A stretch of DNA of 64,000 nucleotides from Mesostigma viride (taxonomy: Eukaryota > Streptophyta > Mesostigmatophyceae > Mesostigmatales > Mesostigmataceae), in NCBI GenBank assembly GCA_009746045.1, contig RPFO01000436.1, positions 1,303,772-1,367,771 on the forward strand, read 5' to 3'. Each line of letters opens with the position of its first letter. Position 1 is the first letter of the stretch. The notes beneath the pieces were generated by a model. That model was not told the origin of the DNA and did no database searches. It saw only the letters and a program-made list of their open reading frames with translations. Below, in pieces: positions 1-64,000 of the stretch. The translations under genes and the position numbers were made by a program.

Positions 1-933
1 CAAAAAATAGCAGGATTTTTTCTTGAGTTCTACGGGATGTAAGGAGGCCGTCCACCGAGTTTCAGAACGAAATCTCGGATCTACTGTGTCTTCCACGTGT
101 CAGATTACAACGCAATACATCGCGTTCTAACCCTACAACGCGATACATCGCGTTGTAAAAAACCACAGGTTATCAATTGATGCACCAGTGATGTCTTCAT
201 TCATTCATCCATTGGTGCATGTCTTACAAATATGATTGGTAATAAATACTTGCAGGGAGCACAAAACAAAAGCATCCTTAATTGGTACATTGACTTGGAC
301 GTGTAGCACTGTACGGAACACATCTTCCAAGGAGATATCAGTCAGTAATAAGTTCCAGTTCTGGTGCTGATCCAGCTTTTGCCATCGCCTTGTGCGCCTG
401 TATCTGCTCATGCGTTTCCCGTGCCTTTTCACCCCTGCTCCCCTGGATATATGTGACCGTGCGCCTCCGTTTGGGCTTCTTCCCACTGCAAGACAACCAG
501 CGCCACAAGACAGTCCATTCACAATCCCCATGCACAGCGACGCAGACGACATGTCAGTGTATGATTGGAAGAAACAGAGCCCAGCCATGACAGTGTGCTT
601 GCTGGCACAAACAGTTCACAGTTGAGACACTACATGTTAGAGAAATGTGGCGGCAGCACCAGTCATGGCATTACTTGCAATTGACAGTGCCAACTGCGAA
701 TGCTTGGCGGCATCAAACATGTAGGAGCGCAACACACGTCCAAACTGCAAGCACAGGACCAGACATTCTCCATGATAGAAATGCTGATGAATCGCATGGC
801 CACGCAGACTTAGGGTGTGGGGAGGCATGCAGTGATCTGCTCAGCAAACTACTAGCAACCAAGCCAGGGTAGGCACATTCCCCCAAGAGGGAAGGACGGT
901 TGGGATGTTCAGGACTAGGGGATCATTGCAGGC
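1..933. other. Left edge, downstream of the NOP53-like gene; no gene assigned
   Basis: No convincing gene is visible. The stretch lies 3' of the last supported NOP53-like exon on the minus strand. A Lys/Arg-rich minus-strand reading frame at about 340-440, preceded by an AG acceptor-like site, could be a further 3' exon if the donor-like GTACGT near 953 is used. I see no decisive support for this. Confidence 0.4.
134..157. repeat. Perfect 11-bp inverted repeat with 2-nt loop
   Basis: Arms TACAACGCGAT and ATCGCGTTGTA are separated by AC. An imperfect tandem copy of the same hairpin lies immediately to the left (about 107-130), with two arm mismatches. Confidence 0.75.
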
Positions 934-3900
934 TCAGAACACGTACCCCTTTGCTGCGTTGACGGGCTCGATGAGTTCTCTCCGCTGGAGGCTCTTGAAG
1001 CGGTCCCTGGCTAGCGAGTAGCAGCCCTGCAGGGAGGGAAACAGGGAGAGGCACAGACAGCACCGCGTATGGCCCACCAGGTGCGCCGGCAGATGGCATG
1101 CACAAGAATCAGCTCTCAGGACCTGCGTCGACGAACAAAACACAAGCCTCATTCCAACACACAAGTTCACCACAGCAGCAGCCAGTGGAAGGCTCACGTG
1201 GGGCCAATGAGTCGTGCACGAGTGGGCCAAAGAAATCTGGGGGCAGCAATGGAACCAAGTGGCACCAGGAACAGATTCGCTACCGCACGCACACGGGGGG
1301 GGGGCGGGGGAACGACCGGTGGAAAACAGTCCAAGCCACTCGAGACTAGCCAACTGTGTGCGCAAACGCAGGCGGCCGTGCGACATGCTGCATGCTCCCG
1401 CGAGGAAGCTGCTAAAACACCGCACGAGGCGGCCTGTCGGGCCTGTGTGCCCACCCGGCCATGCGGGAGACTGCAGCTTGTGCGACAACCGCTGCAAACG
1501 AACGAGTTCACAGTTCTCGCTGGCTTGGGCGCAGGGCTGCGCCCCCAGCCAACAGCGTTAGCGCAGGAAGATGCACAACAATACCAAGGAGACAACCAGC
1601 GCAATACACACAAACACACCCAGACCAACGAATTGGACGGCTCATGAGGCATGCACATGGTGGCGCGCGCCAGACGCCGCACCTTGACCTGCCGCAGGCT
1701 CCCTGTGACCTCGTCCGTGGTCAGCACCTGCAGCGGCGCCGGCTCAAACCTGCAGGATGCGCCAGGGTGGGTGACGTGCGGAAGCAATGTGGGCACCATG
1801 ATGGAGGAAACGTGAGGACTGGGTGGCAGCATGGCGGCTGGGCGGCGAATGCCGCGGAGTGCTGGCAGGGCACGGGATGCGTTGCTGTGCTGAATGGGAT
1901 GCGTTGCTGTGCTGCTGTACTGCATGCGTGGACACGGCAGCAGCAGAACATGGAGATGGCGTGGGAGCATCAGCGGGACACCACCACAGGTGGCAACGCG
2001 GCAGCTTGCGGCCACCATGGCATCGCCTTGTAGCAAGCACACAGGTGCCGTACGCAGTGGGAGCGCACACCCCAAGCAGGTGATACATGGGTCGCAAAGT
2101 GCAAACAGCAGCGCTAGTGGTCCACGCCCCCATCCCCGCCGGTGGCACGCGTCCTATCCACAAGACCACATGCTCACGACATGGCACCGCATGGGGCTGC
2201 GACATGGTGTCGCAGGCTTCTGCCATCACAATGCCGCGTGCACAAGCGGCACGGACAGGTGTTGCCAGCAAACGAACCGCATCCCATCCTCTCGCACGCC
2301 CGGCAACGCAAAGGCACTTCACGAACCAAACGGAAGCCATTCCCACACAGCATCAGGCGCACAGAGGAACAAGGCAGCAGGCGACCCCCCGCAAAGGCCA
2401 CGCGCGGGCCGTGCGCAGCCAACAGCTCACGTTGGCTAAAGAGAGCCTTCGCACTTGGCCTTGCCTTGGCGCGCACTCACTTCGCCTTGCCCAGCCGCCG
2501 CGGCCGCTCCGCCGCCCTCTCTTGTCGTGACAGCTGGCGCCGCAGCCTCCGCTCCTCCTGCGTCGCCTCCATCGTGGCCACCTCCTCCACCACCTTGTCC
2601 AGCCTGGCGCCGCACATGAAAGGGCGGGCACACACACGACACAGAGGGGCCGCCGCGCGCCATGGGGCCACGCGCAGCCGCAGGCAGGCGGCAGCACATC
2701 ACGCAAGGATGCAGGAGGACACGCACACGGCACGGTCAGCAACCCAAGCGCAGTACCGAAGCAACCTGGCTCCGTGGAGAGGTGCTGCGACGGGTGCCTG
2801 CCCGTATGTGGCCAGAGCACGAAGGACTTGCGTCTGGCCGGTGGCAGTGATGTCGCTAGTGGCAGTTGACACGCATGGCAGCGGCCAGGCCATGCGACCG
2901 TGATCATGCTGGCAAGTGCCATCCACAAAGTGCTTCCGTGCCAACCAACAACCGTGCGTTCCCACCCGCCCAACGCACAAGGTGGATGCGCCAGGTGGGC
3001 AACCTGGGTGTGTCACACCTAAACCACCGCTGCAACCCAGACCCAAAATGCCCTCTGGCGACACATCTGCCTGCGCCTGCCACCATCCATCAAGCGGCAC
3101 CGTTCCCACCACGCACACGCCATGGGACGCATTTGTCACGATGAAAGCTCCGCCAGCACGGCTACCCCATGCCGCTCGTCCCTGGAGGTCACCAAGTTGG
3201 TGCCTGGCAGCCACATTCTGCTTCAGTGTCTCCCCCCCCCCTATTTCCATAAACCGCTTCTCCCCCTCCCCCCAACCCACCGCTGCAGGTCGGCGCGCAG
3301 CTTCTTGGCGTGCGCGGCGGCGGCGTCGGCCTGTTGCTGCTCCAAGCGGCGCCGCTTGCGGTTAAGCTGCGCGCGCGTGAGGCGCTGCGTGCCGTCCACG
3401 CGCCTGGGGGGGGGAAGGCCAAAAGCACGGGTGGGGGCAAAACGCAGCGGGAGAAGGTAGGAGGAGGCCAAAGGGGGGGGCAGGGGCCGTTTGTGTTAGA
3501 GGCAAAGGCAGTGCGCGGGGGTGGGACACGCGTGGAGGCGGCAGGCAGCACAAACAACACATCCCTCTTGCGAACGACACACCCCTCGTGCGCGGCCATC
3601 AAGACCATGTCGTGGGCAAACCCAACAAAAAACTTCCTCGACCAAGGGGCTTTTTGACACCACCCACATGCACGTCCGTTGCCACCAATCACCACGTGCA
3701 CGTCCGTTGCCACCAACCAACCAACCACATGCGCGCTTGTCACCTACTTGGCTGCCTTGGCTTGTTCGTCGTCCGACGGCCCCTCCTCTGCGTCGTCCTC
3801 GCCGTCGTCGCCGCCCGCCTCCAGGAAGAATTGCTGCGGACGCGAGGCCAAAGGTGGCAACACAACCGGGCAGGCAGCATGGTCAGGCAGGCAAGGGGAC

Positions 3901-6900
3901 CAGGCAGGCAGGGGGATGAGGCAAGGGGGTGAGGAGAGGTCAGCCCTGATACAACAGCGGTGCACCGTGCCAACGGTGGTCGCGCTCACCGACGTATGCC
4001 GCGGCTAGCGTGGTCTCATCGTAGCGACCATGCCCTACACAGCAACGTGCGCACCCCTCGGTTCAAGGTGCTGGGCGAGCCGGCCCCACGCCATGCCCGA
4101 CATTCCGTGATACAAACGCCATCTTGTTCCCCTCGGCGAGGCGTGCTCGGCAAGGGCACCGCATCCCATCAACTGCGGCTGCGACCGACAAGGGCATGGG
4201 GGGCGTACGCGGCGCAGGGGCGAGCGCACCGCGGACCAGTGCATGGGGCTGCGAGCACGCCTGGCCAGAGGAGGCATGCGGGCACGGACTTGCGGAAGTT
4301 CCGGCTACTAGCAGCTCACGCGCCCCCACCATGTTTCGGGCCCACCTGGGCTCATCTGCAGCCCCCCCCCAGATTAAGCCGCAAGACCGCTGCGGGGAGC
4401 GGGGAGCAGCAGCGCCCACCACCTACTCCATCCCACGAGCGCTGCAATTGGAGTACTTCTGTGGGAACATAATCCATGTTGAAGAGCCGCGCAACCCACC
4501 TGCTGCACGAGTATAATCCATGTTGAAGAGCCGCGCAACCCACCTGCTGCACGAGTATAATCCATGTTGAAGAGCCGCGCAACCCACCTGCTGCACGAGT
4601 ATAATCCATGTTGAAGAGCCACGCAACCCACCTGCTGCTCGAGTATAATCCATGTTGAAGAGCCGCACAACCCACCTGCTGCACAGTCCTCCACCACAAA
4701 CGCCGCGCGACCCACCTACTGCACACTCCTCAACCACAAGAGCCGTGCGACCCACCTCTTCCTCGTCGAGGGGCGCGGCGGCCAGCTGCGGCCGTACAGG
4801 CGCGGGCTGCAGCTCCTTGGCGAGCTCCTTGGTGACCTCCGCTGCCACCGCGAGCGCCAGCGCGTCCTGCGGCCGCACGCACAAACGCGCGCACACACAA
4901 ACGCACTCGCAAAACAACAATCAATCACCCACACACCCACACACATCGCCGTCGCACACACAGGGCGCCATCCCGCCCTGTGCCACAGGCGCAGGGTCCC
5001 GCATGCCCCGCGCCACGTGGCAGAGCGGGGGGGTGCGGGACCAAGACGCGCGGCGCCTTCCACGCAGTGACGGCAGAGGACACGCCGTGCTGCGGGGTGA
5101 TGCAAAAGAAGGGCCGACACACACAACCGCGCGCAAGGGGCCGACACACACAACAGGCGGTGTCCAGGACAGGACAGCGGCCAAGACTCACACCATGTAC
5201 AGTATGTAATTTATTGTAATAGTAAAATCATGAGTGGCCTCCTTCTCCTTGCTGCCGCCCATCTCTTGTCCATGGCTCAAGTACCACAACGACACGCCCA
5301 TCTCTTGTCCATGGCTCAAGTACCACAACGACACGCCCATCTCTTGTCCATGCCTCAAGTACCACAACGACACGCCCATCTCTTGTCCATGGCTCAAGTA
5401 CCACAACGACACGCCCATCTCTTGTCCATGGCTCAAGTACCACAACGACACGCCCATCTCTTGTCCATGGCTCAAGTACCACAACGACACGCCCATCTCT
5501 TGTCCATGGCTCAAGTACCACAACGACACGCCCATCTCTTGTCCATGGCTCAAGTACCACAACGACACGCCCATCTCTTGTCCATGGCTCAAGTACCACA
5601 ACGACACGCCCATCTCTTGTCCATGGCTCAAGTACCACAACGACACGCCCATCTCTTGTCCATGGCTCAAGTACCACAACGACACGCCCATCTCTTGTCC
5701 ATGGCTCAAGTACCACAACGACACGCCCATCTCTTGTCCATGGCTCAAGTACCACAACGACACGCCCATCTCTTGTCCATGGCTCAAGTACCACAACGAC
5801 ACGCCCATCTCTTGTCCATGGCTCAAGTACCACAACGACACGCCCATCTCTTGTCCATGGCTCAAGTACCACAACGACACGCCCATCTCTTGTCCATGGC
5901 TCAAGTACCACAACGACACGCCCATCTCTTGTCCATGGCTCAAGTACCACAACGACACGCCCATCTCTTGTCCATGGCTCAAGTACCACAGCCACCAGCC
6001 CGCACGCACGTGGCAACCATGTCTTATGTGCACACGACCCACGGGCATCCAACGGTGGCCAACACGCGCACAAAACAACGCGTGCAAAACACATAACGCG
6101 GATCCATGGCCGAGTGAGCAGCACGCCACATGCACGCCCCCTACCTGGTGGGACTCCTCTTCTGGGTTGTAGGAGCACCCTGGCTGGCACACCTCCACAG
6201 CGGGCGCGTTGGAGCGCACGCGCGCGCGGCGTGCAGCCTCGGCTGCCTTCTTGCTGCGCGCGGCAGGCGGCGGGGCCAGCACGGGGGGCAGCGCGGGTGC
6301 ATCTGCGTACCAAACACCCCCAAACAAAGACCAAACATCCCCCAGCGAGCATGACGCCGTGGTAGCACCGCACACATGGGACGGCAACTCATGCGCGGGA
6401 TGACCCTCCAAGCACCCGGCCTGTGCGGCCGACACACACAAACACGTAGGGGTGTGGGCCAGGGCGCATGTGGCCGACATGACCCAGAAGGGGCTGTGGC
6501 GCCAACCCACGCATAACCCACGCATGCATCTCGCCACGGGGGAGCGGGGGACCCCACCCCATGTGCGCGCGACGGACACATGCAGGCCCCCCTGTGGGTA
6601 CCCACCGCGCAACGCGCCACAACCGTGCCCTGCAGTGGTCGTCGCGCCGCAGCCACCCGCGCCCTTGCTGGCACATGCCCCAACAGAGCACGCCCATCTT
6701 CTACGGGGAAAATGCGCGCCACACCGCACGGATGCACGCATGCCAGGCAACCTGCGCAGGGACGTCGGGGGGCATGCCCACAGTGCAACAACCGCAGAAG
6801 AGCGACTGGTCCACAGCAGGCAGGCGACCGCGATGATCCCTCACCAGTCACCCCCACCACACCGTGCACCACACGATCCTGCGCCTATACACGCTCGCAG

Positions 6901-8099
6901 CGTGGCCAGCTAGCGGGGGCGGCCGCGTGTGCGGCCCCTGGCATGTGGTGGTGCAGCGCCCACCACCACCACAACCTCCACCACCACCACCTGCAACAGC
7001 AGCAGCACCACCACCAGCAGCGCCGCCCGTGGCGGCACAGCTCTGTAAGCGGCCGCAACCCACAGGGCATCACAAACCGGCGCAGCAACGCGCGATGTGT
7101 GGGCCAACAGGCACATGCAGTTGCGTGCGCGGTGTGCTGCCGTACCTGTTGGCGCTGCAGGGTCCCACAAGTCGTATTTGGCCGGCCGTGCCTTGGACAG
7201 CGCGGCCGCCTTCACCTGCGCGCTCACACCAACATGGCAACAGCCACGAGAGGGGCGGCGCAGCGACAGTGAGCTTGCCGTCAAGAGCTCGCCGTGCGGT
7301 GGGATGCACAAGGGGCCAGGGCCAGGGCCCGGCCCTGGCCAGGGACAGGGCTGGGGCACGCACAAGCACAGTGCGGGCAGCCATGCGCGGCCTGTGGGCA
7401 CGTAGCGGGTGGACCCACCTTTTCAGTCTGCGCCTTCTTAGTTTCCTTGATGGCTTCCCGGACACGGGGCGGCTGAATTGTCAGTGGCTTGGGATTGCGT
7501 GGGGTGGCAACGTGCACCGGCTTGACCGCCCCGATACTCGCGAGAACACTTTCGTGCTTCAACGGACCTTTTAATTTTGCACGCTCGGAACGCTTGAGGG
7601 CCACAGGTGGAGCCTCTGTAACATACGCATAATCATGCATACGTTTCAACCAAAAGAACTTACGCCGGTAATTAGCATGATCTGAGTGCAGCACAGAAAT
7701 GGACAGCAAGATGTAAAAATTTTTCTACAAAAAGACTAGAAAAGTCCGCATTCGTTTCAGTCAAGAATAGGGCAATTAAAACATACCAACAAATGCACAT
7801 ATTAGCGACTATGCTAAATCTTTAAAATCTCGCAATGGCGCGACCACAATCCGATTCCCAACTAATAATGACTGCAAAAACAAACAAAATTATGATCAAC
7901 GAACCAAAGAACAAGACTTGACCTGAAAAAAAAGGGCAATACCTTCAGGTTTTTTATCTTCAAAGAACAGATTTTCGTCGGCAACATCGTGGACCGGTCC
8001 GCCGGTGAGTACGTCCAAAGTTGTATTGTCGACCCATCGTTCATAGTCGGCATCAACTTGTTTGCGCCAAGCCTTCTTTCCTTTCCGTGCCTTGCCCAT
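934..8099 (-). CDS. NOP53: NOP53-like 60S ribosomal biogenesis factor, 10 exons
   Basis: Nucleolar pre-60S assembly factor; in other eukaryotes NOP53 (GLTSCR2; SMO4 in plants) recruits the Mtr4/exosome for 5.8S rRNA 3' processing. My minus-strand exon model is 8099-7943, 7681-7419, 7215-7146, 6302-6145, 4866-4756, 3833-3748, 3403-3281, 2603-2481, 1749-1683 and 1026-934. All introns are GT-AG, all phases agree, and the total is 1251 nt (416 aa plus stop). Family landmarks in order: MGKARKGKKAWRK start, ENLFFEDKK, the AKYDLWDP block, the PAVEV...SYNPEEESHQ block, a long basic/acidic coiled region, ERPRRLGKAKFEPAP, and near the C-terminus SLRQVK then RDRFKSLQRRELIEP. The length is close to the family (human 478 aa). 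Introns 4 and 5 carry minisatellites. The C-terminus ends soon after the RDRFKS block, so an extra 3' exon is possible. The first ATG follows an AT-rich leader shared with the divergent GT29 gene. Identification is from motif order and splice consistency. Confidence 0.9.
4468..4684. repeat. 44-bp minisatellite in NOP53-like intron 5, built around a 5' splice donor
   Basis: About five tandem copies of a 44-bp unit with few substitutions. On the gene's (minus) strand each unit holds AGGTGGGT followed by a GCGGCTCTTC-like stretch, the same sequence as the real exon-5 donor at 4755/4756. Two shorter degenerate copies at 4685-4757 link the array to that donor. Confidence 0.85.
5258..5991. repeat. 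39-bp minisatellite, ~19 copies, in NOP53-like intron 4
   Basis: The unit begins CCCATCTCTTGTCCATGGCT and is 39 bp, exactly 13 codons, so it stays open in several frames and generates long spurious repeat ORFs on both strands. By eye only one unit (near 5353) carries a substitution, so the array is very homogeneous. Confidence 0.95.
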
Positions 8100-8922
8100 T
8101 ATAGATGAATTCCTATATTAAATTGAATTCCTCGATCTCTTCCGAATCCTTACAGTGCACCGCGAAAAAAGCCACGGGAAGGCGCGGCTATGGCTGCACT
8201 ACGCAGCGCCGTTAAATTTCATTTAGGCAAGCAGCTAGAACTTGCCGAGCTGCGGGCTCCGGCATGGCGGGCAGCTGTCAAGTGTCAACTCACAACAGCC
8301 GCGCTCGAGACTTCTTCTGCTCTCTGTCACTGTTTGTACGGCTTTGGTAAGTTAGGTAGATTGGCTAACTGACCTGGCCAGATCTGGCAGCCGGCAGGCG
8401 GCAGGAGCTTTTTCAGGCCTATCTGCGATTCCTTGCCGTTATACTGTAGGCAGGCCATGAATACAATCATGTACTTACATGTACATACAACATTCAGCTC
8501 TAGGAATGAAAATGCTGACAACACACGGTGCGTTGTGCAGCAGAGACGCACTTACATGCAAATGCGTGAGATTTCGGAAAAAGGGAAGTCGCGGGTTTGC
8601 GAAAATGCCTGGCTTTCGGCCGCAGAGGAAAACATAATAATTGGATATCTATGCACGTTTGCGCCACGCTAAGGACAAATTGACCTTGGAGATCAGAAAT
8701 CCCTCTGTTCCTCTGGAAATAATCCAGTTGGACCTTTGTGCGAACATATGGAAACCGTGCACTTGCCACCGAATTTCCGCATGCGCCTTGCACTTCTTTG
8801 CTGTGGCCAGCTGTTCGCCGGATTAGCAAGGAATCGCTCGCGATTCCCCTGATGCTGCAGATGTTTAGGATGCCATTCGTTTGAAGTCGCTTCCTGGTTG
8901 TCGTGCATTAGATTTGCCTAAA
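8100..8922. promoter_or_regulatory. Divergent intergenic region between NOP53-like and GT29 genes
   Basis: 823 bp separate the two start codons, so both promoters must lie here or close by. An AT-rich leader (8100-8150) precedes the NOP53 start. I see no clear TATA box or named element. Confidence 0.5.
8190..8346 (+). CDS. Possible 5' exon of an unidentified or alternative transcript
   Basis: An ATG in a good context (GGCTATGGCT) opens a frame beginning MAALRSAVKFHLGKQLEL, rich in Arg, Ala and Leu and poor in acids at its start, like an organelle-targeting peptide. It runs into a near-perfect splice donor (GGCTTTG followed by GTAAGTTAG). No in-frame downstream exon could be identified; joining to the GT29 exon 1 region would meet stops in the sites I tried. 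It may be an alternative first exon of the GT29 gene, a small gene, or chance. Confidence 0.25.
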
Positions 8923-14755
<5,833 letters not shown>

Positions 14756-15383
14756 CTCTCGTGTTGCAAAAGTCGGGTTGGGTAATTTGATTATACAGGT
14801 GCTAGTGTACTTTCTCTACTTCTGCAGTTTATCATATGCTGGCGTAACTTTTGGCAGCGCCTTTAGGAACTAATGAGATCCCATATACATTAATTAATAA
14901 CTTACCTCCATTAGTTAATTAATTAATTAATTAATTAATTAAACACGTGCTCCCGTTGGGGAGTCACGGAGCACCGAAGTGCTTTTAATCCCTGTGTGTG
15001 CACAACAGGAGAAAGGGCAGAGACCCCCATTCTCCTTCATGCCAAAGGCATGCCACAGCTGCACTCGGACACGCTAAACTGTGTGTAAACGATCCGGCAA
15101 TCTGTGGGTGCAATAAGACCCATGTGAGCATGGCATAACAAGGAGCGTGGGCAAGTGATCTGATCATAGCCAGGACGTAGCATGGCTGTACAAGGACTAA
15201 GCAAAGGCTATGGCTGGTTGTGTACCGTGCGTGAGCGGTGCACGTGACTACGTATGTTGGCACAGCTAGGCAAACATTCTAAGCATGGCTGCCATAGCGG
15301 CAGTGACTACCAATGGATACAAGCTAGGGCTATTATGCAAGCTATTTTAGCCCGCTGGGGCGTCCGCATCTTGTGGTTGATCA
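14756..15383. other. Region downstream of the GT29 gene; no gene seen
   Basis: AT-rich, with a (TTAA)n tract at about 14911-14941. No long ORF with recognisable content. Confidence 0.6.
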
Positions 15384-15875
15384 TCAGGTCCCCGCCCCTC
15401 CAGTACACCTTGGGCTTCTGGGCCGGTCCTGCTTGTGGCGGAGGTATTCCGGCCACAAGTCGCGTCGCTGCTGCTGCTGCTGAGCGGGGGTCAGGTCGTC
15501 GTCCAGCGTCCAGGTGAGGTCGTGCAACCGCTTGCGACGAGAGGGGAACCGCTGCTTGTCCTCACGGGAGGGGAAGGTGAGCAGGACTGGTGGGGGAGCC
15601 GCCTTATCCCGTGAGTGGGGAAGGCGGTGGCACCCACGCAGTTCTACCTCACCTACCACGCCCATGAGGGTAAGGAGCTGGGCATGAGGGTGTCCCGTCC
15701 CCTTAAGCTCGTCGGCAAGGGAGGTTGACGTCTCACCTGGCTTCTGGGGGAAACGACGCAGCACCACCCAGCAGTCGCGGCGGGCGCGGTCGGTGGCCTC
15801 CCGTTGTTGTTCATGGCAAAGGTCTTCAAGCTCCTGGAGTTTCGTACCTCCATGGGGAGGATATGTCACGCACAT
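15384..15875 (-). pseudogene. LINE ORF1-like / retrotransposon-associated fragment
   Basis: A 163-codon open frame with the pattern PVLLTFPSREDKQRF, then DLTWTLDDDLTPAQQQQ, RRDLWPEYLRHK. This resembles the short domain that in many non-LTR elements reads 'VxVxFxSxxDR...L...I.EDLTPxQ...RxxLxPxxxxAR'. There is no reverse transcriptase next to it, so it is an isolated relic. The N-terminal part is Glu/Arg-rich and could be coiled coil. Assignment is from motif pattern only. Confidence 0.45.
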
Positions 15876-17103
15876 CCCTGAGAAGGGGTATGGTTTCTAT
15901 TCCATTCTGAGCAACGACCTGCAGGTGGGGGATGTAAACTGCCACCTGCTCTGGGTGCACATGGTGCACCTGCACCACCATGATGTATCACACACAAAAG
16001 GCCTGACATGGGGTGGAAGATGATTATGGCTAACCAACAGCTAGAGGAACGAACCAATAACATTATGCTTGCAAAGCATACGTTCTACCATTAAACTACG
16101 CCCCCCGCTTATTTCTCGTTTACGGAATTCGCTGCACATTTCTTGAAGGGTCAGGCATTGCAGTTTCTGTCAGCAAAACCGCAGAAACCCCCAGCCGGCA
16201 CTAAACTAAAAATAAAAAGAAACTTTGAAAAAGACTACGTCTCCCAATGTGATTAGTACACGGAATTAGATATTTTTAGACAACTCGAATCCGGCGTGGT
16301 TTCGGGTCTTTTTTTTGAAAAAATTAAAAATTTAATTTTTACATATCTTTTTTTCTCAAAGTTTCCTGATTTAAAATTTTTTTTTATTCGTTTTACAATT
16401 AAAACTTTTATTAAAATTAGTGTCAAGGGAATGCGGTGTTCAAACTGAGCTGGGACCACTAGGTCGGCCAGCAATTGGTCTGTACGTTCTTGGACGTTTG
16501 GAATCATGGCATGGCTAACGTAATGACTGACTAGCTGGACCTTTTCAGTGGTTTTCCATTTGCGGGTATGTATTTCCTCGTCAATGGTAAGAGAGCGATC
16601 GCAGCAATGGTGCTCACACCACTATACACTCCCGGCCAGTTAGGCTCGAAACACACGCCCTGATCAAGCAAGCTGTTTCCAGCCCCACCGTCTAGGTCAT
16701 CTAGTCGCTCTACACGTAAGCCAGCCATAATTTCAATGCACAAGGCTACACTTTTCCATCTCCATTCATATTCATCATCCTGAACGACTTGAACACGAGG
16801 ACAAGATAACGGCAGGCTTGAGCTACCATGGTCCGGATTCTCCCGATTTCTGGCCTGCGCTGGTTGTCTCCTTGGTATAATAGTTAATTAACCCCTAAAT
16901 GGTCTTGCTGCCGATTTTCCGCCAAAAAGTGACTTACAGCCGATTTGTCGGCACCTACTCATATTTTTTACTGACTAGGTTGTCCCCAGTTTACAAATTA
17001 TCAAAATTAACAAAATTACCAAAATTAACAAAAACCCCAAATCACAAGAAAGCAACATAGTGCAATTTAATTATGGAAATCATATATACCATATGAAGCA
17101 AAT
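15876..17103. other. Gene-poor, AT-rich stretch
   Basis: Apart from the tRNA-like sequence at 16030-16107 I see no gene. Long A/T homopolymers (16300-16400) and a motif near 16890 (TTAACCCCTAAATGG) that recurs inverted near 23477 suggest decayed dispersed repeats. Confidence 0.5.
16030..16107 (-). pseudogene. tRNA-Ala(UGC)-like sequence with degenerate 3' half
   Basis: On the minus strand the 5' half is tRNA-like: GGGGGCG acceptor strand, TA, a D-arm GTTTAATGGTAGAAC, then an anticodon stem TATGC / GCATA around a loop TTTGCAA (anticodon TGC). The expected T-stem pairs at only about two of five positions and the 3' acceptor strand does not pair. The style (GTTTAATGGTAGAAC) looks organellar. 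It is probably a tRNA pseudogene or SINE head. Confidence 0.5.
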
Positions 17104-19617
17104 TCACTCATAAAATGCTATGTCAGAGTCGGAGTCCGATGACAACAACATATCTGGGGCATCCTTATTCCGTTCGTCACGCAGGACTTTGTCAAGGAGT
17201 TGCTCATCTGTCAATTCATCATCATCACGAAGGGGCTTACGCACCTCTTCGATGATGGCATCTATGTCAAAATACCCAGAGGCCGGTGGGTCCTCAGTTG
17301 TGCGTGCAGCGCGTTCTTGGCGTTGAGCCGCGCGTGCATCGGGAAACACTGCATCTACATCATCTGATTCAAAGTACCGCTCACGCGGATTAAACAGGGC
17401 TCTTTCAAGGCCGCGTGCTATAGCAGACAAAGAATGTTCACCAAGCCTAGGTTCAACCATGATCTCGAATGCAGCTTGTACACGTGGGTAATCAAGGCCC
17501 CTACCTGCAAGAAATCTAGCATCTAGCGAGTATCGCCCCGTCTTGAACATGTGGGCGAGGGTTTTAATCAAGTTTGGACGCAAGCTAATACTATTGTGGT
17601 GCTTAAACCAGTATACCGCCGCACGCTCAAGTAAGTTGTAGGCGGTCAAGGAGCACCGTCCCTTGAGAGTGGGGGATCCGTGTAATAAATATTCTATACG
17701 CCCCTCTTCTTTCTCATCCTCATCAATGCCATGGCAATACAAAATCTGAAACCCCTCCTGCTCTTCCGATTTAAGCAAATAGCCTATCATCCCTGAATAA
17801 TTCAATTTGTGGCTGGACTTCACTTGGCGTGCCACAAGGCTCGGCTTGGTTTTGTCATGTTTTCCCTTTTCATCTATTGGTTCACCCCACCCAAGTTCTT
17901 TCTTGAGCTTGAGTTTCACAGCATGGGCCGATGTAGCCTCAACGTCAATGAGCATGTGGACGTGCTTGTGCATTTCGAGTATTCCTTCCTCCACAATTGA
18001 CATGCCCTTGCCGCCATTGGCTAGGTGGAAGGCCTCTATCTTGCCAAGCTCATCATCGTCAAGATCGCGAGCCCCCCCTGAAATGGAGATGTGGAGTGTC
18101 ATATTTTTTAGCGCCGTAGGCCCACGTGCGCGCTTGGGTTGACGCAATGGGATGTAATCGTCAGTTTCGTGTGCTTGATCTTGGTGCTGTTTTTCGACGT
18201 TGACTTGCTCATCCGTTGCGGTAGCCTCACGCTCTTGTAGTTGCTGTCTTGCTTGGCTGTGATGAGAAGGGTACATGAAAAAAAAAAATGCAGATTTTTT
18301 GCAAGGATTGTGGTCAAGATTGGTTTAAAGACATAATTAATTTTCAAAGAAAAACTCACGTGGACAAGTTTGGCAAGAATACAAGTTGGAAAAAAAAACC
18401 CTAGAAAGGATTCAGCGGCTTACCGTCCACGCTTTATCTTGCATGTTACGTGACGGGTGAGACCAGCTTGGCTCCTGGCAACGAAAGGCGGCTCGCAACA
18501 GTTGCACATGAAATTCTGATTTTTAATGGCCCCTTCGCCATCGCTGTCCTCGTCATCACCGGAAACACCAGCTTCATCATCTATGAATTTACATCTTTTT
18601 GCCCGACGTGGAGGGGGATCCTCTTCGTCAACCTCATCCCCTTCCTCCTCTTCTGCCACTTCTTCATCCTCTTCTTGCTCTGCTTCTGGTTCGTCTTCCT
18701 TGTCGACATTGTTTTCATCGTCATCCTCGGAGGCATCGTCTAAAATAGCATGCCGCCCGCGCCGCCGGTGCCTTGTTTCACAGTTTAACTCAGGCACAAC
18801 GTCGTCCTCAAGAATCTGGAGGTTCGCATGTGCTGGATCCATCGAGTCCCGTTCTTTGGGATGAACTAGGTGGTCCGGCGTCGTTGGCGGGTGCTGGGCC
18901 GGCGTGGTCGTCATGGACGGGGTCGTCATCTGGCGACGGCTCAAAAGCAGGCGTTTCCTCATTGCGTTCGTCAAAATCGAGGGATCGTTTAGTCCCCTTG
19001 CCGGGCCAGGGCGACTTGCCGGCGTTTTGGTCTTGGCCATGTTGTTTTGTGGACGTTTGTGTTGATGATGATGGGGTTACAGATGACCCCCCAGCAAGCT
19101 TGCCGGCAGCAGACAAAACGGAGTTCAATAATTCATCCTCGTCCGCCTGGGACCCCGTCAGATCCACGCTATCCACCGCTGCCCCTTTATTGATTGCGTT
19201 GGAGAGAAGGGGCCCTATTGTCTCAAGTGTCGACAGCACCTCATTTGTTGCATGTTTGACCACCCCCTCCCACAGTTGTTCCTTTTTGCATAACGCGACT
19301 TTCAGCCGCTCTAGCGTCTTGAGTTGGGGTTCTACGGTTGTCTCGTACGCCTTTTTCACTTTCTCCTCGCAGAGCTTTTCCTCCCTTGTCTTGAGTTCAT
19401 GATACCTTGCCTTAGCCGCATTTACATTCTTTGTTTGTACTTGTACTCCTTCGTTGGCACGGTCCAGATTAAGCTTTTTGTCCCTGATGGCGTTAGTTAA
19501 GTCGACTCGCTGCTTGTTTACTTTTCCAACGAGGTCCTTGAAGAGGTCTTGTTGCACCAGATTTTTCATCGCCGCCATGGTGTCGGCCTTTCGTTTTCTT
19601 TTTGTCCCTTCGTTCAC
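17104..19617 (-). CDS. HUH endonuclease (Rep-like, Replitron/CRESS type) with N-terminal coiled coil and zinc finger; intron-containing
   Basis: Predicted ssDNA nicking-joining enzyme of a rolling-circle-type transposon. The last exon (18256-17104) carries motif I-like MTLHISISGG, the HUH motif HVHMLIDV and a single-tyrosine motif YLLK (YxxK), in that order and roughly family spacing. No Walker A/B helicase follows, unlike CRESS virus Reps, which fits Replitrons better. A GT-AG intron (18423-18257, donor GTAAGC, acceptor TCATCACAG) joins it in frame to an upstream exon with a long acidic tract and a Cys/His finger (CNCC, then LTRHVTC). Further upstream, 19617 to ~18900 encodes a Lys/Glu-rich coiled coil. 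Its frame overlaps the next one near 18870-18900, so a frameshift or a missed splice must join them. The start is the ATG at 19617, or that of MAAMKNL. Element ends were not found. Confidence 0.65.
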
Positions 19618-21866
19618 ACACCTATATTCGCGTGTATCCTGTCAATCACACGAATCGTGACGCGTGGCCGCTCCTTCTGCCTTTGGTCTTCGTGCCCCGT
19701 TAGTATCCAGCCAATCACACACGACGTAAGGTTTGTAACCGCAATCAGTTTCCAACGTGTCGGCCATTTCCATTAAATAATATCCCTGTAACCGCTATTC
19801 TGTGATTGCAAGGTGTCTAAACTTCCACCTGGACCTTACTGGGCCTGACGCCCGGAAGTGCCGAACTAATCGCCATCTACAATTTCCTAGAACTACGGTC
19901 CAATAGATATTCGGTTTGAAACTGACAACTGCGACTCCCCCCGGTGTAACACCGTTCCCCCCATTAACGATTCGCTGATACTCATTTCCCCTCTCACCTC
20001 TTTGGTCCATTTCCCCAATAACACCGTTCCCCCCCCCCATAAGTGCGTTCCCCCCCCGTTGTAACACCGTCCCCCCCCCCCATAACTGCGTCCCCCCCCC
20101 GGCCGTTGTAACACCGTCCCCCCCCACGTACTGTACTTTCAACCGCAGCTCTGCCTTTTAACCGTCGAATGCGCAATCGATCTAGAAAGTATCCGCGATT
20201 TCAGTACATGCCGTCACCCTTGACAGCTGTCGTACAATACTACAAATTAACGCCAATAGAAATTCGCCTCCGAACATATATCTCGATAGAGGTATGCGTC
20301 TTATTTAATTTCAAGGTACCTCTTAATTAATCTCGGCCCCCGCCTTCCGCTAATTTGCTAATTTGCTAAATTTGCTAAAAAAGAGCCAATTTTACCCCGA
20401 CTCGGGGGACCAGTTTGCGAGAATGCCATTGGGAATTAGGAAACGTTTAGCTGAGAAGAATGAAAGTTTATAAGTTTCTCCAGAACATGATACTAGGGTT
20501 TGCTATATTTTGACAAAGTTATAGAGGTGTTCTGGCCGGTCAAAGTACAAGGGGTCAGGGTACTTTTTCACGTACAACGTGCATTTCGGAAAATGACGAC
20601 CTGGCCATGGCGGCTTGCGCCCACGCATGGCATTTACGTTTGAGTTAGAATTTTCTGGCCAAACTTAGGATATTGATTTTATACGTTCTAAAGATCATAC
20701 AGGCCAATTTTTGGTTCGCGGGAATGCCATTTGATAGGTGTCGGCAGCGTTCTTGCTGGAAAAAACTGCGATCAGGCCGGACGATAGAAACGTTGACAGC
20801 AATACCTTTCCGGCGTATTTTAAAGGACATATTGGTTTCTTTGTACTTTTTATGATGATTTGTAGTCGTAAACGTGCAAGGGTGGCCAGAAATCGCCGAA
20901 TCCAGCGACCATGCTGCACAACTTTGGTGTGCCGAAATGCGCCATTTTGCGGCCACCGCCTGGGCCAAGGTAACGCCATCCATGCCTGGTAAAGCTTAAG
21001 CATCGTTTTCCTATCGATTTTTGACGTTTATATATACGTTCTAGCTTGTGTAGCACATTCTTTTTGCATTATTCATGCTCTTTCTTGACCCTGGCCTGGC
21101 CCCTTTCTAAAACACCCTTCTTAGATGCTTCCCTCAGTCAGTTGACCTGCCACAGGGTGATGGTGATAAGTTTTAGAGGCTGTATGGGTTTGAATACCTC
21201 CATATATGTTTGTTATACATTTCCCACACACATATTGCATGAGTGTGAGGCAGTTGGCTGGTCTCTGTGGCATCATCAAGCATGTAACCGGTGAGTAGAA
21301 GCTTCCCATTGTCAGCATGTGCCACCAGGTGTGCTGGCCATCACCTGGCAAGCTATAGCAGCTTAGGCCTAGTTTATCCTTGCTAGGGCAAACTGAAATA
21401 GGCTTAAAATCACTAGTTTGTTGGTGGCTGCCTCCTAGAATGCATGCCTTGCGTAGGGTATCCGTACCACGTTACCTACGTGCATGGACAAGGTGGCACC
21501 TGCACATAGGTGCCATGTAAGGGCAGTGTGATGATGCAGTTATGTTTCCCCATCATTGTGGAAGGGAAATGTATTGTGTGGCATGGTTGGGGGCCATATT
21601 AGTAGGTATTAGTAGGTAGTATGCCCACTCCTACCCCCTTGGTTGCTTTTTACCAACGGTACTCCTATGGGCTGTACTGGGTGTAACTGCTGGTATACCC
21701 ACCCAAATGATGACCCCAATGGCTCAAACTGTTCAGCAACTAATTGTTTATCATCCCTGAAGTGGTAGGTGCCTAGCTCTTACAACATAATTCAAAATGC
21801 ACATTCTACCAAAAATGAAAACGCTCGTCTTGACCCCCCTGACTTTGACGGCAGTTATACATGGCC
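19618..21866. other. No gene seen; decayed repeats
   Basis: The left part holds the C-run repeats at 19935-20130. The remainder (20140-21866) has short open frames only, with no recognisable domain. Confidence 0.5.
19935..20130. repeat. Degenerate tandem repeat with C-homopolymers (G-runs on minus strand)
   Basis: About five occurrences of a GTAACACCGT(T)-C6-12 motif, with C-runs of 6 to 12 separated by short linkers such as CATAACTGCGT. The minus strand is therefore a series of G-runs capable of G-quadruplex formation. Confidence 0.75.
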
Positions 21867-21882
21867 TACGATGAATATATGT

Positions 21883-23313
21883 TAAAAATATAATTACTTA
21901 CAGCAGAGTGAAATCACTCAAACCAAAGCAAACGCCCAGCTATAAACCTATATACAGAGCCATGTCAAAGCTCTATACTACGATAAGACCAATGGAAACG
22001 CCTAACGGGAGGAACCTAATAGCCCTGCTGCACCGCAAAATCAGCCCGCGTACGGCGGAGCATGATGTCAGCCATGGCCCGAGTCAGCGCCACCGACAAG
22101 CGCTGACGCCAATATGACGTCCAGGTCCGCGCCGACCATGGGGCCCGCTGGCCCTCCAGGTCCAGCCGATCCTCCCGGAGCCGGCAACACTCCTTGAAGA
22201 AGGCGGAGGTCAGGGGCCCCATGGCCCCAAACTCCTCCAGGACAAAGGGCACCACACGATGGTGCCCGACGTCGCCGTAGGCCAGGAGCTTGGCCCGCTC
22301 CGCCCGGTCCGCCGTGTAACCTGCCGTGAGGGAGGCCCCAGCCACGTGGCTAAGAGCCAAGGGCCGCGCCACCGAAACGTCAATAAGCAGATGCCGGCCA
22401 CCCCCCTCAAAGTCCAGCACCACGATGTCAGGCCGGTGGTTGGGGGAATAGAAGGCAGCGCCATCCGCATCCTCGGACCGGATGTTCGCGTGGGGGAAAA
22501 CCGACCGAATCATGGCGAGCACCACCGTCAGGAGGACAGTGTGCAAATACAAATACCAATTCTGATTCTGTTGGCCCCCCATGCAGGCAAGGTAGTGAGT
22601 CCCCGTGGGATCCAGCGGCTGCCCACAGCTACCACAAGGCCGCCCGGCCGGAACAAGAGGCTGCGGGGCAAATAGCTGGTGCCGGAGCGCCACCGAGTAG
22701 TGGCTGGGAGCCAAGGCGAATGGGGGGGCCATGGGAAGAGCACGAAGGTACGCCGAGCCCACACTCCGCAAGGAAAGCGAGAACAGCCACGCACGTCCCT
22801 GGGCGTTGAGGTCCGCGAAAAGAGCAATCCAATCAGCCGTGTGCAGAATACCCGCGTAGGTTTTCTGGTGTTTATCGATGACGCGAGCAGGGAATGCGGC
22901 GGGAGATTGAACGGAGGCGACCGAGGGAGTGCCGCGAGGGAGGTGGCGCTGTACCGCCTGAGCGGCACGGACGGGAGAACAGGCCTGCTGGATCTCAGCA
23001 TAGGCCTCCTGGATGGCGGTGACGAAGGGCAAAGGGCTGCTGGGGTCCAGGAGGTCAGGCGCTGCCGTTGCCAAAAGGGGCAGGAGCCGGCAGCTTTCCG
23101 CCCACGACTGAGCGACGGAGCCCAAAAATGCTGCTGGGGCCAGCCGGGCGGCACGAGTCAGACCGCAGCCACCCATCCGTGCAGGCAGGGAGGCAATGCG
23201 AATAGCATGTGGCGGGAGGTCGGGGCCCGGGACCAGCTGCGCCAAGGCCGACTGGATGCGTTCGTCGTGGCCCTCGGCGGCCAGCCGGACCTGAGACGGA
23301 AGAGCGCCATATA
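21883..23313 (-). mobile_element. 5'-truncated LINE with restriction-enzyme-like endonuclease, flanked by 16-bp TSD
   Basis: The element lies between identical copies of TACGATGAATATATGT at 21867-21882 and 23314-23329, a target-site duplication expected of target-primed reverse transcription. The minus-strand reading frame (stop at 22016) starts inside the element, so the 5' end, including the RT, is missing. The element ends on its 3' side in a short A/T-rich tail. Confidence 0.8.
22016..23313 (-). pseudogene. C-terminal part of a non-LTR retrotransposon polyprotein (zinc knuckle plus PD-(D/E)xK-like nuclease)
   Basis: Continuous open frame of about 430 codons belonging to a 5'-truncated LINE. 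The N-terminal part (LPPHAIRIASLPARMGGCGL) is the 'thumb'-side region found after LINE RT domains. A CGSCGQPL...THYLAC cluster (CCHC) is followed by RPDIVVLDFEGG and HLLIDVSVARP, the RPDIVV...LIDVSV pattern of restriction-enzyme-like endonucleases of R2/CRE/Dualen-type LINEs. No RT is present, so it is not autonomous. Because the frame is still open over 1.3 kb, the copy looks recent. Confidence 0.75.
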
Positions 23314-23473
23314 TACGATGAATATATGTGAGGTTGTGATATATCACGGCTTAGGGCAACTCATGGACACGCTTGCCCCCCAAGGACAGCCATTGGATAT
23401 TGCTAGGTTGTACAGGGGCTGGTTTACAAAATAGGTGAGTTACTGCCGATTTATCGGCAGCATTTCCGCCCAT

Positions 23474-23689
23474 TTAGGGGTTAATGGCAGGTCTACCAGC
23501 CCTTCCGGGCTTGTCCTTGGGGCAAGGCCACGTCAGAATATGCCGCCCTGGCTGCCCAAGCCGCTGGGGGCCGGCCAGACCAAGGGCGGTGTCTACCTGA
23601 CTGGTTCGAGCAAGATGTTCTACAAATGCTATTCTGCGCTGCCTAATCTCATCAGAAATGCGGGGCATACCATTATACAAAGACTATAA
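23474..23689 (-). pseudogene. LINE RT C-terminal fragment, inverted relative to the copy at 24354
   Basis: The minus-strand frame reads GMPRISDEIRQRRIAFVEHL then LAGPQRLGQPGRHILTW, nearly identical to the plus-strand copy at 24372-24530. It is a short tail fragment of the same LINE family, in opposite orientation. Confidence 0.75.
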
Positions 23690-23752
23690 CAACCTATCCG
23701 TGGAAACCCCTACGTTAATAAGTGACCTGTCGGAGCATCCTGGTCCATTGTA

Positions 23753-23791
23753 TTAGGGTTTAGGGTTTAGGGTTTAGGGTTTAGGGTTTAG
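23753..23791 (+). repeat. Interstitial telomere-type tract (TTTAGGG)n
   Basis: About 5.6 uninterrupted copies of the plant/green-algal telomere heptamer, reading TTTAGGG on the plus strand. It lies between two inverted fragments of the same LINE, far from any sequence end. Confidence 0.95.
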
Positions 23792-23883
23792 TGGGTTTTA
23801 ATGGCGATGTCCAAGGTTCGAGCCTGGCTTGGACATCGCAGTGAGGGCGGCGGTGGCTCTGGCCTTACCGCCTGTCCGACCTG

Positions 23884-24743
23884 AATTATGCGGATGATAC
23901 CACCCTCATCGGGCGCCCCGAGCACATTCAGACCTGGCTGGACTGTCTGGGCTTGGAGGTGCGGGCGGTGGGGTTGGAGATTAGTGTCAAAACTGAGGCG
24001 ATGGTGATTGGAGCTACCAGTTGCCCGCCGAAGCCACGGCTGCTAGACGGGACGGAGGTCCCATTCTGTGATCGCTTCAAACTGCTGGGGAGCATGCTCA
24101 TGACACCGTGGAAGATGTGGACACCTGCATCGGCCTGGCCTGGGTCAGGCTCCGTTCGCTCAACCCCTAATGGCACTCGAAGGACCTCGGCGAGGACCGC
24201 AAGCTCGTGCTCTTCAAGATCCTGGTCCTCACGGTGCTCACCTATGGCGCCGAGGCATGGACGCTCACAGACACGCTGGCCACCCGGCTGGACGGCATAG
24301 TTACGAGGATGCTTCGACAGGTACTCAATGTAGGGTTCTCCACACATAGGTCCTTGGAGTCTCTCTTTAAGGGTATGCCTCGCATTTCGGACGAGATTAG
24401 ACAGCGTAGGATAGCATTCGTAGGACATCTTGCTCGCACCAGTCAGGTAGACACCGACCTCGATCTGGCCGGCCCCCAGCGGCTTGGCCAACCAGGGCGG
24501 CACATCCTGACCTGGCCTGGCCCCAAGGACATTCCTAGAAAGATGGGTAAACCTGCCATGAACTACACACAGCAGTTGCTGGCCGACCTACTAGTGGTCC
24601 TAGCTAAGTTTGAACACCGCATTTCCTCCCTCTCTCTCGCTTGGATGGTTGATCTCCCTCGATCTGGATTCCCTGATTTGTCGGAGCGGAGGGAGCGAAG
24701 GAGGCGAGGGACGCCGCTGGGTGACAGCACGTATAAAAAATAA
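23884..24743 (+). pseudogene. LINE reverse transcriptase C-terminal half, frameshifted
   Basis: The frame from 23884 carries the RT catalytic motif LNYADDTTLIG and continues to about 24110 (VPFCDRFKLLGSML). The reading frame then changes. A second frame (24207-24743) carries LTYGAEAWTLT, then RMLRQVLNVGF, then ISDEIRQRRIAFVGHL, the post-RT region of RTE/L1-like LINEs. The 5' part is absent, and the sequence begins just right of the telomere-type tract. It is dead by frameshift. Confidence 0.75.
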
Positions 24744-25200
24744 ATAGAGCATTTAATATTTTATAGGCCCTGGTCTTTCTTAAGGGGCAGCAGTCACAAT
24801 TTATAAGGGCCCTGGAATTTAATAAGGGGCGCCAGTGTGGTGGTACGAGATCTGCCCTCAAAAAGGGTGAAAGTCCGTATAAGTAACTTGTAGACTAGTT
24901 CTTAGTACTTGGACGTAGTTCCAAGTACTTCATTAGGACTACAGGGTAGTAAAGTCTACTTCAATCTACTTCAAACTAGTTCATTCTAGTTCATTCTAGT
25001 TCAAACCAGTGCTGACGTGTTTAGGCGCAGCACTGGACGCTCAGGAGGTGAACGGACCTACTGGGGTGTAGTAGACCAAGACTAAACGTAGTACAATGTC
25101 GAAAGAATCAGTAGGGATGGGTTCTTTGTTGTACAACTGGCCAAGGGTGCTTTTGGCGCCAAAACCAGGTGTACTGGACTTGCATCCGCCACAGTGGGCA
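24646..25200 (+). repeat. Diverged copy of the YR-retrotransposon A repeat
   Basis: Starts TGGTTGATCTCCCTCGATCT and later repeats the order seen in intact A repeats: AAAGGGTGAAAGTCC, GTACTTCATT, ACTACAGGGTAGTA, CTAGTTCA iterations, CTAAACGTAGTACAATGTCG and GACTTGCATCC. A stretch at about 24715-24840 is unrelated and may be an insertion. No B repeat or ORF follows, so it is a solo relic abutting the LINE fragment. Confidence 0.7.
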
Positions 25201-26097
25201 AGTACGCTACCACTTCGCATGGTGTACGAATATTGTATGGGTCACGGCATTGTGTTTCGACCCAAATTAGAAGGACATGGGCCGCCGCCTGCCCAGGTCT
25301 GAGAAAAAGTGTTGGCATATAACCAGCCGAGGTGTGCCTGTGCTGGTAGTCGTTTTTGTTAGTGGTGACGACTAGCCATGGTGGCTGGCAACGATTTAAA
25401 CGAATGCAAAAGGCCTCCCCGAGTCCGGGGGGGCTGGGAATGCATTTTATTTAGAGACGCGCGACGGTGGTCGGCGTCCAAGAGGTCGTTTGAGGGCCAG
25501 TCGCTACAATTCGGGGCAGAAATTGCGATTCAAGTGACAAAATCTGCGGTAGGGTGCCGGCAATCTTTTTCGGCCGCTGCTGACCCATTTTTGGCACTTT
25601 CATACCCCTGAAAATGAAAAAAATCATAACTCACAGGCCACAACTCCAAAAGGAGGGGGGACATCCAGCCAAAACAGCACACTCACTCGTGTGTCCGGCG
25701 CGGCACCTCCAAACGTGGAGCGGACTCCAAAAACCCAGGTTGTAAAATACGTGTGCGGGGTATAATACGCGTATTTTCTGAAATACGCGTATTATACGTG
25801 GGGGGTATAAAATACGCGGTGGTAAAATGCGCGACAGTTTTTGTGGTCCAATTGTCAATCACCCAATTAGCACGCTCCTTGATGATGGTCATGCAGTTAT
25901 TACAACTGAAATTTGGTGTATATGCTTATTTATTAACATCTTCCATTTATGCCCTGCAATCCTATCTGATTATGATTTGTTAAATGCAGGGGGGAGCATG
26001 CTGCAACGGGAATTGTAAGGAATCAATTAATTAATTAATTAATTTTAAGGAAAGCCATCCACTCTATAATGCATGAGAGGACATAAGACACAACTAC
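25201..26097. other. No gene seen
   Basis: Contains the inverted repeat at 25760-25797 and an AT-rich stretch (TTAATTAA)n near 26026. Short open frames show no recognisable domain. Confidence 0.5.
25760..25797. repeat. Perfect 17-bp inverted repeat, 4-nt loop
   Basis: Arm GTATAATACGCGTATTT, loop TCTG, then the exact reverse complement. Related GTATAAAATACGCG and TAAAATACG segments flank it. Confidence 0.85.
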
Positions 26098-26420
26098 GGA
26101 CCATGCTCTCAATTGGATCCCACAACAAGCTCCATACACATACACACACATTCATCATTGACAAAATGCACAACAGCAGAGGATATAAGACACAAGGACC
26201 TTATTGTGGGATCCTTGAGAGCAAGTGCTCTCAAGGATCCCACAACAAGCTCCATACACATACACACATGTGCACACACATTCATCATTGACAAAATGCA
26301 CAACAGCAGAGGATATAAGACACAAGGACCATGCTCTCAAGGATCCCACAACAAGCTCCATACACATACACACATGTGCACACACATTCATCATGCATTG
26401 ACAAAATGCACAACAGCACC
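26098..26420. repeat. ~115-bp tandem repeat, three copies
   Basis: Each unit contains GGATCCCACAACAAGCTCCA, a (CACACA) stretch, CATTCATCATTGACAAAATG and AGAGGATATAAGACACAAGG. The copies begin near 26104, 26225 and 26333 and differ by short indels. The first two are separated by the palindrome at 26203-26244. Confidence 0.85.
26203..26244. repeat. Perfect 20-bp arm palindrome, 2-nt centre
   Basis: Left arm TTGTGGGATCCTTGAGAGCA, centre AG, right arm its exact reverse complement. It could extrude as a cruciform. Confidence 0.9.
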
Positions 26421-26685
26421 CCCGCTGCCATGGAGATTACTCCACGTTGGTCCATGCAATTATTTAAGCCAGCATGGCCATGCTTTCTTAACGGCAGCGC
26501 ATGCAGCCCTTGTTCTCACTATACTATTGCTAGTAACTTGTGAGTTATAACTTAATGTCCCATCCATCACATGGGTCCATGCAACCATCGGCCATCACCC
26601 ACTGCCATCACATACTACACCGGCTCAAGATGGTATAAGTATTAAGACAAAAGACTCCTTCATAGATCATGCTAAGCATGACCCT
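26421..26685. other. 3' flank of the hAT transposase gene; no gene seen
   Basis: Should contain the 3' UTR and one terminal inverted repeat of the hAT element (its coding strand is minus). I could not identify the repeat with confidence. A small palindrome TCATGC/GCATGA lies just beyond the stop codon. Confidence 0.4.
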
Positions 26686-26926
26686 TTAGTTCTTGTCTGG
26701 CGGCTGCAGCGGCAAGAACCGCGGCTTCTTTGCCCGGGCTGTGCAGGCAGCGCGAACCTTGCGCCGCAGGCGCAGGTCCTCCTCCTCCGCCTCCTCCTCC
26801 CCCACCTCCTCCTCCAACCGGGAGGAGCCAGGCCTTCTTCCCACAGTGGTGCCGTGACCACGGTGCTTGCCCTGCACCTCCTCCTCCTGCTCCTCCTCCT
26901 CCTCCTCCTCCTCCTCCTCCTCCTCC

Positions 26927-27399
26927 AGTTAGTCTCCATGCTTTGCTGTAGACTAAGTCTCAAAGGCATTGTGAATACAACGTATGAATAAGCCTTGTAA
27001 ACCTACGTTGGTATGTGAATATAAATACCACGTGGGCTATGCAGATAGGAATGCTAGTCGAGTCGCATACGTTTCCCTAGATAGGTACTTTGGGTACTGA
27101 GGTACGTGACAGATGTCAGTACCCAGTATACGTAGGGTCCTGTCATTGGACGGTACTAGAGTATCCTAGATAGGGACCGTACTGCAGCGTGCATTGATCT
27201 GTGATCGCACGATGCAGTGACTAGACAGCTACCTGTCATCGTGCGGCCTCGGGCCAACGGTCTGCACCCAACGGTCACTGGCGGCGCAGCCAGCGAGAGG
27301 AACGTGGATAAAGGGTAAACCTATTTTCTAATGAACCAAGCAATTCATTGCTCACAGCCTACAGTGTTCTCAAGCAATATATCCCACCGCATTCTAACT
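26927..27399 (+). repeat. 5' LTR of the copia-like element
   Basis: 473 bp, starting AGTTAGTCTCCATGC and ending CCGCATTCTAACT. It differs from the 3' LTR by three substitutions. Confidence 0.95.
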
Positions 27400-27417
27400 T
27401 GAATTTTATTTGCTACC

Positions 27418-29259
27418 ATGGCTATCACGAACAAGAATGTCGCTAAGAAGCTTAACTTCAACGAGGATGATGATGGGCAGGATCGGCGGATGCCCAAAGA
27501 CAACAATCAGAAGCCGGCTGGCGATGCGGCCATTTCAAAGAAAAAGAAGAAAAACAAAAAGAATAACAATGCTCGCCAGGACGAGGGGACGGCGGCCGCA
27601 AGGCCGACCGACCTACCCCCCTCCCCTGAGAAGCCGGAGGACGAGACGGCTCCCCCCGGGGGACCGGCTTACCCTCGACTCCGGCGGCTGCGACAGCCGC
27701 AACCACGGCTGGAGCAGCCATGGCTGCGGAGCTCTCGGCGGTAAACCCCGCTGAGGCTCCCCAGTTCGGCCCTCCGTTGCCGACTATTGGGGAGCTCATG
27801 CCCCGTCAGACGGCTTCGGTGGCGCCGGACGGGGCGATCACATTTCGCCCCGCCACATCTGATCTTCGTGTTCCCTTCGCTCAGGGACACAATCACATTG
27901 AGCTTCAGCTTGGGCGACCATCGTCCCTTCTTCGCAAGAAGAAGGACATGGAAAGCATTAAGCTCGCACGGGTGGTGCGTAGACCCGTGGAGCCCATCGG
28001 AGGACAACAAATGTCCGACGATGAGGTCTCCGACACTGCCAGTCTTCCCGACGGGGAGACTGAGATAACTCTTACCCCAGCGCTCCTGGCGGTCGAGCAG
28101 GCCGCGCTGGTGGCTAATGAAGAACGCCGAGCGAGGCAGCGAGACCGGGAGGTCCGTCGCGAGACGGCTTTTCGGCTCGCCGCTAATAAGCGGCAGGAAT
28201 ATGAGGAGGAGGCCGCCCGTCGTCTGGCCACCCACCAGGCGATGGCGGCGGCGTACCGCGAGGCGACTCAGCGGCTACGTGACCTCCTCACCAATGCTGA
28301 CTATCCGATGGAATACTCGGATGGTCAAGACCTGGCCGAGCTTGCTCGGTCAGCCCATTTTAAAGCTATGTCCTCCCTAACCCAAGCCAGGGTAACGGAG
28401 GCCATCTTGGCCAAGCATGGGGTGGTAGCTGAAGCTGCCCCCCCGCTGGAAACCACCAAGAAATCCTCACCTCCTCAACCCTTGCAGTTCAAGGAGGGTC
28501 TTTTGGTCTTGGCCCAGGGGAAGGGCAAGGCCCAAGAGTTCAATGTCAAGGAGGCCATGATCATGGGCAACCCCCTCCCTGACATCCCTACGGATGAGGC
28601 GGCCTTCCAGGCTGCCCTCCGCGAACATGAGGTACGCAAGGAGATGAAAAGGCTCCTTAAGGAGGAGGCAGCGAGGAGACAGGCGGCAGACAACCCTGCC
28701 CCCCCCTCCACTGCTGGGGCTGGACCCAGTGGGGTCCCGGCCCCGGACCCCCCCGGACTCCCCCCGGGCCACCACGGTCCCCCCTCCCCCTCCCCCACCA
28801 CCCCAGGTTCGCCCTGTGGGCTGGGGCCCCCTCCCCAACCAGGGGGGGTGGCCAGGACCCCAGGAGGCCCTGGGGGGAGGTCAAGAGGTGCCCAGGGCAC
28901 CCACCCAACCTGCTGAGGCCCCCCCAAGGACGGGGGATATCCAGGAACAGCTCGCCATTCTCCAGGCTCAGCTGGCCTCATTGCAAGACCAGCAGTTAAC
29001 AGCTAACCAGCTGCAAACTGTCGAGGGCCTGCGCGCCCTGATGTCGCGGTATGAGCGGGGGACCATCAACCTGGACCCCACCCGCCTCCAACAGGCAACC
29101 GACGTCTTCTTGAGGGCCAACCCCCCTCTCACAGGTGTGTTTAACCCTCATAAAAAGGAATCCAAAATCAATATTGCTGGCTTGCCTGAGGGTCACACTG
29201 TTGAACAAGCTAAACAATTTGTCTTTGCTCTGGAGTATGCATGGGATGGAAGGCCTTAA
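27418..29259 (+). pseudogene. gag N-terminal region of the copia-like element (three frames)
   Basis: The first ATG after the 5' LTR opens MAITNKNVAKKLNFNED with a Lys-rich segment. The signal then moves to the frame of 27720-28916 (a Glu/Arg-rich coiled region) and again to the frame of 28729-29259. Frame changes fall at or near C/G homopolymers (about 27650 and 28770-28800). No enzyme motif is present. It probably encodes capsid/matrix sequence, inferred from position. The frameshifts are either inactivating mutations or homopolymer read errors. Confidence 0.6.
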
Positions 29260-30970
29260 CCTTAGACATCAGTTTAAGGCTCTCAGGGCCTCATCCACAT
29301 TCCATCAATCATCTCCTGCAATTAGAGCATTGATTCAAACCTATCAGGAACGCACCCTGACACCTGAAGCAGCCATTGAACAGTGGCCTACCTTTATCAC
29401 TGATCTGAAACAGCTAGTGCTTACCAATAACCACATGGAAGCAGTAGAACGTTTCAACTGGCTTGCTGCATATAAGGTGAACAAGAATAACCTCTCTGGG
29501 GATGCAAAAACATACAGGGTAATGATTGAGAAAGACCTTGAGCTTCTCAAGCTCCAACCAAGGTATCTCATCCACACCTGGCTAACAAAAGCTAATTTGC
29601 AACCTTCTGTCCTGGCTACCCTGCTTACAGGCCTCAAGTCCCTCTGGGACAACTTCAGAGCTGCCATGCTCTATATCGAGGAGGCAGTGGACCCCCTGGG
29701 TACTGGCAACCCCCAGGCCCAGGACCCCAAGGTCCAGGGTGTCCAAGGCCACAAGCGCAAGGGGCAGCAGGCCAGCCAGGGGGGGGCACCCAAGACCCAC
29801 AAGTCCTCCCACCAAGGGGGCAGTGGCTCTCAGGGGCGTGGCAACACGCGGCACCGTGTGCCCCTGCATGGCAACCCCAACAACAACAACAACAACAATA
29901 ACAACAACAGGTCCCAGCAGGGCAACAATAACAACAGGTCCCAACAGGGCCAAAACAACAACAACAACAGGTCCCAGCAGGGCCATAACAACAACAACAA
30001 CCGGTCCCAGCAGGGCACCAATAACAACAACAACAACAACAACAACCAGCCTGGCAACCCTGGGGGGTCCATAAGGTGCCTGAGGTGCTTCCAACGAGGG
30101 CACGCACGGCACAACTGCCCCAACAACGACTCCCTGGCCAACGGGGTGGATCTCTGCCCGGGCTGCTGGCACGCACGTCATCCCCTGGGGCCTCCAGGCA
30201 GCCGTTGCAACAGGCCTCGCTACCCAAATCAATGTGAGTTCACTCACCTTATGTACTCTGAGGATGATGATCTCATTACCATTGGGGATGGCAACCAGGG
30301 CATAATTGATTTTGAGGCAGCAACCTTACTGTCCTCCCAACACCCTGTTCTGGAACCTTACATAAAAGCACTAACCCCTACTGTTGACAACTCCATAGAT
30401 ATTAAGGAGCTTGCTCATCAGCTGCACCTAGCCATGGGTCATGAAACAGAGGCTGAGGAACTGGCCAAACGGCTGGGGGGTAGTAGCATGGGAAAACAAC
30501 TCAGGAATGCAGTAAAACTGGCTAGACAACACTGTCAAGAATGTCAGTTCAATAGCCCCAAACCTCAAAAATGGCATACTGCAACTCCTTCCACCAATAG
30601 GGGCATGATAGTGGGGGATGTGATGCACATCAACAAAGATGTCCAACCCTACCTGATCCTAAAAGACTCATGGTCCAGGTTCACAGTCATGGAACCCTTA
30701 CCTGGCATGTCTGCAGGGCAGCTACGTGTTGCACTCATGATTGCTTTACCCAGATTCTACCCAGTTGACAGAATTTTGCTTGATCAACAATTTTCTTGTC
30801 TGACTGACCTGGAAGGGTGTGAAGCAATAGAGATTGCTGGGCTGGAAGATCATGAGGGTCAGGGGGTCATTGAAAGAACCATCAGATCTGTCAAAACCCT
30901 ACTAGCCAAAAATCCTTCCAATGTTAATCTTCCCAGAAAAAGTCCTAAATTTAGGACCACTTTGAATTAA
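29238..30970 (+). CDS. gag C-terminus (capsid, Asn-rich linker, zinc knuckle) fused to integrase
   Basis: The frame changes here from the upstream gag frame; the first Met in this context is in MEGLNLRHQFKALRA. A copia-type capsid region is followed by an Asn/Gln/Ser-rich low-complexity linker (29878-30050) and one zinc knuckle CLRCFQRGHARHNC (CX2CX4HX4C, about 30079-30120). Then comes the integrase: an HHCC-like finger (HQLHLAMGH ... HCQECQ) and a DDE core with Asp in GDVMHINKD, Asp in RILLDQQF and Glu in GQGVIERTIRSVK. There is no DTG/DSG protease motif between knuckle and integrase. The frame ends early because of the palindrome-ended insertion that begins at 30939. Confidence 0.8.
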
Positions 30971-32680
30971 AATATATACATGCAAACATTAAAATTTGAC
31001 CCTGGCATTCGTTCCCATGACAGATAACACACTTTTTTAGTTGGCATCAAAAACCTGGGGTCAAATAATTACATTTAGTGCATGAATGGGCCCTGCCACC
31101 TGCCAGACCTCAAAGCGCGAATTTGGCCAAAATGTGGGTTTTAGGACCATTAGGACCAATTATTGTCAACGCATGACCATGCTATCCACACGGTCCCTTG
31201 AGCATCTTACAAGCGCTAGGGGACCCTACGAGGCCTTGGGATGGCGGGGCAGCGTATAACAAGGCCATACCCTGCTGTGGCTGCCTCTATATATACGCGT
31301 GATTAACGGTGTCACAGATGGTGCAGGTAATGCAATATAGGGTTGCATGGTTGCTGAGGTTGCCCGGCTTGAACATGGCCCACCCCTTGCGGTAAACTTT
31401 CTCTAAGCATATGCCAAACCTTCTTTGACATCACGGACATGCTGGCCACCACCCAGCGATGAAAAAACATTGCATTTGCATTGCAACTAACACATGAATG
31501 CAGCCAAATCAAGTTACAAAACAACGTTGTGCTAACATGCAACGCTTTGTGAGCGAATTCAGCGTGCATGTAACACGTAAACCATACTGTATATACTGTC
31601 TGAGAACACCCTGAACGACTGCAGGCCATAGGACAATGGTTTATAACTAACACATGAGTAAAACTGCTCTTACGCATGTGTGTTTTAGCTGCAGCGGACG
31701 ACGAAGATAGAGACGTAAAAAATTGTATGACGTAAACCAACTATGTGTGACAGTTATGTGCACAGAGAGCGTCCCCTCTTTTTAGGCATAGCTGGCTGAC
31801 TCAAAACACCACGACAGCGTTGCCAGTTACACTCATGATCTAGGACAACCCGGCACTTACCTGCTACTTACGTCGCCTCATTCCAGATGGTTGCAAAAAA
31901 GTCGCTGAAATCCGCAGCGAGGTCAGCTTTCCGAGAGCTGAGCGCACCAAAGCTGGCCAACCGGTTCGACAATGATATAAACCACGCTTGTGCTGCGTTC
32001 TAGGTCCAAGAAATACCGAAAGTGAAGACCTATAAGGTGCGCTCGCTGCCCAGCCTGAACGTCCCTAAAACATGGTCGACAATGGAAATCGGGCAAGAAT
32101 ATCACGGCCCAGGCGCTCCCATGTCAAATACTCCGTTTCTAAACTCCAGACTAAAATAAAAATCGTCCACAAAAATTTCCTGGCTTGATTCGCACCACCA
32201 TTGCTAATACACTAACATGTTTGTGCCAAAATCGACCCTCCGCGAGCAGGCGATCTGCGACCCATTTGTGTTGTGCCGCTGTGATACAGCGCTACACATA
32301 AAAACTTGCGCATAAAAAATTCACAGCCTTTAAGCATAACTAACAACCTTTCGTTTTTGCTACTGGGCGCCCGAAATGATAAACGCACGTGAAAACGCCG
32401 GCCACGATTGTCAGGTCGCCATATCCACCTCACTTCATTCCCGCACCCACTTTTTCGCTCCAAAATGGGTTATATTTTTGGTCGAGGTACCTACTTTCCC
32501 GCCATTATACCCGGTACCCGGGTACGGAATCCGGGTACCATGTGCCGGTACCACGGGTCGGGTACATCATACCGGGTACGGTGGACATGGGGTACGGACC
32601 ATATAGTGACCCCCCCTACCCGGTACCTCGGTTATAGTGACCTCTAGGACAATTTAGGACAAAGTCCTAAATTTAGGACC
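30939..32680. mobile_element. 1.7-kb non-coding insertion with self-palindromic ends, inside integrase
   Basis: Identical 20-mers AAAGTCCTAAATTTAGGACC occur at 30939-30958 and 32661-32680. Their core GTCCTAAATTTAGGAC is its own reverse complement, so direct and inverted end repeats cannot be told apart. Integrase coding resumes right after it. No transposase is encoded, so it is probably a non-autonomous DNA transposon. Its last 140 bp are a cluster of GGTACC/GGGTAC motifs with two TATAGTGACC copies. Confidence 0.65.
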
Positions 32681-32682
32681 GT

Positions 32683-33234
32683 GAGTGGATTAACACCAAG
32701 GATGCTACTTCAGGGGTCTATTGTGACAGGGCACTCTGGTGTCATGAAATGTGCACAACCCTCAACATGAGACCTGTCTTGCATGCCAAGTGGGGTGAAG
32801 TAATCCCAGCAGGCCTGCAGGCAGGCGTATATCCCCCAGAGGTGATAGCACTGTACAACACTGCACGTGCACAAACCTCAGCAAAACTGGCAGAAAAAGA
32901 TAAAACCCATTCCAGGCCAGTATTCCAAAAAGGTGATCAAGTTCTCTATTACAAGGAAAACAGCTTTGGTAAGGTTGGAACTTGGCTAGGTCCAGTTACC
33001 ATCCGTGGATTCACCAAAAACAGCAAGACCGTGGAGGTCAAGCACAATATCAATGGGAAGCGTCACAGGGTGAGCTGTCATAGAATTAAGAAGTATTATT
33101 CTCCCATGGCAGACGTGCCTGGGGAAGAGTCTTTAAGCATGGACTCACTACTTCTATCTGGCAACTCCAGCATGCCCAGCAGTAGCCTGAGCCACCAATT
33201 ACTGCTGTTGACAGCACCACAGCACCCTCTGTGA
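32683..33234 (+). pseudogene. Integrase C-terminal region of the copia-like element
   Basis: Continues the integrase beyond the insertion: EWINTKDATSGVYCDRALW, then LHAKWGEVIPAGLQAGVYPPE (the post-catalytic region), then a C-terminal module FQKGDQVLYYKENSFGKVGT, WLGPVTIRGF and HRIKKYYSP. The W-L-G-P-V-x-I pattern resembles the GPY/F module normally seen in Ty3/gypsy-type and retroviral integrases, unusual for a copia-order element. The frame stops at 33234, but related sequence continues in the next frame, indicating a frameshift. Confidence 0.65.
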
Positions 33235-33720
33235 ACCCTTCCACCCTCAGTGAAGCCAGGCCCACTTCACAACCTGGGGATTGCTTAACCAGGCACGAGG
33301 TAGCTGGGTTGGAAGCATTAGCTCAGCCCCAAGGCACCAAATTGTCTGCCAACCCTCCCGCTCTGAGGTCAAGATTGGCAGTCGCCTTGCAAGCATTACA
33401 CAGGTCACATAAGCAACAAGCTGCTGTGGCCGAAGGGTTGGCAAAAGTCTCAGCTGTGTGCACTAGTCAGGACCCCTGGACCCTGGCAATAGACACTCAG
33501 GCACAGGTCAGTGTGATCAGTGCACAAGCCATCCCTGGTCTTGAGATTGCACCTTCATTTTGGGCACGGGTGCAGGATTTCTCAGGCCAAAGCTCACTGG
33601 ATGTAGTGGGACAGTGATGCTCCCTATACTTGGTATTCAGACACCCTTCCAGGTGGTGGAGGGGTACTCTGGTAACACCTTGTTGGGGGAACCTTTTGTA
33701 TCCTATCCTGGGGTGCTTAT
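33231..33720 (+). pseudogene. Retropepsin-like protease located after integrase; frameshifted
   Basis: Aspartic-protease pattern: WTLAIDTQAQVSVIS (catalytic Asp; the usual DTGA/DSGA is DTQA), a flap-like FSGQSSLDVVG, then LPILGIQTPFQVVEG and NTLLGEPFV in the place of the family's LLGxDFL strand. The first part is in one frame (to 33617) and the second in another (from ~33600). In known copia elements the protease precedes integrase; here it lies between integrase and RT. The Gly-to-Gln change may abolish activity. Confidence 0.55.
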
Positions 33721-35535
33721 CTCAGCTAATGAGCTCAGTGTCACAGGGGTGGGTGCAGTTCCTCTGGACCACTTTAAAATCCCTCTCTCCAGTATTGTCC
33801 CTGGTATGGATGCTGTCATCAAGGCAGTCAACACTCAGTATGCACCAGGGGAGATCCCTGATCTGGACAAGTTAGTGCACAGCCAGTTCCTCCATCCCTC
33901 AGCCTTTGGGCTGGGTAAGTGGGACATAGCCATGCACTCACCCCACCAAATCTCCCACGTCATACAAGAATGCAAAACACAAAAAGGGTTTACCAAGTGG
34001 CTGATGGCCATTGTCCACCAAGCCAGGCAGGAATGGGTCCTGCCCAACCCCAAAAACCCTCAATACAAACCTCCTGTCACCCCTTCATGGGACGTGCCAG
34101 AGGGAGCCAAAAAGCTCAGATTAAAATTTGTTCTCAAACAAAAACCACAAAAAGTGGGCTCCCCAATCTTCCATGCCAGACCATGTGTCACAGAATTAAA
34201 GGGGACATCCACACTGCCAAAAGGGGAAACCTACACACCTGGGCTGCAACAAACCTCACTCAGGATCATGCTCTCCCTATTCCTCCACAACCTCAATGCA
34301 GGCCAAGACTATGTCTGCAAAGCCACTGATATTAAAAGGGCCTTCCTCAGGGGGGACCCAGAAAAGGCTGAATCTGTGTGGAAAGGGAAGGTGTACGTGG
34401 TAGACACCCCAGCTGTGTGGAAACCTTACATTGATGAGCCCCACCTTATCATCAACATTGGGGTGGAAGGGCTTGTCAGTGCCCCAAAATTTTCAGAGAC
34501 TCAGCAGAGGAAGTATTCAAAAAGCTCAAGGCCACGTATGATGACCTGGACCCATGCTTTTTTGTTGTACCCACCCCCTCTGGACTGCTGTTCTTTGTGT
34601 GGCATGGAGATGACCAACTCATTTGTGGGCCTAGAGCTGAGGTGGAAACCTTTATTCAGCAGGTCCAGGAATCATATGAGATTGGCAAACAGGTGGAATT
34701 GAGCACAACCCCCATCCAGTTCTGTGGCATCATGTTGCAGCTGCATAGGCAGCCAGATCAGTGGGTCTGCTCTCTCTCCCCTCCTGCAGAATATATCCAA
34801 GATTGTCTAGATCTGCTGCAGGACAACTACCTCCCCTTACATATGTGTGCCACTGTTCAGGGCAAACTGGGGTGGTGGTCAGCCATCTGTGGGGCTCCCT
34901 TAGCTGTCATCAGCAGGGTCACCCATGATGTTCTAGTCAAGATAAAATGCAGTCACATCAGGAAGTTGGTCAATGACTGTCCCCCCCTCATCCTCCATGG
35001 CCTGAATCTGATGGAAGACATCCACATCCAATGTGTCATGGACAGCTCCATGGAGAGCAGAACAATCAATCAGATGGGGGCACGGGAATCAGGGCTGTTT
35101 TTTCTCACCAACAGGTCAGATTACATGTCCCTCACTTCCTGGTACAGCAGGCTACACCGCAGAAAACCTGGCAGCAGCAACTCAGCTGAATGTCGTGCTG
35201 TGGTGTCTGCTGCATTGCATGCTCGTTCCCTGCAGCACATGCTCACCTGGCTACAAACCCAGGCAGGCAGCACATGCAATGTCATCTCACATCTCTATAC
35301 TGACAGCCAATCTGTGATCAGTTTTCTAACCAAGAAATCTGTTTCTGCTGCTGTCCACACTGACTTGGATTGGGTGATCCTCAAACAGGAGGCCACCTAT
35401 TTTTCCAGCTGGACTCATGTGGATGATGAGGACAACCCAGCAGACGCTCTAACGAAGCTGCGGGATGCTGCTGGCCAACAGTACCAGCTCCTCTTTCAGA
35501 ACATGAACCCCTATGATATCAGAGTCAGTGTTTGA
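33600..35535 (+). pseudogene. Reverse transcriptase and RNase H of the copia-like element, frameshifted
   Basis: The first frame (to 34702) carries GAKKLRLKFVLKQK and KATDIKRAFLRGD, the copia 'VDVKTAFLxG' motif with a catalytic Asp. The second frame (34597-35535) begins at the catalytic WHGDDQLICG (YxDD-like, first residue Trp-His instead of Tyr-Val), followed by a thumb/connection and RNase H: VMDSSMES, SAECRAVVSAALHARSL, LYTDSQSVISFL and THVDDEDNPADALTK, as in copia elements. A frameshift in the 34500-34600 region separates palm motifs A and C. Stop at 35535, 375 bp before the 3' LTR. Confidence 0.8.
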
Positions 35536-35909
35536 ATAAATGACTGGCCATAGCACAGTACACAACCACCACACCCCCTTACCACAGCGATAGCTGCTGG
35601 GCGCCATAAAATTCAACACATTCGTTGTGGGGTGTGAGTGCTGGCTAGGTCAGATTTGTATCCATTTGCAGCTTGAGGACACAAGCTTTGTATCCACTTA
35701 CTTAATGTGTGCTTCAGTAACTGGCCAAACCAGCCAGCTGTGTACACCTTATTTAATGTGCAATATAACACCTGGCCAGAACAGCCAGCTGTAACCAACC
35801 TGGCTCAACCAGCCATGTCTCTTTTGTACCCCTAATCAACTTAAAAACAATAACAATAATGTTGGGGGTGCAGACCTGCATTAAGAAATAAATAATAAAA
35901 CAATACTGG

Positions 35910-36382
35910 AGTTAGTCTCCATGCTTTGCTGTAGACTAAGTCTCAAAGGCATTGTGAATACAACGTATGAATAAGCCTTGTAAACCTACGTTGGTATGTG
36001 AATATATATACCACGTGGGCTATGCAGATAGGAATGCTAGTCGAGTCGCATACGTTTCCCTAGATAGGTACTTTGGGTACTGAGGTACGTGACAGATGTC
36101 AGTACCCAGTATACGTAGGGTCCTGTCATTGGACGGTACTAGAGTATCCTAGATAGGGACCGTACTGCAACGTGCATTGATCTGTGATCGCACGATGCAG
36201 TGACTAGACAGCTACCTGTCATCGTGCGGCCTCGGGCCAACGGTCTGCACCCAACGGTCACTGGCGGCGCAGCCAGCGAGAGGAACGTGGATAAAGGGTA
36301 AACCTATTTTCTAATGAACCAAACAATTCATTGCTCACAGCCTACAGTGTTCTCAAGCAATATATCCCACCGCATTCTAACT
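35910..36382 (+). repeat. 3' LTR of the copia-like element
   Basis: 473 bp, same ends as the 5' LTR; three differences seen (TATATA for TATAAA, CAACG for CAGCG, AAACA for AAGCA). Confidence 0.95.
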
Positions 36383-36964
36383 CCTCCTCCTCCTCCTCCT
36401 CCTCCTCCATCTCCACCTCATCCCCGCTGGCCTCATCATCGGTGGCGTAGCCGTCGTGCCTGAGGAACGCCTCCGCGTACTGCGCATCGCGGGCCTTGTT
36501 GACAGCCCTGATGTTGTGATACATGTACATCAAGTCCACCGCCTTCTCCTCGGACAGACGGTTCCGCAACTTGGTGTGCAGGAACTTAATGTTGGACCAA
36601 CAACCCTCGGCCGCACCCGCGGACGTTGGCGCCGCCAGCACAGGCACAGCCACCATCTTCAGCTCGATGGCGCCTGCCATGCCCCCAATCTGCTGCCAGT
36701 ATCCAGAGGGCGTCTCCTTCTCGATCCAGGTCATGGACATCTTGGAGCCAAAGGCGCCCTCCAGCCTCCGGAACCTGTGCCACTGGCTCACAGCCTCTGC
36801 ACCCCTCTCGCTGCCCAGGAGCTTCTCGCAGATGCGCGCCAAAGCCACCATCACCTCCTCATTGTCCTCAATGCCCGGCCGGCCCACCTCCCCCTGCCTG
36901 CCCTTGTCGTCCTGGACGATCCGAACGACGTGCTGGGGGTTCAAGGCGAAGCCCGCCATGTGCA

Positions 36965-37642
36965 TGGTTGATCTTACGATCTGGATTCCCTGATTTGCGA
37001 CTAAGGGGAGCGGAGTGCGAGTCGGTGCCGCTGCCTCATGGCTGATCTGCGAGAAATGCTCCTGGAAAGGGTGAAAGTCCCTGCAAATGACCTCTGGACT
37101 GCTTCCAAGTACTTGGATGTAGTTCAAAGTACTTCATTGGTACTACAGGGTAGTACAATCTACTTCAAACTAGTTCAAACTAGCTCAGGCTAGTAAAGAT
37201 TCGTTCAGGTGTAGCACAACCTGCCTAGGAGGTGGTATGACCTCCTGGATTGAAGTAGACAGTGACTAAACGTAGTACAATGTCGAAAGAATCAGTACAA
37301 ATGGGTTCTTTGTAGTACAACTGTTCAGTGGCACCTGGGCGCCGCGCCAGTACTGTACCGGACTTGCATCCGTCACCGTGCGCATGCAATGCAGCCAATT
37401 TATTGAGGAAGACATGGCGGCGCATGCTTTATCAGTTTTCCCTACCCACCCACCCTCTTTTGTTTGTTTGTTCGTTTGTTGTCTCTGGGGGTGTTATATG
37501 GTGGCAGCCGCCTGGGACTTGCGCACAATTTGCCAGTCTCTCGGTCTACCAAGGCCTGCAAGCGGCTTAAGCATATAATTTTGCAATAAACAAGTTCTGG
37601 TGCCTTCTCAAACAAAGTGAACCTGAAAGCATGCACAGAGGA
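36965..37642 (+). mobile_element. E0: solo A-B unit of a YR retrotransposon, inserted in the hAT gene
   Basis: A repeat (36965-37440, TGGTTGATCTTACGATC... TTATCAGTTTTC), a pyrimidine-rich spacer (CCCACCCACCC then TTTGTTTG), and B repeat (37488-37642, with AATAAA, ending GCACAGAGGA). No internal coding sequence. This is what A1-A2 recombination of an A-ORFs-B-A-B element would leave, analogous to a solo LTR. No target duplication; the flanking hAT frame rejoins in phase. Confidence 0.85.
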
Positions 37643-39210
37643 GGTCGTTGTTCATGCATTCCCACCGGCTGCGCCAGATGTCCAGCACGTCGCCCCTGCG
37701 CTTCTTGTCGGCGATGAGAACCTCCTCCCTCTGCGGGTTGGATGCCTCCAAGGCCTTCTGCACGTCCAGCATGGACGCGTAGATCGTGCCCATGCTGGCC
37801 CGCCGCCCATCGACCTCGCGCAGGACCTTGTACATCAGCTGCAAGACCTGCATCACATTGCCGAGCTCCTGCCACAGCCCCTCGTCCAGGATCAGCGAGC
37901 GCACCTCCCTGGCCTCTGCCGTCCAGTCCTTGTTGGCGGTCGCCTTCCTCCACTGCTTGGAGGCGACCATAGTGGCCAGCGTGTCCTGCTCGTCGTAGCA
38001 CTTCTTCGCGCACAGGAAGTTCTTGGCGAACCGCGTCTCGGGCGGCAGGTTGAGCGCGCCCCTGTCGTAGCTGCGCCAGAGGGAGAGCGTCGCATCGTGG
38101 GCGCGGATGAACTTGGAGATCTGGCGACACGCTGCCAGTTGCTCCTTCACCCATGGCAGGTCGCCCACGTCCTCGAACGCCAGGTTGATGACGTGAGCAG
38201 AGCACCACGCGGGCGTGATGTGCTCGAAGCCCTTCGTGGCCGCCACCTCGTCGCATGCATTCTGGCACGCACTTGCTCCATCCATCAAGATCAGGATGTA
38301 GTTCTCAGGCCCGTGCCTCCTCATGACCACCTTGCAGGCCTTGCCCAGATAGGCAGAGTTCTTGTACTGGCCAGAGGCGTCCAGCGCGTCCTCAAAGATG
38401 GCGATGCCGTTGGTGACGCTGAGAAAGTTGACGATGGGCTTCTTGTTTACATTCGTGCAGGAATCAGAAACGAGGGTCCAGCTGTAACGGTTGTTCTTGG
38501 CCCTGAGATCCTCGACAGCCACCTGCACGCTCTCCTTCTTCTTCACGAGAAGCTCGCCACCCAACAACTGCCGAGAAGAAGGGGTGACGTGCCCTCCTCT
38601 GTACTGGACCATGCCGGCCACCATCTGCTTGAAAGAGGCGCTCTCAGCCGCATTGAAGGCAATGCCGTTCTCGATAAAAAATTCGGCAGCCAGCAGCTGG
38701 ACACCTTTCTCGTCGACGGGAACCAGCCATTTGGTGATGCTCAGCTGGCCTTTGCTGGGAACCGACGACAAGTCAGCCGGCGCAGCCCCTCCCCTCTCCG
38801 CCATTGCCCTGTTCAAATTGTGCTGCTTCTTGGCGTCTGACTGCTGCGACTTGTTGTTATACATCCTGAGAAACTTGCTCCGGATATTCGGTGGAATTTT
38901 GTCGCAGGGTAACATCCCTTCCCCTGCGATTCCGGCAAAGTGTGCACGGACTCGGAATACGCTGATTGCCCCCGCCCCGTATGAGAACTTCTTGTTGCAA
39001 AATGAGCAGAACTTATTCGACACAAACTGCGTTTTGTTACTAACAGCATCTGTGACTGCTTCTTTCTTCTCGAGAACGAAATCCCATTCAGGCCCTTTCT
39101 TCCTCATGGCTGCAAATCGAAAATGGCTGCACACTGTCGCACAGTCGCACTGGCCTCGTCGTCGCTATATTGCATTACACCGTCAGTAGCACAGCTGGCA
39201 TTTGCTGGCA

Positions 39211-39686
39211 TGGTTGATCTTACGATCTGGATTCCCTGATTTGCGACTAAGGGGAGCGGAGTGCGAGTCGGTGCCGCTGCCTCATGGCTGATCTGCGAGA
39301 AATGCTCCTGGAAAGGGTGAAAGTCCCTGCAAATGACCTCTGGACTGCTTCCAAGTACTTGGATGTAGTTCAAAGTACTTCATTGGTACTACAGGGTAGT
39401 ACAATCTACTTCAAACTAGTTCAAACTAGCTCAGGCTAGTAAAGATTCGTTCAGGTGTAGCACAACCTGCCTAGGAGGTGGTATGACCACCTGGGTTGAA
39501 GTAGACAGTGACTAAACGTAGTACAATGTCGAAAGAATCAGTACAAATGGGTTCTTTGTAGTACAACTGTTCAGTGGCACCTGGGCGCCGCGCCAGTACT
39601 GTACCGGACTTGCATCCGTCACCGTGCGCATGCAATGCAGCCAATTTATTGAGGAAGACATGGCGGCGCATGCTTTATCAGTTTTC
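39211..39686 (+). repeat. A1 repeat of E1
   Basis: 476 bp, near-identical to the A repeats at 36965, 59662, 61617 and 63060. Contains iterated CTAGTT/CAAACTAG motifs and GTACTT repeats. Confidence 0.92.
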
Positions 39687-39778
39687 TTTGCCGTTTCTTG
39701 GTCAAAATCACTCGTTCTTTTTGCGCTCTTTAAAGCTCGATAATTTCCACGTCATATCAAGTGATTTTGCAGCAAAAA

Positions 39779-40439
39779 ATGGGGTCGAAAGAGCCCATTC
39801 CGAGAGGTTTCGCGCAAACTGCACGAAATCTTTATTTTGCAGCAAATAAGGATAGCACTTCGTTGGCCACTTTGATAGTGGGTTCCCTCGGTCCTGCCTA
39901 CAAGGCAAGACTTGCAGCTTCTTCAAAAAGTCCCTTAGACTCATTAGGACGGTATTTGGTGAGTGTGGGATATGAAATAGAAGCTAGCAGCGAGCCAGCA
40001 CAACTGGGAAAGAATATCGCGTTTTCCTTGGAGCACAAACTGCCAGAGGGGTTCCTGGCCGAAATGGGGGCCGAGGAGGGCTTCGTAGGCTCTGAGGAGG
40101 CCGAAGATATGTTGGGGGACATGTCTGGGGCCTCTGGAGATGAGCAGAATGATGGGGCGCCTCAAGCTGCGAATTTTTCCAATGATTTGGCAAAATTTGC
40201 GGCAACCATGGGCAACATGAGCATAGAAGCCCTAGGATCGGCTCAGGAGACTGGCACAGGTCTCCCAGGGGGTGGGGAGACTGTTGGCAGAGGTGCCACG
40301 CCATTTGCTGGGCGAGGGAAGGTGGTGGGAGGCACCCCCCTGGTGGCTGGAGGGGCCAGGGGAAAGGGGGTAGGGGGCACGGCCCCAACTGTGGGGGGGG
40401 GGCGCAGCGGTGGCAAGGGAGGGGCTGCGGGGGCCCACC
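39779..40439 (+). pseudogene. E1 gag, N-terminal part
   Basis: Starts MGSKEPIPRGFAQTARNLYF, aligning with the gag starts of E3 (MASDHEDTT) and E4 (MASGDENAS): each has a ~90-residue helical segment with LGPxY/W, then an acidic region and a Gly-rich linker. The frame runs into the inverted A fragment at 40440 and would end in it, so this copy of gag is interrupted. A1 lies 92 bp upstream and presumably supplies the promoter and leader. Confidence 0.75.
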
Positions 40440-40868
40440 TGCATTGCATGCGCACGGTGACGGATGCAAGTCCGGTACAGTACTGGCGCGGCGCCCAGGT
40501 GCCACTGACCAGTTGTACTACAAAGAACCCATTTGTACTGATTCTTTCGACATTGTACTACGTTTAGTCACTGTCTACTTCAACCCAGGAGGTCATACCA
40601 CCTCCTAGGCAGGTTGTGCTACACCTGAACGAATCTTTACTAGCCTGAGCTAGTTTGAACTAGTTTGAAGTAGATTGTACTACCCTGTAGTACCAAAGAA
40701 GTACTTTGAACTACATCCAAGTACTTGGAAGCAGTCCAGAGGTCATTTGCAGGGACTTTCACCCTTTCCAGGAGCATTTCTCGCAGATCAGCCATGAGGC
40801 AGCGGCACCGACTCGCACTCCGCTCCCCTTAGTCGCAAATCAGGGAATCCAGATCGTAAGATCAACCA
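40440..40868 (-). repeat. Truncated inverted A repeat inside E1 gag
   Basis: Reverse complement of the A repeat from its TGGTTGATC start (right end here) to GCATGCAATGCA. The last ~47 bp of A (through TTATCAGTTTTC) are missing. Gag sequence resumes directly on the right. Confidence 0.88.
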
Positions 40869-41424
40869 GACCCCGCCATGATGGCCCGCATGGGCGCCGT
40901 CATGGGAGGACAGGGGGTGATGGGTGCGGGGGGGGGGGGGGGCCCTGCCGGCTTGCAGGGAGGAGGGCACCCCCCATTGGGCCCTGCACTGCGAGTGCCG
41001 GGTGGGCACACCCCTCAAACCCACCCCGGGATAGCCCCACTGTGGGCTGGTGGCCTGCACGCCACGGGGGTAGCCCCTCCATGGGGGTACACCAGTGGGG
41101 CAGGGGAAGGAGCAGTGCCAGGGGGCGGTTACTGGGTGCCTGCCCCCCCCCCGGGGTACTGGGGAGCCGGGTGGCCGGGGGCTGGAGGCCCAGGCACTGG
41201 GGAAGAGCCCCGGGGCGGCCAGGGGGGATGGGTGACGGCCCCCGCGTCCGTGGCGGGGGACGAGGAGCCTGCAGAGGGGTATCCCTTGCACAGCTCACAC
41301 CCAGCGGCCCAGCAAGGGGCGCGGGGGGGTGGGACAATCCTGCCCGGCGCCAAACCAGTGGCCCCAGCACCGGCGCGAGCCAAGGCAGCCAAGTGTCCCA
41401 AGTGCCGCCATCGCACGTGCCGTT

Positions 41425-41463
<39 letters not shown>

Positions 41464-42097
41464 GCAGCGACTCGGGCCGGCGCAGCAGCAGCCGGCGCCG
41501 CAGGGACCGCCTACCGGGTCGCGCCGACCCAGCGAGCGGCCAGGTGTTGGCTGTGCCCATGACCAAGGGGGTCGCCCTGCCGGGGACTGCCACCAGCATC
41601 CCTTGGGAGGTGGAGGACTACCGGTACAAGCTGCGGGTGCTGCCCGAGTACCTGCAAACGGCCAAGGACCGGTACGGGGGCAGTCTGCGGGCCCGGCTGG
41701 AGGGCCTGAAGCCCATGTTCATCCGTGGGCCAGGCCAGACCAGCGGGTGGCAGAGTCGCGAGCGCATGGACATCGCGGTCAACCTGTGCCACGCCCTGGA
41801 CGTGGCGGTGAAGGAGCTGGGAGTCACGGCGGTGACCGAGCTCGCGTGCATGGAGTACTTTGCACGCATCGTGGAGTCACTCATGGTGGTGGAGAGCGAG
41901 CGGGGCCAGGGCGCGTGGGTCGCCCAGGCCGCCTTCGTGCTGCCGGTGGTGGAGAGCGGCAGCCAGCGGACGAGGGCGGCGCGACGGGCTCTCAAGGCCG
42001 CCAAGAAGGAGCACGACGCGCGGGTCAGCGCGGCGGTGCTGGCCAAGGTGGATGGGGGGCGGTGGCCTCCTCCTCCGCCAGCAACAAGCAGAAGTGA
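40869..42097 (+). pseudogene. E1 gag, C-terminal part (Gly/Pro linker, Cys cluster, RS-like tract, conserved C-terminal domain)
   Basis: Resumes at MMARMGAVMGGQG, matching E4 MMAQMNALMGG. A long Gly/Pro-rich linker leads to CPKCRHRTCRC (CxxCxxxxCxC), a Ser run encoded by CAG-type repeats, SSDSSSDSGRRSSSRRRRDR, then the conserved capsid-like C-terminal domain (SGWQSRERMDIAVNLCHALD, ELACMEYFARIVESLMVVES, RTRAARRALKAAKK). The expected end is NKQK-stop at 42097, but the frame shifts near a G6 run at ~42053-42058. The gag stop overlaps the pol frame (AAG TGA versus GTG AGG, -1). Confidence 0.75.
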
Positions 42098-45000
42098 GGG
42101 GGCGCGGCGTGTTCCCCCTCCCAGTTCCGGCCGTCCAGCCCCTCGACCGGTCCCGCCTGCGCTCACGACGCAGGCTGCAGCGAGCCACGCGGCGGCGGGC
42201 ACGCTTGCTGCTCATGGTCCGGCTCGTGGAAGGCCTGAACTGGATGTGGGGGGGGACACGGGAACCGCCTGTGGGGGCGGCCGGGTGTGGGGCGGGGCCA
42301 GCAATGGCCACGCCTGCCGGCGGGCCCCCAGGGCGCGGCACTGGCGGGGCGACGGCAACGGCTCCCTGCACCGCTGCCCAGCAGGCGGCCCTACAAGGGC
42401 TGGAGATTGCCGCCCAGGTCCATGAGCGCCGGCTGAGAGCCGTAGCGGCAGAGGACCTGGTGCATGACGTTGAGTCTGGGCCCTATGGGCCCGACGGGCA
42501 ATATGAAATGATTGTCCCAGAGAGACTTGCGCTGCCCGCGGGCGGAGTGGCGGGCAGCGAGCCGCTGATGGACTGCCTCCCCCCCCAGTGGAGGGAGGTA
42601 TATGGCGACATAAAAAATATTTTGAGGGAGGAGGAGGTAGTGCAGCCAGGGCGTCGACGGCGAGTGACGCATGGCTGTGCGAGCGACACAGAGTACGCGC
42701 GCCTGAGCGTGCGGCTGGCGGAGACCGGGATGACAGAGTACAGCGAGGAGGAGCCCCCGGTCACCAACGGCCTGTTCGGCGTGCCCAAGCGCGATCCAGG
42801 GGTGGTGGACCCGTCAGCCCAGCGCCAGCGACTCATCTGCAACATGGTGCAGAGCAACGACAAGTTCCTCACCCCTGGCGGCTGTTACCTGCCAGATGTG
42901 GGGGCGGTGGCCGAGATGGCAGGGGGCGCGCCCAGCTACTCGAGCAAAACGGACCTGGAGACGTACTACTACCGCTTCTCCGTGCCAACGGAGTGGCGGG
43001 AGTGGTTCGCGCTGCCCCCAGTCTGGTCGGACGAGGTCGGCCAGCCCGGGGAGCGCCGCCGGCTCTATCCCAGGTTCCGTGTTCTGGTGATGGGGTGGTC
43101 TCACTCGGTCCTGCTGGCGCAGGTGGCGCACATGCAGACCCTGTTCGGGCCGGGGAAGCTGAACCCCGGGCTGAGTGTGAGCGTCCCGCTGCTGCCCGAG
43201 GACCCTACTCGGCCGGCGCAGTTGGTCATGATCGACGACCTGGGCACCACACACGCGCGCAGCGCAGCGGAGGCGAACGCGCTGCTGGACCGCGCATGCA
43301 CCGAGTGCTACACGCCAGCTGGCCTGGTGGTGAATGAGAAAAAGGTCGAGCGGGCGCGGGAAGGTCAAGCTATGGAGATCCTGGGTATCGAGTTTCACCA
43401 AGATGGGAGCTTGTGGCCGTCGGCGAAGCGACTGGCCCTCCTGGTCCACGACACCGAGGCGGTGCTGGCCCGGGGACGTGCAAGCTACCATGAGTTGGCC
43501 TCCCTACTGGGACGCTGGGTATGGATCCAGCTGCTGCGCAGGAGTCTGCTAAGCACCTGGTTCCACGCCTACAGGATGCTCCACCAAGTGCTGGCCCTCC
43601 GCAAGGGAGGACGCTTCCAACTCTGGGCAAGTGTGCGCCGGGAGCTCTGGGCGGCTGTCTGCCTGGCCCCCCTGGTGCATGCGCAGCGCAACCAGCCGCT
43701 GGACACCACCGTCGTGGCCAGTGACGCGTCGAGCCGGGGCTCCGGTGTGGTGTACGCCCGTCTGGCAGAGGCAGACGTGAAGGTTTTGTCCAACTGCCGT
43801 GAGATAAAGGGGTGGAAGACTCTGTGTGTCGGGTCGGAAGAGGTCGGTGTGGAGCGAACGGGGGAGAGGGTGCATCGGGCGGTGGCGACCGCCCGCTGGC
43901 GTGTGGCGGTGAAACACCGGTGGAGGGACGCGGGGGCGCACATCAATGAGAAAGAGGCGCGCGCAGCCGTGCAGAGCCTGGAGTGGGGGCTGCGCACGCG
44001 GGCGCGGTGGGGGCGACGGCACGTACGGCTGGTGGATAACACCGCCGTTGTGGGCGCAGTGGTGAAGGGGCGGTCATCATCTTACCGCCTCAACACGTGG
44101 TGCCGCCGCGCTGCCGCCCTGGGCTGTGCCAGCAACACCAGGTACCACTGGGTGTACATCCGCTCGGAGGGAAACCCCGCTGACGCGCCCAGCCGGGGCC
44201 GGTGGGTGCGGGACCTTACCGCCGATGGCGATGTGGAGAGTAACCCGGGGCCGGGAGGGCGGCAGGAACTGCTGGAGAGCACCGTGCTGCCCGCGACCCT
44301 GCGCAGCTACCATCGCGCAGTGATCGCGTACCTCCTGTGGGCTGAGCCCTATGGTGCTGTACCGCCGGAGGAAGCGGAGAGCGTGTTCTGCGAGTGGCTC
44401 GTGTCTGTCTACGAGGATGGAGGGGGAGCAGGGCGTTCCATGTGCATGAGGGCGCTGTGTGGGCTGCAACTGTACTACCCCAGCCAAGTGCAGGGGTGGC
44501 GCGAGGCCCGCCGGCTCCTGTACGGGTGGCAGCGACGCGTGCAAACGCATAGCCCCAATCCGGTGCCGTGGGAGCTGCTCTACCTGGTGGTGCAGCTCCT
44601 CCGCTGGCAGGGGGCGCCCATGGCAGCAGCCGTGTGCGTCATCACTTTCCAGCAATACCTGCGCATCGGGGAGGCCTTCAAGCTCCGAGTGGGGGACGTG
44701 GCACTGCGTGACGACCGTCGCCTGGGGCAGCGGGGACTGGGCGCGCTTCTTCTGCGGGATCCCAAGACAGCCAAGGGGGGTGCACAGGCGGTGGTGGTGC
44801 AGGATCCCCTCTCGCTGTACGTGCTCGAGCGCCTGTGCGCTGGGCGGGAGCCCGAGGAGCCCTTGTTTGGGAGCCTCAACTACAGCCAGTTCTCTCGTCG
44901 GTGGCACGCGGCGTGGGATGTTCTGGGCCTGCGGGGGATGTTTCCGCCCTACTCCATGCGACATGGTGGGGCAACGTACGACTACCTGCAGGGCGTTTCA

Positions 45001-45156
45001 CTCCCAGACATCCAGAAGCGCGGGCGTTGGCGCCAGTTCAAGTCGGTGGACCACTACGTGGGCCTGCACCGTGCTCTAGCGGTGCAAGTGCCGCGGTGGG
45101 TGTGGTTGCTGGCTGAGGAGTTCCCCCCCGCTCAGTGGAGTTCACACTGGCAGTAG
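42094..45156 (+). CDS. E1 pol: reverse transcriptase, RNase H, 2A motif, tyrosine recombinase
   Basis: A single uninterrupted frame, -1 relative to gag; no ATG near the overlap, so expression probably needs frameshifting or reinitiation. RT: VTNGLFGVPKRD, motif A SSKTDLETYYYRFSVP, motif B LVMGWSHSVLLAQ, motif C VMIDDLG (Met instead of Tyr before IDD), about 42760-43560. RNase H: VVASDASSRGSG, HINEKEARAAVQSLEWGL, RLVDNTAVVGA, EGNPADAPSRG (about 43710-44190). The 2A motif GDVESNPGP ends at 44253. The YR follows: LRIGEAFKLRV, KTAKGG, YSMRHGGATYDYL (HxxR is YxxR), KRGRWRQF, VDHYVGLHR with the nucleophilic Tyr. All other catalytic residues are present, so this is the most intact pol in the window. 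Confidence 0.9.
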   Translation: MRGRGVFPLPVPAVQPLDRSRLRSRRRLQRATRRRARLLLMVRLVEGLNWMWGGTREPPVGAAGCGAGPAMATPAGGPPGRGTGGATATAPCTAAQQAALQGLEIAAQVHERRLRAVAAEDLVHDVESGPYGPDGQYEMIVPERLALPAGGVAGSEPLMDCLPPQWREVYGDIKNILREEEVVQPGRRRRVTHGCASDTEYARLSVRLAETGMTEYSEEEPPVTNGLFGVPKRDPGVVDPSAQRQRLICNMVQSNDKFLTPGGCYLPDVGAVAEMAGGAPSYSSKTDLETYYYRFSVPTEWREWFALPPVWSDEVGQPGERRRLYPRFRVLVMGWSHSVLLAQVAHMQTLFGPGKLNPGLSVSVPLLPEDPTRPAQLVMIDDLGTTHARSAAEANALLDRACTECYTPAGLVVNEKKVERAREGQAMEILGIEFHQDGSLWPSAKRLALLVHDTEAVLARGRASYHELASLLGRWVWIQLLRRSLLSTWFHAYRMLHQVLALRKGGRFQLWASVRRELWAAVCLAPLVHAQRNQPLDTTVVASDASSRGSGVVYARLAEADVKVLSNCREIKGWKTLCVGSEEVGVERTGERVHRAVATARWRVAVKHRWRDAGAHINEKEARAAVQSLEWGLRTRARWGRRHVRLVDNTAVVGAVVKGRSSSYRLNTWCRRAAALGCASNTRYHWVYIRSEGNPADAPSRGRWVRDLTADGDVESNPGPGGRQELLESTVLPATLRSYHRAVIAYLLWAEPYGAVPPEEAESVFCEWLVSVYEDGGGAGRSMCMRALCGLQLYYPSQVQGWREARRLLYGWQRRVQTHSPNPVPWELLYLVVQLLRWQGAPMAAAVCVITFQQYLRIGEAFKLRVGDVALRDDRRLGQRGLGALLLRDPKTAKGGAQAVVVQDPLSLYVLERLCAGREPEEPLFGSLNYSQFSRRWHAAWDVLGLRGMFPPYSMRHGGATYDYLQGVSLPDIQKRGRWRQFKSVDHYVGLHRALAVQVPRWVWLLAEEFPPAQWSSHWQ
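44221..44253 (+). other. 2A ribosome-skipping motif between RNase H and YR of E1
   Basis: Encodes ADGDVESNPGP preceded by VRDLT. This is the full 2A consensus D(V/I)ExNPGP. The predicted skip is between Gly (44248-44250) and Pro (44251-44253), releasing RT-RNase H with a 2A tail and YR starting with Pro. Confidence 0.85.
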
Positions 45157-45233
45157 CAAGTGTGGGGATGCGCCTGCCCCGGTCTAGGCCGGGGGGCGCA
45201 GTATAAAACGATGCAGCTCCGTTGGAGGAGTCG

Positions 45234-45269
45234 GCAGGGCGCACTCCAGCGGACACGCTGGGGCCCTGC
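45234..45269 (+). other. E1 3'-region hairpin 1 (covarying family)
   Basis: Outer stem GCAGGG/CCCTGC, bulge CGCACT, inner stem CCAGCG/CGCTGG, loop GACA, opposing GG. Confidence 0.8.
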
Positions 45270-45338
45270 TGGTTTTGGGCGTCACGCCATCATCCTGATT
45301 TCCGGTTTGGCTCAACTTTGACCGTATCCTGCCTTGGA

Positions 45339-45381
45339 CAGAGCCGGCGGGGCGCACTCTAGTGGATACACTAGGGCTCTG
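45339..45381 (+). other. E1 3'-region hairpin 2 (covarying family)
   Basis: Outer stem CAGAGCC/GGCTCTG, 5' bulge ending GCGCACT, inner stem CTAGTG/CACTAG, loop GATA. Confidence 0.8.
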
Positions 45382-45410
45382 CGGCAGGACCTGGCAAAGC
45401 TGATCACGGC

Positions 45411-46192
45411 ATGCCAGCTGGTGGATGTGGGGTCGACGCGTTAAAAGGGGACTCCGTCGGCAATGCTGCCATTCCAGGAGGGCTGAGCAATGCTGGGGTC
45501 TCCGGCGGTGCGGGCGGCGATGAGCATGGGGAAGCTGCAGCACAAGCTGGAGCAGGGTCCCGGCAAGAAGGGGCAGGGCGGCCCGTCCAACAACAACAAG
45601 TGAGGGAGCGGTGCCTTCTTCCACTACCTCTTCCAGCACCCCTGCCACCTCGTGACTGGTGGCAGCAGGTACGCTCAGGCCGTAGGCGCGATAGGATGAG
45701 TCGGGCTTTTAATGCTCGCACACTAGCCTGTCAGACGGTTAGGGCGTTAAACTGGATGGGGGGGGGGGCGAGACCCGCCTGCTGTAGATTCTGCCCGTGT
45801 GCCCGGGCCTCTGCAGCAGGCGGCCCTAGATGGGATCGATGATGCTTGCAGGTCCTTTGTCCGCCGGAACGGTGGTTCCGTAGCGGCAATGGCAGGATCT
45901 GTAGTGGATGGGGGTGAATATGCTGATCGAAGGAGCCCCTTACGAACCGTTAGTGGCCGCACGCTTGGCTTTGCCTGGTCCGGGGGAAGGTGGCCAAGTG
46001 GATGTGCTGAACTTACTACCCCCCTCTTGGGGAGCAATTTTGAATGATGAGAGTAGGATGGTACGGACGCTGAGCCCAGCAGAGCGGATCTTGCAGAAGT
46101 CGATGCGGATCTCGCGGGGGTGTAGCATGGAGGAGTTCGCGCGGGTTTGCACGGTGTGTGTGGAGAGGGGGATTTTGGGTGGTTTTTTTTAG
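45411..46192 (+). pseudogene. E2 gag end and pol N-terminal region
   Basis: The gag frame ends AAC AAC AAG TGA at 45603. The -1 frame reads QQQQVRERCLLPLPLPAPLP, then TVRALNWMGGG, aligning with E1 VRGRGVFPLP...GLNWMWGG, so the gag/pol overlap is conserved. Frames then change at G-runs (45750-45770), and a third frame (45908-46192: YEPLVAARLALPGPGEGG, LNLLPPSWGAIL, FARVCTVCVERG) corresponds to the pre-RT region of E1. It ends at a T8 run just before the RT frame. Confidence 0.65.
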
Positions 46193-46204
46193 GAGGAGCC
46201 GCCT

Positions 46205-47266
46205 ATGGTGAACGGTACTTTTGGGGTCGGAAAGCCCGACGGCCGTATACGGCTGATTGAGGACAACCGGCGTGGCAACATGCCACTACCAGATCCTATG
46301 CCCGCTTTTCTACCACACCTTGGCGTGATTTGCGATTTGCCCACGCGCGCTGGGGAGGATGTTTTTGGGGGCGTATCAGATTTGGATTCGTACTACAACA
46401 GACTCCGCCTGCCAGTTTGGATGCGGCGGTACTGTGCGTGGATGCCGGTGTGGTCGGATCTGGTGGGCCTGAGTGGGGCTCGTCGGAAGGTGTGGCCGTG
46501 GATGTTGTGCTGGCCAATGGGCAACAAGCTGGCCGTCGCCGTGGCCCAGTGTGTGCATCAGTCTGTGTTGTACCGCTGTGGCCCCAAGCCACCGTTGGAA
46601 GCTAGTCGTGGGCTGAGCATCAACATGTCCGCGCTGATCCTGGTGGCGGAGGCCAACGAGGCGGGGGAGACCGTCCGGCTGAGGCTGGAGGAGGACCCTG
46701 CTGCGCCCTTGGCGCCCTCGCCGTGCTTCGAATCTCGGCAGGATCTGGAAGGTATGCATGCTGTGACGATCGATGACCTCCATTTCACCCACTGTGCGTT
46801 GGTGGATGGGGTGAATCAGCAGCTAGATCGTGTTCAGGCTGCCTACGCCGCTGTTGGGCTGGTGCAGAAGTCTGACAAGGTGGTACGGGCGACAGCAGAG
46901 CAGACTGGTGTGCAGGCGGTGGGGGTCATTCACCAAAGAGATGGTGACGTGGTGCCTGTTCCTGAGCGTGTGGTGGCAGTTATCGCTGCTACTCATAGAA
47001 TCTTAGATCGCGGGTTCACTTACTACCACGAACTTAGTTCTGTGCTTGGGAAGTGGGTGTGGATGCATCTGCTGTGCCGCCCCATGCTTTCGGTGTGGTC
47101 TGAGACGTACCGGCTGCTAGCAGCCATGAATGCCTCCCTGCCTGGGCGCCGCTGGCGCCTCCCTGCGAGGGCCCGCCAGGAGCTTCAGGCGGCGATCGAC
47201 CTGGCCCCCTTTTTGAGGGCGGCCAGGGCCCGGCCCCTTTCTGACCGGGTCGTCGCAATTAAGTGA
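46205..47266 (+). pseudogene. E2 reverse transcriptase
   Basis: 354-codon frame: MVNGTFGVGKPDGRIRLIED, motif A VSDLDSYYNRLRLPVW, motif B WPMGNKLAVAVAQ, motif C VTIDDLHFTH (Thr in place of Tyr before IDD), thumb YYHELSSVLGKWVWMHLL. It ends DRVVAIK-stop. The +1 frame directly continues SDASSSGGGVVYSS, the first RNase H motif, so a one-base shift at ~47262 separates RT from RNase H. An in-frame upstream extension across GAGGAGCCGCCT matches E1 EEEPP. Confidence 0.8.
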
Positions 47267-48763
47267 TGCGAGCAGTTCCGGCGGTGGGGTGGTCTACAGC
47301 TCCCTGACCTGCCTGGGGCCGATTGTGCCCGGCTGGCGACCCAGCGCGAAGCGCGGGGGTGGCGGACGACAGCTTTAACGTCTGGGGAGGACTGGGACCT
47401 GGAGCGCATGGAGGAGGGGGACTACAGCCTGCTGGATAGTGGCCACTGGCGTACGGCACTGTCCTACCGGTGGCGGGGGCACCCTAACCACATCAACGTC
47501 AAGGAGGCGATTGCTGCGACACAGGGGGTCGAGTGGTCGTGCCGGACCAACGCGTGTCGAGGTAAGCGAGTCGTCCGGCTCGTGGACTCCAGTGCTGTGG
47601 TGGGGGCGTTTGTCAGAGGGTCTTCCTACCGCCTCAACCAGCTGGTTCGGCGCTACTGCGCTCTGTCACTGGCTGGCGACATGCAGAGCCACTGGGTCTG
47701 GGTGGCTACCGACCACAACCCAGCTGACAAGGCCAGTCGGCGTGGCGCTTGGATTCCTGACTTGACCCGGTGTGGTGACGTGCATCCCAACCCTGGGCCT
47801 GAGGGGGCGCGACGCCCTCGGGACTTGGCACTTTTGGAGGGCACAGTCAACCCTGTGTCTACCTTGCCAGCGTACCGGCGCGCGGCGGCTGTCTACGTGG
47901 CGTGGGCGCCACCTGGCCCTGTCGACCCAGCTGACGCGGAAGCCATTTTCTGTGAGTGGATTTCTGCTGTCTACCATGCCAGAGGCGGGCGGGGGCGTAC
48001 CTTATGCCAGCACGCCAAGGCCTGTCTGCACCTGTACTACCCCGACATTGTTCGGAATTGGGTACTGGCGGACCGCCTGCTAGCAGGTTGGCAGCGGCTT
48101 GTTCCGGCTGTCAGCCCTCCGCCTATGCCCTGGCGCCTTTGCTATTTCACTGCCCTGTTGCTAGTTTCACGTCGACAGGTGCATTTGAGTGCGTTGATTA
48201 TTCTTGCTTTCCAGCAGTACTTACGCATTAGCGAGGCGCTAGGGCTGCGGGTTCGGGATGTGGCGCATCCCGGCCACCCCCTTCTCGAGCCAGGGCCCAT
48301 GGTCGGTGCCCTTGTGCTGCGCAACCCCAAAACTTCGCAGGGGGCGGCCCAGCACGTCCTCGTCCGGGATCCACTTTCTTTGTGGCTCCTGCGACGTCTG
48401 ACGACTGGCCAGCCCCCGGATGCACTCCTTTTTCGGGGCTTAACGTACAGCCAGGCTAGGCAGCAGTGGGAGGCTGTGCAGGCCCACATGGGCATCCCAG
48501 GGATGTTTTCTTTTCACAGCCTCCGGCATGGGGGGGCGACGCACGACGCCATCGCTGGCGAGTCGCCGGAGGCCATCCAGCTGCGCGGCCGGTGGGCTTC
48601 GGCCCTCTCCGTCACGCGCTACATTGGCCTCCACCGCAGCCTCCTGGGGCGTGACATCCCGCCCGCCCTCTGGGCTCAGGCCCTGGGTTTTGACCCACAA
48701 CACCTTGAAATGGCCTTTTTTTTACATAAATTATGGCCCATGGCAAGTTTATTGTCAGATTGA
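47266..48763 (+). CDS. E2 RNase H, 2A-like motif and tyrosine recombinase
   Basis: From the Met at 47408 the frame is open to 48763. RNase H motifs: HINVKEAIAATQGVEWS, RLVDSSAVVGAFVRG, DHNPADKASRRG; the first Asp motif lies upstream, out of phase. The 2A-like CGDVHPNPGP is at 47771-47800. YR: LRISEALGLRVRDV, KTSQGA, FHSLRHGGATHDAIAG (canonical HxxR), LRGRWASALS, VTRYIGLHRSLL with the Tyr nucleophile. E2 thus keeps the canonical YR histidine that E1, E3 and E5 lack. It lies on the same strand as E1, with no shared DNA-level repeats. Confidence 0.82.
47771..47800 (+). other. 2A-like motif of E2
   Basis: Encodes CGDVHPNPGP preceded by DLTR, at the same RNase H/YR boundary as in E1 and E3. It has His-Pro where the consensus has Glu-x, so activity is uncertain. 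Confidence 0.65.
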
Positions 48764-48813
48764 CCTAGGATTGGATCCCACCACTCCCCGGGATGTGTCT
48801 GGCTAGTGGTGGA

Positions 48814-49288
48814 GTAGTTGAGTCAAAATGTTAAGTTTACATGGTACTCCCTGCTTAAGTTAACTCCAGATCCAAGGCAAAAACTGGCCACCTAAACCAC
48901 TTGCACTTGCATAGAAACAATAGTTGATCTCAGATTATGCTGTAACTTTGCAGTGGTGATGAATAATAGTTGTTCTGACCTTGTACAAAGTTCTACGCCA
49001 TTTGGAGCCCTAGTTGGTGACAAATGCTAGCAAAATTTTGCTAGCATTTGTCATTAATGGCCATTTTAAATCAATATTTAACCCAAATAATGTCAGAATG
49101 CCACCAAAACTTATTGCCATCATGCCAGAACCTGAAGCAAGGTCTCAACAAGTCATGAGCAGAAATTCAGATCATGCAGAGCCCAAAATGGTGACCTTTG
49201 CCAGCAATTGTCACCATTTTTTGCTTTTTTACTCGCAATTTTAACAACATTACCCACCAAAACATTCTCCAAGCTGGGGCGCATCATT
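48814..49288. other. Spacer between E2 and E3; no gene seen
   Basis: Contains a 36-bp perfect palindrome (49018-49053) and a GGTGAC/GTCACC inverted pair nearby. It looks like a small non-autonomous element relic. Confidence 0.5.
49018..49053. repeat. 36-bp perfect palindrome, no loop
   Basis: Arm TGACAAATGCTAGCAAAA followed immediately by its exact reverse complement. Confidence 0.92.
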
Positions 49289-49433
49289 CCACTGTGCATT
49301 GCCTAGGTCCACTTCTGGTTGAAGGGCACCAGAACTTGTTTATTACACTATATGTTGAAGCCGACCGGACTTAGTAGACAGAGAGACATAAAATATTTTT
49401 TGGCAGTCCCTGGCCGCCGCTTCCACTTGACCC
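49289..49433 (-). repeat. B2 repeat of E3
   Basis: 145 bp, identical by eye to B1. On the coding strand it contains AATAAA followed by CAAGTTCTGGTGCC and ends GCACAGTGG. Confidence 0.92.
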
Positions 49434-49467
49434 CCCAAGACAAAACAGAAAAGGGTGGGTGGGTGGG

Positions 49468-49977
49468 GAAAACTGATAAGCTGGCTTGGCAGCCATCACC
49501 ACCTTGAAATACATCGCATCAACGTTGCATCCGTGACACACGCAAGTGCGGCGCCCCGCTGGCGCGGCGCTCCATGTAAGAATGACCTCAGAATACTACT
49601 GTACTAGATCTAGGACCCTGATACTACTTTATTCAACATTGTACTACATTTTTATGATGTCACACATGTTCTGTCATGCCAGAACCGTTCAGCAACCACC
49701 TGGCATATCTTGAGGGTCCCTGGATACTAGTTGAAGTAGATTGAACTAGTTTGAACTAGTTTGTACTACCTGTACTAACTTTGAACTAGTTCGAACTACA
49801 TCTGAGGCCCATCCAAGGCTGTCAGACCCTCCAGAGAGGGCGTGGCCACCCCGTTTGGCTCCCGCATGTCGACTTGCACCACTGGGCAACGGTGTAGCGC
49901 CTCCAAGGTAGCGGCGCACCTCCATCCCTCCGCTCCCCCAGGCAAAATCAGGGAATCCCGATCGTAAGATCAATCAT
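49468..49977 (-). repeat. A2 repeat of E3
   Basis: 510 bp; on the coding strand it starts ATGATTGATCTTACGATC and ends TTATCAGTTTTC. Includes CTAGTTCAAACTAG-type iterations. Confidence 0.92.
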
Positions 49978-50122
49978 CCACTGTGCATTGCCTAGGTCCA
50001 CTTCTGGTTGAAGGGCACCAGAACTTGTTTATTACACTATATGTTGAAGCCGACCGGACTTAGTAGACAGAGAGACATAAAATATTTTTTGGCAGTCCCT
50101 GGCCGCCGCTTCCACTTGACCC
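49978..50122 (-). repeat. B1 repeat of E3
   Basis: 145 bp, directly joined to A2 and preceded on the coding strand by the conserved box GGCCAGGTTGGAGATGCGGG. Confidence 0.92.
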
Positions 50123-50212
50123 GCATCTCCAACCTGGCCGCAGGCCGTACATCTGGAAACCGCGTCAGGAGCCATGGGAGGGCACATCCTTACCCTCCAG
50201 CTGGTGAAGCCC

Positions 50213-50240
50213 TAGCGTGTCCGCTAGAGTGCGCCTCACC
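50213..50240 (-). other. E3 3'-region hairpin (covarying family)
   Basis: On the coding strand: outer stem GGTGAGG/CTTCACC, bulge CGCACT, inner stem CTAGCG/CGCTAG, loop GACA, opposing GG. Outer pairs extend the core by a few bases on each side. Confidence 0.75.
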
Positions 50241-51155
50241 GAAGTATGGCCGAAATCTACGGCCCAAAGTGACGACGCCAGTCACGGGGGGCAGTCTGCC
50301 CGCGAGGTCCCACACCACCTGGGGCACCCGCACCTGCAGGGCGCGGTGGAGCCCCACGTAATGGTCCACGGACGAAAACTGGCGCCACCGGCCACGCTTT
50401 TGGATGTCCGCGATTGGTACCCCGCGCAGGTAGTCATGGGTGGCCCCCCCGTGGCGCATGCTGTAGGGTGAAAACATCCCCCGCAAGCCAAGGAGGTCCC
50501 AGGCGGCGTGCCACCGCCGCAAGAAACGGCTGTAGCTGAGTGCGCCAAAGAGCAGCTCCTCGTGCGCCCGCCCAGCACACAGGGCGCCAAGCAACGTGAG
50601 TGAAAGGGGCTCAACAACCACCACTGCCTGGGCCTGGCCCTTGGCTGTCTTGGGGTCGCGTAGCAGCAGCGCACCCTGGTTACTGGGCCCCAGGCGGAAG
50701 TCCCCGCGCAGAGCCACGTCCCCCACGCGAAGCTTGAACGCTTCTCCGATGCGCAAGTATTGCTGAAAAACAATGATGCAGCAGCAGGCAGCTAATATCG
50801 AGCCTTGTGCACGAAGAATGTTTGCCACGAGGTACAGTAGCTGCCACGGGACGGGGTGAGGGCTCTGCACGGGAACTCGTCGCGCCCAGCCGGCCAGCAA
50901 GCGACGCGCCTCGTACCACCCCTTAATCTCGTTGGGGAAGTACAGCTGCAGCCCGCATAATGCGCGCACAACCATGGTCCGGCTTCCCCCTTCCTCATAC
51001 ACGCTGACCAGCCACTCACAAAAGACGCCTTCCGCCTCCGTCTTGGCCACGGGAGCGAGGGGTTGACCATACTCCACGTACGCCCTCAGCGCTCGGTGAT
51101 ATGCAGCTAGCGTGCTGGGCTGCACAGTGGCCTCCAGCAATTCCTGCCGCCCATG

Positions 51156-51188
51156 TGGCCCCGGATTGCTCTCCACGTCGCCATCCGC
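51156..51188 (-). other. 2A ribosome-skipping motif of E3
   Basis: Encodes ADGDVESNPGP after VRNLT, at the RNase H/YR boundary. Identical at the protein level to E1 with several synonymous differences (for example GAC/GAT, AGC/AGT, AAT/AAC), indicating purifying selection on the peptide. Confidence 0.85.
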
Positions 51189-52297
51189 AGTGAGGTTGCG
51201 CACCCATCGACCACGACTGGGCGCGTCGGCCGGGTTGCGCTCCGACCTCACATACACCCAGTGGTAGCGGGTGTTGCTGGCCAGCCCTAGCGCGATCGCC
51301 CGGCGGCACCAGGCGTTCAGCCGGTAGGACGACGAACGCCCTTTGACGAGCGCACCGACAACTGCCGAATTGTCCACCAGCCGCACGTGACGTTGCTGCC
51401 AGTGAACCTGTGAGCGCAGGCCCCACTCGATCCCTTGCACAGCCGCACGAATCTCCTTCTCGTTGATGTGGGCCGAGGGATCGAGCCACCGGTGGGCAAG
51501 AGCGGTCCTCCACTGCGCCGCTGCCATGGCTCGGTGCTCAATCTCCCCTGTGCGCTCCACGCTGGCCGTCTCAGAGTCCACACAGAGCGTCTTCCAGCCC
51601 TTCCGCTCCCGACAGTTGGACAGGCCACGCACCGCAGGCGCCTCCCACCGGCTGTACACCACCCCAGAACCGTGGGTTGACGCATCAGTGGCCACCACGG
51701 TGCAGCTCAGGGGCTGGTCGCGCTGCGCATGCACCAGCGGGGCCAAGTCCATTGCAGCCTGGAGCTCTTCCCTTACACTACCCCACAGCCGATAGCTCCA
51801 GCCCCGCTTGTGCACCAGGACTTGCTGCAGCAAGCGGTAGGCGTGAAACCAGATGGACAGTAGACCCCGACGCAGCAAGTGGACCCACACCCACCGTCCC
51901 AGCAACGAGGCCAGTTGGTGGTAAGTGGCCCGTCCACGCCCCAGCATTGCCTGCGTGTCGCGCACCAAGGCCGCCATCCGGGCCGCGCTCGGCCGCATGG
52001 ACCCGTCCTGGCAGAACTCAATCCCCAAGATTTCCACCGGGCGCCCCTCCTCAGCTCTCTCCACCTTCTTCTCGTTGACCACCAACCCCTTGGGACCGTA
52101 GCTCTCCTCGCACGCCTTGGTGAGCACGGCGTTGGTCTCCTCCGCGCTCCGCCCATGGGTGACCCCCAGATCATCGATCATGACCAGCTGAGCGGGATGT
52201 GGGGGATCCTCCGGCAGCAGCCGCCACGCTGCACTGGCTGCGCTCTCCACCAACTCCAGCCGGTCCATGCCATCCCCGCGCACTGTGCGCACCCCCA

Positions 52298-52735
52298 TCA
52301 AGTGCATGGGATATGACAGCCCTCTCTTGGCATCGAGCACCCCGCCCCGTAGAGACAGTGCAGGTGGGCAACCTGTGCAAGGACCACCGAGTGGCTCCAG
52401 CCCATGACAAGGACCCGGAACCTGGGGTACAACTTTCGCCGTCGTCCCAGCTGGCCGACCTCATCGGACCACACGGGGGGCAGCGAGAAATAGGGGCGCC
52501 AGCTCTCAGGTACCTCGAACCGGTAATAGTAGGTGTCAAGGTCTGTCTTGCCCGAATAGCATGGCGCCCCCACACTCAGCTCAGCGACCTCGCCCAAGTT
52601 AGGCAGGTAACAGGTAGGCGGCTTGAGGAAGCGCCGGTTGCACGGCACCATATTCCCTATAAACCGCTGCCGTCGTTCGCTGGGCTCCACAACCCCGGGG
52701 TCTTTCTTGGGGACGGCAAAACAGCCGTTCACCAC
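52298..52735 (-). pseudogene. E3 RT, N-terminal palm region (middle frame)
   Basis: Frame MVNGCFAVPKKDPGVV, then CNRRFLKPPTCYLPNLGEVA, motif A SGKTDLDTYYYRFEVP, motif B LVMGWSHSVVLAQ. Upstream it must join EYSEEAP in the preceding frame; one base appears to be missing in a C4 run (E1 has the equivalent CCCCC). Downstream it joins the YR frame through a second one-base shift near 52340. Confidence 0.8.
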
Positions 52736-53352
52736 AGGGGCGCCTCCTCACTGTACTCGATCATCCGCGTCTCCGCCAGCCTGATGCTCAGTCGTGCGTA
52801 CGCCGCATCGCTTGCACAACCATGAGACACCCGGCCCCGCCGCATCCACGCCCCCGCCTCCGCGTCGCATCTTTGTAGAATGTTGTTTATGTCCTCATAC
52901 GTCCTCTGCCATGCCTCCGGCAGGCAGTCCAGCAGCTTGACACTACCTGCAGCTCCTCCTTTTGGCAGTGCCAGCCTCTCCGGGTCAATAATTTCGTATT
53001 GACCGCCCGGCCCGTATGGCGCGGGCTCTGCGTCCCCCGTGTCTGTCGCCTCCGCTACGGCGGTAAGCCGGCGGTTGTAGACGCGGGCAGCATCCTCCAT
53101 CCCTTGTAGGGCGGCCCTTTGGGCGACGGTGCAGGGGCTCGCAGTAATAGCCTGCTGCTGCACCGCCGGTCCACCGGACCGTTCCCGGGTCCTGCCCCAC
53201 AGCCAGTTCAGGCCCCTTGTGGCCCGCTCTTGACACCGCAGCCTTGCTCTGGCACGCAGAGCGCGCTGCAGCCTGCGGTTGGATCGCAGGCGGCTGCGGT
53301 CGAGCGGGGGGACCATCTTCACTGGCAGCGGGAGCACACCCCTGCCCCTCAC
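52729..53352 (-). pseudogene. E3 pol, 5' part (pre-RT region)
   Basis: The frame overlaps the gag end in the -1 phase and reads GQVRGRGVLPLPVKMVPPLD, RGLNWLWGRTRE, AQRAALQGMEDAARVYNRR, YGPGGQYEIIDPERLALPKG, RVSHGCASDAAYARLSIRLA, as in E1. It ends at the first frameshift (EEAPLW-stop). The function of the pre-RT region is unknown; it is conserved between E1 and E3. Confidence 0.78.
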
Positions 53353-54089
53353 TTGTCCTTTTTGGCCGCCGCCGCCGCCGCCGATGCCAGCTCCGCCTCC
53401 TGGCGAGCCGCCTTCCGCGCTGCCCGGGCTGCTGCGCTTCCAATAGTACTGCCCTCCACCAGTGGCAGCAGGTGCATCGCCCCGTTGTTCCAGCCGCTGG
53501 TCTTCTCCACCATGAGGAACGCCTCGACCACACGCGCCAGGTACTCGAAGCAGGCCAGCTCCGTCACCACATCCTCCCCCAGCTCTTGGATGGCCACATC
53601 CAGAATGTAGGTCAGGTTGTTGCACACCAGATGGTGCGTGCTGTTCTTCCACCCGCGGGGGGCTCCCGGTGCAGCCCCAACGCCCTCCTGCTCCTTGCGA
53701 AGGGCCAAGCGGGCCTGCAGGCTCCCGTGCGCGACCTGGCGCGCATCCAGCACCTGCAGCGGCAGCACCCTGTCGTCGCGGTCCTTGACCAACAGGCGCC
53801 AGGCCACTTTGAAAGCTCGCCGGGGGAGACGCACCCCCTTGGTGGTTCGGCGCAGGTCTCTCTCCCTCACACGCTCCCGCGATCGACGCGAGCTCCGCTG
53901 GGAGGAGTCCCGACTCGTGCTCCGGCTGCTGGACCGCTGCCGCTCCTTGCGACGCTCGCGGGAGCGATCCCGACGCCCCTTGGGCTCCGCAGAACGGCCC
54001 CTGCCATGCCCACGTCGCTCCCGGGACTTGTCGCGGCGCGACCGAGCGCCACCCCTGCCCCTGCCACGGCCTCTGCTCTCGCTGTCGGA

Positions 54090-54143
<54 letters not shown>

Positions 54144-54869
54144 GCCGCGACTCTCGTCGCTCCCACTGCTGGTGTCTGTCGAGCCTGGGCTGCTCCCGCG
54201 CCGCGCGCGTCTCTTCTCCTGGCGCTTGCTCTTCGGATGGCCCTTGCCCCCCTTGTCCTCGCGCTGGCTCTTCCCTTTCCTCGCGTCCCTCCTCTTCCCC
54301 CGCGCCAGGGCTTGCAACTCCGCTCCGATGAGCTCGCGGACGCCCGCCAGAAGGGCAGCATTCTCTGCCAGCTTTCGGTTCCTGCCCTGAGACTTCTTTC
54401 CCTTGGCGCGAGCAGCAGCAGGGGCCAGCTGCTCGCGCGCGTCCAAAAAATCCTCAGAGCTCGTCGCGTCCTCCTCTTCCTCGTCGGTGCCGTTGCTGGG
54501 AGGATCCTTTCGGGTCCTTTCGCCCCTGGCTGGACCAGTCTTCCCCTTGCCCCCAGTGGCCACTGGGGGCTTCTTCATCTCTAGAGTAATGGCCTTGCAC
54601 AACATGGAACCCATGTCGGAATCACTTGACCCCTCACTAATCTGGAGCCCTGCAGTCTTGAGAAACTGTCCCAAGGATGTCAAACGACCCTCAGACATAG
54701 TAGTAAGCCTTTGGGCCCAGTTTGGACCGAGATACTCAGTCAAGAACTTCAAAGTCGTTAACAGCTCCTTGCCCCCCTGAAAATACGATTTTTTCACATT
54801 TAATAAGAAATCTCGGTCTACTGCCTCAAGGGTGGTGTCTTCGTGATCACTAGCCATTATAGAATTCAA
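53349..54869 (-). CDS. E3 gag with RS domain
   Basis: 506-codon uninterrupted frame, starting MNSIMASDHEDTT (the second Met aligns with other copies). The N-terminal helical domain (TEYLGPNWAQRLTTMSEGRL) is followed by an acidic/Lys region, a 12-Ser run and a long RS-like tract (RSRRDKSRERRGHG, RRDRSRERRKERQRSSS, SRRSRERVRERD), then the conserved C-terminal domain (NLTYILDVAIQELGED, ELACFEYLARVVEAFLMVEK, AAARAARKAARQE). The RS repeats resemble SR-protein domains, suggesting nuclear import or RNA binding (inference). The CxxCxxxxCxC cluster of E1/E4 is not present. A1 lies ~230 bp upstream. Confidence 0.82.
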
Positions 54870-55098
54870 AGATGAAGAAATTTCTCACAACTAGGCTCAA
54901 TATTCCGCAATCTTGGAGACTGAGAAAAATTTCGGACTGAAAATTTGTCACTCAGTTCTACCTTGCGGACTTTTACTCCCGTTGCGCAAACCCGTCAAAA
55001 CTTGGTGCGAAAACCGTCAAAATGTTGTCGGCTATTGTCTCACGATTAGTTTGACACCAACTTTGTCAAAAACGGTGAAGTATTGCTCTAGTTGTGTT

Positions 55099-55608
55099 GA
55101 AAACTGATAAGCTGGCTTGGCAGCCATCACCACCTTGAAATACATCGCATCAACGTTGCATCCGTGACACACGCAAGTGCGGCGCCCCGCTGGCGCGGCG
55201 CTCCATGTAAGAATGACCTCAGAATACTACTGTACTAGATCTAGGACCCTGATACTACTTTTTTCAACATTGTGCTACATTTTTATGATGTCACACATGT
55301 TCTGTCATGCCAGAACCGTTCAGCAACCACCTGGCATATCTTGAGGGTCCCTGGATACTAGTTCAAGTAGATTGAACTAGTTTGAACTAGTTGGTACTAC
55401 CTGTACTAACTTTGAACTACTTCGAACTACATCTGAGGCCCATCCAAGGCTGTCAGACCCTCCAGAGAGGGCGTGGCCACCCCGTTTGGCTCCCGCATGT
55501 CGACTTGCACCACTGGGCAACGGTGTAGCGCCTCCAAGGTAGCGGCGCACCTCCATCCCTCCGCTCCCCCAGGCAAAATCAGGGAATCCCGATCGTAAGA
55601 TCAATCAT
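55099..55608 (-). repeat. A1 repeat of E3
   Basis: 510 bp, about six differences from A2. It lies at the 5' end of the element on the coding strand. Confidence 0.92.
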
Positions 55609-58600
55609 TAAATCTTTGCAGGCAACTCAAGAATGACTAGTACAAACAGTGTGCAAAACCTTGGTGCATGTGAATGCCTGAGTGGTGACCATTGCTAGCA
55701 GAATCCATCATGAAAGGTAGGCATTGCCAGTATGCCACAAAGCTGTGATGTGCAGTGCATGTCCATATGTATACCCCATGACACCGTGCCTCTAAACTAC
55801 TTGGCACATTGCAAAATGGGAAGGAAAGGTGAATAATACATGCCACATCACTAACACAGCCATTTGAATGCTACCAACACGCACCATGCATGATATACAC
55901 TGCGTGTACAGTAATACATGTCGAGAATATGCCGAGCGAGCATATCAAGGTGCAGTGACCCCAACGCTGGCACATGTCACCTGGCATCCACGTATGCTCA
56001 CATGATATGGCATTGGCATATCCCATGTCTCCATCTCTTGCACTTTGTGCGCACCAAGCCACCCATGCAGTCGCCCACCCATGCAGCCACCTGGCCACCC
56101 ACCCACACAACTGCTCACACATTCGCGCGCCCGTGCACCCAGAGAGCCACCTGCCCTCCCACCCAGTGACCCACCCACCAAGCCAGCCGCGCACGTGCTT
56201 ACCCAACTTATACAACCATGCGTGCACCTAGGCACCCAACCACCTACCAACCCACTTGGACATCCACCCACCCACCAAGGCACCTGCGCAACCCACACAC
56301 CAACTAGGTAATAAGCAGGCATTCCCCCATCCAATGAGCCAACCACCCAACCACCTAACCACCTAAACACCCAGCCAGCTGGCCCCATATGCACCCGTCC
56401 GGCCACCCACAGTTGACCCACCCACGCACCTACCCACTCAACCACTCACTGCCCCCACACCCTTATACCCACTGACCCACCCACTGACCCACCCACACAT
56501 GCATTTTCTCAGCCAGCACCCCGGCACCTACCTCACCCCAAACCTGCACAGCCCTTCACCCGTGATAGGTGAGTCCCAACCATGAACCCATCCACGCATC
56601 CATATCTGTGCGCCCACCCGTCCATCTACCCGTACCTTCGCCCACCCACCCACATCTAGTCATCTACACATCCACCAGCCACCAGCCACCAATGGCCCAC
56701 CCACCAACCCACACACACACACACATCCCTAACCAACCAACCACCAACCCACCACCCTCAAAAACGTGCAGTTGTTTCACTCATGCATCCAACAACCCAC
56801 CCACTTCAAAGTCTCAAAAGCCTATCATCACCCAGCCATTTGGGCATCTGCCAATAACCGACCGCCCTTGCACTCATCCACCCACCATGACCAGCCACCC
56901 ACCCACCCACCCTCTCCAACTGCCTGTGCTCCCACCTACGCAGCCAGCCATTTACCAAAGCATCCACCTATCAGCCACCCACCTGCCATTGAACCCACCC
57001 ACGCCTAGGCATCCCTTGAAGCATCTATAGCCCAAGCCTCCCACCCAAGGCTCTCTGGGCAATCAAACAACCAAACAACCAATCACCCAGCTATACAACC
57101 ACCTAACCACCTAACCACTCAACAACACAATCACCGAACCACCTAACTACCCAACACCCACACCAGCCAGGCATGTGCCCGCCTCGCATGCCTGGTTGAT
57201 CTCCCTCGATTGCAACACCCCATACACGCCCTGCTCACCTAGCCAGCCCCACACCCAGCTAGTCTCCTGCTCAACTCGAGCATGAAGGCAATATCAGCCA
57301 TGCATGGCCTCACCTTGCATCACTTGCATTGCCTGGTTAATTTGCATGAGACAGCTTCCATCTCATTGTCAGCAACTGAAAAAGCTCTTTCTTCACAGTA
57401 ATGAGTAAGCAACAACGTTGGAAACGTTCTCCCATCCCTCTTTAAAACAGTCTTTAAATCAGAAAGACAAGGCCAAATCTCTGGACAAGGTGGCAATAAC
57501 CACTGCACCATGCTCTTGAGAAAGTCTTAACAACCCAGCTTTCTACCCTTTTAGAAGCTGCCTTGCGTTAGCAACGATTCTGGGCCCTCTGGCTCGCTCC
57601 CCTGGCTTAATCTGCGCTTCTTTATGGCTGCCGGGATATGCGAAGCTTGGGCCGAGGGTGTCGTGGCGAGGTCGTCTGCCCGACTCATCACTTCTCGAAA
57701 CCGCACTGCCGACTAATAAAAACGATGCCCCCCTTTGCCTTTTGTATCTGGCGTCAAAAGAACAATGAACTCGCTTGGAAACACTGTCGCAAAGAGCTTC
57801 CTACAGGCATTATAAGCAATTTTCGCAGCTTTTACCGCACTTACTGCACATCCGGAAGACCATGAGCGGCCTTCGCGCCGAATCTTGGGCACGCCATATC
57901 TTCTGCTGGCTCATTGCCGCAGGCTGGCAGTATACGAAGGTCGGGCATAGCCTAAAGAGCTGATTATCTGACGACAAAGATATGCATTGCATGAAGCAAG
58001 AAACAGACGGATTTCGCACCCCCATATTTATTCACGTCAATGCCGGACAATTAAAAGCGAAACTCAAAAAACGAAAACACTAACGTTTTCGAGAATATTA
58101 TAACGAACAAGCTGAGCTATCGTGCCGGGATTTTCGTTTCCTCCCGTATCCAGGACCTTGAGACACGTACCACCGAGAAATCCGGTTTTCGCAAAAAACT
58201 GGTCCGCTGTGAAAAAAACTTTTTGTCCCGTTCAATGCCCGCGTCGCAATCACAGCGTATATAAGTCCAAAATTATTCCATGGATTAACCGTGATGTAAG
58301 CTTCGTTTTGACACCTCGAGCGGCTGCAATGACGCAAGTTTCAGAACGCTAGCTCATGCTCGACCGCCATGAGTGTTTTCGTCGTTTTCGTCAGTCGTGG
58401 CGCGGGAAAAATCTAGATCTCGGACGAATTCCGGACAATAATTTATGTAAAAATTTGGCGGGGCTCGCGGTGTTGTGCCCAGCGGCCTTCCGGCGCCACT
58501 TCAGTGGCGTCGAGTTTTGACGTCTTCCTGTCTTTATCTCTCGTCTTTTAGCTATCAACTGACCTCACCCTTGTGTGGGAGGTCAGGGGGGAAATGGTTT

Positions 58601-58717
58601 AACTAACCCGAGGGTGAACCTGGGTTGGGACAAAGTACCCCCATAGCTAGGTAGTTTAAGTTTTCTTTTTTGCATGTCCTACGTGTTTTTCGGCTGTTAG
58701 CCATGTAAGGAGATGTG
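55609..58717. other. Long non-coding stretch; no gene seen
   Basis: Contains the CCACC-rich low-complexity tract (56040-57180), a short A-repeat start-like motif near 57188 (TGGTTGATCTCCCTCGAT), and unrecognised sequence to 58717. A CTGACCTC/GAGGTCAG inverted pair lies at about 58559-58588. Open frames here are low-complexity or short. Confidence 0.5.
56040..57180. repeat. C/A-rich, G-poor low-complexity tract (CCACCCA/CCAAC repeats)
   Basis: Over a kilobase of degenerate CACCCACC, CCAACCACC and CAGCCACC repeats with very few G on the plus strand. The open frames in it (Pro/Thr/His-rich) are compositional artefacts. Confidence 0.85.
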
Positions 58718-59342
58718 GGTAGAGCAGGGGCACAGCTGCTGTGGGCTGGCCCTGCACATTCACATAGTGTGCTCACCCTAGCATACAGATGGCCGTGTTG
58801 CCATCTGGTAGACATGTCTGTGTTATTCCACCGTATAGAGCTAGCACACATATTGTAATAAATTTGATGTTTTGTGGTGATGCATGCAAAGCAAGGCAAG
58901 GCCAGAAATGGATTTGGTGAGCTATGCTCATTTTATCTATGACTAACCTGCTGAGCGGAGAATGCAACGCCGTATAGCACCAAAAGAAAAAATAATTTTA
59001 GAAAAAATATTTTTGGTGCTGGCACCCGTACCACAGCCACCCAGGTAGGGGTTGGCTGGACAGGTGGTTGCTATTAAAGGTGGGCTTCCATTCTAGGGAA
59101 GCAGGTTGTTTCTTTTGCCTCCCACCCACCCACCCTGGCAAAAGGGGTAGAGCAGGGGCACAGCTGCTGTGGGCTGGCCCTGCACATTCACATAGTGTGC
59201 TCACCCTAGCATACAGATGGCCGTGTTGCCATCTGGTAGACATGTCTGTGTTATTCCACCGTATAGAGCTAGCACACATATTGTAATAAATTTGATGTTT
59301 TGTGGTGATGCATGCAAAGCAAGGCAAGGCCAGAAATGGATT
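58718..59342. repeat. Direct repeats of ~197 bp with intervening sequence; possible B-A-B end of a third YR family
   Basis: Near-identical copies at 58718-58914 and 59145-59342 each contain AATAAA followed by TTTGATGTTTTGTGG. Between them is a ~210-bp unique segment ending in CCTCCCACCCACCCACCC, the same type of spacer found between A2 and B2 in E0, E3 and E5. This suggests B1-A2-spacer-B2. No A1 or coding region was found upstream. Confidence 0.55.
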
Positions 59343-59619
59343 CACAGATCAATGCACGCTGCAGTACGTTCCCTATCTAGGATACTCTAGTACCGTCCAA
59401 TGGCAGGACACTATGTATACTTGGTACTGACATCTGTCACGTACCCCAATACCCAAAGTACCTATCTAGGGAAATGTATGCGACTCGACTAGCAGTCCTA
59501 TCTGCATAGCCCACGTGGTATTTATATTCACATACCAACGTAGGTTTACAAGGCTTATTCATACGTTGTATTCACAATGCCTTTGAGACTTAGTCTGCAG
59601 CAAAGCATGGAGACTAACT
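59343..59619 (-). repeat. Truncated solo LTR of the copia-like family
   Basis: Reverse complement of roughly the first 277 bp of the LTR at 26927 (ending AGACTAACT here), with several substitutions. It is truncated where it meets the direct repeat on the left. Confidence 0.88.
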
Positions 59620-59661
59620 GCATGGCTTGGCTAAATTCTGAAGGCATCATCCATGGGGGCC

Positions 59662-60138
59662 TGGTTGATCTTACGATCTGGATTCCCTGATTTGCGACTA
59701 AGGGGAGCGGAGTGCGAGTCGGTGCCGCTGCCTCATGGCTGATCTGCGAGAAATGCTCCTAGAAAGGGTGAAAGTCCCTGCAAATGACCTCTGGACTGCT
59801 TCCAAGTACTTGGATGTAGTTCAAAGTACTTCATTGGTACTACAGGGTAGTACAATCTACTTCAAACTAGTTCAAACTAGCTCAGGCTAGTAAAAGATTC
59901 GTTCAGGTGTAGCACAACATGCCTAGGAGGTGGTATGACCTCCTGGGTTGAAGTAGACAGTGACTAAACGTAGTACCATGTCGAAAGAATCAGTACAAGT
60001 GGGTTCTTTGTAGTACAACTGGTCAGTGGCACCTGGGCGCCGCGCCAGTACTGTACCGGACTTGCATTCGTCACCGTGCGCATGCAATGCAGCCAATTTA
60101 TTGAGGAAGACATGGCGGCGCATGCTTTATCAGTTTTC
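59662..60138 (+). repeat. A1 repeat of E4
   Basis: ~477 bp, near-identical to the A repeats of E0, E1 and E5. Confidence 0.92.
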
Positions 60139-60228
60139 AAATTCGTTTTTCGGTTTTCTAAGCCATCTTTTGGCCGTTTTACCTCGGAATAGGTCCGTTT
60201 TAAAGCTAACGGCTTCCTCTTTACGAAT

Positions 60229-61616
60229 ATGATGGCTAGCGGGGATGAAAATGCTAGCGAGACGGGGGATTTACCGCGCGGATTTGCGAGTCGTGTGGAG
60301 GAAATCTATGTGAACCATGGCAGGAACGCCTCAGCTGTCGCCTATTTTATAATAGCGGCAGAACTCGGCTCTGAATACCCTAAAATATTGTTGCGTAGCT
60401 CGGAAAACAAGTTACGAAGTTTGGCAGAAAAGCTTCGGATCTTTGGGTTTGAAATCAATGGGTATGACACTCGTGAGGAGCTGGCGCAAAATATTTCAGC
60501 CAAGGTGGCGAAAATGTTAGCACAAGGTACAACAGGCATTACAAACGATGAGGAACCGAACGGGGACTCCTCAGAGGAGGACACTGATGTCGGGGAAGCT
60601 TTGGCGGGGGCCAAAGAGGAGCAGGCGCAGGGATTTCGCCCCCCAGGTGCTAGCACAGTTGCTGGCGCACCAGGTGCCGTTTTTCCCGCCGTTTTTGGTC
60701 ATACAGCGCCTGTCGTCAGAGGGGATGGCAGGAAACAGCTTGCAAATGCAGGGAGGAGCTTGGCAAACGCGGCTGGCGCTAGTTTTGGGGGAGGCGAGCG
60801 GGTGTCTGCAGTGCCACGCTCAGGCACTTTAAAAGCGGGCGCGCGCGGGGGAGGCAAGGAGGAGAAAGCAGGTCTCCCGCGCAGTGCCAAGGGGGACGGG
60901 GCGGCCGGAATGGGACTGAGCCCAGAAATGATGGCGCAGATGAATGCCCTCATGGGGGGCTTCCAACAGCTGGGGATTGGCGTCGCCCAGGGGTTGGGAG
61001 CCGCAGTACGGGTGCCAGCACCCAGCGTGCAGGAAGGAGGCGCATGGGGGGGGCCGGGGGCAGCAGGGCCCAGCCCTGCCGGGTGGACAAGCGGGCCCCA
61101 TGGGTACCCGGGCGCACCGACAGGCGTGGAAAGAACGCAGGGCCCAGCGTACGCCTACCCAGGGCAGATGGGTGCAGCCTGGCCTCAGCCCTACCCACCA
61201 GCAGGTACCGCGTACGGTACCTGGGTGCCAGCGGCTGGAACCCCGTACCACATGGCGTTCGCAGCAGCCCAAGGTGGGCAGAGGAAACGGGAGAGCAAGC
61301 GGTCCAAGTGCCGGGAGTGCGGGCATCGGCACTGCCGGTGCACGTCCAGCGACAGCACGAGCAGCGACTCGGAGGGGAGCGGGCGAGGGCGCGCGGGTGG
61401 CCGGGGCACAGGTGGGAGGTTGACCGACCTGCCAGTTACCCGCGGGGTCAACCTGCTCGAGTACCTGCCGGCGGGGCGGGCGCTCAGCGTGGTGTGGGAC
61501 GTGGAAGACCACAAGTACCACCAGCGCACGGCCCCCAAGCACATGGAGACCACCATACAGGGCCACAACGGCAACATGGTGGCCTGGCTGAACGTGCAAA
61601 GGGCCCCCGTGCTGCG
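60229..61616 (+). pseudogene. E4 gag, N-terminal part, interrupted by E5
   Basis: Starts MMASGDENASETG (start 90 bp after A1). The helical N-terminal domain has the pattern RGFASRVEEIYVNHG, AAELGSEYPKILLR, LRSLAEKLRIFGFEING. Then an acidic region, a Gly/Ala/Pro linker with MMAQMNALMGGFQQLG, the Cys cluster CRECGHRHCRC and SSDSTSSDSEG. A conserved segment (TRGVNLLEYLPAGR, WDVEDHKYHQRTAPKHMETT) leads up to VLR, where E5 is inserted. Without E5 the frame continues as VLR-(D)-QQKEGTGLGWASKERME at 63738. No other defect was seen in this part. Confidence 0.83.
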
Positions 61617-62092
61617 TGGTTGATCTTACGATCTGGATTCCCTGATTTGCGACTAAGGGGAGCGGAGTGCGAGTCGGTGCCGCTGCCTCATGGCTGATCT
61701 GCGAGAAATGCTCATGGAAAGGGTGAAAGTCCCTGCAAATGACCTCTGGACTGCTTCCAAGTACTTGGATGTAGTTCAAAGTACTTCATTGGTACTACAG
61801 GGTATTACAATCTACTTCAAACTAGTTCAAACTAGCTCAGGCTAGTAAAGATTCGTTCAGGTGTAGCACAACCTGCCTAGGAGGTGGTATGACCACCTGG
61901 GTTGAAGTAGACAGTGACTAAACATAGTACAATGTCGAAAGAATCAGTACAAATGGGTTCTTTGTAGTACAACTGGTCAGTGGCACCTGGGCGCCGCGCC
62001 AGTACTGTACCGGACTTGCATCCGTCACCGTGCGCATGCAATGCAGCCAATTTATTGAGGAAGACATGGCGGCGCATGCTTTATCAGTTTTT
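61617..62092 (+). repeat. A1 repeat of E5
   Basis: Starts TGGTTGATCTTACGATC, ends TTATCAGTTTT; joined directly to YR sequence. Confidence 0.92.
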
Positions 62093-62569
62093 CAAGCTCC
62101 GAGTGGGGGACGTGGCACTGCGTGGCGACCGTCGCCTGGGGCAGCGGGGACTGGGCGCGCTTCTTCTGCGGGATCCCAAGACAGCCAAGGGGGGTGCACA
62201 GGCGGTGGTGGTGCAGGATCCCCTCTCGCTGTACGTGCTCGAGCGCCTGTGCGCTGGGCGGGAGCCCGAGGAGCCCTTGTTTGGGAGCCTCAACTACAGC
62301 CAGTTCTCTCGTCGGTGGCACGCGGCGTGGGATGTTCTGGGCCTGCGGGGGATGTTTCCGCCCTACTCCATGCGACATGGTGGGGCAACGTACGACTACC
62401 TGCAGGGCGTTTCACTCCCAGACATCCAGAAGCGCGGGCGTTGGCGCCAGTTCAAGTCGGTGGACCACTACGTGGGCCTGCACCGTGCTCTAGCGGTGCA
62501 AGTGCCGCGGTGGGTGTGGTTGCTGGCTGAGGAGTTCCCCCCCGCTCAGTGGAGTTCACACTGGCCATA
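62092..62569 (+). pseudogene. E5 tyrosine recombinase, C-terminal fragment
   Basis: Open frame from FKLRVGDVALRGDRR through KTAKGG, YSMRHGGATYDYL, KRGRWRQF and VDHYVGLHRAL to the stop. Near-identical at the DNA level to E1 44680-45156 (I see only a few substitutions). The first catalytic Arg region and everything upstream are deleted, so it cannot be active alone. The deletion joins the end of A1 to YR at a short TTCA match. Confidence 0.88.
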
Positions 62570-62647
62570 GCAAGTGTGGGGATGCGCCTGCCCCGGTCTA
62601 GGCCGGGGGGCGCAGTATAAAACGATGCAGCTCCGTTGGAGGAGTCG

Positions 62648-62683
62648 GCAGGGCGCACTCCAGCGGACACGCTGGGGCCCTGC
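62648..62683 (+). other. E5 3'-region hairpin 1
   Basis: Same as E1 hairpin 1 (inner stem CCAGCG/CGCTGG, loop GACA). Confidence 0.8.
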
Positions 62684-62752
62684 TGGTTTTGGGCGTCACG
62701 CCATCATCCTGATTTCCGGTTTGGCTCAACTTTGACTGTATCCTGCCTTGGA

Positions 62753-62795
62753 CAGAGCCGGCGGGGCGCACTCTAGTGGATACACTAGGGCTCTG
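62753..62795 (+). other. E5 3'-region hairpin 2
   Basis: Same as E1 hairpin 2 (inner stem CTAGTG/CACTAG, loop GATA; outer stem CAGAGCC/GGCTCTG). Confidence 0.8.
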
Positions 62796-62819
62796 CGGGT
62801 ACCTGCGTTGACAGGTGCA

Positions 62820-62857
62820 GGGGAGGCGCACTCTAGCAGCCACGCTAGGGCTTCCCC
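62820..62857 (+). other. E5 3'-region hairpin 3
   Basis: Outer stem GGGGAGG/CTTCCCC (one G-T pair), bulge CGCACT, inner stem CTAGC/GCTAG, 6-nt loop AGCCAC, opposing GG. Absent from E1, whose 3' region is truncated before this point. Confidence 0.75.
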
Positions 62858-62905
62858 CTCTACAACCATTCCAGATGCGGCCGGGGACGGCCAGGTTGGA
62901 GATGC

Positions 62906-63059
62906 GGGTGTTATATGGTGGCAGCCGCCTGGGACTTGCGCACAATTTGCCAGTCTCTCGGTCTACCAAGGCCTGCAAGCGGCTTAAGCATATAATTTTG
63001 CAATAAACAAGTTCTGGTGCCTTCTCAAACAAAGTGAACCTGAAAGCATGCACAGAGGA
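62906..63059 (+). repeat. B1 repeat of E5
   Basis: ~154 bp from GGGTGTTATATGG to GCACAGAGGA, containing CAATAAACAAGTTCTGG. Also present at 37488 and 63584. Confidence 0.9.
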
Positions 63060-63535
63060 TGGTTGATCTTACGATCTGGATTCCCTGATTTGCGACTAAG
63101 GGGAGCGGAGTGCGAGTCGGTGCCGCTGCCTCATGGCTGATCTGCGAGAAATGCTCATGGAAAGGGCGAAAGTCCCTGCAAATGACCTCTGGACTGCTTC
63201 CAAGTACTTGGATGTAGTTCAAAGTACTTCATTGGTACTACAGGGTAGTACAATCTACTTCAAACTAGTTCAAACTAGCTCAGGCTAGTAAAGATTCGTT
63301 CAGGTGTAGCACAACCTGCCTAGGAGGTGGTATGACCACCTGGGTTGAAGTAGACAGTGACTAAACGTAGTACAATGTCGAAAGAATCAGTACAAATGGG
63401 TTCTTTGTAGTACAACTGTTCAGTGGCACCTGGGCGCCGCGCCAGTACTGTACCGGACTTGCATCCGTCACCGTGCGCATGCAATGCAGCCAATTTATTG
63501 AGGAAGACATGGCGGCGCATGCTTTATCAGTTTTC
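63060..63535 (+). repeat. A2 repeat of E5
   Basis: 476 bp, directly joined to B1; nearly identical to A1 of E5. Confidence 0.92.
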
Positions 63536-63583
63536 CCCACCCACCCACCCTCTTTTGTTTGTTTGTTTGTTTGTTGTCTCTGG

Positions 63584-63737
63584 GGGTGTTATATGGTGGC
63601 AGCCGCCTGGGACTTGCGCACAATTTGCCAGTCTCTCGGTCTACCAAGGCCTGCAAGCGGCTTAAGCATATAATTTTGCAATAAACAAGTTCTGGTGCCT
63701 TCTCAAACAAAGTGAACCTAAAAGCATGCACAGAGGA
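63584..63737 (+). repeat. B2 repeat of E5
   Basis: ~154 bp, near-identical to B1; separated from A2 by a CCCACCCACCC and TTTGTTTG spacer. Confidence 0.9.
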
Positions 63738-64000
63738 CCAGCAGAAGGAGGGGACGGGACTTGGGTGGGCATCCAAGGAGAGGATGGAGCTGGCCCAGAA
63801 CCTGTGCCACGTCTGGGATACGCTTAACAAGGAGCTCATTCCCAACGTGTGCAGCGAGCTGGCGGGCGTGGAGTACCTGGCGCTCTGCGTGGAGGCTCTC
63901 CTGCTGGTGGAGACCAGCGGGTCTTGGAACGCGTCCGGGTACATGCTGCCCTACCGGCCGGCAGGGGGTGTCCGCACGCGGGCGGCCCGACGAGCGCTGC
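63738..64000 (+). pseudogene. E4 gag, C-terminal domain (continues beyond window)
   Basis: Reads QQKEGTGLGWASKERMELAQ, NLCHVWDTLNKELIP, ELAGVEYLALCVEALLLVET, RTRAARRAL, aligning with the C-terminal gag domain of E1 and E3. It is the continuation of the gag frame interrupted at 61616 and is cut by the window edge. Confidence 0.85.

Follow-up and report, generated by a model that had tools for sequence, protein, structure and literature searches.

The pol of E1, a split-direct-repeat tyrosine recombinase (YR) retrotransposon in the window (the whole stretch of 64,000 nucleotides of DNA that was analysed), carries a 2A peptide, VRDLTADGDVESNPGP, at the boundary between its RT-RNase H (RT-RH) and its YR. 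The 2A at this boundary is confirmed as real, and we consider it highly probable (about 0.86) that it is a working 2A (StopGo), where both the skipping and its use by the element are what we infer from the sequence. While pol is translated, the nascent chain ending in WVRDLTADGDVESNPG would block the Gly-Pro bond from within the exit tunnel, release factors would free the RT-RNase H with a 2A tail, and the ribosome would resume at Pro to give a free YR; in this way a single frame could give rise to a replication enzyme and, apart from it, a recombinase, with no protease needed. The unmade bond in E1 is predicted to lie between Gly 44248-44250 and Pro 44251-44253. In 2A systems, the upstream product is often in some excess.

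An earlier reading of the sequence only had proposed a 2A peptide between the RT-RNase H and the YR of E1, and this is supported by position, class, constraint and recurrence, while the equimolar amounts of the two enzymes expected there are a presumption of that reading. The peptide is translated without a stop inside the stop-to-stop pol frame of E1 (41836-45156, 1106 codons), where the RNase H end motif NPADAPSRG is followed by the 2A-like peptide and then by the YR, in agreement with the proposal of one pol frame with the peptide between NPADAPSRG and YR. The AlphaFold2 model of E1 pol (34 sequences, mean pLDDT 83.9, pTM 0.62) has segments of pLDDT below 50 at residues 1-16, 18-24, 73-76, 461-477 (within the RNase H part) and 591-609; the last of these holds the 17 peptide residues (592-608 of the model), and it is the sole such segment separating the RNase H fold from the YR fold. 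As modelled, the peptide links two well-predicted parts and seems to belong to neither, and the frame and the model place it between two folded proteins encoded in a single open frame. The best 50 Foldseek matches listed for this model are RT or RT-RNase H chains (retroviral, pararetroviral and Ty3). Low model confidence in the linker would also suit polyprotein cutting, in which a host protease cuts the junction post-translationally and 2A skipping is marginal, and LTR elements usually use such cutting, which counts in favour of this explanation. However, in keeping with the lack of a protease assumed by the sequence-only reading, a Pfam scan of six E1-E3 ORFs (hits up to E 1) yielded none, and a protease site would have no need of the 2A class residues, which makes cutting by a host protease very improbable to us.

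Translated in six frames, the window has two matches to the core pattern (D/G/C/N)(V/I)ExNPGP, in E1 (44230-44253, +) and E3 (51156-51179, -), and a third, in E2 (47777-47800, +), once H is allowed at p14, a rare active variant with which alone E2 fits the core. As 200 simulations of the window with an order-1 Markov model gave 0 core matches, a chance origin of the core match is rejected. Bare NPGP (4 found vs 1.8 expected) is rejected as evidence when taken alone, and it is little proof because 1.8 are expected per window by chance. The fourth NPGP, within GVVGQNPGP at 48678-48689 (-), falls outside the core pattern and was taken as chance.

According to the accessible text of PMC12846837, two StopGo classes have WV(R/K)DLTx[acidic]G in common, namely DLTxDG, with D at p12 and S at p15, and the offset class (R/K)DLTxE, with G at p12 and P at p15. 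In the same text, the examples assayed from both classes were almost 100% active (the DLTxDG one in reticulocyte lysate), mutation of class-typical residues left next to no activity in nearly every case, and the rare variants H at p14 and H at p16 were >95% active in the natural contexts assayed. By eye against this text, E1 (WVRDLTADG followed by DVESNPGP) has the upstream context of the DLTxDG class, with G at p11, D at p12 and S at p15. The offset class, RDLTxEGI(E/H)PNPGP with G at p12 and P at p15, is represented by P0006 (WVRDLTAEGIHPNPGP) and by P0009, P0027 and P0028 ((T/V)RDLTEEGIEPNPGP). The copies vary at p15 among S, A, R, T and P and at p14 between E and H, with H at p14 in E2 and P0006, and P0088 has H at p16; much of the peptide variation therefore appears to sit at positions that StopGo tolerates. 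This tolerated variation, the fit to the classes and the p12/p15 pairing argue for a working 2A, which is weakened by the departures of the hexamer from DLTxDG in E2 (DLTRCG, two residues), E3 (NLTADG, one residue), P0005 (DLAADG) and P0007 (NVTQAG).

The coordinates of the elements and of their parts are collected in Table 1.

Table 1. Features of the three elements and of a partial copy in the window.
Feature	Position	Strand	Basis or remark
E1-family A repeat, taken as A1 of E1	39211-39640	+	98-99.5% identical copies
E1 gag region	39734-42097	+	broken by reversed A repeat 40439-40868 and a frame change; pol in another frame
E1 RT-RNase H part of pol as modelled	42430-44202	+	IDD motif 43231-43239; end motif NPADAPSRG
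E1 2A/StopGo peptide VRDLTADGDVESNPGP	44206-44253 (44203-44253 with preceding W)	+	translation, class match, low pLDDT
E1 tyrosine recombinase, predicted start at Pro of NPG/P	44251-45156	+	RHGGA 44959-44973; PF00589 E=0.00026
E2 pol, ~40% identical to E1	45941-48676	+	tblastn; frame break near 47266
E2 2A-like peptide IPDLTRCGDVHPNPGP, p14=H	47753-47800	+	in frame with RNase H end and YR (ORF 47267-48763)
E3 whole	49288-55608	-	A1 55608-55099, gag, pol, B1 50122-49977, A2 49976-49468, B2 49433-49288
E3 gag	53349-54884	-	
E3 pol, long open part (part of RT, RNase H, 2A, YR)	50190-52460	-	upstream RT broken by frame changes
E3 2A peptide VRNLTADGDVESNPGP	51156-51203	-	six-frame core search and codon comparison
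E1-family partial copy without junction	59662-63737	+	A1, gag, A repeat 61617-62046, then C-terminal YR

By domain content and repeats rather than by phylogeny, E1-E3 are placed with YR retrotransposons of Ngaro-like make-up, as RT-RNase H and YR domains are both present and E3 has split terminal repeats instead of LTRs, its order A-ORFs-B-A-B being that of YR retrotransposons. The pol of E1 is intact, and B-A-B repeats were not found downstream of E1. The partial copy has a C-terminal YR at 62085-62564 (98%), followed by B1 (62953-63059), A2 (63060-63489) and B2 (63631-63737). Copies of the A repeat at 98-99.5% lie at 36965-37394, 59662-60092, 61617-62046, 63060-63489 and, reversed, 40868-40439, and some of those at 40439-40868, 36965-37394 and 61617-62046 may be solo repeats. 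The gag ends in AAGTGAGG at 42092-42099 in E1 and near 53350 in E3, and pol crosses both ends in another frame, which may be reached by frameshift or restart; the pol of E2 is divided into ORFs 46193-47266 and 47267-48763. The PF00589 match on the YR is above the Pfam cut-off in E2 (E 8.5e-8) and E3 (E 6e-7) and below it in E1. The profile of alignment A1 (32 chosen proteins with E1 and E3) matches weakly to Ty3 RT (E 0.0007) and to XerA and Cre (E 0.0007-0.0075 overall). No methyltransferase was hit by Pfam in the six ORFs and there is no room for one between RNase H and YR, while a diverged one elsewhere is possible. In YR box II (44950-44973), a His of E2 and of the A1 consensus is replaced by Tyr in E1 and E3, which read YSMRHGG there. 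Elsewhere in the window, a long open frame at 37608-39164 (-) has by eye the look of a hAT/BED-type transposase, and tandem repeats at 5101-6840 and 9158-11668 keep several frames open, on a single strand or on both.

The divergent peptide of E2 was absent from the sequence-only reading, which had described E3 as carrying the same peptide as E1 with synonymous codon differences. This holds for the 11 residues at 51156-51188, which are identical and differently encoded, but over 16 residues there is one difference, D to N (VRNLT). In the codon-level comparison over the junction of the three copies (E1, E2 and E3), the 17 peptide codons of E1 and E3 differ by eight synonymous changes and one amino-acid change, and pS is 0.63-0.66 in RT-RH, YR and peptide alike, whereas pN is 0.026 in the peptide vs 0.251 in RT-RH and 0.219 in YR; this constraint fits the selection on the peptide proposed before. 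The seven comparable codons downstream of the peptide have pN 0.167 and pS 0.25. Six of 711 sliding windows of 17 codons reach pN <= 0.026, the peptide included, and the remaining five overlap one another at residues 740-760, a YR motif. Compared with E2, the peptide is slightly more conserved (pN 0.297 for E1-E2 and 0.322 for E3-E2) than the domains (0.372-0.395), and the nine core codons give pN 0.197, with GDVESNPGP vs GDVHPNPGP differing at two residues. The low pN between E1 and E3, together with the sole low-pLDDT segment between the folds, supports a working 2A, while the weak constraint towards E2 lowers its probability.

The broken E1 gag and the frame-broken pols of E2 and E3 also count against a working 2A, and they would fit a relic, formerly active and now sitting in decaying copies. 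A relic is nevertheless hard to reconcile with the high synonymous and almost absent amino-acid divergence of the E1 and E3 peptides, nor would it account for the long open pols of P0002, P0003 and P0005 (1029-1054 aa), which retain the peptide, and we give it very little credence.

Recurrence of the working-2A candidate was followed in protein relatives, of which the nearest, P0001, is 98% identical and has the label jgi/Mesvir1, which makes Mesostigma viride the probable host. In the first relative search (26 hits, with the 7992 candidates sharing most words scored), NPGP is at the junction in 8 of the 9 first hits (P0001-P0009), the ninth, P0008, being a gene model without the RNase H end and the YR start; absence of the motif from other family copies, which the earlier reading had named as evidence against itself, was thus not what was seen. 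P0007 stops shortly after its 2A and has no YR. Since the query regions contained the motif, these word-based searches favour carriers. The search with P0009, which has no FDSTLG motif, gave 90 hits (7994 best-sharing candidates scored), 50 of which have patterns for both the RNase H end and RHGGA and are taken as junction-spanning. Among these 50, a canonical 2A is present in three (P0009, P0027 and P0028) and a form with H at p16 in one (P0088), next to one GEAKNPGP (P0075), 39 PGEGP, five GDGP and one with none (P0073). This rarity of 2A weakens the working-2A reading: RT-RH and YR are in one frame in the junction-spanning hits, most of which are without a canonical 2A, so 2A is not required groupwide, unless the other motifs separate too. 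Alignment A1 shows no variation in the Gly and Pro columns of NPG/P, since PGEGP and GDGP end in GP too. The remote P0100 has a canonical L-rich 2A, LLICAGDVEVNPGP, whose end lies 10 residues upstream of the YR match, and the stretch preceding this 2A has a methylase look by eye.

In the concatenated tree, from which the linker was omitted, P0009, P0027 and P0028 stand beside the PGEGP elements P0029 and P0030 with support 100/96, and the tree of RT-RH alone has the same grouping (87/54); 2A rows thus occupy two places of the RT-RH+YR tree, with this trio apart from the Mesostigma clade. For a single 2A clade, in a group that was named after viewing a first tree, the AU test gave p 0.0003 on the concatenate, 0.027 on RT-RH alone and 0.264 on YR alone, and a single origin of 2A is therefore rejected on the first two but not on YR alone. 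Bootstraps are unsettled in the trees of RT-RH alone and YR alone, and the letter composition of several 2A rows is atypical. As the trees are unrooted, gain and loss of 2A are indistinguishable. The tree rows exclude P0072-P0074, P0076, the near-copies P0001 and P0004, P0007 and the junctionless P0008; the long-branched P0075 and P0088 were omitted from the RT-RH, YR and concatenated trees, and low-RT rows (E2, P0006 and other short ones) from the RT-RH and concatenated trees. Long branches came together in a quick tree that included P0075 and P0088, and the AU tests made no use of it. The two tree places, the canonical 2A of P0100 and the lack of a Pfam protease add to the case for a working 2A, from which the p of 0.264 on YR alone detracts.

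Other short motifs occupy the same place in relatives. PGEGP is at the RNase H/YR junction in 39 of the 44 proteins P0029-P0072, where P0047 and P0050 have it twice each; 39 of these 41 stretches read FD(S/A)(T/S)xG(F/Y)PGEGP, typically FDSTLG(F/Y)PGEGP, and the stretch of this type in P0031 is FDSTLGFPGEGP. Over 32 non-redundant stretches, with the PGEGP letters fixed by the search pattern, entropy is 0 bits for F, D and G, 0.6 for S, 0.2 for T, 0.4 for L and 1.0 for F/Y, vs 1.2-3.2 bits upstream and 2.4-3.7 downstream of the motif. The motif stands where P0009, P0027 and P0028 have a canonical 2A, and such replacement of one short motif by another in close relatives suggests a like function. 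PGEGP is also present in P0022, P0026, P0091 and P0093, and a hydrophobic stretch comes after it in P0022, P0091 and P0093, as though a new N-terminus were exposed. That sister elements have at the same place an equally conserved, different motif that is no known 2A would favour a conserved flexible linker or a binding motif (one that serves a host factor or acts as an N-terminal arm of the YR), a 2A lookalike that stops no ribosome. However, E1 and the P0009 group fit two separate StopGo classes, assayed as described in the accessible text of PMC12846837, down to the p12/p15 pairing, and the simulations yielded no core match by chance; we hold a lookalike to be unlikely, and a working 2A remains our preferred reading.

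The degenerate patterns FDSTLG(F/Y)PGEGP and DLTx(D/E)GD(V/I)ExNPGP had 0 matches in IMG/VR, the FDSTLG pattern had 0 in bacterial and archaeal genomes (GTDB), and one 34-residue linker had 0 PDB hits. The single A1 match in IMG/VR (locus L001) is by reading a prokaryote-type integrase and was set aside, and the 26 GEAxNPGP stretches in IMG/VR, six of them in frame in an ORF >250 codons, look unrelated by eye. In elements of dinoflagellate type, GEAxxPGP precedes the YR in 123 of 123 examined (120 listed among 158 matches and three from the first relative search), mostly 320-340 residues from the end, in a sample biased by a query region that held the motif; RIGEA in the E1 YR is a coincidence. 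A minority of the GEAxxPGP proteins are labelled dinoflagellate. Carriers of GEAx(N/H)PGP are seven of P0011-P0020 and P0116-P0231. At p16 the 123 proteins have N (90), H (27) or another residue (six), both N and H being active letters in StopGo (PMC12846837, accessible text), but E at p13 and A at p14 depart from the known 2A core. When 20 further proteins were compared with RT and YR profiles, seven (P0010, P0073, P0074, P0076, P0078, P0098 and P0114) showed neither of the motifs, so a universal separator slot is unsupported. To hypothesize, the RNase H/YR junction of algal and protist YR retrotransposons (in P0100 apparently methylase/YR) could be a slot for co-translational separation that was filled several times, by canonical 2A of three classes, by a non-canonical dinoflagellate-type StopGo GEAx(N/H)PGP and possibly by a new separator, FDSTLG(F/Y)PGEGP, with at least one of these two non-canonical motifs active; to this we would give even odds.

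If the working-2A reading is true, YR retrotransposons can obtain a free recombinase from a single frame with no protease involved, and the family of E1 supplies active-looking 2A sequences from an alga. That one site holds 2A in some elements and FDSTLG(F/Y)PGEGP in others offers a direct route in the search for new separator peptides. 2A is known from RNA viruses and LINEs, and in YR retrotransposons it is apparently undescribed as far as could be checked. LINEs, to our knowledge, are without a YR. A survey by Rao and colleagues is said to deal with eukaryotic and viral 2A sequences. With this survey (Rao et al. 2025, Cell Rep 44:115822) outside the comparison, no published 2A in a YR retrotransposon or DIRS element was found, so the literature search agrees with the sequence-only reading, which knew of no report, but priority is unestablished. 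In the literature searched, no match was found for FDSTLG, GFPGEGP, GYPGEGP, GEAKNPGP, GEASNPGP or RDLTADGDVE, the terms '2A-like', 'skipping' and 'NPGP' are absent from the main text on Symbiodinium DIRS elements (PMC5890265), and no dinoflagellate case is among the literature matches listed.

The StopGo motif-4 and motif-1 classes of RNA viruses (PMC12846837, accessible text) share with E1 the core octamer, WV(R/K)DLTx[acidic]G, the p12/p15 pairing and the place between two proteins of one frame, but the host element here is a retrotransposon of a probable streptophyte alga. In the same text, six plant-virus StopGo cases are judged likely host misclassification, so that this viral survey has no convincing plant-virus case. 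E1, if active, would put StopGo to natural use in the green lineage. The literature on retrotransposon 2A, in the parts accessible, concerns non-LTR elements (L1Tc and APE-type LINEs; Heras 2006, Odon 2013), where 2A is likewise retrotransposon-coded, whereas the 2A of E1 parts RT-RNase H from a C-terminal recombinase. With Ngaro, PAT and DIRS elements, as described in the accessible text of PMC3266345, PMC4157794, PMC8547959 and PMC6681497, which also mentions single-ORF TATE copies for B. saltans, the elements of the window share gag, RT-RNase H, YR, split direct repeats (E3) and the lack of a detected methyltransferase; unlike those elements, where RT-RH and YR are in separate or overlapping ORFs, E1 encodes both in a single frame and has a 2A where they meet.
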